A DNA stretch of 64,000 nucleotides from NCBI GenBank assembly GCA_017562135.1, contig QEYB01000377.1, positions 1-64,000 on the forward strand. Reading direction: 5' to 3'. Source of the DNA: Dipylidium caninum (Eukaryota; Platyhelminthes; Cestoda; Cyclophyllidea; Dipylidiidae). The notes below the pieces were generated by a model that worked only from the letters and a program-made list of their open reading frames with translations, ran no database searches and had not been told where the DNA came from. The position numbers and the translations under genes were made by a program. Below, in pieces: positions 1-64,000 of this stretch. Position 1 is the stretch's first letter, and each line of letters begins with the position of its first letter.

Positions 1-2340
1 CCGGTGTTGCGCTGGTGTGGAGGAGGTTTGGTGTATTTGCTATGCAGGGACCGCGGCGGGCGCAGGCGACGGAGCGGAGCAGGAACGGCGGCGCGGTTTG
101 GGGAGTGATGAGGGCTAGATTTCGTCGCTCGCGCACCACGCACCACTCGTGTCTTCTTCCTGGTGTGCCCCTACTTACCCATGTCCAGTCGCTTACCTCT
201 CCCGGCATATCGGCCCTGGGCCTGCGTCAAAACGTGCGGTGGTGTGCTCTGCCGCAGGGAGCCAGTAGACCAAATTAGCTACATGTTGCACCGGGCGGCG
301 AGTCGTCGGGGCGCGCGAGGAGGATGGGGAACGGATGGGGCGGGCAGTAGGCCTAACTCTTGCACGCCTGACTGTGGCGGGTGGAGCTGCCGTCCTTCCA
401 GTCCTATGCCAGCATGCAGAGTGTGGACTGGCTGGGAGTTGTGCGTTAGTCGACGCGCGTCGCCCTGGTGGGTTGGGCTCGTCGCGTGCGCTGCGAGATT
501 CGTAGTGCGTGCGTGTGGTGCTGCCCACCCCTGGTGCCGTTGCGGCTGTGACGTGTGCTTGCAGATTGACGTGGGGGAGAGAGAGCAGCGACGGGGCTAA
601 AACTGCGTACAGGCGTGCTGTGGGTCTATCTGCTTCCTCGCCTACTCCCTAGTTCTCCTTTTTATATTGGTAGGCGTGGTTCATATGTAAAGGCGGTTTT
701 GTGGTTTAGGTCAGGATGGGGTTGGATAGAGTCGGAGGGACACTGGATTGGTGGGGGCGGCTGTGCGATGTGCATTTAAGCATTGGTGAGCTTGCTGCCT
801 CGCTTGGCCGTAGGTGTCGCGAGCGCGGAGCCGTGCTGTGTACGCCGGCTTATAGCTAGATACCTTAATGATTAGTGCGGTATTGTTACTGCCTTCCTCC
901 GTCGGGATGAATAGTCGTTGTGCAGGGAGAGAGGTAGACCACGTCGTTGCTGTGTATGTCCGTATCCTCCTGCCCTTATGTGGCCTTTGGCCCCCGCCTT
1001 GCAGTTCCACCCCCCCCCCACCCCACCCACCACACGCACACACTGGGTCACCCACTGCTTTTACCTTGACAGGTGTGGCAAACCCATCGGCGCCGCGTGA
1101 CTTCATCGCGGTGACCGAAAGTGGTCCCCTGCCCGAGAAACATCGCGACAAAAACCAAAACTTCTTCTACACTCATATACCCAGTTCTGCGGCCAAGCAA
1201 GGTGGAGGTGAAGGGCGCCGTGGCGTGGGGCGCGTCGAAGTGCACGTGGTAACGGAGGAAAAAGTGGAAGGGCGGGCCCCTCCCCACCCTGCGAGGTGGC
1301 ACCACAGCGTCAGCGTTCAAGCGTCAGTGACTTGCACGCACTCTCCTCAGGGTTAACACAGCTACACCCCACGAGGTGCCAAGTGGTCGCGAGAAGGTGA
1401 AAACTTGGCGTGTGCATGGGGTGCCTGTCGTGTGGTGTGTGTGCAAGCGGGAAGGAGACCGGAGCCATTTGAACCGTGGCAGTGCAGGACAGCAGAGGCG
1501 GAAGGCTCCACTCCCATGAGAAATGTGGCAGTGAAAAATTCGTGTGTGCAATGGAGTGGGGGTGTGCGGCCCTTAAAACGAGCGCAGTCTGTTCAGTGGG
1601 GAGGGGGGGGCGGGGGCGGCATTTGGGGTGGATTTTGAGGAGGTGGGGTCGTTTGCTCGTGTGGCTAACTGCGTCTGTTGCTCGGGTAATAGGGTCGGGT
1701 GTGTGTGCACGTGAGTGGGGGGGGCAAAGCGTTGAGAAAGCAAAACTCGTGTGTGTGAACTGAGTTGTGACATTGTAGGACAAGTTCTGGCTGTACGCAA
1801 CGGCTGCCAACCGGAGTTGCGTGTGCCATTGGTGAGGAAGACGAATTCTCCCACTGCCGTCAACCCTCTTTTTCTCTCTTAAATTAAACAGACCCGCAAT
1901 CTGTTCAACCTGGGACAGGTGAGGCAGGTGACCTTTTTTCACCATCCCATTGGATTGTGAATGTCAAGAGTCCACCCGCCCCTCGAGGAGCGTAGTTTGA
2001 GGAAGTCGCCAAGACAGAGCGTTTGTGGTTGAGGAGGAAGGGAGCCCAATCTAGATCTCGGGTGGTAGGTATTACCTTCCGGGAGTAGTCATCGTCTTAT
2101 ACTGGGAACCAGTGCGGGCATGGGGTTTGAAGGCGAGGACGCAATTAAAGTGGGAGACGAGTGGGGGAATGCGCGAGATAGTGTAAAGGAGAAAACCGAA
2201 GAGATGTTCGTTCAGATCTCCTCACTCTCATGATGTCAACTGTTCGTCATCTTACGTGGGTGCCATTAGGGGAAATCGCCTCGTCTCCTTCATTTGTTGA
2301 GTTGACGCATTGCACCCTCTACACCAATGGCTGTTTGGCG
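1..2340. other. GC-rich stretch without a recognisable gene
   Basis: The stretch has many open frames on both strands, but they are the overlapping frames expected from GC-rich DNA. None shows a domain, a conserved motif, or a splice pattern that joins to another exon. It holds C-rich, CA-rich and G-rich simple tracts near 1010-1045, 1595-1620 and 1715-1725. A 5' exon of Ovo-like gene 1 or a non-coding transcript cannot be excluded. Confidence 0.5.
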
Positions 2341-2348
2341 GCGCTGTG

Positions 2349-2430
2349 ATTGGTCCACTTGCCGTGCGTACTGCGGCAAGCGCACCAATGAAAGCATGCA
2401 AGCAATGAGACAGTGGGAACGGCTTTAAAA
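2349..2430 (+). promoter_or_regulatory. CCAAT/TATA promoter-like cluster upstream of Ovo-like gene 1
   Basis: An inverted CCAAT box (ATTGG, 2349-2353), a direct CCAAT (2385-2389) and a TATA-like TTTAAAA (2424-2430) lie in the order and spacing of an animal core promoter reading rightward. A good splice donor (GTAAGT, 2633) follows 200 bp later and could end a non-coding first exon. The nearest gene downstream is Ovo-like gene 1. Similar clusters lie upstream of the other Ovo genes. No experimental start site can be inferred. Confidence 0.4.
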
Positions 2431-3310
2431 GCACAGATATTCCACACTGACTGAGACAAATAGTGCAGGGAGGTCGGGAGGAGAACTTTTTGTTGGACTT
2501 TCTCCAGTAGCGAAGAATATATGAACGTTGTAGTCGCACGACTCATTGGTGGCTTCGAAGGTTGTTGAGCTCGTACGGACCTTGGGGGGCCAAAGTGTGC
2601 GGATACTTGCGCGTCGGCCCACCGCAGACGAGGTAAGTTGTGTCGAATGCTGGTCGGACGGAGCGTTACCGGTAGGACCACTTGGTCTCTCCTATAGCCC
2701 ACATGAGGTGGAAGGAGGCTGTCGCGGTGACGAGGACGACGACTCATCGGTCGCCCTCCGATCTGCTCCCTTCGAGGGCATCTGAGTGGCGACTGAGGTG
2801 AAGGAGTGGACAGATATGCGGCACTTTTTGACGGAGGCGTCGCGAAGGGTGACCGGTCTGCGCGATGCAGGTGTCCCACCGACGCGTTCACGCGGTCACT
2901 CAGACGCTCGAGAGCATCCGCGCTCTGCTCTCCCCCACAGAGCCCACTGGCCCACCGAGTTGAGGTGGTTGGCGATTCTAGCTCCACAAGCACGCATTCG
3001 CAAGTGTACTCACCCGGTGACTTTTGCGCTTCTGTGGCATGAGCTGATAATGCGAAGGTCAGAGACGAATTGACATCAGCGCAGTTTGCGAGCACTCCTG
3101 GCCAGAATCGGGACACAGCACCGCGCTAAGGCCTGACTTGTCGTAGGCGGAGTTGGGAACGATGGTGAGTTTAGCCGAAAAATCGTTCAAATGTCCCGAG
3201 ACGGAGCAGGAGATAATGCAAGCCATGATAGTGGACGCCCTTCGAGCAGTCGGGCATACCGGAAAAGTTGGCAGTAAGTCATCCGTTTCTTCTCTCACGT
3301 TGCACATCAG

Positions 3311-4093
3311 GAGATGGTGGCTGAGGGGCAGTCCCTCTTCTGAGGTACGTCTTCGACGGCGATGCCATCTTCAACCCCTTTGCGCCCAATCGTCAGACCC
3401 AATTGCAGTACCTCATGCACTATCTGTGTAAGTCGCCTTCCACGTCTCCCACTCTGCCTGCCTGCCTGCCTGCCTGCTTGTCGGTGGTCCACTCCGGCGA
3501 GGCAGACGTCAGCCGTCATTGCCACCCCATTTACCATTCCTATTATTGCCCAGAGCGGTTGGCATTTCGAAGCTTTTTTCACTCTGTTCAAAGGTACCAA
3601 GAAATCGGAGAACCGCTACACTTGTGATTTTTGCCTCAGAGACTTCCACAGTCTGATTACGATCCACCAGCACCTGCTGACACACAGCTACAGCAAGTTG
3701 TTTGTCTGTGTGAGGTGTTTCAGGGGATACAACAGCCTCCTTGAGATGAGGTACCACGTGAATATCCATCGCCGTGAGTTGCATGTCGTCAGTGTTGTAG
3801 CACATCTCCCAGGAGAGCCTCATGCCTTACGCCTTCGTGCAGCACCTTCGTCGCCGATGCAAATTCGTGAGGAGAGCGAGGCTGCGCCCCCATGGAGGTC
3901 TCGTGGCCCGACCAGCAGGAGGAGGGTCACAAGGAGGAATCGGAGTCCGAAATCTGCGCCCGAGTCAGGTCGGGAGACGCCACCGCCCACCTCATGCGCC
4001 CGCTGCGGCATCAGTTTTAACCGGACAGATCTGCTGCTGGCGCACTTCGAGTTGCTATCATCCCACCAACCGGAAGATCATCAACAAAACTGA
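3311..4093 (+). CDS. Ovo-like zinc-finger gene 1, divergent and frame-disrupted
   Basis: This is the third member of the local Ovo-like family and is probably decaying. Recognisable exons are 3311-3427 (conserved pre-finger block YVFDGDAIFNPFAPNRQTQL), 3594-3773 (fingers 1 and 2, both C-x2-C...H-x3-H) and 3813-4093 (end of protein). The splice phases match those of the two intact paralogs, and the 180-nt middle exon has the same length as in gene 2. The third finger, whose paralogs read [VR]RPYxCxxC...QRCSLEGH, is lost: the region is Arg/Pro/Ser-rich and lacks both Cys. A last finger (CARC...H) persists with abnormal His spacing. In the first exon a TGA and a -1 shift (near 3340) interrupt the frame. 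An upstream ATG exon (3162-3273) is possible, but its phase does not fit. The final intron (39 bp) is a multiple of three with no stop, so it could be retained. It may be a pseudogene, or a functional two-finger gene with an assembly error. Confidence 0.6.
3461..3482. repeat. (TGCC)n microsatellite
   Basis: About five tandem copies of a CTGC/TGCC tetranucleotide lie inside the second intron of Ovo-like gene 1. Confidence 0.8.
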
Positions 4094-5137
4094 GCAGGCT
4101 TCTAATGAAGCAAGCTCTCGAAAATGATCAGCCTTGATGGGGAAGAGGACAAAACCGAATCGCCAACAGCCGTGCTTATTCCTCCACCCCACCAACTCGT
4201 CCACCGGAGTTGCGTCGTCTCTAAGAGGAGCGAGGAGCAGCTCCCACACCCCGCCTGTGAATGCGCCCAAAACCGCCCTCGTCCGTGCCAATGTAGCTTA
4301 CCCACTGACCCATGAGCTCTGCCACCACCAACCTGTCGCTCAGTAAATCGCTTTCCCACCGCACCCACCTCCCGCCTCCCACTTCCTGCTTCCTGCTTCG
4401 CGCCGCCTCACACCACTGACGCGCCGCGCCGCGCCGCATTCTGGTGGCTTCGTTAGCCCCCATGCGGCAGCCAAGAGTGCCGCGGAGAGGAAGGGGGCAC
4501 TCGAATAGGCTTTCCTGCGTTTTCTCACCCACCACACCCTCGAAGGAAAGGCTCGTCACCATCAGCCTAGTCCACGCCCAGTGGGGACACGGAAGTGGAC
4601 AAAGAGCGCCTCCTTCAATCCACGCCTCCACTCATGAGCTGTGACGTTGTAGGCGAGTAGAATGACCTCCCTCCAGGCAACTGCGCTTTCCACCTGCTCG
4701 CGGATGTTCCCACCACTCGCAGCCGCCATCGCCGACTGACGACTGATAAAAACCGTCCTAAGCAGAGTCGTTTCCGTGGCCATGAAAGCAAACGCAGAGG
4801 GAGGAGGAAGAGGAGTCTCGCTGCTGCCACCACTGCGTGGCCCGTAGACTACGACGCCAATTGACAGTCAGGACTAGAAGTGGGGACGCGCAAACAACGG
4901 TGAACTGACGGTACGTGCACTGCGAAACCGCTCCCAACACGAAAATGCAACACGTCCGTCAGGCTCTCAGGCAGACAAGAAGGAAGCCCGCCGGGACGGT
5001 GTTGGAGAGAAGAGATGAGGAGGCGAACGAAAGCACAATTTAATCGTTCTTGCAAGAGCAGCCGCAGAAAAGTCCGACCGCACGGGACGTTGAGAGAGAG
5101 AGAGAGAGAGAGCGGACAGTGCACCGAGTGACGAGGG
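4094..5137. other. Intergenic region between convergent Ovo-like 1 and eIF2-beta
   Basis: I see no gene here. A (GA)n tract lies at 5092-5112, close to the 3' end of eIF2-beta. Confidence 0.5.
5092..5112. repeat. (GA)n microsatellite
   Basis: An uninterrupted GA dinucleotide run of about 20 bases lies just past the eIF2-beta stop codon. Confidence 0.85.
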
Positions 5138-6300
5138 CTACTGCGTCTTCGCCCGAAATGGCGGCTCGTTTGCCCGTGACAGCCTGGAAGCCCGAGTGAC
5201 ATTCTTCACGGTCACTCGCGAGCCGCACATTTCGCACTGGAGGAAAAGGAGACGCGAGTCCCTCGACAGTTTGGTCTTCGGCGATTGGCATGTGCTGCAC
5301 AGTACGTAGGTGCCTGCAGGAGACGAAAAAAAAGACAGGGAGATGCATCTGTGAGGCCAACAACAACACCAAGAAAAAGCCGACAGCACGCGGGTCTACT
5401 TCATGGCAGAAGCCCTGAAACACGCGTCGCCACCAGGCAGGCCGACGCCCATTCACCACGCCTCCGACACGAGCAAAGGAGTGCACCAAGTCGCCTCACA
5501 ACTCGCCGTGCCAACAAGTGCACAGTGGAGGAGTGGGCAGGTTTGCAGCCAAGTTTGCCGACTCACGCGCATAATTCCGCAGAAGCGGTTCTATGTGCTT
5601 GGCCTGGTATTTGCCTCGAATGAGCAGCGCTCCGTTGGCGTCCACAGAGCCCGTGTGCCCAGCTCCGCGAACAGGTAGGCGGAGAGGTGCGACGGCTCCC
5701 GATTGAGTGAACGACAGATGCCGTTAAAGTTGGTGAAGTGAGTCTTCTTGGTACCCACTCGAGCCATGCACGGCGGTGCCATCACCAGACGACGCTTCAT
5801 GTCGGGCATGAGCTCCGGGTTTTTTGGCCTGGATTTGAGCAAATACCCTCGCCAATAGCATCTCATAGGGGTAGCCGGTAGTCGGTGGAGCAACACCGTC
5901 CACAGCACTCCTGCCGGCCGTCTCCACTTCTCTGCCGCATCGGTGTCCGTGGGGGTGCAGTGGCAAGGCCGGCGGCCTGACCACTAAAACCAGTAGGCTG
6001 AAGATCGGCCTCACCAAGAGGCCGGAGGGCACCCTTCTTCTTCTTCTTCTTTTCGCCGAACGCCAACTCGTTCAGCTGTTCAGTAATCTCAGTAACTTCT
6101 ATCGGCACCTCCTTGGCCCCCTGGGCAACGCCGAGTGGAGCGACAGCATCAACAACTTTGGCTTTCGTCGCCTTCTTTGCCGGTTCAGCAAGTTCAGTAG
6201 GCTTCGAAGCCGCAGCCTCCACAGTCTCCGCAGGCGGTGTTTCGATGGGAAGGGGGTTCTTTGGCTTCTTCTTCTTCTTGCTGGTGAAATTCAACGGTGC
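5138..6300 (-). CDS. EIF2S2: Translation initiation factor eIF2 subunit beta, frame interrupted by single-base indels
   Basis: eIF2-beta is part of the GTP-binding eIF2 complex that brings initiator Met-tRNA to the 40S ribosome. Two exons are visible: 6300-5567 and 5313-5138, joined by a GTGAGT donor and a CTGCAG acceptor. The N-terminal part has two lysine boxes (FTSKKKKKP and GEKKKKKKG), which in the family bind eIF5 and eIF2B-epsilon. The central part holds the gamma-binding and core motifs (YPYEMLLARVF, ARVGTKKTHFTNF, LSAYLFAELGT). The last exon holds the C4 zinc ribbon (CSTC...CEMC), ending in FRAKTQ and a stop. The reading frame changes at about 5876, 5820-5825 (six A where five are expected), 5655, 5195 and 5160. 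Each is a one-base indel, and the protein matches the family on both sides. The first exon is unresolved; an ATG at 6650 is a weak candidate. Retained introns argue against a retrocopy. Either a young unprocessed pseudogene or sequence errors would explain it. Confidence 0.85.
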
Positions 6301-6706
6301 CTACAGTGACCAAGTAAAAGTCACCAACGGGAACTGAGCCACCGCTCGACGAAGTTAACAATAACTGCAAGTCTCAATAAAGCACACTTCGAACCCACAG
6401 GTGCCCATCAATGCGTGCCAAGGAAAAGTTAGAATAAAGACGACGTTGGTCAGAGTTGAGAGTTGTCACTATGACGCCGCGATAACCAAGAACTATGACT
6501 GTCGCGGGCCACCTTGGAATAACATAAATTTCCTCTTCTCCTAACTCTGAAAGCGGGCATTTTCAACCTACTAGCTAATCTTTTTTAGCCGTGAGATATG
6601 AGGATGAGGCTGGGTTTCTTCACTGCCAAGTGGAATTGTTTCGCTTCCATGAGGTAGAGTGGATCTTGAAAGCCCCTCCGAAGGTGGTAACACGACCTCA
6701 TTTCTG

Positions 6707-6735
6707 ATTGGCTAGTAAATTCGCGTCAGGATTGG
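6707..6735 (-). promoter_or_regulatory. Paired CCAAT boxes upstream of eIF2-beta
   Basis: Two ATTGG elements (6707-6711 and 6731-6735, CCAAT on the - strand) lie 24 bp apart, about 400 bp upstream of the first recognisable eIF2-beta exon and in the right orientation for it. The transcription start is not resolved. Confidence 0.35.
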
Positions 6736-6739
6736 CTGG

Positions 6740-9700
6740 TAACAGGGGGAGGATTCCTCGGGGATCCGCATTCATCACGGGGAAGGTGTGAACGCGTCGA
6801 AGTGGGTCTTGGCCGGCGTCAAGACCAAAATTCTCCCAATGGGGGCCTCACGCAACCGTGACTGAATTGGCAGTTGTAATTGCCTCCACGCCAACCTCAC
6901 AGTGGCTGCGCAAGTGCCGGGTTGTGCTGAAGACGTCGGATGTCGATCACAGCAGACTAAAAGATGGTTTTAGACGAACATGCAAGCGCTCGCGGAGATC
7001 CACAGTCACGTGGAAGACGGCGGTCGCATGTCGCGTAGCAAGTCAGTCGAGGCGATGGACAACTTGCGACGAGTTTTTCGCACAAGCCGAACAACGGCGG
7101 GGTCTGTTTGGCTTCCTCCTCGCTGCAACCAACTCGGAGTGGAATGTCGACGCGGTGGTGGGCAGCGAATGGAGGGTTGGCGAGAGTCTGGAAAGAAGAC
7201 TTCGGCGCCCAACCAGCTTATTGCTTGAAGTGCTACCCCAGCTTGAAAGTAGTCAAGTGAGAATGAAATTTCGTCAGAGGGAAGATATTTTGTTTCGCTC
7301 AGGGCGAGTACAGCCGCTGAGCGCGTCAGATCACCGGGAGACCCGAGACGGGAACGCGACTCGACAAGACTTTGGGCGGGCAGGACGACGACCGCCGGAC
7401 GGGTGAGGGAGTTCGATGGAACGGGACAGCTCACGCCCGATACCGACGCGAAGTCCGCAACAACGTCCACGCCCATTTGCGTGGCCGGCCGTCGAGATCC
7501 TCCCCCTCCCTCATATTCAATGCCTGTCTCATAGTTTCCGAACTATTCCCCTTGCCCAGTTGGGCAGGCACTCGCAATGCAGAAACACAAAAGCGCTTCC
7601 GACGGGTTCCCTATTTCCTCCGTGTGTGTGTGTGAACATGCGCCAGTTTTAGATGTGATTCTCAAGGCGGCCACCGCGTAGGTACCAGTGGAAGTTATTT
7701 TAATTATATATAAAAAATGAGGTGAAAAACGAGCCATTTGTTTAGCAGGTATATTCAACACTCGTTTCATAGTTTCCGGCCAAATTGTTGGCAGTAAGTG
7801 ACAAGTGAGCGATGCCTGGAAATTTTTCATTTGGCCGAGGATGAGACAAATCCGCCCGCGACTGCCTTTGTGGAGCGAACTAAATCGCCTCACTCGCGCC
7901 TGAGCGCCGCCGGTGCCCTGGTGAGGCGCGTGTGCCCTCCGAATGAAGGCAAGTCGCAGATGCGCCTTACGGTGGTCTCCTTGAAGAAAGCGACACAGCT
8001 CGCGTTCTGACCCGTCGGGAAAGCCAAACAACGCCATTTATGAGCTCCATTTTTTCGTGGTTTTTGGACCACATCCGAATGGCGCGGATGCGTGGGTTCA
8101 AGTTCGGGGGAGCGATTTCGACCTAGCAACGGATAAGAAGATAGAAAAGAGAGCAGGTGACAGACGACGGGGTGTTGGAGACAGGCTGGGGGGTCGCGCC
8201 TTAATCCCTTTGACAAACATAAACTCGAAAAAATGGAAGTGACGACGAACGAGATTTGCGTGGTGCTCACGTCTCGCCGGTGGCACTCAGGTCCCGCGGT
8301 CCCAGGGCGCGAACGATGGGGAAGAGCGCGCCGGTCGCCGCTGTAGTGGCTCCTGTCAGCGCCTCTGGGAGCATTCTGCGCAGCGACGCGCCTCAGCAAC
8401 CCGTCCGCGAGGGCCGAGTGACGCGGCCAGGGGCGCCTCCCCGGGCCCCAAGAGCTCCAGCGGGCTCCGCGTCAACGGCGGCAGCAGTTAGTGGTAGCCG
8501 CGACCAGCCGCGGTGGAGGATCTGACGCCCTCGGAAGAATGCGCAGACAACCTCGGGCAGGTGGACGAGTTGGGCGTCTGGCCGCAGATCTTTCGATGCT
8601 CCGACTAGGTGTCGGAGCGCTCGTCGGAGGGAGTCGCCCGGACGAATTGGAGGCCGTCGGACAGGAGATCAGCGCCCCACCGGCTGGACTGCCTTGGTCA
8701 TTCCAGTCAAGCAGTGCCAAGTCGCTCGCATTGGTTTTCCGTCCCCACCCCCCCCCCGCAGTAAAAGTCACTCGAACTTTGAAAGGAGGCGCTGCTGCAA
8801 TCACGTCTGAGGGCAAGAGGGCTGCCCCCTCGAGCGGCATTGCCGGCGTCCGTGTCATATCCGTCGCCAGCTCGCTGGCACGCACTCACGCTCGAAGGGT
8901 GAGTAATGAGGAGGAGGAGGAGGAGAAGAGGCAGCGTTGCCCCTCCGCCCAGGTGGGCGCGTCTGTCCGGTGAGCCACGTCCGCCACGTCCGCCACGTCG
9001 ATCGCCTCGCCGCTTTCCCAACAAGACAAGAGCCGCGGCGAAAACGTCAACCGGGTCACTCAAGGGGGCTCCGTTCACGTGTCCCACATGGGCCGATCTT
9101 TATGTCTCAGTCCTCGTCAGCCGCCGTCTCGTCCCCCGGGCGTATTCTCTCAGTGGCCGCGGCACCGTCGCAGTGGAGAGCAGCAGCACGAGCACATCCG
9201 CTCTCGGTGCGCGCAACTCCCGACTCTGCCCTTTCTTCCACCTTCCTTCATCGCCGTGGCTCAACTTCGTGGTGTGTTAACCACCGGGTGGGAAACGACG
9301 AAAGAGTCGTCGAATGTGAGCAGAAAACGAAGAGGCGCAACTTAAAAATCACAACATAAATTGCGACCGACGGCGAAATAACCTCCGTCGGCGTCTACGA
9401 CTTTGCGCACTCGCTTGCGCCAGTCGTACGTGCCTTCTTGCATAAAGGAAGACAAAAACAAAAACACAATCCCCATTTCTGCAGTTAATAAACCCTTCGT
9501 GGTCTTTGCTTATTCTACTTCCTTTTCTCCCACAAATAACTGTTAATTGCAAAAATGGGAATAGTCGGTGTGTGGGTGGATGAGAGGAGTGTCGGGCGAC
9601 GAGTGTCGGGCGACTGTGGGGGGTGCGGTGAAATGTCACTTTTTTTGGAGAGGTGATTTGATTCCTCAACCGAAAGCGAGGCTTTTGGTGGTCGTCGCGC

Positions 9701-11195
9701 CCATTTGGCCATGCTGGTTGCTTCCTCCTCACAAGTTTCTTCGCGTGGATGCATTCAACATCAACTGCACGCCAGTGGACTCCGCCGCCGCTGTTGTGCT
9801 TCCGTCTGGCGGTGACGGAGAGAAAGAAGGAAGGAAGGAAGAAGGCACGACCTTCACTTGGACACTCCATCCTGCTCTGACAAGCGCAATTTTCGCTTTG
9901 TGGTGAAATTGTGGCTGAGGCATGTGTTCACGCGCTCTCTTCTTAGCCATCCATTGGTTTGCACCTTCGCGACTATCAGACAAAGTCCACTTTCCATCAG
10001 AAGCGGTAATTTGGTGGGAAAACGACGGCGACGGTGTGTTGGGGGGAAGCAGCGACGATGTCCGCTCGGTCTGGCGGTGGGACAATCGTCCTCGTCCATT
10101 TCGCGCTGAGCCTTCGATACAACCGCGGATCGCGCAGTCGTCGTCCTCCATTCCTCCTTGTGACCGACGTTAGCCGGTGAGGTTTCCTCGAGGCGCGTCT
10201 CAATGCCTCATCCGAAGAAATGAGCTGCTAAATCGACTCGAAGATACACTCGCCTTCTCCCGAAAGTCACCTCAGTCTCCGAACAAACACCCTCGCACCA
10301 AACACGGCAAAGTTGGTGCGCAGTCGAGACGTCCCCCTGTGTCTTCGAGGTTGATGAAACATCCGTGACGCGCAGATACGCCTTGCCTGACCCAGCAACC
10401 TAGCCTTGCGGTGTGAGGTGAAGGCGGTCTATCAGCTTGCCGCCCTCGCGATGGCTCTGGCACGGGCGTGGAGGTGCCTACCTTCTGACCTTAGATTTTA
10501 GATAAAAATCACTTGTTACCTTTTAAGACTCCCACATGGGGGAGGGGAGGAGAGGACGGGGGGCAGAATCAACAACACGAATTCAAGAGCAGGCACAAGT
10601 CTTCGCTCCTTTCCTCGGACGCAACTACTGAGGCAGGAGAAGTTGGTTTGGCGAATTAAACGCCTGTGGCTGGTTGCTATCATCGGTAGGTTCCAGTCTC
10701 CCCCCAATAAGGCTGCTCAAATACTTCTCTGGCGTGTTGCGCATACAACAACCTCGTTAAAACTGATTTCTGCGGACGCAGAAAAGTGCTTCCTGGTCAG
10801 TATTAGGGGGAAAATGGGCAAAACATTTGCATTCCTTGATCGTCTTTATCACCGTTTCAGTCTTCCTAATTATTCCTTGCGGTTTTAGGGTCATCGTCTT
10901 TCACTTAAGGGCGCCGGACTCTCTGTGGCATGCAAGGCAGAGTCCCAAGTCCACGCGGCGAACAGCACCATCTCACGGTTTTATCCCAATCGCATTTGGG
11001 ACGCACCCGCAGAACTCGGTCACGGCTAATTACTTCACGGCGCCCATCTACAAGCGTGGACCATAATAAAAGTCATTTATGCGGTTTAATTGGGGATTAT
11101 CAAAAAAAATAGGGATATTAATAAAGAGGCTGTTGGAGGGAGGGGCAACAGGGGGCGGGGGAGGCGCTACGCTTCTGAGCAGTGGCTGAACTGCC
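6740..11195. other. Gene desert between eIF2-beta and Ovo-like gene 2
   Basis: About 4.5 kb, mostly GC-rich. Overlapping open frames on both strands (for example 8472-9087 on both strands) lack any family resemblance or splice logic. Small tracts (GAGGAG near 8908, a GT run at 7621) are present. I cannot assign any gene. Given the developmental gene downstream, cis-regulatory sequence is plausible but not shown. Confidence 0.45.
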
Positions 11196-11199
11196 TCGA

Positions 11200-11279
11200 C
11201 CAATGGGAAGTGGCGAGCGGAGTCGCCGCAGCCAATGGGCGTGCAAAACGTGAGCAGTGTGGAATATTGGCATATTTAA
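11200..11279 (+). promoter_or_regulatory. CCAAT/TATA promoter-like cluster of Ovo-like gene 2
   Basis: Two direct CCAAT boxes (11200-11204 and 11232-11236) are followed by a TATA-like TATTTAA (11273-11279). The start codon of Ovo-like gene 2 lies 170 bp further on. A TTTTAG acceptor just before the ATG (11437) suggests a spliced 5' leader. Confidence 0.5.
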
Positions 11280-11449
11280 GGAAAGTCAGTCGAAAAGCGA
11301 ACACATCACCTCGGCCGGGGTGCCACTGGTCGTCCCTCGTGAATTTAACCACTCGAGTAATATCGCGTTAGTGTCTTAAGTCGTAGCAAAATTGTTGGAA
11401 GTTAAATTAAACCTTTGCCTTCTCCTGTTCATTTTAGCAACTTTCCCAC

Positions 11450-12859
11450 ATGAATCCCTTCTCCTCCTGGCAGTTCAGTCCTGTACTTGATCCCGCCTGC
11501 TCCCTCTTATCCTTCATCCAAAACATTTCCCCGTCCTCCTCGCACTCCTTCACTTCGTCCTTCTTCTCCACCAGCGGTTCCACCGAGTCGGAAGAACCGC
11601 TAGACTTGAGTGTGGGAGGAAGGAGGCGTGAGTTAGACCCGTTCGACTCGGAGAATGCATTCACACTCTGCCATCACCTCTATTCTACTAACCAACTGTA
11701 TGGAGGCTTGATAGAGCAATTCAGAAGAGACCTTGACGAACACGAGAGTTCAAGTGGCCAGCCTGTGGAGAGAAGCCAAGAAGCGGGGAGTGAAAACTTG
11801 GACGCTGGTACGAACGAAGAGAGTGTGAAGCTACGGTTCGACGACGAAAGGAGCGAGGAGGGCGCCCGACGAGGGAAAGATAACCTCGGTAGGGCTGGCG
11901 GTCCCGGAGGCGGTGGGAAGGCGCCGCTTATTTTCTATCATCCGGAGGAGCCAGGATCGCGAGAAATAGTTCGGGTAAGTCGCCTCCGTCCTGTCGCCTC
12001 AACCCTCCATCGTTGAATTAGGACATGCTACGGAACAAACACCCCGACCTGCAGTACGTCAACGACGGCGACGCTATCGTCAATCCCTTCGCGGTCGACC
12101 GGAAGCAGCAGTTGGCGCACCTGACCGCCATGTTCTGTGCGTTGTTCATTTCTACCCGATTTGATGCTAACTTCAATAACCGTGTATATTACGCTGTCAT
12201 GCCGAGAGTTGGCGGTTTTTGCCCCCTTCCCTTCATTCGGGTTGATGAGTGGATGCTTTGCCTGACTGGCAGGTAGGGAGAATGCCGGAGGCGGGTTCAC
12301 CTGCGGGGCGTGCGGACGCGAGAAAGAGGCGCTCCGCAGCATGCAGCAGCACCTTCTGTGCCACAGCGACAGCAAATTCTACCTGTGCGTGCGATGTCTG
12401 AAGGGCTTCAACGACACCTTCGACATGAAGCGTCACACACGTAAACACACGCGTGAGTTCACACCCCAAAAAGTTCACCCTTCTAACTTTTTTCGTCCCC
12501 GCGTCCGAGTTAATGCCATCGCACAATCGCATTTTACACCTTTTCCGCGTTTGCTGGATGCAGTGGTGCGGCCATATGCGTGCTCCCACTGTCCGAGTCG
12601 GTTCAGCCAGCGCTGCTCCCTAGAGGGTCACCTGCGGAAGGTGCACCGCATGCAACTGCAGTTCGCCCGGCGTCAGCGTCGCGAGGTCCTGCGAGTCTGC
12701 GAGCGATGCGGCTACGTCTGCAGCACCTACGCCAAGCTGCTCAGCCACACGGAGCGCGAGCACCCAACCGACCGAGACGCCCTCCATCGGATGCGCAAAC
12801 GCATCGCCTCCGCAGGCACCGCCGCGGGCAGTGGCGACTTACAGCCCAGATCCCACTAG
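11450..12859 (+). CDS. Ovo-like zinc-finger transcription factor 2 (Ovo/Shavenbaby/OVOL family)
   Basis: Sequence-specific nuclear transcription factor of the Ovo family, known for epithelial and germline roles. Exons: 11450-11974, 12022-12136, 12273-12452 and 12564-12859, all with GT-AG ends and matching phases (0, 1, 1), giving about 371 residues. The four C2H2 fingers are in family order: finger 1 (FTCGACG...HLLCH), finger 2 (YLCVRCLKGFNDTFDMKRH), finger 3 (YACSHCPSRFSQRCSLEGH) and finger 4 (VCERCGYVCSTYAKLLSH). The GFNDTFDxKRH and QRCSLExH strings are hallmarks of Ovo proteins. The usual TGVRPY linker before finger 3 reads TLVRPY and is split by an intron. The N-terminal region is Ser-rich with PLDLS at residues 50-54, a CtBP co-repressor motif. 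A conserved block (NDGDAIVNPFAVDRKQQL) lies just before the fingers. No SNAG motif is seen at the start. The frame is intact. Confidence 0.93.
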
Positions 12860-13662
12860 AAGGACACAGACTGAACCGACCCTTGGGTCTTTTCTGCCCA
12901 TTTCTTGACGCTTTGCACTCTGATTGTCCCCAAACCGCATTATTCGCTCCTTCATTAACACGAGCTCTCTTCCCTCAACCGCGACTATCTCCTCACCGTC
13001 CTCGAAACCATTGTGATGATTATGCACCGCTGTTCGCTCAGTTTTGCTTTTTTAATCCTCAAATTTCGTGAAGTATCATGCTTCTACCATCATGGCAACG
13101 TTAAGATTGAGTTGATGGGCCTCCACCTGGCGGTTGCCGTCACCAGAGGGAGACGATACAGCCCATTTCTCTTCGTTGGAGGCAGCCATTCCGTGCGGTC
13201 GTTGAGTGAGACACTTCGGCATGCACCTGCCTTGAGGAAGCCTCCTTTCCCTCTGCTCTCTCTGCCACAGGAAGGCGGAACGCGGAAACGCGGAGAGACA
13301 GGTTGGGGCTTCGTGTCGCGACCCCTTTTCCCGCCGAACTCTTCCACGGCTCCTCCACGGCATGGAGAGCCCGGCGCTGTGTCCATGTCTTTATCAAATT
13401 TCCCCGCACAACAGCCCAACTCCTCTCAGGCGAGTTGAACAACTTAAATGGAGCCTCCGTGGTTATTCCTGCGGGTGGAACAGCTCGCATTTACGGGGAC
13501 GAGGTTTAATGCGCAGCGAAAAACGTATTGCGTGCCTCAAGACTGGCGTGAACCCTCTCCAGACGGGCTTGCGAATCTCATGCACACGAAACACTTTGTG
13601 ATTTAAATTTAGTAAAATCAGGAAAATGATTTTTAAATGAATTTCGCCCTGATGGATTGGGG
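12860..13662. other. 3' flank of Ovo-like gene 2
   Basis: No further gene is recognised. It presumably contains the 3' UTR. I see no clear AATAAA signal close to the stop codon. Confidence 0.4.
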
Positions 13663-14225
13663 ATGCACGCCAAGGGGGAGAGGCACTTGGCCAGAGACTT
13701 CGAAAACCGAGTTGGCCCGAGAATCGCTGTTAGCAAAGAAGCGGCTTTCGAATCTCCGACCAAAAAATGAGAGAGAGAGAGAGAGAGGAGAGAGAGAGGA
13801 GAGGAGAGGCGAGGCGAGGCGAGAGAGGGGGGAACATTAAAGTTGACATAATGACAATTTGGGATTTTAGTGCTCTTTCACACACACACACACCACACAC
13901 GTGGAGCGACGGCGTGGACGATGATGCGTGCGGGGGGGCGCAACACTCACAATAATGAACAGCCCATGTGGGCACGTTTCGCCCCTCAGGTGGGCTTCCC
14001 CATGTATTCCTCAACCCCTCTGTTGTGTGCCGGCGGAGGAGAGGGGGAGGGGGTGGGGCCGAGGTCAGTAAGGGGTAGGATATGGCACATCCGCTTTGAC
14101 ATGATGATACCACACCACACTGTCAAAAATGCCCTTCTCCTTCACTCGTCCGGGAGATTGTTGTGGCCTCTTGAGGTCCTCCTCGCCCTCTGCTGTTGTG
14201 TGCCGGGCGGGGGGGTGGGGAGCCG
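13663..14225 (+). repeat. Dispersed/duplicated 0.6-kb repeat, copy A
   Basis: The same ordered blocks occur here and at 19566-20222 in the same orientation: a block with ACTTCGAAAACCGAGTTGG, a CGGCTTTCGAATCTCCGACC block, a purine (GA/GAG)n tract, a block with TTGACATAATGACAATTTGG, a (CA)n tract, a GTGGAGCGAC block, and a CTCTGTTGTGTGCCGGCGGA block. Inside the copy the last segment recurs in degenerate form about 170 bp later (14020 and 14190), so the unit is itself partly tandem. No transposase, terminal inverted repeats or poly-A tail are seen. It could be a segmental duplication that accompanied the Ovo duplication, or an unclassified repeat family. Confidence 0.85.
13766..13828. repeat. 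Purine microsatellite (GA)n/(GAGAG)n/(GAGGC)n
   Basis: A 60-bp pure purine-rich tract within repeat copy A. Its counterpart in copy B is shorter and differs in unit composition. Confidence 0.85.
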
Positions 14226-14780
14226 GGGTCAGCGGCCAGATATAACACATTTGCGGGTGCTGAAACAACTCAAACCAACAGTGCTACCATATTCTCTCAT
14301 CCGCAGAACGGGTTTAGCATGGTTTTAGCGTTGAACTGAGGGCTGTTTTATTGAAAAGAAAAGACACAACGTCGTCTGCGTGCGGTTGTCCCTGCGCAGT
14401 CTGGAAACAATTGCTGTTATTTCTCAAATTTGCATCCTCTCGCTCATGATCAACTCACTTGCGTAGTGTCATACTGGGGAAGTAGGGCTAGCTTTTGCAC
14501 ATCTCTGCAACCCATTCCCTTTTCCCCACAGACTCGGAAAAATGGCTTTATTTCCTGGTTAAGTGGAAGAGGAACGAAAAATGGATTTTCCACAATCGGA
14601 CACTATAGTAAAATTTAATCGTTTTGCCCTCCTAGTAAACTATTTTGTGGAAAACGAATAAAATGAGTATGTAACTCCGTGCTCGTCTAATGTTTCGATG
14701 TTTCTATTACGTATCTTAGATTTGAATATCCGAAACATTTTTGTGCTCAATTAGCCCTCGCGGTTCAGACCACCACGCTT
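14226..14780. other. No gene recognised
   Basis: Unique-looking sequence after repeat copy A. Nothing coding could be supported. Confidence 0.4.
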
Positions 14781-14785
14781 CTCCA

Positions 14786-14862
14786 CCAATCAGCAACCGC
14801 CGTGGGACGGAATAATATCATTGGTCGTAAAAGGGGCGCATTTCCGCAGAAGCCAATAAATA
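14786..14862 (+). promoter_or_regulatory. Orphan CCAAT/TATA promoter-like cluster
   Basis: A CCAAT (14786-14790), an inverted CCAAT (14820-14824), another CCAAT (14853-14857) and an overlapping TATA-like AATAAATA (14855-14862) form the same arrangement as upstream of Ovo-like genes 1 and 2. No coding gene is recognisable in the following 7 kb. It may start a non-coding RNA, a long 5' leader of Ovo-like gene 3, or be a relic of another family member. Confidence 0.35.
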
Positions 14863-17800
14863 CAAAGCAGCAAGCGGTCAGTTGGCAGTCTTCTTTGCTA
14901 ATCGTATGCAACATGTGAAATGAAAGGACATTGGCGAAATGTGCATAGGAGAATACGCCGAAGTGAATAGCATGAAGTGAAGGCGTTTAAGCTAATGGGT
15001 AATGGCAGAGGGCAGTCACTAAGCCCTTCACTAAAAATTTTTCCATGAGGTACCGTCTATCGCATTAGAAAAGTTCACTTTCCCAAAAGTTAGCATATAA
15101 ATGAGCCCTTAAGTGTAAACTGAGGTGAAGTGTTCCAACCCCATCTGGTAGGGATCACATTGGAAAAGGCTTTGAGACAAGTCTCAATGATAACAATGTG
15201 AGATAAGTGAAACACAAACTCGCACTTAAACGTATCCCTGAGTTAATATGAAAAGGAAACACGAAACCTATAATCCCACGTTAAGGCGGATGAGGGATGA
15301 CCCACCTGTGGATGAGGACGAGTGCAGTCGCTGGGGCTGCTCGAAACACTCGTGAAGTATTGAAACGCCTCCCCCCCGGATGACCCCGAAATATGAGTAG
15401 ATGAGAGGTGGGTTTATTACAACATCCCGATGATTGACTCCACCGCGTAAATCACTTAAGATTTACATGAAATTTTTTTTAAGGTTACGTCGCAATCGCG
15501 AGCGTACGAGGGAGGCCTTAGAGAGATCCCCTTTTTTCCTGCTCACGGGAATAATTTGCCATTTTATTCTCCTGCTCGACTTCAAACTTTCACCTCCCCT
15601 GTTGAGCTACGTACTCGGAGAAGACAACATGTGGAGAATCGACTTCATGTATCCTTGCTGACCAAGTAGCTTAATCGAGAATGTCGAGTTATTTTCTCCT
15701 TTTGTCCACGGCTGGTTAAACCACCGTCCTCTTGCCTTTGGAGACCCCAATCAAGACTTTCGCTACTAGGAGATTCTCTCGAAATGCTCCTACTTTATGC
15801 TAATGAATGTTGTCATGCTTTTGTCGTATTTTTTTGCTTATTATTCCTTCAGAGACGTCATATCAGCTTGACCACTCTTGGATGAGGGTGCGGAAAATTG
15901 TGCGGAGTTTCTGTTTGGACGACGTGATCACGACGTCGTCTCCTGCCAACAGTAGGCCTAAAAAATCCCATCTTTCAATCTTTTTAACAAGATTAATGAA
16001 AAGAGCTTAGCGGCATTTTCGACTAGATGCGAGAAATGCACTTGTCGGCACTAATGATGTCCGCGCCTCTGGCCTGTCCAAAAGATCATTCGCCCCTCCT
16101 CTGCGTCGAGTGCTTGTTTGGAGGCCCCGTCAAGGTGCTGCTTGAACCCCATTGAAATGACCAATCTGCGCCGAGCTTTGAGTCAAACCGTCCCAAACCC
16201 ATCTGGGGATCATGTGAAATTACATGGAAGGTAGAATGCTACGGTATCTTGGAAGGGTGGTCGATTTATTCTGGAACATTTGGCCATTTGCGGGTTTATT
16301 CCATCCTTTAAATTGCCAGGGGGAGTCGAATGCCTTGTGGGTGGAGAAGACTGCGGTGTAGCAGCTCATAACTCCCCAAATCTTACAGAATCTGTCAAGC
16401 AACAGCGTCCTCTTTTGCTTACAACTGGCATTACACGCCGCTGAAAGGCTTCATGCCAGTGTGGCCAGTTTGTCCTCCATTGAAGAGGCGAACGAACAGA
16501 CGAGGACTCAGACGTGTGGCAATTTGCGCGGTTGTGGAGAGCAGTTGACAAGGAGGGGAAAATGTGTCCACGCGACATGCAGGAAGTCCGTGTAACGCGA
16601 CGGTGAGTAGATGGATTCACGTCGCCTGCTGTAGGCTGCCTCCAAGTGAAGAAGTCCCCGTTCTGCCCTGGACAGTGGAGGACCGGCCCAGCAGCTCGAC
16701 TTCATTTCGCTGTCCATCGGCGTTCGCCCGAAGCGCCAAAGTGTCGGCACTTGACGACCGTCGGTGGCAACTTGCGCCACTCAACAGTCGGCCGACTGTT
16801 CCCTGACTAGACAAAGCGGTGATCGTCCCTGGCCCTCGAGCCTCCTCCTCCAACAGTTCAACCGTCGGTTTGTCCACTTGCGCAGGAAATGGCAATTGCA
16901 TGGGAGCAGGCAAACCTCTTCGATGAAGGTGGTTGACAACACGCAGGCCAACTAAACAATTCATTATGCATTTCGTCTACTGCCGGTGCGAGCAGGCACG
17001 AAAGCCTCCATCGGCGATTGCTAATTGGAACTGAATGAATTCCCTCTCGGCCGTAAACTGATTAAATCTACTTTAGCATCGCAACCTCAAATGGAAAGCA
17101 TTCATTTGAAGCACTTTCAAGAAGGCAGCAGAAAGACAACGACACCAACGAGTACTTTTGTTGGCACTCGACCCTTCATCCCTTGAAACGCCAACAACCT
17201 CCTCAGGACACGTCGCAGCAGTCCTGGCCACCATCGGGGCAAAGATCGTCGCCCCTCGGGCAAGCAGACTCGTCCAACAGTCGCGGACCGTCTCGCTCAT
17301 CATGGAAACAGGAAAGAGGGTGTCTTCGAAGCAGAGCTTACTCGTCTGTGGATGAGTGGAACAACGCCCCGAGGAGCAGCGCTTTTACCAGACCGCCACC
17401 ACCGACGCTCATTGCGACTGACCGCCCGCTCGCCAGTAGCCGCCGTGGCTGCCCAGGGAGACTGGGAAATCTCGGCCACTGTGGAGAACAAGCGCGCTCT
17501 CTTGCGCATCTCAAAGCAAATGAGGGTCGTCAAGCAAGGCCGAGCGAGGGGCGGTTAGGACTCTGCGACTGAAGACGACGGCTCCTCTCACCCGCCCACT
17601 GCAGAGGGGAGGAGCACGACGAATATGGACGTTTGCGACGCGAAGCGGTTGGGCGACGAGCCTCCCCACTGAGCGGCGGCCACAGACGGGGTGGAGGGGC
17701 GTCGGCGACGTGCCGAGGTGGGTGGCGCTCGAGTCCTTCTCCCGCGGAATGCCTCCCCGCGGCCTCGTCTACCGCCCCAGGCCGATCGCCCGTCTCGCGG

Positions 17801-19565
17801 TCGACGTGGTGACACTCGTGGGGTATGGCAATGGCCAACGCCGATGACCTGGCGAGGGGGTCGGGGGAGAAAAAAAGGCGGTGGGACGGGCGATCCCACA
17901 ATGGCCGTCGATGCCCGAGGCCACCGGTTGCGCCACTTCACTCCCGACCGCGGGTGACGAGGTCGTCTGCGCCGGCCGCGTGGGAAAAACAATTTGACGG
18001 CTGGCCACAGGCTCACACGCGGACACGCCAAACTCCATCAACCGCGCGGGTGCACGACCGCCACCGCTTATTTCACAACCTGGATTGAAGTGGCAAATAA
18101 AAAGAAGTCACTGCTTTGTTTGGTCGAAATGACGGAGGTATCCCGCGCGGGTCCCACACTTTCTCCGCCTCGGATGACCTCCTCACCGCTTCCACTCGCT
18201 GCGGACGGCCAGGGAAGGCTGGGAGAAACACATTCGCGTCCAAAGGGGTGAATTTCAACGTGGACGAGTGACGAGGAAAATGCTGCAATCGACGCGGAGG
18301 AGGGGAGAGGAGAGGAGAGGAGAGGAGAGAGAGAGGAGGGAAACATCGTGTCTGAGGTGACAACAGCGCCTCGTTGCCGGTGCTCGAGGCAGCCGAATGA
18401 GGCTGAGAAGGGAGAGCTCGTGCGTTCAGTGGGGCAGTGGTGAAGCACACTTCCAGGGCGTTGTGGCCGTTGACAAACTGTCACCTCAGCGGGGTTAACG
18501 ACGGTGTTGCGAGATCCACCGATGCCGCGGTTGCTGATCCGCCTGGAGGAGGCTGGGACTCGACTGTGTCGAGCAGCGCAGACGACGAAGGCGGTGCGAG
18601 GGAGGCCACGGACCGACGAAAACCTGTGTTTCTCGAATCCGTTCCGTCTCTTCCCCACGACATTTCGTGGCTGCGTCCTTGCTCCCCCAACCGTCCACAT
18701 TCTCTGACCCACGACGCAGGTCTGCTAGGCGAAACCCTTCGTGGTGCACTCAAGGGCGAGTCGATTTCGGGGACAGGCGCGGATGGAGGCGGGTTCGGCA
18801 TTCAACAGATCGGTGAAAGCCCTGCACCATGTGTGGGAGCTTCACACCTCGAAGATCTTACCATTTTCCCCTCCCAGCGCACAAAAGATTTGCCTCTCCT
18901 ATATTTTTGAAAGGTAGAATGTGTAAGAACAAAGTGCGAGTGGCACTCTAAATGAAGAAAAGCCGCTTTTCCCTCAACTTCCCCCAGCCAACCGCTCAGA
19001 CGTCTTCTGACCAAAGACGACGGGCTTAGTGCTCTCTACTGGGGCTGTCATTCTCTATCTTCCTCTCTCCCGCGGTGCGTGAGGTCATTCAGCCCTAATC
19101 AGCCTCCACCGGATGGTAAGAAACCGGAGGGTCTACGGATGCCTTCAACGTCACCTGCCTCCGTCGCAAACAGTCCGTCGCTTTCCTCGATGCTCTCGCC
19201 CCGTGCACACACTTGCTTACCTCGCTCCATCCACATATTTGCCAGTTCACAATGTTTTCTGCTTCGTTTATAGGCTTATTTAACTATCCGAAATGTGTTT
19301 ATCTCCAAGTTTAACTCAAACACGCAAAGTCCTCACTGAAATGACATGCCTGACAGAGGATGGAAAAGAGAGGACGGAGGAAGGAAGGTAGGGATGAAGA
19401 AAATTCCTGAGGAGGGTGTTTCATTATTTTCCTCTCCTCACTCTCTAACACAGAAGTGTCGGGGTGGCGGACTGTCGTGAAAATGCAACACGAGTTGTGG
19501 CCGCCACGGGGCAGCGTGGAGCCCGCTCGGAGAACTGCGTCCACAGTCGTGCAGCGCAAATCGGA
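14863..19565. other. Gene desert between Ovo-like genes 2 and 3
   Basis: 14.9-16.5 kb is AT-rich and stop-rich. 16.5-18.9 kb is GC-rich with long overlapping frames that show no homology. A (GAGAG)n tract lies at 18298-18340. I looked for further copies of the finger strings and of the pre-finger block and found none. Confidence 0.45.
18298..18340. repeat. (GGAGA)n purine microsatellite
   Basis: A tandem GGAGA/GAGAG purine tract of about 40 bp, similar in composition to the tracts inside the two 0.6-kb repeat copies. Confidence 0.8.
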
Positions 19566-20222
19566 AATGCACGCGAGGGGGGGAGAGACACATGGCCGGA
19601 GACTTCGAAAACCGAGTTGGCCCGAGAATCGCTGTTGGAATCGCTCACTTCGTTATGTCCTTTTTAGCTTAACTTTGTGAGGAGAGTTTGCAAAGAAAGC
19701 GGCTTTCGAATCTCCGACCACAAAAATGGCCCCCGGTGGGGCGAAGGGGGGAAAAAGACCATACGAGATGAGATGAGAGGAGAGGAGAGGAGAGGCGAGG
19801 CGAGGAGAGAAGAGGGGGAACATCAAAGTTGACATAATGACAATTTGGGATTTTAGTGCTCTTTCACACACACACACACACACACAGACACACACACGTG
19901 GAGCGACAGCGTGGACGATGATGCGTGCGGGGGCGGCGCAACACTCACAATAATGAACAGCCCATGTGGAGCACGTTTCGGCCCTCAGGTGGGCTTCCCG
20001 ATGTATTCTCAACCCCTCTGTTGTGTGCCGGCGGAGGAGAGGGGGAGGGGGTGGGGCCGAGGTCAGTGGGGTAGGATATGGCACATCCGCTTTGACATGA
20101 TGATACCACACCACACTGTCAAAAATGCCCTTCTCCATCACTCGTGCGGTGAGATTGTTGTGGGCCTCCCGAGGTCCTCCTCGTCCCTCTGCTGTGTGTC
20201 GCAGGGGGAGCCGTCGGCTCGG
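19566..20222 (+). repeat. Dispersed/duplicated 0.6-kb repeat, copy B
   Basis: Second copy of the repeat at 13663-14225, same orientation. Relative to copy A it has an insertion of roughly 45 bp after GAGAATCGCTGTT (about 19636-19685) and a different, longer stretch before the purine tract (19722-19775). The rest is close to identical, including the (CA)n tract and the GTGGAGCGAC block, so the duplication is recent. It lies 2 kb upstream of Ovo-like gene 3. Confidence 0.85.
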
Positions 20223-21188
20223 GGATGGGAAGGAGCTGACGATTAAATTGACAGGCATTTCATACAAATCAAAGATTTTTCCAACAATCACTTGATAATG
20301 CCCGGGGAGAATCTTGGACGGATTCCTCGAAAGCCGTCTGTCACCACACAGAGTAACTCAGAGTTCTCCGTCCGACGGCATTCCGTAACTTTATTTTCAG
20401 CTCACCAAGATTTTTCACAGGCTTTGGTGGGCTCAACAGGAATTGGTAATAATTTTGATGTGTCAAGGAGGGAACTCTTAGTGTTACTGGTGAGGCGAAG
20501 TTGAGAAGATCATCGTCGCATCTTTCGTCTCATCCGCTGACCTCATACGCTCAATGGGAGGAGAAAAAGTAGAATACCCAATCATTCGGGTCTTTCGACA
20601 CATTAACTAGCATTTCTGCTAATTAACTTTCGGCTTTCTTCACACTTAAACAAGTTTTATATTTTTTTTATCACCAGGCTGAAAAATGATGAATCCTATT
20701 GTCGTGCGCAGTAAACCAGGTTATTTGGTTGTGCGTCAGTAGCAAAAATTACTTCCGCGTTAGCTAATCAGTCAATCAGGAGGAGATTCGGCCTGTCTGG
20801 ACGATGTCAAATGAAACTTGCTAAAACCGCTCTTGACGCGCATCAGATGGAAAGGAATAAGGCTATAGAGGCTCGAGGTAGAGCAATGAGTTTTGTGTGC
20901 TAAAATATGAAAGAACGATAAAATCAAGGCTTTTTCGACGCTGCGGTCCGATCTCATCAGTCTACTTGTTATCGCCCTTGCAGCTGCATGCAGTACCCCA
21001 ACGGAAGGCAAATACGAGATAGGACGACTGTTGCCTGGCATTCTGCACTAAGCGATATTCCATTTCCCCACTTGTCATAATCGCAAGCCTGTTTTAAGTC
21101 TCTGCCAAAATTTAGCCTTACACAATCTAAAGAATATGTTTTTATTAAGCCACTCTTAATAAACCGGACATGTCGCTTCCCCATTCGA
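20223..21188. other. No gene recognised
   Basis: AT-rich sequence without supported coding exons. Confidence 0.4.
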
Positions 21189-21266
21189 CCAATTAGAAGC
21201 CACAAATTTCGTCCAATGGGCTCAGAGGAGGAGTGGACCAATCGCGTGAGGGGGCAATCTGATTGG
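21189..21266. promoter_or_regulatory. CCAAT-box cluster upstream of Ovo-like gene 3
   Basis: Three direct CCAAT boxes (21189-21193, 21213-21217, 21238-21242) and one inverted (21262-21266) lie within 80 bp, about 1 kb upstream of the Ovo-like gene 3 start codon. No TATA-like element follows in the + direction. The interval to the gene could contain a 5' exon and intron, because a TCTTATAG acceptor lies 43 bp before the ATG. Confidence 0.4.
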
Positions 21267-22269
21267 TCCCCCCACGGTTCGAGCAGGTTGCGTTCACCTA
21301 AAGCCCAGAGACGACAACAACCGACGTGCTCCGGCAACCGAGATGATTCGGTCTGTTGCTGTGCCACTTGTTACTCAGGCTGATGTGGCTGTGCCGCTGG
21401 GTGTACGAACTTGGCCAACTGCGACATGAAGGGGTGATAAAAGCGAGAAAAGCACGATTTCGTAAATCCGAGATTTAACTGAGCCCATTTTTAATCTCAC
21501 TGTGATATAGAAACTGTCCTGGGGGTGGATATGTCAATAAAGCCAAATGTATTATCATTGGCCTATAGTGAAGAGACAAAGTGTGAAGGAGATAAATGAG
21601 ACGAGAGGGTGCAGTAGATAAGTGTGATGCATTTGCTTCCACGGAATTGAGAGCTACGAGGACGCAGGGAGTAACGGGAATATTGCAATCATCGACAATG
21701 TTAGATATAAAGTGGCCAAAAAGAAAGTTTGACAACAAAAATGACCACGGAAAGAAAAAGCAAGAGGAGAATTGTGGACAAACTGGTGATTTAGGAAGAC
21801 TGCGAATAAGGGAATGCGTCTAACAACGCGTATATTTGAAGTACTTAAAACAAGTTAGTCGCAACTGACACAATGCCTAACCGTCGCCTAAATGGAGGGA
21901 TTTTCGACCCCGGTCAACTGTGCGTCCAGACTGGACGATGGAAAAACCGGGTCCCCGAGGTTTGCGGGGGCATGGGAGTGCAGCGCCCAGACATCCAATC
22001 GTAGCGGGACTAATCCGAACTGTTCGTTTTCCACTAATCCCAACACCACCAATGGCAGCGATATTACGTGATTTTCTTATTAAACTGTGCATTATTTAAG
22101 GCGATGGCGGCGTCATGAATTTGAATAGGTCGTCTTTAGGGGATTCTAGCGGGTCGGTTAATCGCATGAATGCGATTTTCAGGAAATTTGACGCCCTAAA
22201 ACGCCAAGTGCCTTCTGTCTTATAGGTCTTATCGCCCACCTGGCTGCTTTCGCCGTCTACTTCGCTTAC

Positions 22270-23516
22270 ATGGAGCTTCACAACTTTTGTCCCTTAAAAT
22301 CGTCCTGTCGTTCGCCCCCCATTTCCGAGTGGTCATCGTCGGCGTCGTTTACTGGCGAGTCCGTCGACTTTGACAGGCCTCTCGACCTGCGAGTCAAGCG
22401 GACAAGGAGTGGCCACGCCGAAGGCGAATCATCCGGCGTCGGTGTGCCAAATCCGCAGGACCCTCCCTCCTCCTCCTCCTCCTCCTCCTCCCACCAATTG
22501 CCCATTCCGAGTGCCTCGGGGTGGGACACAACGGCGAAAAGTGGGGAGGACGTGGAGCCGAGCGGTGGACAGTCGCGGGAGCGTCACCTTCAGCAGCAGG
22601 AGAAGAGCGGAGGACGAAGCAAAGCCCCCCTGATTTACTACTCCCCAACACCTCCAGGATCGCTTGAGGCGCTGCATGTAAGTTAGGACATTAACTTCCC
22701 CCTCCCTTCCTCTCTCCCTCCCCGAGGCGGCTCATCACTGCTTTTCCTGTCAGAAAATGCTGAAGGCTTCTGATCCCCGACTGGAGTACATTAACGACGG
22801 CGAGGCGGTTGTTAACCCCTTCGCTGTTGATCGCAAAACCCAAGTGGCCGATCTCACAATGATGCTCTGTGAGTTCCTCGTCCCGATTTTGTTAAAGTGG
22901 GAATCTTCCCGCCTCCGGTCCCCATTTCCGTGTGTTCCCCATTCTAGGCAGAGAGGTGGACGGCGGGTTCGAGTGCAAGGCGTGCGGTCGAAGGCGACGC
23001 GGCCTGCGAGGCATGCGCCAGCACCTCTTGTGTCACAGCGACAGCAAATTCTTCATCTGCGTGAGATGCTTGAAGGGTTTCAACGACACCTTCGACATGA
23101 AACGTCATACGCGAAAGCACACGAGTAAGTCGTCCTCTACGCCACTTTTTTCTTCTTTCCCCTTTCCACATTCTCCACAACTGCACTAACGCTCGACTCA
23201 ACTCACCTCCGTGGAATGTGCAGTGGTGCGTCCGTACGAATGTTCACAGTGTCGGAGACGATTCACCCAACGCTGCTCCCTCGAGGGCCACATGCGGCGG
23301 GTGCATTCGACGAGGTTCCACTTCCGTCCGCACCAGCGTCGCGAGGCCCTCCGTGTCTGCGAGTACTGCGGGTTCGTCTGCGACAGCTACGCCGACCTCC
23401 AGACGCACACGGAGAGCGAACACCCGAGCAGGGTCTACACACTCCTCCAGTTGCGAAGACGCCTGGCAGCGGGTCAGGGGAAATCCTCGTCCTCCGCCCA
23501 ATGCCCTTCCAATTAG
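22270..23516 (+). CDS. Ovo-like zinc-finger transcription factor 3 (Ovo/Shavenbaby/OVOL family)
   Basis: Paralog of Ovo-like gene 2 with the same four-exon structure and phases: 22270-22677, 22754-22868 (115 nt, equal to its counterpart), 22948-23124 and 23224-23516, giving about 330 residues. The four C2H2 fingers are intact (FECKACG...HLLCH; FICVRCLKGFNDTFDMKRH; YECSQCRRRFTQRCSLEGH; VCEYCGFVCDSYADLQTH). The N-terminal region carries PLDLR at residues 37-41, a CtBP-type motif, and a Ser run encoded by (TCC)n. Exon 1 ends in KAPLIYYSPTPPGS, matching KAPLIFYHPEEPGS in gene 2, so this is a second conserved motif outside the fingers. The pre-finger block (NDGEAVVNPFAVDRKTQV) is also conserved. 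The frame is intact. Likely a nuclear transcriptional regulator; target genes cannot be inferred. Confidence 0.93.
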
Positions 23517-26500
23517 TGGACAGACTAAAGCAAGACCAATAGAGTTTTTTTTTATGAAAGCAAGCTTGGTTTTGTTTCCATTTAACCTCCTCGAGGAGGC
23601 GGAGGGGATGACATTCGGCCAATTTGGCCTCCACACCCATCTCTGACTGCTGACAGCGAGGCGCGTCACATGCGGAGCCGTTGACACTTCAGCCAGTTGC
23701 ACGTGTCTGCCAACAGACGAGCCGCTTGTCCAGCAAGCGACCGGAAGGGAGGAGGCCGATCTCCTCCCTAACGCCGTTCCCGGCGCCGAAAGTGCCAATG
23801 GCCGGTAAAATAGAGACAGAATCTCCATCGTGGGATGGGTTCATGTCCGTGGTGTTCAGGGGGAAAGTGCCCACCACCTTCCTCAATGCTCCACCCCGGA
23901 CCGGAGGCAGTCAGGACCGGGTTAATCTGGACGAAGGTCCAAATGTCGCCAGGAGGTCGCCTCCGCCTCTCCGTCTGTCCAACGGGAGCAAGAAAACCTC
24001 TCCGAAGGTGGTTCTTGCGTCTCGTGTGCTTTGGGCATTGAGTTCCGCCCAGAAAAGGGCCCATTCCCCTCTGCTGTCAGGCGTTCATTGGGGACTCAGG
24101 GGCCACCAAAGCTATTCAACCAGCCATTATTTCCACAGGGAGAGGCGGAGATAATTGCCAGCCTTGACGTAGGGACACTCGTGGAGTGCTAAGTGAACTG
24201 GTCGCCTGCCACATTCGACCCTCTCCGCAAAGAGGGCTGCGGAGGTGGCAGAGCAAGGGAGGCAAAGTCGTTCTGGCGTCCACCACCGCCCCGTTGGGCA
24301 CCGGTGGCGATGGATGGAGCACCATCGGCATGACCGTAGTCGTGGGAAAAGCCGAGAGGCCTGGTGAAGACCTCCTTGCTGAAGTTAAGCATCAATTTCT
24401 CGCCGCAGTCACAAGGAATGTTGAAAGATCCCCACCTGGTTGGAGAGAAGCGGGATTTCGTTGCGGGCTGCAGATTCCGCGAATGCTGACGACAGTGCGA
24501 AGGGGCGTTGCTCGACGCGAGCGCAGCGGGACCGCCTCGGGTCGCCGGGGTCGCAATCGGCGCCAAGTGGAGGCGAAAGGAGGTGAGGCTCAAAGCTCCT
24601 GAAGGCCGCCAACAATTCGGTGCGCTGTCGGTCGGCATTTGACTGCACCGAGCGCTGCTGTAGTAGTTTTCCCAGCAGATGACGCCAAAGTATGCATTCC
24701 ACACACCGTCGTCGGCAATGTCGGCACAGACGCACCATTCATTTGCCATTTGAGCGCAGTCCATAGTCGGGTATGAGGCGGAGTTCCTCAGAGGTTTAAC
24801 AGTAAGAATGTCGCCTCGTCATGGCAGGAAGTGCGGAGGGGGGGTGGAGGACTCCCAAGTGAACTAACCCGGCCTTATCAAGTCGCCCTGGCGACGAGGT
24901 GGACACGGAAGGCCGCGAATGCAGTCCGCACCTCCACGTGGCAGATCAAGCGGCGACGGCGACTGAAAGGCAGGCGAGTCCTCCCGCGAAATGGAAGCAG
25001 TCAGTTCAAGTCGATCGAATGCTCGAAGAGCTGTGAAATGAAAAGGGTCAAGTCTACCTGAGCACATGCCAATCAAAGCCTCGCCCCTCCCCGGCGAAGG
25101 GACGTCTGTGCGTCGGGAAGACAGAGTCGTGAGGACGGGCCTTAGTAATTCTCACTTTTAACTGAAGAAAACGCCTTACTTCTCGCGAGGACGAGGAAAT
25201 TTGACGGGCCAAGTGGAAGGTGGGTCAGGGAAATCCTCGGCATAAAAATTTAGTCTGCGCCGAGCCGCGAAGACCATTCCACCTCCAAACGCTCAAAAGT
25301 GATCTTTTACACTTCGGTCAAAATGAGCATGGCGGAATGAAATGTGTTTCTCCCGAAATGGCAGTGAAATAGAAATCGTGCGTGGGTGCACATCCCAAAG
25401 AAATTTGTGGTGAAGCACTTGTCAGGCGACCGACTTGGCGTGTTGCGGCGACCGCGAAATCCCCTGCGACTTGACGGACGGAGACGGTGAAGTGACCGCG
25501 GTTGGCGCGGGCGATTCTCCCTTCGGCCACCTTCGCCCTTTCAGTTTGAGCCTCCGCCTCGCATTGGCAGTGTTGGCAGCATGTCACTTGTCAGGCAGAT
25601 CAACAGTTCCCATTCCACTTGCCGATATGCAGCAGTCAAGAGTTGCCAGTGGGCGGGACAGCGCATGGAACCTTTTGGGGAAAGGCTGTCGCTTATGAAA
25701 GGCGAGAAAACGCCCAATTACCTTTTTTAATGTCCATTTTGAGGACCAGAGGGAGTCCCCAGTTGGACGGTTAAATGAGGAAGTATTTGTCTGCTTCCTT
25801 GACGAGTTTGTAACTCCCGTCGTCGACAGACGATGCGCCGAAACATTGGGAGTTGAAGTGGGAGGAGGATGAGGTTTTTTTCTTATCAAACTGGCCAATG
25901 ATAAGCCTAGTTTATGTATTAATTCAACGTATAAATGAAAAGGTGTTAGGTACAGTGAAATATTGGCGGTCTTCATGGGCGAAGAGGGTCGGGAGTCTCT
26001 CGGGCCAAGGCGCGGTGGTGAGACTCTCCACCTCCCTCAGAACCCCCTGGACAACGGCAAGACGTGGCCACTTACTTTCCGCATAGTCGGAGCTGAAATA
26101 ACTTGTCTATTTGGGCTTGAAATATCCTCTTACTATCCCATTTTTTTCGCCACATCATCAGTTTTTCCCCAACTCGACGGGCACAAATGACCGGGACCCC
26201 AAAACAAGAGTTACAAGCGGTTTTGTCTCGAATATCTTAACATAAAGCACGAAATGTCGGTCAAGCCAAAGGGGCTCTGATGGAAAATTACAAGGTCATA
26301 AGATAGACTAATCCACAGTGAGGACTGAAGGCTCGACGGACTCCGGACACGTTTGCCACCTCGTCCGGCGCGAACCCAAGCACCCCTGACATCGGGTGGT
26401 ACAGCGGAAGAGGGGCAGGCTCGTACTAGCTATTGTACAAGGAAATGGGATTAAATAACGGTGAATGGAGGGTGGGGGGAACACGCAAAACTCACGAGCG

Positions 26501-29500
26501 CCTTTTGTGGCCGTACGAATGACGAGGCCTGTGGAAGGCGGCAGAGTCACGTAGACGGACTGAATGACCCCGCGCGGTTAAGTAGTCATAGCAAATTGAA
26601 GCAGCGGCCACAGCGCCTGTTTTGGCGGAATTTGACAAACCAGTGAAGGGGAAGAAGTAGTTTGCCAGGTGCCAAATCGTGGCGGCATGAAATCACGCAC
26701 ATTACTCGACGCAACAGCAACGGCGCTTTATCGCCTGCTCCGCTATTCGCTAAACAGGTGAAGAGTCGTCGATATTCGATGGCCTAAGGCCCTCTGGCGG
26801 AAAAGGAATAATAAACAGGGTATGTGAGTACTTATTTCATAGCAGTGATTCTACCCAATCATTAGATTTACTGGTTACAAAGGGATGAGGGGAGCAGGCG
26901 GAATAATTAACACGCCACTTGCTCTATTTCATTAGCAAAAAACCGTTCACGCCAAAATTCGTCACCCTAACGATAAAGGCGTTTTGCAGTCGGTAATTAA
27001 AGACCAAAAAAATAGAGCACATAACAGTCCCTTACTACTCCATTAACATGCACGAGTATGGATAAATTAACCATTAATTATACACTTTTCTACTGTCTCA
27101 TGCCTGCAATTTTAAGGCGATAATCTCGAAAAGATCCGTAGCACTCGTCATGTCTGATAACTAGCTGTTCGAATCAATCTTGTGACCGTTGGTATGGGAA
27201 CACGAAGGCGGTAGTTCAAAATATTTGAAAGGTCCCTTTAATTGTGCTTCCGTATAACCATATGATGACTTGGGAAAAACGAGCATTATGTCCTATCGTT
27301 TTGTCCTTGATGGCTATGAAGTCTCTTAAGTGCTTTTTCATAAAATGTAACACGTGAGATACTGAGTGTGTATCAGTTTGATTATTGTGGAAAATTTTTT
27401 GAAAAACGGGTAGTTGAAAGGACGAGATATGTTATAATGGTTACCCTTCGCCTGCCAACGAACTCTTACTTAATATAGTGCAGTATTGGGGGATAATAAA
27501 TTCGAACGCAAAAATCTGTTAAGCATCCTTAAAATTTACCAGCTCATAGAAAGTAGGAAGTGAGGGAATTGACACGAGGGTAGGACCTTGTTGAAACCTA
27601 GTAACTATGATTACAGATATAACTTTCGGCGTTGATTAGTTGCTATGTCCTTGATTCTCCAAAAGTAGAAGGTGATTTCTGATTGCATTCGTTAGTTCTA
27701 ATCATGCGACTTATATTGGTGATGCATTTGAGAGCTTCATTATATATTTAGCCATCCGATCTTAAGCTACAGTGAACGAGGCCTTGTGCTATAATGCTCA
27801 AATCACATTCATTAGTTCCACTCTCTGTCTATTCCAATCACTTGCACAGCTCTATTACAGTGTCGCATGCCTAATTGCGTGTGGTGGAGAGAATTCTAAG
27901 ATCCATAGGACGGCACCTCCGCTACGCTGAAGAAACGCTCCGAAACATCTTCTGTGGAAGAATGGGCGCCTTCGTGTCAGTCTTTAGCCTTACGCCGTGG
28001 GGTAAAATCTCCACATAAGTGGAAATTAATAATCCTGTAGTGGTCGAAGGAACCGTGGGGCTTTGATAATCATTAAGACCATCTCTCGCCGCCTTGTTCA
28101 ATACGATGCAAAAGACCAAACAGTTTAATATCTTTAAAGATATCTTCCTTTCGTAGCGTTTGGGTTAGACCTCACCTCGCCCTTCCTTTGAAGGTGTAAC
28201 AATCAAAATTTTTGGCCATAACGTCGCACTGTTGATGGGCAAAAGGTCCACAGGGCTACTGCTATAGGCAAAAGCTTGTCATATCCCACAATGACCTGGT
28301 ATAACCGTAAGGAAATGCTTCGGATTCGCTTAAGCGAGTCTCAAAGCATTTCGCAATGTGCTATGAATTCATTAGTCGGAGTTTGTCTCGAAAGAGGGCA
28401 GAGCCTTTCTACGAGCATCTTGCCTGTTTCACGTGGTCCATCAGGCGATTTCGAGGCAGCTGCTGAGTTAATAGTGCTTCCATCCAAATTTTACCGTGAC
28501 TTAAGTGCTTCTCTGTGTCGGTCTACGCGAGAGGGAGAAACACAAAGCCGCTTAAATCCGTCGAAAAAGAAAACAACCTTTCAGTGTCACACCCATTGCA
28601 TAGGTGCGTGTCGGGCCTTTTGCCTTTTCTTTTCACCACTTGCCAGTGTCCTCTCCAGCGAATATGACAAGTGCAGCGCAGAAGGTCCCCGACCACCACG
28701 GAGCCGTACATGAGTTGTGGCACCTTCAAGGCTGTCAGCTCCTGCGAATGCCGGTTACAGTGGCGTAACGGCCTCCAGGCCGAGGACGGTCATGCTGCGG
28801 GGCGAAGAAGGTGGTGCTAAGGCGATGACGATGGCGATGGCGACGACGAGGGTCGAGGGTGGCCTCTCGCACAGACGGCATGTTGGCAAGGCAACTAAAA
28901 ACCGAGGTGCCAGTGGCGCAGCGATTGCATCAAACCCTTGTGCCTGAAGACCGCCATCGTTGACGGTGGTAACTGCCCGCGATGTGGTTGTTTTGAGGCT
29001 TTGCAGTGGATCAAACCCCTCAAGAGGGTAGTGTTTGCTTCCAATGGCTCAAACTCATCCTGTGCTTTGGCGGCATCATACGCCTCTGTCTACTGGAGAG
29101 GTTGAAATGCCTAATCACTCGCACAGAGTAAACCATAATTAAGCTGTAGCACGGCAGACTCACGCCAAACTGCAAATTTTTATTTCCATTTCCACCTTCT
29201 CTTTGCGCGACGTTCACTATCTCAGGGCGGATGAGAATGCTTAGGACACAGAACAGAAGGCAGGCTTTTCAGGAGTCGCGACCTACCTCATTTTGGCCCA
29301 CATCTCCACTGGGCAGATATCAGAGCTTGAATATTTCCTTATATCCGCTCAATCAGAGCAAATTCAATGCATTTCTCGTATTATGTTCACCTTGAATCTG
29401 CACTGACCCCATCGACGCCAAATGACCCGTGTGGTTAATGGTGAAGGGCTTAAATAGCGGGTGAGGCGGGTGTTTCCACATCAGCTGCCTCCCTCTCCTT

Positions 29501-30550
29501 TCCCCATTGTTTCGTTGCCACGCCAAGAGAAAACGAAGCCTCTTTTACACTCCGATCGTCATTGGAAGGGGACCCACTTCCGCCCGCCCAAACACTTCCT
29601 TCCCTGCCTGTTTCAAGCGTTCTACTCCATGAAAGAGCAAAGCTTCCCCTCTTTCCTGGGCCCACAGGCGAAGGCATGTGTGCACAAGTGTTCGAAATGG
29701 CGTTCGTTGTCTTTCTTTATTCTATACGCAATCGTCACCGTCCCGTCTGCACGTCTGGTCGGGTGGTTCGGTCGTCGGCTGACCAACAGCGCGCACCTCA
29801 CAACTCCGTGGAAGGCGCGTGGAAGCAAAGCGAGTCGTCACGCCTCTACCCACCTGCCACCTTCTTCCACTCACGTGAAATCATCCACACCAAACTTAAC
29901 AGAATTTCAGGTGTCTTCGTCTTCTACTACCTTCTGTCTTTGACACAACTGGGCAAAAGGAGGCGCTTCAAAGAGGTCACTTCTGCACGAGTCATCACTT
30001 TCATTGGGAGGTGAATTCAAAGGAAAATCGTCATTGAAAACCACTAAAAGTGGCATGGCGTCTCAGTTGTCGACTTGGCTTTGTTAAACTGCTATTGTTT
30101 TTGCTACTTCCTCTCCAAAATAAGTTGCCTTAACGCAGTGGTTCGCATACCGGGTAATTACAGCCAAATTAGCCATCTTCTGTGAGGTGGCAATTGCAGA
30201 GAGGAAGTAGACTGGACGATGGATGGGAGAGGACGAGGGAAAACTCTACCCTTGTCTTCGCTCTAGCAGATACGGAGAAAGCCACCTTTGCTAAGTACAA
30301 CATCGCATTACCCAGGCACTAGAAGACATCGTATCGCGGGTTTATATTCTCGCCGTCGAGTGGGAGTACATTTAACATGGCTATATAAGGGTTAAAGTGA
30401 TAATTGAGTGAAAAAAGACCAAGTATCAAACTACGAGGTTGTCAGCAAAGCTAGACTAGATGGGAAGGTGGAAGTGGGGACGCGCGGGGCTGGAAGGTTA
30501 TCAGATGCGGGCGGCACCGTCTCCACAAAGTATACCAGTTTGTAGAGACC
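23517..30550. other. Long region without a recognised gene between Ovo-like 3 and glutathione peroxidase
   Basis: 23.5-26.6 kb is GC-rich with overlapping frames that lack homology. 26.7-28.3 kb is AT-rich and stop-rich. 28.3-30.5 kb is mixed; single-exon frames at 28276-28713 and 29461-30014 (+) show no domain. The base composition changes from GC-rich to AT-rich across this interval. The 3' UTR of the peroxidase enters at the right end. Confidence 0.4.
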
Positions 30551-30595
30551 ATCGAAAGTTAATGAGTCCCGTGGGCTTTCCATTAACTTTGTCAT
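30551..30595 (-). promoter_or_regulatory. SECIS element in the 3' UTR of glutathione peroxidase
   Basis: On the - strand, an ATGA core (ending at 30592) is followed by a perfect 10-bp helix (AAAGTTAATG, 30581-30590, with CATTAACTTT, 30555-30564). The apical loop starts GAAA, with a small CCC/GGG mini-helix, and the 3' core is CGAT (30551-30554). Quartet, unpaired A residues about 12 nt above it and the mini-helix are the features of a form-2 eukaryotic SECIS. It lies about 85 bp past the stop codon of a gene with an in-frame TGA at the catalytic position, as needed to direct selenocysteine insertion through SBP2 and eEFSec. Confidence 0.88.
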
Positions 30596-30678
30596 ACAGG
30601 AGCACACACGCATCCGACTAGTTGTGCAGATTTTCAGTGTAAAGACCTCCCGGTCGAGGCGGAGGAGCCGACAGGGGT

Positions 30679-31928
30679 TTAAGTCGAGAATAAAAGCTCC
30701 TTGATGTCCGCCTCCATTTCCTGCAGTCGGAAATGAGTACGAAAATAAGTCGAGAAGTTAGACTCAAAGATTAGCTGGTAGACAAGCCACAAAGAAGCAA
30801 GCAAAGATTGGAGTTTTGGACATTCACTCAAAAACTACGTCATCTGCTTTAACTGCGAAAAGGCCGTGTACTCTTTTACCACCTCAATAAATTTCTATTC
30901 ACCTAAGGCACAAAGCTGTGCAGTTGAAAGAATCATATACACTCGTCCCGAGAATACATCAGCTGTCTTAAATTCGGACATTTATTTGCTGCATTTTAAA
31001 AGAGTCGCATTTGAAAGAAGACGCAACGGTTTGCCACTTTACTATTATTCTATTTCCTGAGGATTGGGACACAATAATACTGCATTGGCAACTATTGCGA
31101 TGAGATTACTTACAACAGGATCGGATTAAAGTATGACATTAGATAATAATTATATTAATAGACCTATGGAGTGGTATTGGACAGTGAACCTTTAAATTAA
31201 AAAGAAATGAACAATCAGTGCGTTACCAAGGGATCGGTGTGGGGTGAGTAGCGCTTGTAGGGGATACCATCGCGATCAATGAGGAATTTGGTGAAATTCC
31301 ACTTGATATCACTGGAGTAACAAAAATGCCAAGCTAATAATACGTAAGCAAAAACGAAAACATGGCATTTTCACTATTTTTGAAAACTTGGGAACATCAC
31401 AACATTTCTGTGATGATTTTAAACAAAAGTTACACATATATAACTTTGGTATGTATTTACCCGCCGTCTGTGTCCGGCAAGACGGACTGAAGGTAGAGAA
31501 ATAGGGATAGTGCAGAGGGGCCGTTGACATCACATTTGCTGAAAAAGTCGAATGTGAGACCAAACTTGTTGCGTGCATTCGCTTTAATTTCCGCATTTAT
31601 ACCAGGTTCCTATCAAAAGCGTTTAAAGTGAATACCGAGAAGGCTTTAAGGATACCTGATGTCCGAATTGGTTACAAGGGAAGGCGAGAATACAAAGACC
31701 ATCGTTGGCATATTTGGTATACAATTCTTGTAGTTGGGCGTAATTCTTCTTAGTCAAATCTCAGTTAGTTGCGACGTTGACAATAACCACTACCTTATTT
31801 CTAGAGGTCCGAATATTAGGTCACTGTTGAAGAAAGGGTTCATATACATACCGGTATTTTTCCATGTAAACAATTTGACCATTGATGTCCACTGCCGCAT
31901 AGTTGAAAAACTTAGAATCACAGGCACC
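30679..31928 (-). CDS. Selenocysteine glutathione peroxidase (phospholipid-hydroperoxide/GPX4-like)
   Basis: Reduces hydrogen and lipid hydroperoxides with thiols. Recognised exons: 31928-31852, 31800-31656, 31609-31461, 31311-31227 and 30720-30679, with compatible phases. Order of motifs: VYMEKYR; then [19 protein letters not shown], where U is an in-frame TGA (31763-31761) at the catalytic position; [12 protein letters not shown] with the catalytic Gln; and [14 protein letters not shown] with the Trp-Asn pair. So all four catalytic residues (Sec, Gln, Trp, Asn) are present. The last exon reads [13 protein letters not shown] and stop. The TGA is followed by six more conserved blocks and three introns, and a SECIS lies downstream, so it is recoding and not nonsense. 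There is no long insertion for tetramer contacts, consistent with a monomeric GPX4 type. The first exon is missing from my model; an ATG at 32143 is near but I could not connect it in phase. It is divergent from URB1. Confidence 0.93.
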
Positions 31929-32143
31929 CTGTAAAAATTAAAATAAAGCGTTGCGGAACATTAAACGCTGACAACTGGTCGAAATTACATACCAAATATA
32001 AAGTAATAATAAATGATATAGGTTAAGATAAGGCATTTATCAAAGTAGACATCTTTGTCTAAAGCAATATAATAACGCAAAAATTTGAACAATGTGAGAT
32101 AAAGCTGAGTGTGGTAGGAAGAAAGGGTGGAAGTGCTGACCAT

Positions 32144-33052
32144 CTTCCAGCTCGCAAGGGCGTATTTCGAAGTTGTACGTAACCCTGAAGGCGTGGAGGT
32201 GTTAGTTTTCCAACAAGTTTAAAGTAAGCAACACGCGAATTTAGTAAGCTTTGTTACCAGCAAAGCGTAATTACTTTGCTATATCTCAAACATATTAAAT
32301 AATTTTATAACCTTATAATGCAAAATTGATTTGGGAAATGAGCAACCGTGGCGAAGTTATTTCCTGCAGAAAGGTGGTATCGCTAAATAATTATTTATGT
32401 CACAAAAGGGCTGCAAAAGAAGTGAAAACAAGCTCGTTTGGCTTAAAATTTGATATTTGAAATTAAATTCATAAAAATTCAGTGTCTCAGCAACTCCATC
32501 GTGTGCCTAAAACAATTGATTTTAGTAATGTGGCGCTATGGGCTGGCAATGGGGAATACAAGTTTCGAATGCTTTTTATGCGACGAGCTCAAAAAACGAT
32601 CCCCGCCGGTAATTTAATAATCTACCTGAGTGACGAAATTTTCTCATACGTTAAACTTACCGTTAACGATTTATTTTCTGGTGGAGAGTTGGCCTAGCTC
32701 TAAATAAGGCCATTGGCTCCTACGTATGGCAATTCTCTGCGTCGGATAGATTGCCATGTGACTCTCGCCGTCGACAGTGGTGGCGTTCTGCTCAAACGTT
32801 CAATATGTTATTTTCGTGTTCGAACGTTTGCCTTTCGTTTCAGACTTTTTTTAAGAGCAGTATATTACTAGCGTCCATTCCTTTAATTGGAAATCATGCA
32901 GACACTTCGTCTTTTTTCACATATTTTCCTTGCTCCTTCCCTTCGTGGAACTGTTTTGAAACTATTTTATACAATAATTTATTTTGCATCTAGTATATAC
33001 GATTGTTTGTGTTGGGTTTACCTATGCCGTTCTTCCTTTTTTCAGTTTGACA
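32144..33052. other. Shared 5' region of divergent glutathione peroxidase and URB1
   Basis: About 0.9 kb of AT-rich DNA between the two divergent genes. It must hold the URB1 promoter and probably the first exon and promoter of the peroxidase. No clear TATA or CCAAT pairing is seen. Confidence 0.4.
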
Positions 33053-36000
33053 ATGCCAAAGAGGGAAAAGCCACACTTGGAGGAGCCTGTAATTCCTGAA
33101 AAGCGCCACAAAGATTCACAGGTTTCGCAACTGGCATCAACTCCAATCGGTACCCTGTAATTTCTGTGCTCATTCAGACTTGTTTATAGGTTTAGCATTC
33201 CTCCTCAAGAAAATTGAACAGTCGGAAGAAGATGTCATCGAAAAGTATTTAACGGAATCTAATGGCGAGGAACTGTTGGGATTACTTGACACCGGTTACG
33301 AAAGAAAGTCAAATGAAGTAAGGAAATCATTGCGGTCTTGAACTTTTATTAGTTAGCTGTCATACTCAGATTCTTGGCCACCGTCATTGTCCGCACCCGT
33401 ACAGACCTTAACAAGCATTTCGGCGACATAGGCCGTCGGTTGGCGGAGGGTGTCCTGGAGGACGCTCCACTCGCAGCCTGTTTTCGCGCCCTTAAACCTC
33501 AGAGCAGTGCAGAGGCTGCTAAAGCATCGCTTCAGCTCTTAGCTGCTGTCGTTTCAACAGATCCTGTTTTATTGGGTCGTAGTCTCATTCGTAGTGTTAA
33601 TTTCGAACAGCCAGATTGGGTCCAAATTTCGCGTCGGCGTAATACCAAAGATGCCAACGATGTTCGCACCTGTTTCATTAACTTTATTGCCTCTTTCCCT
33701 CGTCTCAAATAACAATCTTCTCATTCGCGAACTTCTGGAAGCCAAGAGTACGTCCGTTACATTCTTTCATACGGTAGATACGATAGGCTTGTTCATCCGC
33801 TCTTTCTTTATTTCGTATCTAATTTTTTTGTTTTTCGTAGACTCGATTGCTCTCCTGATATCAGAATGTTTTACTGACAAGTTGGATAACGTGTTGCTAA
33901 TTTTAACCTTGCTTCGTACAAGCGTTTGCGAGAATCCCACAGTCAGTAAAACTATAAAAATGCGGATATTTACGCGGGCGGCAATGAGACAACTCGCCTA
34001 TCTTTATGCGTATCGGGGCGAGGCTTTATCAACAAAATTGGCTTTAGCTCGATCAGACGCAGAGATTGATACCCAAGCCGTAGAACTTGTCAGACAAGCT
34101 CTGCACAATTTACTTCTACCTCTCACTTCATCTCCACTTCGAGGTCTCGTATTTCGCGAACGATCGTGCCTTGAAGGCGGGTACGTTTTCTTCTAGTTAT
34201 ATTCTCAGTGCAAAACAGCTTTGCCCTGCTCAAACTGTTACAGGAAACAGAATGAACATCTGCTTTCCCTCCTTCTCTCACCCCCGATGGACAACGCCTT
34301 CGCGGACAAACTGAGGAGAGACTTAGTTGTCAACTGTCTGCTTGCCTGTCCCGCCCTCATGCCCTCTTATCTGCCGCATTTGAGGCCTTCGATGACGCCT
34401 CGAGATTCTGAGAATTGGTACAACATCATGGATTTCATTGATCAGGTGAACTCAACTTTCATGATTATTCAGACTTTCGGTATCTTGTGTACTTCTTCAG
34501 TGATTTACGTTATTTTTGTTTGAGTATTTCATTTTTATTTCCTCCTCTTGTCGTCAATACCATTAGTACGTTGGAAACGTCGTATAGGAAGATAAATCCC
34601 CATTCGTGTATTTTAATGCCTCGTCAGTTTTCTATTTTGAACAGATGAAACAAAGCTGGTCAAGTCTTTGAGGTATTTTTTCAACAACTGGTTAATAGCT
34701 AGGACCTTAAGCAAGGTTCTCTTCATTCCTTTACTTATTTGTCTTAGACAATAATTGTCTTAACCATCCATTGGCCCACATTTCTGAATAAGCATATTTG
34801 GCGTGTGTTAAAGGCAACACTAGCATCCTTTTTTTGTGTTTACAACAAATCGGAATCATGTGGGGAAGAAAAGTACTTATATTATCTAGGCTTTTCTATT
34901 GGTATGGCAAGCAAGTTTAGACATCGGTTTTCAATGTTCCCTTGTTAGCTATTCCTACTCTTTCGAAATCACATGGTTAGTCGGGCTTCTCAACTGCTGG
35001 AGTTGTCTCAAAGTATGACCGAGTTTGTCCTCGGTGTTTGTGACATTTGCTTGCCCCCTCTGTGCATTGCTGAACCGTTGGATGCTGCTTTTCAGGTTTG
35101 TTTTGACATATTCATTCTCCATGCTCTTCTGGTAAACTTAATTGTTTTGGGCTGTGACTTCTTTTTTCGTGAACAGCATGACACCGAAAAAGTTGTAAAA
35201 AAAGCTAATGTAATCTACAAGACGCTTCGGAACAACATGATTCTCTTTCTGACCTGGCTCTATGCAACCGAAGATCTGAAAACTAAAGGCACCTCCCCGT
35301 CTTCCATCACCGATTCCATCCTCAAGATCCTTCCAGAACGCGTCCTCGTCAATAAGTGGTTCAAGAGGTTTTCCAAAACCCTACAAAAAGAACACACTGA
35401 TGTGTCTCTTCTACAGGGGCAAATCATTCAACCGTCTGAATATCCGGCCGAGGAGGAGGTGGAAGAAGAACAAAAACCGGAAGGTTATGCGCTTTCTAAT
35501 GCCTCATTTCCCATTTTTTTAGAATCTCACGTGGTGCAAAACCCGGAGGAGGCTATAAACACTCTGCCAAAAAGTGGGTTTTTCCTCCCACCTTACTCAT
35601 AAACTTGGGTCTTCTGCAGAGTTTAGATTAAGATTGTCAATGCTTCTGAAATTGGCCCAAGACCCGGCCACAGAGGTGTCTGAGAAAGATATGAATAAGC
35701 TGGCTACGGTTTGGCCCGAATTAGCTCCTGCCTGCTTAACGTGAGTAGCTTTGTTGACTAGACTTGCTTTAAGGACCTATTGGAGACATCCTGTTGTGTT
35801 AAATTGCATTGCTGCAGCGGTCCGTTTATTTACTCGAAGCTCTGTAAAAAGTGGCTGGACAGAGAAGACAAATAAAGGCAAAAATGGGAGCAAAACACTC
35901 TCGCCTTGTCCTAGAAAACTCCTCGAACTTATTGCCACGAACTCTGTCTTCAAGTCTATTCTTTTTGAGAAGTCTTCGGACCAAGACATCGTGTCAATTC

Positions 36001-39000
36001 ACTTGCCAGCCCTCAAAGGTGCGTCCACGATTCCCTTCGTTGAATGCCTCAACTTTAGTCGCGTTGATTAACCTCCTGCTCGCTCTGGCTGAGGTTAATT
36101 CCAAGGCAACAGCGAAGAAAATACCTCTCATCAACCTTTTGGCCGCGTTACGGAGGCAGTTTGTCTCTTTCTGGTAAGGGAAATTCTCTCGACCTCTTTC
36201 CTCTCCTTAGATCGACTTCTTCTACAAGTATTCTACCAGCTTCACCTTAGTGGGCATTCAGCCGCGTGCATTTGGTAGGACACTTGACACTTTATTTCAC
36301 ACATCCCTCTATCATTAGGAAAGTTACGAAACGGAATGTGATTTGGGGCGATCGTCTCGCCGATTACTACCGGTTTGGTGCGACGCTGGGCGAAGCGCCT
36401 CAACAGTCCCGCGAGGCGAATCAATGGGCTTTCCTCAACCTTTTGGATAAGGACAGACTCTTGCGCAGTGCTCTCACCTTTCCTGTCACTCGACGCTGTT
36501 TAGTGAGTTTCATTTCCCCTCCCCGGCCCTCTTCCCCCCGTCAATGCCACGTCGCCGACCGAAGAGAGCGCCGTCTGTAGCTATTTATTAATTTAGCGTA
36601 TATAAAAGCCATTTCGACAGTACCACCGATTTCCATCCCATTTGTCACAGTCCCGATCTTCGGAGGTGGAAGGCTTGTCCTTTGATTCTACCGTCTACGA
36701 CCCGTGTTTCCTCCTCCCGTTGTTTCTGCGGCTTCTGTCTTCCAGTGAGTTGACATCCTAAACACGGAGCCCGGTTTGCCGCGTGGCAAGTGGGCAAACG
36801 ATTTGTTGCTTGTCATTTGAGTTGAGGAGGTCACCGAAGACATCAAATGCCTGCTTCGCTCAGTTGAGGTTTGTTTAGTCAGTCAAGTGAAATGTCACTT
36901 CCTTGTCGATTTCCGCTCGGCAGATAATGCACCCGAGGATCAAAATCCGGCTCACGTGGATATACGCGGCTTCTATAGCCACCACTGCCTTGCCTTTGCC
37001 ATCGGCGCTCTCTCCAGTTACTCTCGGCACATTCGTGGACTTGCCAAGTCCGTTATTGCGCGGTTTCGACGCCTTTCGGAAGCCTGGAAGCCTACTAAAA
37101 TTCCTACCGTTCCGTTGGCCTTGAGTGCCATGCAGCAGTTTCCGGAACACATTCAGGTAGATTAAAAACTTCTTCCTACTTGGTTTAATCGTCTCGAGGC
37201 TGATTTGTCTTTCCACTTGGCCCTCACAGCTGAATTTCATGTTGGACACACTGCGGAATAGTTTGAGCACCAAGGCTAGCGACCTGGGCGGTGGGGCGAG
37301 GTGTGCCTTCCTCTTCGGCTCCCGTGCGGACACGTCCTTCCGCCTGTCCCGCGTGCACGCCAACTTCTTCATCCACTCCCTGCAAATGCTAACAAAACCC
37401 GGTGAGTCTGACACCGAGGCTAAGTTGAGTTTGCATATGCAAATTCATCCTTTGCCCCGTTACTTTGTGATCCTCTGTCGATTCAACTCATGTGTCCTCC
37501 GACGATCACTCGTGATCCACCATCTCCGTGTTTGTATTGCAGAGATTCCTGCTTATTAATCAGAGAGGAGGGGGGAGAACCCCGCTTAAAGCCTACTCGA
37601 GTAATACCTTGGCGCCGCACGCCCCGAGATGCTCTGGGCGGCGCATTACACGCCTTTGATGCGAAAGTGAGAATAAGAAGCAGTTTGTGGAATGGCACAG
37701 TGAAGCGTGGCTTTTGTTCGCCCATCGGACTGCCTCGTTGCGCTATTAATCCGCTTCCCTCGGTGTTTTTTGGGAATTTTCTCACGATCTGGACTTCCAG
37801 TTCCCAATTTTAGTACAAGAGTCCGGTTAACATTATTTCCGTTCAACTGTCGCCGGTTTTGAGGGTGGAAGTTGGGTGGCTTTGCAGGACTGGCATCGGG
37901 CAACAGCACCCCGGTCGTCTTTTACGCCCGACCGATTGTTCTCACATAAAGACCGTCGCAGTGGCTGTGTTTCTCCTCATTTGTTGTGCTTCCCTCCGTA
38001 GAGCATCGCATGTATGAAGTGCTTTGGAACACCTACATGGCAAAGCCGGCGATTGACTTGGGAGTCGTTCCCGACTTCATGCGAATCATGTTCTCTGTCC
38101 ACAAAGACGTAAGTCCACCACAAGTGGTAACTTGTGGCCGTGTTCCCCCTCGTTATCATCGGTTTCTCCATGTTTAATTTCGGCATTCATGCCTGAAGAT
38201 TAGGAATATCTCCAACGCCAGGTCGTTTTCCACATCACCTATTTGCCCGCTCACCAGTTCGTGCTCGATACTCCCCACTTCCCACTCGTTTGTCCGCTTA
38301 TCTGCCGTTATAGCCGAAAAGTAAAGTCGCCTTTAACCCGTGGCATTATTGGTGGGGCATTTGTTCTTCGGCGGCAAAGTGTCCTTTGATGCAAGTTTTG
38401 CTCTCCGCCACTTTGTGCTAGCGGCAGAACCGCAACGGTGCACTTCTACTGCCCCCGGAGTCACACTTTCATGCCCGCCATCGCCATTGTCCAAGACGCT
38501 TGACGAAGCGCCTTTTAAGGGGGACAGCGTCGGGGCCCTCGGCCCGCCTCTGCCCACTCATCAACACTCGTGTTTCCCTCTGCAGTTCCGCGTGGAGCGC
38601 CAGTGGATGGTGAAGCTGTGTGCAGACAGTCTCAACGACACCTCGGATTACCTGCTGTTGGAGAAATCACGGGTTTACAAGTACTGCCTCCTGCTCTACG
38701 CCGACCCCGGCGTTGACATAACCACCCAGGTTAGACTCCGAGTGATCTCATTTCCACGTCCACGAAAGCGCCGTCCAACTGTCCCTTTGCTTTGGCGACA
38801 GGTTAAGCAAGCAGCTTTCCCATCCCATGTGTGTGTCCCGAGGTCGTGAGGCGTCCTTCTTCAAGCTCCATGTCCCCACTTGGTTGATGGGGTGGGGAAG
38901 CGGCAATCCCCGAGGTCACAGACTTTCAACTACTCCCTCTTCATCAATTACATCTTTGTCGCACTGTTGGATGTTCCACTGTTTTACCGTCAACGTCTCC

Positions 39001-39881
39001 ATTTCCATCGTCGTCAGGGCTTTGCGCAATTGAGCAGATGGGCGTCGAATGACCATCTTGGCTCAAATTTATTACCGTCTGTGTCGTTTTTTTGTCTGCC
39101 ACTCAGAGTTAGCACTTTGTCCGATCACCCTTCGAACTTACTTCTGCAGTTAAGCAAAATCGGGGAATCGTGCATTTTGCTGACTTAGTAAATACTAAAA
39201 ATTAAGAAGAAAAAAGAACCAAGAGACGCGTGTCACACTCTTGGCCGCCGAGATGGTTGGTCTCGTTAGCCCACGCAGTTGCGGGTAGCGGCTGCAATCC
39301 AGAAAATCTGCTTGAAGTGCCGATAGCCGAGAGATGCACAACCATTTGGGCGGGTGTGATGATCCTCCTTCTCCTCTTTTTTGCCCGTCCAGATTCAAAT
39401 CCTCCGTCTCCTGACGGCCACCACCAGAATTCCGCGGGCCTGCCACGCTCTGACGCGCTTCCACGCCTTCCCTCTGTGGCTCTTTAGACACGCCCTCACC
39501 ACCACGTGAGTAGACAGTCCACTGCCCTCCTTTTCCCCGTCAGTTCTCTAACCGGTCCCCGTGCTCCCCTCGCAGCCACGCCCCCTCTCTCTCCTACTTC
39601 CTCACAATCATCTCCCAGATGATTAAAGCCTTCGAGGAGGCCGGAGAGGACTCGCCTTGCCTGTCCATGCTTCATCTGCTGGATGCGACCTTCAGGTTAG
39701 CGAGTTGGAGGACGAGCAGGTCGAGGCCACTGCCGTCGTAGTTACCCGTCTCGGCTGATAGTTTTTTTGATCATGCACACTCCCCTTCAGCTGGGACGCT
39801 TTGACACAGCTTTTTCTTTACAGAAGAGTCCACGATGAGTCGACGTTTAAGAAGAGGAAGATAAAGGACATCACAGTGTGA
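33053..39881 (+). CDS. URB1: URB1/Npa1 nucleolar pre-60S ribosome assembly protein
   Basis: URB1 (yeast Npa1) is a large alpha-solenoid scaffold that acts in the nucleolus on early 60S precursors. The start MPKREKPHLEEP is basic. Early exons are 33053-33149, 33190-33317, 33353-33747, 33841-34180, 34244-34445, about 34982-35095 and 35177 onward. The N-terminal Npa1 domain shows TKDANDVRTCFINF and TIKMRIFTRAAMRQLAYLY. The C-terminal NopRA1 domain shows RVERQWMVKLCADSL...KYCLLLYADPG (38586-38730) and ILRLLTATTRIP (39394 onward). The last exon ends FKKRKIKDITV at 39881. At 33697-33699 one extra base in a C run shifts the frame within exon 3: SFL and then VSNNNLLIRELLEAK aligns with the family only if one C is removed. 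Elsewhere exons join in phase. Not every internal exon boundary was resolved, especially at 35.5-38.5 kb. Its 3' end faces TBC1D32. Confidence 0.85.
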
Positions 39882-41810
39882 GACGGTGGATCCGTGTACG
39901 CTGTAAATTTGCAATACGATGCCCTGCCCTGCCGTGTACACTTTCCCCTTTTTCTTGCCCCCGGGGAGGTGTAAACATCAGTCAGTGACGGAAAGAGCTG
40001 AGTCGACTTGAGTGCCTCCTTTCAGTCGGACGGTAACCGACTGTGGGAAATGACAGCTTGTGGTGTTTAGAGGGAGGCTGGGCGACTCGTTGAGAGGTGA
40101 GCCGGGACGTCGTGTTGCCTGGTTAGTTGATGGGCATTTTAGCGTCAGAGGGTGGATTCGCAAGGCGGCCTTGTGGAATATCGGGGGAGTTACGTTCCAG
40201 GGCGGGAAGCTCTGTCCGTCAAGCAACAAGGGTGAGAGGATGAGTTTGTCCACAGCGTCCAGTCGCCATTCTGCCCACCGCCGTCCCGACCTTCCTTCTC
40301 TCTGCACTCTCACGCGTTTTTGTTTGCGTTGCATGCCGGTGCGCTCCTCGACTTGGAGTCGAGTTGTAATCCCGGCTGCTTTCTCCGTCACGGCGACCTG
40401 CGTGGGTGCTCCAGTCGGTTTGGTGGAAGAGGTTGAAGCTGCCACGAGGAAGCTCTGACAGCCCAGAGGGACTAAGAAGGCCTCATCTTGCCGTCGCCTC
40501 CCCTCCGCGCCGCGTGCGTCCCCTCCCCGAAATTTGTTCCTCCAGCAACTAGCCTCCGACCTCCACGTTCCCCCCTACGCCAAAGGACGGTCGTCGAATC
40601 TTAGCAATCTTTCCGGGACGTAGACGGTCTGCCACTGCTTCATGCCGTCCCGAAATCCGCATCAGCACTCTTCTTTCTCCCTCCCTCCATCCGCTCCAAC
40701 TCCTGCGTTTTCCACTCTCGACAACATTTGCCCTAACACTGCTGGGCTCATTGGGGGAGCTCAACTTTGCCACGCACGCGTGGTCGTTAGAGCGATGTGT
40801 GTCAACGCAAGAGTGCTTACTTTAAGTGGAGAACAAAAAAGGCAGTAAAGAGGGAAGTTTTCCCTTCGACAGGTGAGCGGATTTCGCGCCGCTCGACTTC
40901 TGTGGCCGAGGAGGAAGGGAGAGGACGGGAGGAGGAGCGCCGCGAGACGCAGGCCCCGCACTCAAGACGTGTCCAACACCACGAAACAAAGTGGGGCGGA
41001 GGGAAGAGGAGGAAGGGGCGAAGGTGGGGCCAAAAAGATGCCACCGTCGGCCGGCGGACACCGACTCGGTCGACGGGGAGTCGCCTTTTGTGGATGGTCG
41101 ACTGGTCTGCCCGGGCGGAGACGACTGGAGCCGAAGCGGGCAAGGCGAGTCCAACCACCCTCGGCGGCGAGAAATCAACCTTCCGCGACCCCACCTCGAA
41201 GTGCTGGGAATCATTCCTTACCGCCACTGTGAAAAAATCGCTAGAAGGCGCGGGGACGTGGCGACGCGACGCGACGCGACGCGATTGGGACGCCCAGAGA
41301 CGAATACCCGCCGGACACGCGGTCTGCAGGAGGAGCTACGAGTTGTCTGGCGGCAGGAGCATGTGGCGGCTGAATCGTCCGGATATCTTGGACACCGAAC
41401 GCCAACCGCCAACCTCCTCGGCCGAGGGGCAGGAATGATTTGCCTGCCTTCTCTGAGACACAATCGAGTCCGCGTCTGTGTGGATCGCCTGGTAAAGGGA
41501 GAATCCGAGCGGAACCCATCAACGACTGCCCCCTTCGCTTCCCTTCCCACACCGCGAATGGTGGGAAAACTCTCCACACGCGTCTCTCTGCCTCCTTAGA
41601 GTTTCGAGGCATTCGCAGCGAGGCCCGAAATGCCCTCGTCCCCCCTCAACGAGTACGCACGGACAATGGGGGCGCTTTGTTCAGTCATTAAAAGTAACTC
41701 AGCATTTTCATCGAACCCGCCGTGGGGTGAAACACACCGGCGGTTGTGCATTCAAAGAGGACAGACAGAACGCCGAATCACAGCAGTTGGTAAAGTGTCA
41801 AGTGTTTGAT
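39882..41810. other. Intergenic region between convergent URB1 and TBC1D32
   Basis: GC-rich, with long overlapping frames on both strands (40797-41612) but no homology or splice pattern. A short (GCGAC)n tract lies at 41260-41283. 3' UTRs of both genes presumably extend into it. Confidence 0.45.
41260..41283. repeat. (GCGAC)n microsatellite
   Basis: Four tandem copies of a GCGAC/GACGC pentanucleotide. Confidence 0.8.
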
Positions 41811-44800
41811 TTAGTTGGAAGAGGACGGCGGCGCGGCCAGTTCGGCAGAGACCTCGTCGTTGTACTTGTCTGCGACAGACTCCAAAAAGGCCAAGTGGTC
41901 GACCAGACGGAAGCCCCGAATCGGCTCCTCCTAGTCAAAATCGAAAAGAATGCATTTATTAACCCTCTGGGGTGCGGGGAGCCCCGCTCTGTCTCAGTAA
42001 TTACGAAAAATTGGTTTCTTCACGCCAACGAACACCCGAGACAGTGTCAAGTCGGACAGGAGTGAGGCGCCCGTGAGCTGCCGACAAGACGGCTCAGAGG
42101 CGGCTTCACCCCCAGACAGGCGTGGTTGGTGAGCCGGTCAGGGCGGTCTACGGAGAAGCGGAATGCTCGCCACAACTGCCAGCGGTGCCTGTGCCATCGT
42201 CTGCCGAAAGTCGTCGTGAATGCTACCGGGCTGGACTAGCAGGCGGGTGCAAGTGGAAGTAGTAAATACTTGGCATTTCAATGAGGGCGGACACAGCGCC
42301 AGGCCAACGACAATTTCGCAAAACTAATGGCTGGTATGAGGAGATTGCGAAGGGAAGAAATTCTCCCACGGGAGTGTCGATGCAAGTTCGGGAGGCGGTA
42401 ACAAAGGGGCGGTGGTTGGCTCCTCTGTCGGACGCCTCTGCGTGTTTGCACCTCGGTGGCCTCACAATTTCTCGGAGAAAACACAATCAACTCGTCCAGT
42501 CGGAGGGTGTGGAGCAGGTAGAGTAGGAGGAAGGAATGCCAGGGACAAACCAGCATGGCGGAGAGGTGAGTTTGGCCGCGAAGAGCGACTATGAGCCGCG
42601 GGGTCAGGTGTCGCATTATTGCTGCCGCGGAGTAGACAATCATTTCAGGCCCGCAGACCAGACAAAGGAGGTAGAAGTCCTGGATCTCGACCCAGTTGAG
42701 GTAGTTGAGGAAACACTGCCTCAGCCAGCGACGGAGGACCTGGCGGCGAGAGGATGCGGTGGAGGATGATGGGCCTGTGGGGTGGCGTGCACAACTAAAC
42801 ACACTTTTCACGCACCCCCGAGGCTGCGTATCCTGACATGCGGAAGGTGTTGTAGGCCTGGGGCAGTTCGCACGCCAAGACGCTTTCGAATGTGTGGCAG
42901 AGGGCGCAGTCGTACTGGGAGAGGGGCGTCTCCGCGGCCTGTGGAGGAAAATCAGAACGGAGGAGAAAAGAACTTCCTCGTGCGGCAACCTCGGACCACA
43001 ATGCCTTCCAGTGAAGAGATTCAGAACTGTGCTGCAGAATATTAGTCTGGGTCAGGGGATGGGAAAAAGCTCTGCAATCTCTACCACCTCCCAGTAGAAT
43101 TTAAACAGAGAGCAACAATTATGTTGGTTAGACAAGATGGAAGGCAAACTTTTACCCTTCCAAATGATAGAAGGTGGCAATACCTGCAAGAGTGTAGGCG
43201 CTGCGGGTGGAAGAGCTCCCAAAGGGGGGGGGGGAGAGACGAGAAAGGGAGAAGGAGATACTAAACCCTGAGTAAAATTTGTACAAGGACAGGGTTAAAT
43301 AAATACTACTGAGGCGTTTTAGTAGCACCGAATGGCGTCTTGAAAAAGAAAGCCCTTTTGAACTGACGTTAATCTCAACGTAGTACACGAAGCGGTCGTC
43401 AAACGGGACAGACACTCTTTGGTTTAGTATTTGAAATGGCAAATTTGTGCTGAACGCTTTGCATCCGAAGCCATGGGAGGTGGACGCTTTTAATCTGAGT
43501 TTGAAGTTATTCTCGAACTACGCGTCGAACCTCAGGCACTTGGGATTGGTCAACAAAAAAACTTAATCTCTGAGGGGAACCGAATGGTCCACAAAGCAGA
43601 AATGACTCACGGAAGGCGACCAAAGGTAGCAGGCAAGTCGGGTGTTCCGGAAGGCGAGGAGGAAGTCGGCTGCGCGAGAGGCGCTTCCGTTGAAGAGGAG
43701 AAACATAAAAGCCACGAACCAATCGAACGTCTCAGAGCCTTCGCCACTGATCTGATCCTTTTGCGTAACATCACTGGCTATCAGGCGTTAACGCAAGGTG
43801 GCATTTTTTTCGCACATCTGATGGACTACTCTACCAGTGACACCAGACTCACCATTCAATCGCGGTCCTCGGCTCACTGTTCTCGGAGTTTCTGTCTTCG
43901 ATAACAAGTCTGCCAGGTCTTGCTTCTGCGTATCGTACGCTACCGTCTCATCCAACACATGCACCCGTCGACCATAGCTGAAACGGCAACTGAGTAGTAT
44001 TTGTGCAAAGCACTGGGGGAACCTTAGCCGTAGAAAGCTTTTGGGAAAATGAACCGCCTCTCTTATATCTAGTTAACCGCCTCGTAACACAGACTAGATA
44101 AAACATTAAGACAAACATGCTACTTAAAAGTTATAAGTAGCGCTTACTCTATGATCAAATTGAGCGCAATATCCTTCCAGGCGGGTACTAAAGCCGTGGT
44201 AGGAGATGATAAGACTAAAAAAGAAATATCTTGCACCAACTCCGAAGGCGTCCAAAGAAAGCGCGCCATCAATAAAGTTGTCTGTGAAGAATAATTCTGG
44301 TTAGTCGTGAAGGGCCTATCACCGGAGCCAACTGTTAAGTCGCCTTTTTGCACATAGATGAGGGTGAATAACTGCTTTAATCACACGGTGGCGTAACCTT
44401 TGGGCCTCATGGCTGGCCACCTTCCTGTAGTCAAGAGACTGAGCGAAAGGGAGAGAGGGCAAGGGAGTGTATTCAAGAAACAGACGCGGTCAGCCGCGGT
44501 GGCATTGCTAAGAATGAAGCTACGCAACTATCCCATGAGGGCTAGACGTTTCGCCGGTAAAGCACACGCAAACCGCTTCGCTTTACCGGGCTATAGAACA
44601 ATAGCTTACTCACATGTTGCGGTTGCCTCCTGCGACCGAGAGTGAAAGGCACGGAGACAGGCCTCAAACAGGTTGCCGATATCTGGAATGGAGAGGGTGC
44701 TCGAGACAGCAAGGGCCTTCAGGCAAGGTGACACTCAACACATCTCAGGTGACGACAAAACCGACACAATGTCGCCGAAAAATCCTCCTACCTGGAGTCA

Positions 44801-47800
44801 AATTGCTCATTTGGGGGAGAAATTTGATCAGACTCCTTATTCTAGCCTGCAGTCGAGGCGTCTTAAAGAGAACTTGACCTTCCGCCCTACTCGGGGTCCT
44901 GCCGGGCAGTCGAAAGACTGCCCACGACAACGTTAAAAAATGCGGGGTTGCCGGCCTGTTTTACGGCCGGGACAGTGGTTGCAGAGGCGTCAACACAGGG
45001 CGGCCGATCACAGAGCTTCTTCTTCCCATCGGTGAATGCGGCTAACACGTCCGGGTTTAGGGTGGTCACGATGGGAAACGGGTAGGGATTTGGGTTGTGC
45101 TGCAAATCGGAGGATTTGAATCACTGAGGCAAACAGGCTTCCTGGGGTCAAAGTAACGGTTGAATGTTGGGAAATGGGAAGAGGAGGACGAGGACGAGGA
45201 GAGGGAGGAGGAGGAGGAGGAGAGAGAAGGTTCAGTCACTGACCTCACAGAGACAACGAGGGGGCAGCAGGCGTTCATCGGGACCTCCGAGGATGGAGCA
45301 CTTCACAAGGAGGCGATTGCGTTCAATCACACCCTCGTCGATGAGGAAACGACCATTTTCCGCTCCCGCCGCCGCCGCCGCCTCCTCCTCCTCCTCCATG
45401 CTGCTCCGAAGTTGGCCGTTGAGAAGCATGCTCCTCAGGCCAAACCGACACTCGAGGAGGAGGAGAACATCCAAGGAAGACACAAGAACACTCACAAACC
45501 TAGAGATTACAGAGTGGATGGAGTTGGAGAGGCGGAAGACAGGCGACCTACCGCAGTCCTACGATAAGGGTCACGTCCGGACGACACAGTTGTGCGAGTT
45601 TCGTGCTCGAGTCCAGCATGACAGCTCGTTCAATGAAAGCCTGGGTTGGCGGACGATTAAAGTGAGTTAAAAAGACTGGATTAACTTACGGAGAGGGTTT
45701 TCGGAGCAGACTGGCTCAACATGGAAGGCTCAGTTCGCGTCGAACAGGGCTCCGTCAGGGCTTCAAGCAGTGCTGGGAAGTGGACGAAGATGTTGAGCAG
45801 TCGATTGAAGGGCTGAAGTGTTGTACAACAAATGGCGAGTTGTCTTTAGGTCTCTGGAATCTGTACTCGGGGAGACGAAGGTTTTACCGTCTTAATCACA
45901 TCGTCGAGAAGGTCGTCGGGAGTCAGAGTCCCCCGACCCAGACAATAAACTTCTTGCGTAACGTCATCCGTGTGCGTGTGGACACCTTCATCGCCTTCAG
46001 GAAGCGCAGCATTCTCTCGTTACAGCCCTCCAGGAGGTTCCACACCTCGGAGAAGCGCTGTTCCACAAAACCCGCCTTCTGGCTGCCTCTGAAGCCCTCG
46101 GCGCACGAGGCGACCTGGCTGACCAGAAGATCCGCATCAAGGGGCGAGGCGATCTGTGTGGCGTAGGAGGTAACTGACACTCGGAATGCGAGACAGGTTG
46201 GCGGGCGAAATGGGCGAATTTACTCACGCGGTTGGGCGAAGACAGAAGATGGTGCACACAGTCGTCCAGGAGGCCCAGTCTGCGTGCCAACTCCACTCCC
46301 TTAGGGGTCTTCAAGGCGACCCACAAGAAGGTCTGCATAGAATTGGCCAACTTTTCCATAACCGAAACTTGCCTACAGTAAGTAAAAGATAAAAGGAATG
46401 TGCTGCAAATTTAAGATAGTGAGCGGTTTATTTTCCACAGTCCGTCACACATACGTGACGTCGGTCTTTCTCATTTCAATGACTGAAAAGGCACCGAAAA
46501 TTTTAAGTAATTTTTATCAGGTGACAAAGAAGATGCACTCACCTATCGCGTTTGTCGTGGAGCTTGGCTCTCTAAGTAAAGAAAGAAAAATAATTTATAA
46601 TAGAACTTAGCGGGCAGCCTCGACAAATCTACTGGTTCTCGTAACAGAAAGTATTTTGCAGCCAAAACGCAAGCATCTGAACGGAAGATCCGAGAGCCTA
46701 TTCCCAGCCCATTTTTGCCCAGGGAGAAGAGAAACGAGCTAACCAGAATTTTCCAGGTCTCCAACACCTTCTGCGGAGTTGCTGAGTCGCCACGAAATCG
46801 CCAGCTTTGGGGAGGAAAGTGGAGGCGGCTCACCGCCAGGCACAAGTCCTCGACAATGCTGGCCAGATTGCCGACAAATGGACCGTCGTCGCTGTGGAGG
46901 AGGGGCAGTTTGTCGCCCGAAACGATTTCCAAGCACAGGCAGAAGATTCGAGTCAACTTTTGCACTCGCCTGGACGGAGAGGCCTCAGATCAGAGCGAGC
47001 AGAGTGAGAAAAAATGCCGGTTTTCAGGTTCGTCTTACCTACTGCCTCGGGGATGGTCGAAGTATGTACGAGCCTGGGTCGTCGAGCAGAGGTTGGCGAG
47101 GACTCGTGATAGAACAGCGATGTTCCCCGAGGTCATCGGTCCGGTTGGGAGTCCATTCGTCTGCTGCAAAAAAGAAACAACACTGGCCGATGCGGCCCAT
47201 TGGCGTCGGGGCAGGGAGACGCGAACTCACCGCCAAGTCGTCCACAAAAGCCTGAATATGGTGCAACAGGCTATCGAGGGCTGTCTGCTCCTGTTCCCTG
47301 GCGCCATGTGGTCCGCTCGAAGTCTTCTTCCTCCGTCGCGGAACTGCGGCCGTCGGGTCTTCGTGGACCAGGCCAAAACAGGGGACGCTGGCGACCGGGC
47401 AGGAGGCCAGGCTCTGCACGCACCTCGCCACCACGCCACACAGACTCGGCGTCCCTAGTGCCGGAGAAGATGTCGCCCAGCCGTAAAACACATGAAAGTG
47501 ATGTCGGGACGAGGAGAAGAATAAGCCTGCATTTTAGCGACCCACCGGCGTCGTTCGAGGCGTCGCACTGCTTCAATGAGAGGACGAAGGCGATGAGGAG
47601 TTTCGTGAAGCCTCGGGCGGTGAGAGATTTTGCCTCAACTAAGAAAAGCCAATGCTCACTTGCCCCGAGGCCGGGCTGCCCCGCAAGCTGTTATCAGAAG
47701 GTTAGCGTACTCGAGGCGCATTTGTCCTGATGGACGTCCTTGGAGATGTCGACGGGGAGGAGGTCGCTGTGGGTCTCCCGGAAGCCCAACAGAGTTGTTA

Positions 47801-50800
47801 CCGCGTGGAGGGAGTGGAGAAAGTGCGCCGCTTCCAATTGGCTCGACGTGTACACACAGGGCCGCACGGAGACCTGAGGAGGCGCTGGAAGGGAAGAGAC
47901 GGTCGTCGTTGGGAGGCGGTCGCGAGTCTCTCACAAGCACGACAGACAGTGAAACTGCTGAAGTTGGCGAGTGAGTGCGGTGAAGTTAAGCCACCAGTTG
48001 GTTCAAACGGGTGCCCGTTAGTGCCGAGGGGGCGATTTCCCTCCGGCCAAGAGGGAAATTGTCCGTCGGCCGCTGGGCCAACAGGCGCAACCGCGATGGA
48101 CTCACCCGGTTTGCGAAGAAACACCCGGACGCAAGTGGACATCCACCTGGCGACCTGAAACGAATGTGTCCGGGGTGAGCTGCTAGCGGCGTGGAAAGGC
48201 GTCCCAAGCGTCCGTGTGCTGGGCGCGATGAACCTACCAACTGCTTGTTCGCCACGAGTCTGGCCAGCATGGGCCGACATCCGTAGGCGCCTCTCTACAA
48301 ACAAACAAACAAACAAGCCGGGAAATTCAGGCGAAACCGCTTTTCTCTGAGCCTCCAATGCAGCTGCAATGCGGACGAATTTTCAGTCTTGTGGACGGTT
48401 AAATGACATTAGTTGATGCTTGCAATACTCCACGGAATCGGCGACCGGAGAAGGTAATGACGACTCCCCTCCTCGGGAAAAGTTGAGCAAACGCCAGATT
48501 TGCAACCTCGCAGGGTTTCGCTCACAAAATGCATTGTTTCGGGGGACGACAAGAGATGCGCGTGATGGAGAAATCCCCACAACAAACCGCCAACTACACG
48601 CCCACTTAGCAGTTCCGCTCCTGCGAATTCTGTCCCATTTGGGCGTGGCCGGCCTACTAACACCTACCGCCAGCGTTGCGACAGGATGCAGGCTCACTTC
48701 GAGCCAACAGCAGTTCCTCTCTGCCCTAGACGATCTCCGACACACCCTCTTTCCCTTGCCGCCCGACAAGACTTCAACAAAAAAATGAGGCCAACACTCG
48801 GAGACGCTTGTACCGAGGACCGCGGGCGGCAGAACTCCCCAGGCAGCTCGAAGCAAAAGCATTTATGAGGAGGATGGAGGGGGCGGGCAACAAACCATCC
48901 AGAGGGAGAACCACCGCGCTGTGGGATCGAGGAGCCCGAAGAAGTGCAGGGGTGTGAGACGCCGGTTGGAGCCACTCGAGTGGACTCTCGTGGACGCCGG
49001 CCAACCGGTTGCCAGGAGGGACAGACAATGATCCATCAGCGTCTCTGTCACTCTGTCAAAAGATCAGCAGGTCTGTCAAATGCGAACGCCGGGTTTCAGG
49101 CAGCGGGGCAAGCAGAGGAGAGGAGAGGAGGGAGCGGGAGAAGGACGCTTAATCCACAGACTTACTGCTCCGAGTAGCGAAGCCAATAATTGGGAAGTTT
49201 CTTGTGAAATTCATGAAGCAGAGAAAACTGAAAGTGAAAAAAAGTTCCGTTGTCTTCGTAACCCATTTGAACCTTTCTCAAAAAGGGAGAAAATGCTTAC
49301 GGCCCGAAGCATCCTTTCAACAGTACTGTCGCTAATGTCCAACCCGTCGGAAAGACGAGGCACCTGACACCGCTCCGAGGTGAAAATCTCCTCCAGATAC
49401 TCGACTGTAAGGTTAAAAACGGTGTTTCTGTAAGTCCGAGCCGGTAGACACCCGAGACGGGCCCTGATGAGGGAGTTTGTTGAGCTCACCTAGCAATACG
49501 TAGCATTTCTGGACGTCGGGACCGTTTGAGGCAAGCGCCTTGGCGATGAACTTCAGAGCAAGGAACTAAGAATGTCAAGAAATTTAACTGCTAAATGACG
49601 AGTATTAAAACAAATAGAGGCTTCGAGTGAGTTGAATGGTCAGAGACTGACGGGCGAAACTCCAGCGGTCCATGGCGTGCGATGGTTTGGGGCTTCGTTG
49701 CCTCACAAACTCCATCGACACCACTAAAACTTGGGCACATCAAATTGGAATCCCCAAAGGAGAGAAGGCGGTAGTCCTTTCTCTCAATACTGCTCCAATG
49801 CTGACCGCAGTGATGCTCTAATGACTGTTTCTGTACAAACGCACCAAACATACAAAATGCTTTGCCCTGGGGAAATATGACGAATGTTGTCTTAAAAGTA
49901 ATAAAAACACCCGAAATTATTAAGCCCTTTTCATCTTGTCTGCCATGAAAGAGAACTTGGAGGCCAATGTTTGCTCGAAGGAGGTATATCTAATTTTAAT
50001 TCAGCTTTGTGGCAATAATTGGATACGGCGCAAAGAATATGCTCGTGGTGGATGAAGCAACCTTTGACTCATGAAGAATTTCGGCTATTTGAGCTCCTGT
50101 TCCAACCTTCATAAAGTCACGCATACCGAGAGCAAGTTAATATCGCCGGTAGGAGAGATAAATCAACAGAGATTACATGGAGTTCTGCGTCCTCATCCAG
50201 TAAAGCGTCATGAAGACCCTGCCGCATCCCGTAGGACGAAGAATTTTCTTCCACACACTGTGCACTAATACTTTTCCTGCCCTCTGACAGAGTGTCTGAG
50301 GCGACCGTCCACGCATCCCGGATTTGCGTCTCAAATGAAGACATTTCCAGGATCTGTCGAAGGGCTTCCCTGCGACGGAGGATAGGATAGGAGCGTGGGT
50401 TCAGGCATTGAGCCAGCGAGGTGAGTTGGCTTTGGGTTGGATGGAGATACTCCATATTCTGTCAAGATTGAAAAAGCTAACTACCGACTGACAAAAGCGT
50501 TGCTGACACATGAAGCATATAAAAGACCTGTATTATGGAGCTGCTGATAGTGGAATCAAATTCGCTGAAAGCATGAGACGTTTGTGATGTCCTGGTAGCC
50601 TGGTGAGGAGGAGTGTGAGGTGCGATAGTCAAGGTCTCTTCATCATTGTCTACCATCTCTGCTCGAGATTGTACCATTTCAAACAGTTCTCGAAGGAGAT
50701 CACGTCGAAACGTCTGAAATCTACGATAAAGAATAGGATTTTGTAAAGTAAAAGTTATCCAATGAGTGTTTTTAAGATACTAAGCGAACGGCCACCAGCA

Positions 50801-51148
50801 ATTTACGAGAAATAGATTGATTTGTGCGAATCCAGAAAACAGAAATAATGACTTGTTGCATTCGCCTATACTTAAAATATAGGCGTGAAACAATATCAAG
50901 AAAAGATAAACCTTGTTACAAAATAGGTATGAATGCAAAACATGAGCAATATAATTCAAAAACTTGTACAATGCGGAAATGCGAAGGGAATTAGAATTGT
51001 CATACAACTGGTAAAAGATTTACTCGGGGGAGTCGACAAACTTCTTCATCTGCCCCGGAGAGTTCATATCTTGATTTATGTCTACTTGTTCTAAGTACTT
51101 CCTCACTCGTTCCTTGATTACTTCTTCCAGGAAAGGTGCGCGTTCCAT
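41811..51148 (-). CDS. TBC1D32: Broad-minded homologue, TBC1D32 (BROMI)
   Basis: TBC1D32/Broad-minded is a ciliary protein that works with CDK20/CCRK in Hedgehog signalling and cilium assembly. It has a long alpha-solenoid ending in a catalytically unusual TBC-like domain. Exons resolved at the 5' end: 51148-51024 (start MERAPFLEEV), 50720-50528, 50458-50177, 49565-49490, 49404-49301, 49227-49166, and one from about 49053. They join in phase and follow the family line: EYLHPTQSQLTSLAQ, RREALRQIL, LALKFIAKAL, LEEIFTSERCQVPRLSDG, LLHEFHKKLPNYWLR, FFGLLDPTARWF. Exons resolved at the 3' end: 42938-42816 (LPQAYNTFRMSGY), 42739-42551 (WLRQCFLNYLNWVEIQDF, the strongest match) and 41930-41811 (EEPIRGFRLVDHLAFLE, stop). 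Middle exons lie among coding blocks at 48.5-44.1 kb; an exon at 45.25-45.47 kb has an Ala/Glu-rich insertion. I saw no frameshift in the exons checked. I see no TBC arginine finger or IxxD motif, as expected for this subfamily. Confidence 0.85.
45181..45234. repeat. (GAGGAC/GAGGAG)n purine tract
   Basis: A tandem GAG-based triplet/hexamer tract in an intron of TBC1D32. A related CTC/GCC triplet tract at 45362-45398 encodes the Glu/Ala run of the neighbouring exon. Confidence 0.75.
48298..48317. repeat. (AAAC)n microsatellite
   Basis: Five tandem AAAC units between coding blocks of TBC1D32. Confidence 0.8.
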
Positions 51149-52824
51149 GTATTAATACTAACGTAGGGAAGAAGATGCGTCTGCCGTTAATCTTAAATTT
51201 CATGCAGTAAAATCAACGAATTATAAAATTACAATAAAATATGTCTTAAAGCAACTGATTTTTTGGAATATTTTCAGTGATATAAGGAAAAATGTTGTGA
51301 AAGTCCTTCTCAGGCAATACTCAGATACAAAGTTGCTCAAATGAAAAATTTAATAAACAAGTAAGGGCATAATTTTTGCTTTAACGAAGGTCCTGTTGTG
51401 CCTTTTAAGACAAAAGACTTAAATTTCCGGTGTTAACCACTCCGAACACCATATTTAAAAGGTAAACAAACTTTCAAAGGGGTGTGTGTTTATCGATATA
51501 AACAAAATAGGTCAGAGCATGGCAAACATATGCACGGTTATAAACCAAAGTTGAGTTTGCCTTACAAATTACCACAGTTTATGTCTCAATTTATGTTTTA
51601 ACAAGTTTCATGCTACATAACTACTGCAATGCGTTTCTCAAACTTGACACTATTGTTTGGCTATAATCGAGAGGTGCGGTCAGTTTAGGTTTGTCAAAGA
51701 AACCTTGCATACGAGTATTATACTTGGAGAATTTCTAGTCAAATTGATAGTTTCTGCGACGTAAGTATTTACTTCCCTCGAAAAGCCTCGTGGTTAATAA
51801 TTCACCCAGCGTTGAATAATTAAATGAAACATTAAAGCATAGCCTGCTGAACATTAACGGTTTTGCTCCACATGCGCCCAAATTAAGAGCTACACGTTGT
51901 TGACTGCATGCGTGAGGACATGATTTCAATTTTTCTTTACTTGTCCTCTTCTTTTCCTTCACCGCAACTTCTGCAATCTCCTGCCTTCCAGGATGATGAT
52001 GAAATTGGTGTACATGGTACGTATCACCACGCAACTGGCTCTAAGGGTGAAGGAAGTCGACGAACGCACTTTCATGGACAGACTGGATCAGCGGGATCTC
52101 CAATGGCCTGAGGCGAAGATTGTGCCTTTAACCACATCTCGGCCGGGTTGCACTTTGACTAGCTATAAACGCTTGTCAGATGGCAACAGAGCTCAGAATG
52201 CGCAATTTCAGACGTCCTTCCCCTGCGGTTTCGTGTTTATAAACCTAGTGACTACGTTGGAAGGTGCGTGGAGTGGAGATGAAGAAATCCTGACCGCCAG
52301 TAGGCAGACAACACAGCTTTACCCGCAACGGCGACCCGCGAGGCTCCCGTGGAAGGATCAAAGGCAGCCTGCGCGAAGCAGTTAAGCAGGTATCTTGAAG
52401 AGGAAGTTGATCGACGAGAATTCCTTATGGCCAGCGGCGCTACATTGCGGCTACTTGACGGGTGTCGAAGTGGTTTTTGCTATGAAGGCTCATGACAAAA
52501 CGTAAGAGAACAGATTATTTGGCGCTGACGGGCTCTTACATCATCTTGAGCTTAGCATTTTCCCATCACCACCAAAACCTGCCTGCAAATCCGCCCGAAG
52601 CCGGTCCAGCGAATGTCGAAATTGTCCACGCAGTTGGCCACTTCCTTTATCCCGCCTCGCTAGCTTGCCACTTGCTGTTGGTGGGCTGTGGACGTTGGAG
52701 AATTTGCCTCGTAACTAGAGGTAATGGAAAGTCGGGAGCATTCCGACCAACAGGTCGAGGGGCGAAACCTCCCCCTCCCCCCGAAGGGAATAAATCTCTC
52801 ATTTTTTCACCGTCAATAAACCTT
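51149..52824. other. 5' flank of TBC1D32; no gene recognised
   Basis: Mostly AT-rich. An open frame on the + strand at 51993-52385, without family resemblance, is the only candidate and is not supported by splice sites. Confidence 0.4.
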
Positions 52825-53145
52825 ATTGAATGGTATAATTGTCATTATTATTAATGGCTTCTTGCCAGTGCAAAATGAACTTGTATATCTCATTTTTTTC
52901 CAATTGTTTCATCTTGATGTGAAAAAGTGAATCGGTACCTGTTTGATATCTTCGTCATTTTTGAATTTTCACACTTTAAAAAAAATTTGTAAGGGAGAAA
53001 ACAAGTGACAGTCGAAGAATGGATGCTAAGTCCGGCAAACACGGTGGACGCGACGGACCTTCCCAGCCTAAGCCTGCAATTCTTCGGGGAGCCCCAAGGC
53101 AGCCTGCGGCCCGGCATTATCCTGATGCAGCACGATGCCCTCCCT
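52825..53145 (-). mobile_element. Fossil of a mariner-family transposase (C-terminal third)
   Basis: On the - strand, conceptual translation gives VLHQDNAGPQAA (53143-53110), then in another frame LGWEGPSRPPCLPDLA, then in a further frame a stretch with NEIYKFILHWQEAINNN near 52850. These match, in order, the HDNARPH block with the second catalytic Asp, the LGWxxxPHPPYSPDLAPSD block, and the C-terminal LPxRWQxxIxNNG block of mariner transposases. At least three frame changes and the loss of the third catalytic Asp (APSD is replaced) show that it is dead. No terminal inverted repeats or TA duplications could be identified. The N-terminal DNA-binding part is absent. Confidence 0.7.
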
Positions 53146-55011
53146 CCCTCCTGAACATCACCGGCCTCTTTTCTTTGTCTGCTGGCTTCAAATTATCCCG
53201 TTGTTGACCACACTCCTCCGACTTGAGCCTGTCATTCACTTTTAAAATCCTCGAATGTCCCACCACCTTCTGCATGTCCTCTCAAAGACTGCACCTTCAC
53301 CCAACACTTTCCATAACTTGATACACGATTCTGTAGCATCTCTATCTTGTTGAAATTCTTGTGAAATACAGTGGCGTAAATGAACTAAACCAGTAGCCAT
53401 GGCTACGCTATCGCTCCACCCTTAAGAATAACGTGAATCTACTTTATTTAAGTTAATCTGCTACGTCAACATGCATACATTAGGCGACAAAAATAGAAAA
53501 AGCCGGACATGCGCCAAATAAACACTGCCACGTGGCGAAGACTGTTGCCAAAGAAACGAGCAGAACTCTCCAGTAGACCTTATAATTTGTCTGAGCTTGT
53601 TGTAAACAGATACTTGCCAGTGTACGTCATCTTTCCTCGTCTACGGAGGCGTCTAATGCGACTGCCAGCAAAAATGGCGGGAATGTTAAATGAGAGAGCA
53701 AGAAAGACGGTGAAGGATGAAGGCACAAAATACCTTTTGTGATGCCTCACCGACGATTCGTACGGAGCATAAGCCACGTCGTTTATCTTAGGCTGCTCTC
53801 CCCGTCCACCGTGAATAACTTGACAAGCCACACAATCGCAACAGACCGTAGCGACGTGAGTAAACTCAAAATTCCTTAACACCAGATTGTGAGGAGATGC
53901 GCAGGACAGCACGCATCAGCGGGGGCGTCGTTGGGTACCGGATACTCCTGCCGATTTTCTACAATTCCAGGTCTTTTTTGACCTCTCACCTACGCATAAC
54001 CATGACTATACGTCGTCGTCGTCTTCCCCACCAGCCTTAATCCGGGCCAAGGTCAGGGCAGAAAAAACAAAATTCAAAGAAATAGGATGTCTCCTACCCT
54101 AGGAGGCCATTAAGCCCCTGTGAGATTATTCCCGCTACAAAGCCGTGCGGTTTCATAACAGCACCAAGCCCGCGAAGCTAAGAAATTCACTATAACAATA
54201 AATTTTTTCATTAGTGAGGCGGGCCTCGAGCATGCACATGCAGCTGGGCAATGTTTTATCTGCATCCTCCAGACTGTTGACATCAGTTGCAACCGGCGTG
54301 AACAATTCTCTTCATCGTGGAATTCCTGTGTTCCTTCAGACTGGACGAAACCACAGCCTAGAAAGGAGGTACCAGCACCGCAATCAGCCAATTTGTAGAA
54401 CTACGTCATTAAAAATGATGGATTGATGTAATAGACATCCCCATAAGCCCAAAATCGCATTGCTTCTTTTGTTCAACTGCGAAGAACAACATTAGATCCT
54501 CAACGTCAACCACTCATCCGCTCCAGTAACAGGAATACCGTGGCAGTGCCACTCTTGGTGCAGAGATGAGTAATTTAGTGGTAGTTAACCCCAATAAGCG
54601 ATGAATACGGCCCGTTGCCGCGTCTCTGAGATCTGCTAGAATGTACAAACTTCGACTCAGCGCACACTTCTTGAGGTAGATAATCACCAGTGAATTCACT
54701 CGGGCTACACGTTATCCGAGACCTCGATGTGAGTCCACAGCAATGCTACTCATTCGATTTCAGTAACACATAACTTTAATCGGCGTCAGATCCTAGTCTG
54801 CCAAAACCGCCAACAACTTACCCTCGGATGTCAATTGGTTGGCCATTCGGATGTTGATTAACACCAAGTTAGTACAGGTATGAAGAGAGGAGGAGGGGAG
54901 ATCGATTGTTGGGGAGAAAAAAGATGAATCGGTCAGGCAGATTGATACACTAGTATGTACATTCGCACAGAGACAGGGAGAAGCAGGAAGTAATCGGCAG
55001 CGTCACAGCCA
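53146..55011. other. Intergenic region downstream of germ cell-less; no gene recognised
   Basis: Mixed composition. A 77-codon frame at 53509-53742 (+) has an ATG start but no recognised domain. The - strand at 54110-54391 has a Cys-rich frame without support. Confidence 0.4.
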
Positions 55012-58000
55012 CTACTGCCACGGATCATAGCGAAGTATATTCGCGGACACAACAACAGGGAACTCGAAGTCTGCCGGCAGCCGCAATAACTCGTACGGTA
55101 TGTTTTCCACCATCCGAAGGGTCTTCAATTCCGAGGTGCAAATTTGCGTGCACTTCGACTGTCCATCATCTTCCTTACGGGTGCCCGAATGACTGCTGAC
55201 AGGCGAATTTTGCACACCGCTGTCTTCATCCTCGCTGCCCTCACTCGGTTCACCCACACCTGGCGTCTCAGGGGAGGGCGACGAGAAGGGGGAGGAGGAG
55301 GAGGAGGAGGAGGAGGAGGAGAGAAGGTTGGCAGTATCGACACACGCAGTGGGGTTGGAGGAAGGGGAGAAATCCTCATCAGCAGTGGAAATCACGGTTA
55401 GGACGACCTTCACGATGTGATTCCGTGATGTGCAAACGACGCCCTCAGAATGTGCGGCGTCTGTTGGACGCACCACGTAGAAGACTCTACAAATGAAGGT
55501 GAATAGTAGTTCCAGATATTCTCTGTCAGGATCCACGCAACTTATTTCTCCAAAATGGCCAATGATGAAGCATATTCCATGCTTCTAAAAACACTTGGTG
55601 GCTCGCTTTCACGAGACATGGTCATGACTTTTGGGATCAGGCCAACTCCCACGCATGGTGCGATCATTGACGGAGGGATGATTTTAAAAGAAACAATGGA
55701 TCAACAAGTGAACTGTGACAAACCCCTTCCAGAATCGGGTATTCGTGGTTTTAACTCACCAACAGCTCCTGGATAGGCGAGAACAGGCCTACGACGCGTA
55801 ATCTGATCCACACGCACGTGACGTATCACTATCAAAGGAGCCCCGGGAAGCGTAGCAAGCATGTCGAAGAGTTCTAAGGTCTACCAGCCCCTAGAAGAAG
55901 TGAGTAGTGCCTCATGTTTTGATGCGAGACGCGCGAGACGCTGGAGAAGGGAGGAGAAACACACCCTCAGAAAGGAGCAGGATGCGCCAAGGCTATGCAG
56001 CACCTCCCAATGACTCAACGTTGGTGCATGTGCACCGTCTATGGCGGCTCTGCACACCGTCACGTGGGCCCAAAGGCTCCACAGTCTGCTGGGGAGACTG
56101 CGCGCTAGGAAAGTCACAGAGCGCCCCACTCCGCCCTGCCTTATGGGACCAGAGCTAAGCGAATTCGGCAAGTTGGGAGAGGTCAAATGCCCTAAGGCGG
56201 GCTGTGTCGCGAGTGCCACTTTATGGGCAGATCAGAGGGACTTTCAACCGATCAGCAGGCTAACTTCTCCCGATCGCGCCGCGGCGGAATTGTCAAGGCG
56301 TGGTTACGCTGAAATGGAGTGCAACCGCGGTCTCAGTGATGCCAACGAACGCAACAGAGAGCCGCGAATCTGTCCAACACTTTGGCGTGCTTGGGGGGCT
56401 TACTACAACTCCTCCATTGGGTATTTCGGGTAGGAAAGGGGCCTCCTTCTAGAGACAGTTTTAGGGCGCAGGTCAGCGGTTACATTAGCGAGGAAAGATG
56501 CGATGCGAGGCCTCAGATGGCTTAGCTTATGACACGGTTCCCCTTCAATGGCACAATTTAAATCCTGCATATCAGACGTGGTGTTGGCTAGTAGCCAGGG
56601 ATGTCTGCTCTGGTGATGAAGAGGAGTTCAAACAGACAGTCGAAGGTTCAATTCGAGCCAGACACAAGTCGCGAAGGAGCGTGAAGGGAATCGTGGGGTG
56701 CTTTTAACCATCGAATGCTAGTAGGAGGCAGCACAGTCGCAAAAGTTGTCTTTTCCTGAAAGGATATCAAATGAGTAATCATGTGGAGATCAGTAAGCAC
56801 AATCCAGTCTAGCCGACGCCCCGACACCCTTCTTTACCGCCATAACAGCAAACTGTTGTCGATTACACCGAGGAGACTTTTTTGTCCCCATGAAGTTGCC
56901 TTTGGAAAGCAAAAAATTAAAAAAAAAAACAAATGATGAGAGGAAGAGCCACCGGAGAAAGACATTGGTAAATAGAAGAAAATTCATATTTACCTTACTT
57001 GGACGTGGCCTGCAGGACACCCCGTGCGCAAAAATGGTGAAGGATTAAAAATCAACAAACAAGGTGGCAGGAATCGCCTTATTCACAGCAAAATCTGCTA
57101 CTGGCACTAATTTGCATACACATTCTCAGACGGAGTAGACAGTTAGGGCAAAAAGCAGGTTTGTCTCTGTAGACAGAGGAGATCACAAAAGCATGGGAGA
57201 CGGCAGTGTAATTAACTCGATTCAGGCTAGTGATGTGTTGTCTGTGGAGGGGCCTACGGGTTCGGTACTTGTGGTCCTGTCGTCCCCGAATGCGCACATC
57301 GACAGAACACCAAAGTGGTGGATTCTGAGGGGACAGGAGGAAAAGAGATGGGAAGAGGTTGAGCACGGTGATGCACTTCAACAGTTTCCCTCCGAGGTCT
57401 GCCCTTCTGATCTGCTGCTATCAAATTTCAATCTTCCTGCCGAGCTGAACATGAATGTGCTGCAAATTGTGGACTTAGGAGGCTTTAAAAAACAAGTTCC
57501 GGCCCTTTGTAATAGTCCCGAAACGGCTTGACGAAAACACCGAGCTTTCGCAGCGCCCCGACTAACGCAGTCTACTTTGACTGACAGGACTTTCGGCAAG
57601 GAAAAACAATCCAACCCATAAGGGTGTAGTGTGAAATTTCGCCATTCCTCACTCGAAGACAATTTCCACTCGGATAAGCCAACTGTAGACTCGAGTAGGA
57701 ACCGGGGCGCGAACCTTGTGACTTTTATCCCGATTGAATCAGACTCAGCGAAACAACCAGACACCCGATGCAAAATAACACCTTCCAGTAAATAGTGATC
57801 TGAGGTATCCACATGCCGGTTTCTGGATATTCGAGTGGATCCTTCAGGTGAACTGATGATATCAACCGCCTTGCCCCAATTAGATTTGAATTTATACGGG
57901 AATTACGAACGCGAAATGGGAAAAAATTGCCGGGCTTAGGCATGAGAAGAAAAGCACCTAGGTGAGAAGAGACGGCAACGCGTTCGCCCTATCCTGAAAG

Positions 58001-61000
58001 GGAGTTGAAACCTCTTTAAAGCATGCCTCTATTTCCCTCCATTATGCTTATCTCCAACGGGAAAGGAGCACATTACGAGCGACAAAGGTACAACACTCCA
58101 AAATAGATGAAAGGAATACCAATGCCATGTACCTTTTAGTATGTTGATGTAAAACAACTGTCTCTTCAACTACATCCTCATTAAATCAACGACAGAGGAA
58201 AGGTACATTGCCCTTCTTCACCTGTGAGGTACCATGCATTACTCAAAGGTCAAATCTTCTCGAGGCAAAAAAATTATTAATCGGCCTTTATCTAACCTGT
58301 TACGATACTTGAAGAGCAAATCCACCCCAAAGTGGTATCTCGACCACCGCCATGTGCACGCCACCTCACCGTTATTGATGCGTCGTCCGAAGCGCTCACA
58401 ACGACGCCAGAAGAGGTCTGCCGACATGGTGGAGTTGGGCCCAGGGGCACTGCGCTCCCGTGGCCCGTTGGTGGTGGCGGTGGCCTCTCCACGCGCCGCA
58501 GTTAGGAGACTGGAGTGTTGTGGTGTCCGAATCGGAGGACTACTCCGGGGAGTGGGAGCTGGAGTTTGGGTTGTCAATTGAAGGTCGTGACATCGTAATT
58601 GTTGGATCCATTGGCGCTGGAAGGCATTTTGCAGCCAGCCTGTAGGTAGACGAGCAAAGCAGTTGAGAAAAAAAACACTATAAGAGCATAGGAGAAAATT
58701 TCTTTTTTCCCAATCCCTTTTATTTAAAACCGGCATATTCGTTGCCTTAGGGTTCTAAGCAACAAAAATCCAACTAAAGGGCATTACAAGTTAGTTTGAG
58801 GTTTGAAAACGTGGCAGTCGGTTGCGGAAGATGATTTGACAAATGTCGACCGATACTGGCAAGAATACAGATCTGAATGACAGTTAATGACAACGTGTGA
58901 ACGAGGGCACGAGACCCGCCGATATTACTACCATTTGAAAGAGTGAGATGCTGGAATGGCCTAAGACTTGTAAAATTGACCGCGTAAGTAACTGTCAGTG
59001 AGAATCTCTGATTGCAAAATTTTACAATAAAATTGTAAATTTGAACAAGGCAAATGACAAAAGCCGTCGTGAGTAGTTGGTCGGAAAAGTTTCGCTAGGG
59101 TGAAAGCAATTTACTGGAACAACCGCCACACAACTTATAATTTTGAGATTGAATAAACGAGGGACATCTTACATCGTGGTATAATGCCGTCATGCACTAG
59201 TTGATAAGTGGAGCGAAGTGAGAAATCACGTGTTCCCATCGAATAGCACGGAAAACGGCAGCGTAGGATGATCCCTTGGCAGAATCCAAAAATCCCGGAG
59301 CTAAGAAGGGGTAAGATTGAAACCTCAATAGATTAAAACTCCCATAATAGAAAGTTAAACAAATCAACTGTGCGGGTACGCAGACGACTGAGGGGGCAAG
59401 TCAACCGGTCAGAGATTACTTCCCTTTGAGGCAACACTCAGATTTTGGACTAAATCCACACACAGCTAGACAGAATGCGTACAAGACAAGTTCATATTAT
59501 GACAGTTTAAAAAATCGCACTGCATCTACTCATCCTCTCCACATGCCACACCATCAAACTACACCATTCAATGCACAAGGACGAGCGGTGCCTCACTGTT
59601 TTTTAAATAATGGAAGCGTCATCCCAACCCTTTCGGTAGCAGAAATGCCACAGAGAAAAATAAGCCTTACAAAAGTGTCACAGAATTATCCAAGAGGGAA
59701 GACTAAAGTAACTGAAAATCAAACTGTAAGCATTAAAGATTCAATGGTGAGCAGTGAGTTAAATTCATTTTTCTTAACGCCCCCAAATCCTTAAAGGGTG
59801 TTAAACCGATCAGTGTAGCTCCTATTATCTGTTACAAAGTCACAGCTCTGCTTGAAAGATTACTTTTTAAACAAGGTAGTGCCTTTCCACGCGTATTAAT
59901 TCAATAGTGGGTGGAGAGAATCTAGAGTATTAGTTTTTAACGGTTGTAAAAAGCAGATTTAACAAAATTGTCAGTCATTTGAAGATTAGACGAGATCAGA
60001 CAAAATTGATAGGAGATCAGTTACAAAGACCTCACCATCTTTAGTAAAGTATCTGTATGCATCAACGAGTAATTGGAATCCGGGACGGTAGGGTATTTCA
60101 GGATTCTGTTGAAGATAGAGCCACTGGAGGAGAAAAAACCAGTGTTAAAGTGAAATTGCAGAACCTTTTACATTACTAATAAATTTTAATAGGAAACAGC
60201 CGGCTCTTGCCCAGCACTAAGAAAGCTGTTTGTCTCTTCCACGAAGGAGGTTAACATTCTCAAATATATGGCACAAAGGTATTCGGTTTAACTGTAAACT
60301 ATCACAGAAAATCCACTGAGGTTTCATGACTTTCTTGACCACTTTCGCTGGTTATGGTTCCAAGAGTATGGGATAAATAAACACACTTTCTAACACCACT
60401 CAATCATAGACATAGTTATTATGCATACAAACGTTTCATTACACTCATATGGGGCAAAAAGCAAAAATTATACGGCAGTGCTTTTCTGACCAAAAAAGTA
60501 CTTAAAAACGATCCTGATTTTCTAACTTCACAGAACAGTACAAATTTAGGTGAAGATGGGAGAAAAAAACAGATGTTTGCACATTAACGGGGTTAGATAC
60601 CTAATCTTACATGACATAGTGCAAAAAAAATTGTGTAAACTTTGGGTTGGGACGCATAAGTCCTACAAGCTAGTGAGCCGGTAAAGAACTCAAAGGTAGA
60701 TTATACGTCCCAATCCTAGTCGCTTTAAGACACATCGGCCTAATTAAGATCTATGCCACTTTGTAAGAAATTCCTGTTAAGAAAAAAATGAATTCTTAGA
60801 ATGAGCCAATTTCATAATCTTGAACAGGCACAACTGCAAATCACTTAGACAACATACCTTTAAAAGGCAAGCGAATACATCCTCTTCAAATTTGACAACA
60901 ATTAGCTTTGGGCAACTGATGACGGGTTGCATCAACGAGATGCTGCCGAGAAAATGAAATCAAGACTTATGAAAGACTTCACTAACAACTAAATTATCCA

Positions 61001-61778
61001 CAAAAATACTAGCTCACGGGATTTTTTTGATCAAATCAAAGACGACAGGACAATCTGGAAGTAGAGTTAATCTTTTCGCCAACCAATCAACGCATGCTTC
61101 ATTCAACTCAGGAAGATTGTATTTCGTAGAAAGAGTATGTAAACAGAGAAGTGTATGAAGTCTCACACGACGACAAAGAAATTTGGCGCAAAGACGTCTG
61201 ATCTCATCCATTTGAAACCATGTAGCAGCCGCAAGAACACCAATGATATTCTAAACAGAAATATTGGGTTTTCCACAAGTAAAGCCTACTTTATCAGATA
61301 AGTGAACACGGTCAGTGTAAAACGACCCGAAAATAACGCGTAGGGCCTCAGGTGTAATATTTTCGTCGAGAAGGTCCAAAACGATGCGTCCATCGCAGCT
61401 TTCTTTCCATCCACCATTAAACATAGCGGCAAAAAATGGAGATTGTTTGAGGTACATCCGGTGAAGTCGCCAATCCTGGCCTAGAGCGTTGATGGTAACA
61501 TCGCTGCCTTCTCCTTTGCAAAACAGCTCTTGATAGACGTGTTCATATGTCGACCGGATACGCTTGCTGAGTTAAAATAATAAAACCAGAAAATAATCAG
61601 CACAGGTGACCAAGAAATCACTAGTGACACTTTTGGTAAGGTGTAAACGCGCACTCCGTAATGATGGAAACGGAACATACACGACAATCGACGAAATTTC
61701 ATCGTCGGCATCTGGACTACGTTTTCGTTTCCTCGTGGAGCGTGGAGGACTTTTAAAATAAGAAAATAAAGACCCCAT
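55012..61778 (-). CDS. GMCL1: Germ cell-less homologue (BTB-BACK protein, GMCL1)
   Basis: Germ cell-less is a BTB-BACK adaptor of CUL3 ubiquitin ligase at the nuclear envelope, needed for primordial germ cell formation in flies. Exons: from 61778 (MGSLFSYF..., a G2/S6 N-myristoylation-type start, followed by the basic RKRKRSP), then the BTB exon (about 61569-61304) with YEHVYQELFCKGEGSDVTI, WRLHRMYLKQSPFFAAMF and LRVIFGSFYTD. BACK exons follow at about 61253-61018 (LAAATWFQMDEIRRLC), 60940-60859 and 60129-60032 (WLYLQQNPEIPYRPG). Next are about 59285-59170, 58642-58303 and 55490-55012. The C-terminal domain shows WLQNAFQRQWIQQL, CTWRWSRYHFGVDLLFKYRNR and VFYVVRPTDAAHSEG. At 59206-59207 one T appears to be missing (TT for TTT): HVISHFAPL and YQLVHDGIIP align with the family only across this gap. 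The last exon has an acidic/Ser insertion with a run of about 11 Ser from a (TCC)n tract. The intron 58302-55491 is 2.8 kb long. Confidence 0.9.
55282..55322. repeat. (GGA)n trinucleotide repeat inside the GMCL1 coding region
   Basis: About eleven GGA/GAG units that, on the - strand, encode a run of Ser in the last exon of germ cell-less. The frame stays open across it. Confidence 0.9.
55900..56720. other. GC-rich island inside the large GMCL1 intron
   Basis: This segment is clearly richer in GC than the flanking intron and has a 130-codon open frame on the + strand (56041-56433). No protein family, tRNA or rRNA could be recognised with confidence. It may be an inserted repeat. Confidence 0.4.
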
Positions 61779-62384
61779 GAGCGAGAATCGCACCAGCCAA
61801 GCGCCGTATAAGACGGCAACGCCGACTTAACACGCGCGCCCCATAGACCAGGGAGAAAAACGAAATACGCATTTTATCAAGTTAGAATTGATTGAAGGAA
61901 CGGTTACAGCACTTGAAATCATGCATACTGTAGAGCGCTTTAATTTTCTTTCTTGGTGTTGAAAAGTCTAAAATAGTAGTTCGCTACGATATATACTGTT
62001 TCAATAAAGCCAGTCGACTCACGAGAAAACTGCGCAAAAAACAATATTATGTAGACGTTAAGTGAAATAACGCCAGCTACAAAACACCGTTCGGGAGGTC
62101 ACAACAGAACCAGCTCCAAAAGCGTTCAAGCTATTGTTGGTACGCAAAAGCAATGACCGCCTGACAGGAACTGCCCACAGTATGTCATATAGAACTTCTG
62201 AATAACAAACACCGTCCCAGTAACCCGGAACCCCCACCAAGCAGTCCAACTAACCGCCCTTAGCTACAAATATGAAGATGTTTCCCGGAACCCCTTCACC
62301 CCGTTGGTTCATTTTTTTCAAAAGAAAATCACGGCACGTTTGCGGATTAAGCTACTATTCTAGAAACAATCACTTTTTTACAAT
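61779..62384. other. Intergenic spacer between PITRM1 and germ cell-less
   Basis: About 600 bp of AT-rich DNA between two genes on the same strand. It must hold the PITRM1 3' UTR and the GMCL1 promoter. No clear motif is visible. Confidence 0.45.
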
Positions 62385-64000
62385 CTATTCAGTCTGCGAG
62401 AGGTCAATTAGGCTCCATCCCTCCTTTTCGACTTCAAATCCTCCATCCTTCGGACCAAAGACAGCTCGACCAACGCAATCGCCCTGCGTCAACTGGTTGT
62501 GCAACTGCTGAGCAGCCCGCTTAAGGGCATCCGCATTCACTTTGAAGAGGAGCTCGCGTTGACTCTGCCGCTCGTCGTCGTCGATGCCAGTAAGGAAGGC
62601 ACGTAGGCCTCGCGAGCCTGCTGATACGGGACTGTCCAACTGAACATCAAGATTGGGGAAAGGACCAAGGAAAAGGAGAAAACAGAAGTTGAGATATTAC
62701 TAAACTGACTTGAGAAAAATAAAAAAATATAGCAAGGATCCCCCTCCCCTTCTCACCCTTGCCCCTCTATCTCATGCAATAACGTAAATTTGATATGTGG
62801 GAGAGTGTGAAACAATTCTGTTTGACCGATTTACAATCCGTGGGTCATTGGTGAATGAGCATAATGGATGGGATAAGAGACCAATGCGGAGCTAAAGCAA
62901 ATAGACAGAAATGCGAAAGTTTTAAGGGGAAGCTTATTCACTCACCTCCTGAAAAACTGAGAGTTTCGCCTCTACAATGTCCTGGTCTTTCAACTCGTTG
63001 GAGAGGGCGTGATCCAGAGATTCCTCGAACACCTTCAAGCTCGCATTGGGCGAGGGGTCTCTGTATAAACACACATTCAAATTTGAAGGCCATAAAAATA
63101 AAGCCTTATTTTTTCTGAGCAACATGTCCGTATGTATAATAAAGAGAATTTAAACAAGCGTTCAATTCCAGTGGTCTCTCAGGTAAAAAAAATGTGCTAG
63201 CTGAGATCGGATGATTGAGGTGGAGGAAAGTTCGAGTACCTGTAGGAGTAGAATGCGAATCGACCGGGGCTGACACAACTGCCACCGCCATAAGCACCGC
63301 CTTGTTCTCTGTTATGCATTTAAAAAGAAGGAAAACTGAATAAATTTGCTCGGAGGTGAAAGCATATGTAAAAACCGCACTAAGGGTGGATCAACAAATA
63401 CCAAGTAAGCTTATTACTTGACAAATAACCGTAATCACTAGCCACGTAGAGTAAGAAGTTTGTCTTGAATTTTCTCGCTCACCGAATAGACGGATGAATG
63501 AGGGTTGAATTGAGAAGTTTTGATAACACTCGATAGCTAAAAAAGGAAACAATAATGCCATCTGCTCGAGACACCGATAAAAAATAAAGCTTAGTCAAAG
63601 GGATCAACGATCTGGAAAGTCATCACAAAAGCGCACATTTTCATTTTTAAGTTCCTTTTTTGGTATTGATGGATGATTATCCAGATTACTTAAGTTAAGG
63701 ATCTTCCAACCGCAAGAATTAGCCATCTTCCCTAAACACTTTAGCTACTGGGCAACCTCGCACGCATTATGAAAAAATTAGGAAAACGAATTGGTGAAAT
63801 AAGAACAACAATACTATTTTTTTATCAAATAAATAAACCGTTGGAGCGTCTTAGTAGCAGATATCATCGAAATAGGAGACGGGGTTTAGGAAAACTCACA
63901 CAGGAAAATCGGGAGAGGTATAATAGGGCGCACGCAGTGCAAGGCTGGAGTAGTAGACAGAGTAGGCTAGCGCAACCAGGGCGTTGGATGACTCCAGAGC
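62385..64000 (-). CDS. PITRM1: Presequence protease PITRM1/PreP, C-terminal part (gene continues beyond the window)
   Basis: PITRM1 is a mitochondrial-matrix M16C zinc metalloprotease that degrades cleaved targeting peptides and other short peptides. Only the C-terminal, non-catalytic half-domain is in the window. Exons: 64000-63900 (open at the window edge; NALVALAYSVYY... ending SPDFPV), 63536-63483 (YRVLSKLLNSTLIHPSIR), 63308-63240 (EQGGAYGGGSCVSPGRFAFYSYR), 63060-62946 (DPSPNASLKVFEESLDHALS...EAKLSVFQE) and 62639-62385 (LDSPVSAGSRGLRAFLTG...). The R-E-x-G-G-A-Y-G-G-G string and the YSYRDP string are hallmarks of PreP; in the family the former holds the conserved Arg-Tyr pair that binds substrate. 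All splice junctions are in phase and no frame break is seen. The catalytic HxxEH part lies outside, to the right. Confidence 0.92.

What the first reader, a model, noticed from the sequence alone, without database searches (positions are those of the whole stretch)
3311..23516. A local family of three Ovo-like zinc-finger genes within 20 kb
Seen: three + strand loci share the same exon order and phases and the same finger layout; two are intact, one is degraded. Known: vertebrates have several OVOL genes on different chromosomes, and Drosophila has one ovo locus. Inferred: tandem duplication in this lineage, with regulatory divergence across the long non-coding gaps. I recall no description of an Ovo cluster in flatworms.
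Basis: partly seen in the sequence, partly recalled or inferred. Interest (0 to 1): 0.75.

Follow-up and report, generated by a model that had tools for sequence, protein, structure and literature searches.

The report
Tapeworm tandem array of Ovo genes
A tapeworm contig carries a small tandem family of Ovo-type zinc-finger transcription-factor genes, two intact and one decayed in this window and a fourth probably just outside it, which gives a bounded set of duplicated developmental regulators to study.

Summary
Three + strand Ovo-like loci lie at 3.3-4.1, 11.45-12.86 and 22.27-23.52 kb. B (371 aa) and C (330 aa) are open four-exon genes with intron phases 0,1,1 and four C2H2 fingers. A is broken in this copy.

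Beyond the window: a fourth gene, D, lies on contig C425 about 4.5 kb before a second copy of A; window 455-1031 aligns weakly, in order, towards D. The 14 matches below 1e-11 in the own-genome search are on three contigs: C807 (the window), C33 (a diverged second copy of window 9.8-37 kb) and C425. On C425, A reads open but has three fingers: finger 3 is gone and all four contact positions of finger 2 are changed. B and C keep the finger 2-3 contacts of taeniid Ovo.

B, C and D fall with taeniid Ovo, Mesocestoides outside (100/100); order inside is unresolved. E. granulosus has two Ovo proteins, so some duplication may be older than this lineage. The A-to-B link rests on C807 alone; C425 continues differently after A.

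The parts
3311..3427 (+). Locus A, exon 2: TGA and frameshift when read from the acceptor before 3311; an acceptor before 3345 would avoid them
3594..3773 (+). Locus A, exon 3: fingers 1 and 2, open, identical in DNA to the C425 copy
3810..4090 (+). Locus A, remains of exon 4: no finger 3; finger-4-like CARCG...H; frame differs from the C425 copy near its end
11450..11974 (+). Gene B exon 1 (PLDLS motif)
12022..12136 (+). Gene B exon 2 (NPFAVDRK module)
12273..12452 (+). Gene B exon 3 (fingers 1-2)
12564..12859 (+). Gene B exon 4 (fingers 3-4, stop)
22270..22677 (+). Gene C exon 1 (PLDLR motif)
22754..22868 (+). Gene C exon 2 (NPFAVDRK module)
22948..23124 (+). Gene C exon 3 (fingers 1-2)
23224..23516 (+). 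Gene C exon 4 (fingers 3-4, stop)
1031..6799 (.). Block shared with C425:117651-123373 (minus) at 90%; the likeness ends at 6799, just after a stretch (6031-6530) that is identical but for one gap
9782..37018 (.). Stretch lying along the whole of contig C33 (27,254 bases) in pieces, about 10.7% substitutions

Best explanation
This is a tandem array of Ovo/OVOL-type C2H2 transcription-factor genes in a tapeworm near the taeniids, most likely in the order D-A-B-C on one strand over about 27 kb, made by local duplication of one Ovo gene within the cestodes. Shown: four loci with Ovo fingers in one genome; exon phases conserved in B, C and, as read, D and A; A next to D on C425 and A, B, C in a row on C807. 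Inferred: B keeps the parental role; C reads the same core DNA site (same contact residues in fingers 2 and 3) but has its own N-terminus and flanks, hence other timing or partners; D has a changed finger 3; A drifted to three fingers with changed contacts and is open on one copy and broken on the other. The PLDLS/PLDLR motif of exon 1 (recalled as a CtBP docking motif) suggests that B, C and D repress transcription at least in part.
For: Intact B and C with equal exon phases. D and an open copy of A on C425. The 14 own-genome protein matches below 1e-11 lie on C807, C33 and C425. B, C and D in one clade with taeniid Ovo at 100/100. B and C side by side on two contigs, C807 and C33. dN/dS 0.22 for C and 0.26 for B against the C33 copies. 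Contact residues. Window 455-1031 aligns weakly and in order towards D.
Against: C425 continues after A into single-copy sequence that is not the B side of C807, and the end of its second arm does so too. The base composition steps from about 0.45 to 0.56 GC at that point of C425. Exon 4 of C has 2 synonymous and 5 non-synonymous differences against C33, so no constraint is visible there, and both C33 copies carry indels. D's exon 1 is not in one frame. A scored no better (3.8e-9) than an unrelated finger gene on C276 (3.9e-9), so another copy as diverged as A could be missed. No expression data.
Confidence: 0.7

Rival explanations
1. Two separate Ovo loci: a D-A pair (C425) and a B-C pair (C807/C33). 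The A block at the left end of C807 is a segmentally duplicated or misjoined copy.
For: Both arms of C425 run from A into sequence other than the B side. Window and C425 are identical over 6031-6530 apart from one gap, just before they part at 6799, as at a join.
Against: The A block of C807 also follows C425 upstream, towards D (weak). C425 itself has a GC step at the break and a palindromic end, so it may be the wrong contig.
Confidence: 0.25
2. Some of the copies come from older, separate Ovo lineages rather than from a local duplication within the cestodes.
For: Finger 2 reads FNDTFD in this genome, in taeniids and in a nematode row, but FNDKYD in Mesocestoides, Spirometra, trematodes and Cichlidogyrus, so hidden paralogy or reversion at the stem is possible. 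A cannot be placed (end branch at the limit).
Against: B, C and D share one stem with taeniid Ovo at 100/100. The B search of the own genome listed no FNDKYD-type gene at comparable score.
Confidence: 0.08
3. Reading errors and redundant contigs explain all but one or two genes.
For: C33 ends and the second arm of C425 look unpolished: Ts/Tv about 0.3-1.0 in most bins and many gaps. C425 is palindromic around 130.3 kb.
Against: B and C lie on the same contig and differ strongly in protein; D differs from both. C33's polished middle differs from the window with Ts/Tv 1.5-1.8 and few gaps, so it is a truly diverged copy.
Confidence: 0.03

Closest known systems
Taeniid Ovo: E. granulosus P0001 (A0A068WPX9), T. 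crassiceps P0002, T. solium P0003
   Same: Four fingers, PLDL motif in P0001 and P0002, NPFAV module, contact residues DFDR and QCSG in fingers 2 and 3; B is 53-59% identical over the aligned part
   Different: One such protein per species in the hits shown; whether they lie in an array was not testable here
E. granulosus 'Protein ovo' P0015
   Same: A second Ovo protein in a taeniid; like D it has QRS in finger 3 and RCVH after it
   Different: Orthology to D neither shown nor rejected (AU p 0.33); no PLDL motif in its predicted N-terminus
Neodermatan single Ovo (Schistosoma, Clonorchis, Spirometra, Mesocestoides)
   Same: Same pre-finger module and finger layout
   Different: FNDKYD in finger 2; one listed protein cluster per trematode species
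Animal Ovo: Drosophila ovo/svb, vertebrate OVOL1-3, planarian ovo (recalled; germline role of Ovo from two passages of PMC5216385)
   Same: Family of four-finger C2H2 regulators
   Different: Vertebrate copies are dispersed and Drosophila has one locus (recalled); here copies lie in tandem, one with three fingers

Membership tests
Ovo/OVOL C2H2 family | Four C-terminal C2H2 fingers in Ovo spacing | tested here: met
   B, C and D have four, the C425 copy of A has three
Ovo/OVOL C2H2 family | Ovo signature residues in fingers 2-3 (FNDTFD.KRH, F.QRCSLE.H; recalled, and present in rows named Ovo) | tested here: met
   Met in B and C; D has QRSTLE in finger 3; not met in A
Ovo/OVOL C2H2 family | Best database relatives are proteins named Ovo, and tree placement with them | tested here: met
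   for B, C and D; the open copy of A found no relative at E <= 0.1 among 182 candidates
Ovo/OVOL C2H2 family | Binding to an Ovo DNA site and regulatory function | not testable with these tools
   Needs binding assays
Local tandem duplication | Adjacent copies with the same orientation and the same exon structure | tested here: met
   A, B, C on C807; D and A on C425
Local tandem duplication | Copies more related to each other than to genes of other species | tested here: inconclusive
   B+C+D is in the 17-row tree at 63/58; B+taeniid not rejected, p 0.23

The most novel reading that the evidence does not exclude
One tapeworm lineage has turned a single Ovo gene into a four-gene array whose members differ in the residues that touch DNA: two keep the old code, one has a new finger 3, and one is a lineage-private three-finger factor, open on one haplotype and broken on the other, that is, a transcription factor caught while being gained or lost.
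Probability: 0.35. Interest if true: 0.55.

Novelty: new member of a known kind. Interest (0 to 1): 0.4.

Why it matters
Ovo factors control germline and epithelial fate and, in planarians, the eye (recalled; germline role also in two passages of PMC5216385). Tapeworms have no eyes and a rebuilt body plan, so a local expansion of this regulator, with recoded DNA contacts, is a bounded set of genes to test for tapeworm-specific roles. The case also shows how diverged second copies and a palindromic contig end in such an assembly can hide or inflate gene copies.

Tried and rejected
First tree (21 rows): one row was cut wrongly (Cichlidogyrus) and two nematodes were in; it drew C with the nematodes at 87/57. 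Rejected. For some searches I dropped the two nematodes and the partial Schistocephalus row; one search used 10 rows, one search used 17 (A left out). In some searches one residue of D at an exon joint was typed wrongly (L for S by the split codon); one search repeats the tree with it mended: the 100/100 clade stays, B+D falls from 81/86 to 79/82.

Library searches: Pfam gave only generic finger models with the scores that matter; NCBIfam gave one chance hit far below its cut-off; PDB matches listed are generic finger proteins (60 of 99 shown). The open copy of A found no relative. Rfam and tRNA scans of the window: none.

That all frame breaks are reading errors: likely for the ends of C33 and the second arm of C425, not for A in the window, which differs from the first arm with Ts/Tv 1.34 and whose last-exon change is shared by the second arm (that arm may stem from the same reads). 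That C33 is a paralogous segment and not a second haplotype is not excluded: window 37-47 kb has no second copy. One further pair of a short and a long contig was examined, C644/C817, 5.3% substitutions, Ts/Tv 2.05; it shows that such pairs exist, not how common they are.

Papers: ten searches, nine on Ovo and one on a tapeworm genome. No listed title or abstract start describes an Ovo cluster in flatworms; I saw listings, and passages, no whole paper.

Full report
What is in the window. It is the first 64,000 bases of contig C807 (539,948 bases) of an assembly of 106.3 Mb in 920 contigs. The best relatives of gene B are Echinococcus and Taenia proteins at 53-59%, so the host is a tapeworm near the taeniids; the species was not identified.

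Genes. B (11450-12859) and C (22270-23516) each have four exons, GT/AG introns, phases 0,1,1, and read as 371 and 330 aa without internal stop. Both carry PLDLS or PLDLR in exon 1, an NPFAVDRK module before the fingers and four fingers in the Ovo layout. A (about 3311-4090) keeps fingers 1 and 2 in exon 3, but from the acceptor before 3311 exon 2 meets a stop and a frameshift, and finger 3 cannot be recognised. Exon 2 could start at a later acceptor, before 3345, which avoids that stop; this is a reading, not a test.

Rest of the genome. A protein search with B listed 108 matches at E <= 10 from 97 scored candidates; the 14 below 1e-11 are on C807, C33 and C425. Locus A comes next at 3.8e-9, level with an unrelated finger gene on C276 (3.9e-9), so a copy as diverged as A elsewhere could have been missed; by DNA, the A block was found again only on C425.

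C33 (27,254 bases, the whole contig) lies along window 9782-37018 in pieces, with breaks of up to 1.3 kb, at 10.7% substitutions. In its middle (window 24-30 kb) Ts/Tv is 1.5-1.8 with few gaps, as in true divergence; towards both ends Ts/Tv falls to 1.0 or below and gaps multiply, as in unpolished sequence. I read C33 as a diverged haplotype with raw ends; a paralogous segment is not excluded. Window 37-47 kb has no second copy. One other such pair, C644 and C817, was examined: 5.3% substitutions, Ts/Tv 2.05.

C425 (144,794 bases) holds on its minus strand gene D (exons 2-4 open, exon 1 not in one frame) and, about 4.5 kb further on, a copy of A that I read as open through exons 1-4 (its first exon and a 39-base last intron are inferred). 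Around 130.3 kb C425 turns back into an inverted, noisy second copy of both. Where window and first arm differ over window 3404-6840, the second arm agrees with the window at 119 sites and with the first arm at 21, while it alone is odd at 527; so it carries the window's version of A with many raw errors. It shares the change that shifts A's last exon. Window 455-1031 aligns weakly but in order with the stretch between A and D (pieces at E 3e-5 and 0.06), so D should end roughly 1.4 kb left of the window (my estimate). After A, C807 goes on to B, while C425, and the end of its second arm, go on into other sequence that is single-copy where searched. Either a contig is misjoined, or the haplotypes differ in structure, or there are two loci; reads would decide.

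Selection. Between C and its C33 copy, over 317 codons free of indels: 26 synonymous and 20 non-synonymous differences, dN/dS 0.22. By exon: 15 and 15 in exon 1, 5 and 0 in exon 2, 4 and 0 in exon 3, 2 and 5 in exon 4; the C33 copy has indels in exons 1, 2 and 4. Between B and its C33 copy: 33.5 and 32.5 over 316 codons, 0.26, with 52 codons left out for indels. Between A and its open copy: 3 and 9 over 153 codons, 0.92, although exon 3 is identical over 180 bases (all). B and C thus look constrained as wholes, with fingers 1-2 of C most clearly; A does not.

Tree. With 17 rows (exons 2-4; A, two nematodes and one partial row left out) B, C and D fall with taeniid Ovo at 100/100; Mesocestoides is next (99/97), then Spirometra (97/94), then the monogenean and trematodes. 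Inside, B+D has 79/82 and B+C+D 63/58, neither firm; AU tests reject none of B+C (0.34), D+P0015 (0.33), B+taeniid (0.23), and none of those (0.17-0.44). E. granulosus has two Ovo proteins in the hits, the trematode species one listed cluster each; clustering at 90% and missing annotation limit such counts.

How it likely works. By the usual helix numbering of C2H2 fingers (recalled), the contact positions of finger 2 are D-F-D-R and of finger 3 Q-C-S-G in B, C, E. granulosus P0001, T. crassiceps and T. solium. Mesocestoides, Spirometra, the monogenean and the six trematode rows, nine in all, differ there only by Y for F. D has Q-S-T-T in finger 3. A has S-L-E-Y in finger 2 and no finger 3. 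P0015 and Hydatigera, whose predictions lack part of the region, could not be compared in full. So B and C should read the same core site and differ in expression or partners, D a shifted site, and A should bind differently or poorly. The PLDL motif suggests CtBP-type co-repression (recalled); two contigs hold 2-Hacid_dh_C domain matches, not identified further. This paragraph is inference.

Verdict. It is a small tandem expansion of a known family with an unusual three-finger member; no such cluster in flatworms turned up in the nine literature searches on Ovo, which cover open-licence papers only.

Noticed in passing
window 33543-34193 (+) and 38337-38846 (+): Exon-like frames of a ribosome-biogenesis gene like URB1: Npa1 domain at 1.6e-12, and NopRA1 at 1.8e-5, the latter below its curated cut-off.
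   Followed up: no
window 42281-43051 (-): Frame with the Broad-minded (TBC1D32) C-terminal domain, 2e-11.
   Followed up: no
window 13729-14201 and 19686-20199: A non-coding direct repeat of about 0.5 kb, 87% overall with blocks of 95-100%, between B and C; copies also on C33, elsewhere only short matches of about 35-70 bases.
   Followed up: partly
L031-L033 (C425:117264-144794): Contig end is an inverted palindrome centred near 130.3 kb whose second arm looks unpolished but carries the other version of A.
   Followed up: partly
alignment A1: Finger 2 reads FNDTFD in taeniids, this genome and a nematode row, but FNDKYD in Mesocestoides, Spirometra, trematodes and a monogenean: reversion or hidden paralogy.
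   Followed up: no
window 9504-9926: Matches C425:101612-101991 on the other strand sense than the A block, at 79%; part of it is a repeat found on several contigs.
   Followed up: no
L042 and L043: Contig C644 (43,238 bases) copies part of C817 at 91-95%: another diverged second copy left in the assembly.
   Followed up: partly
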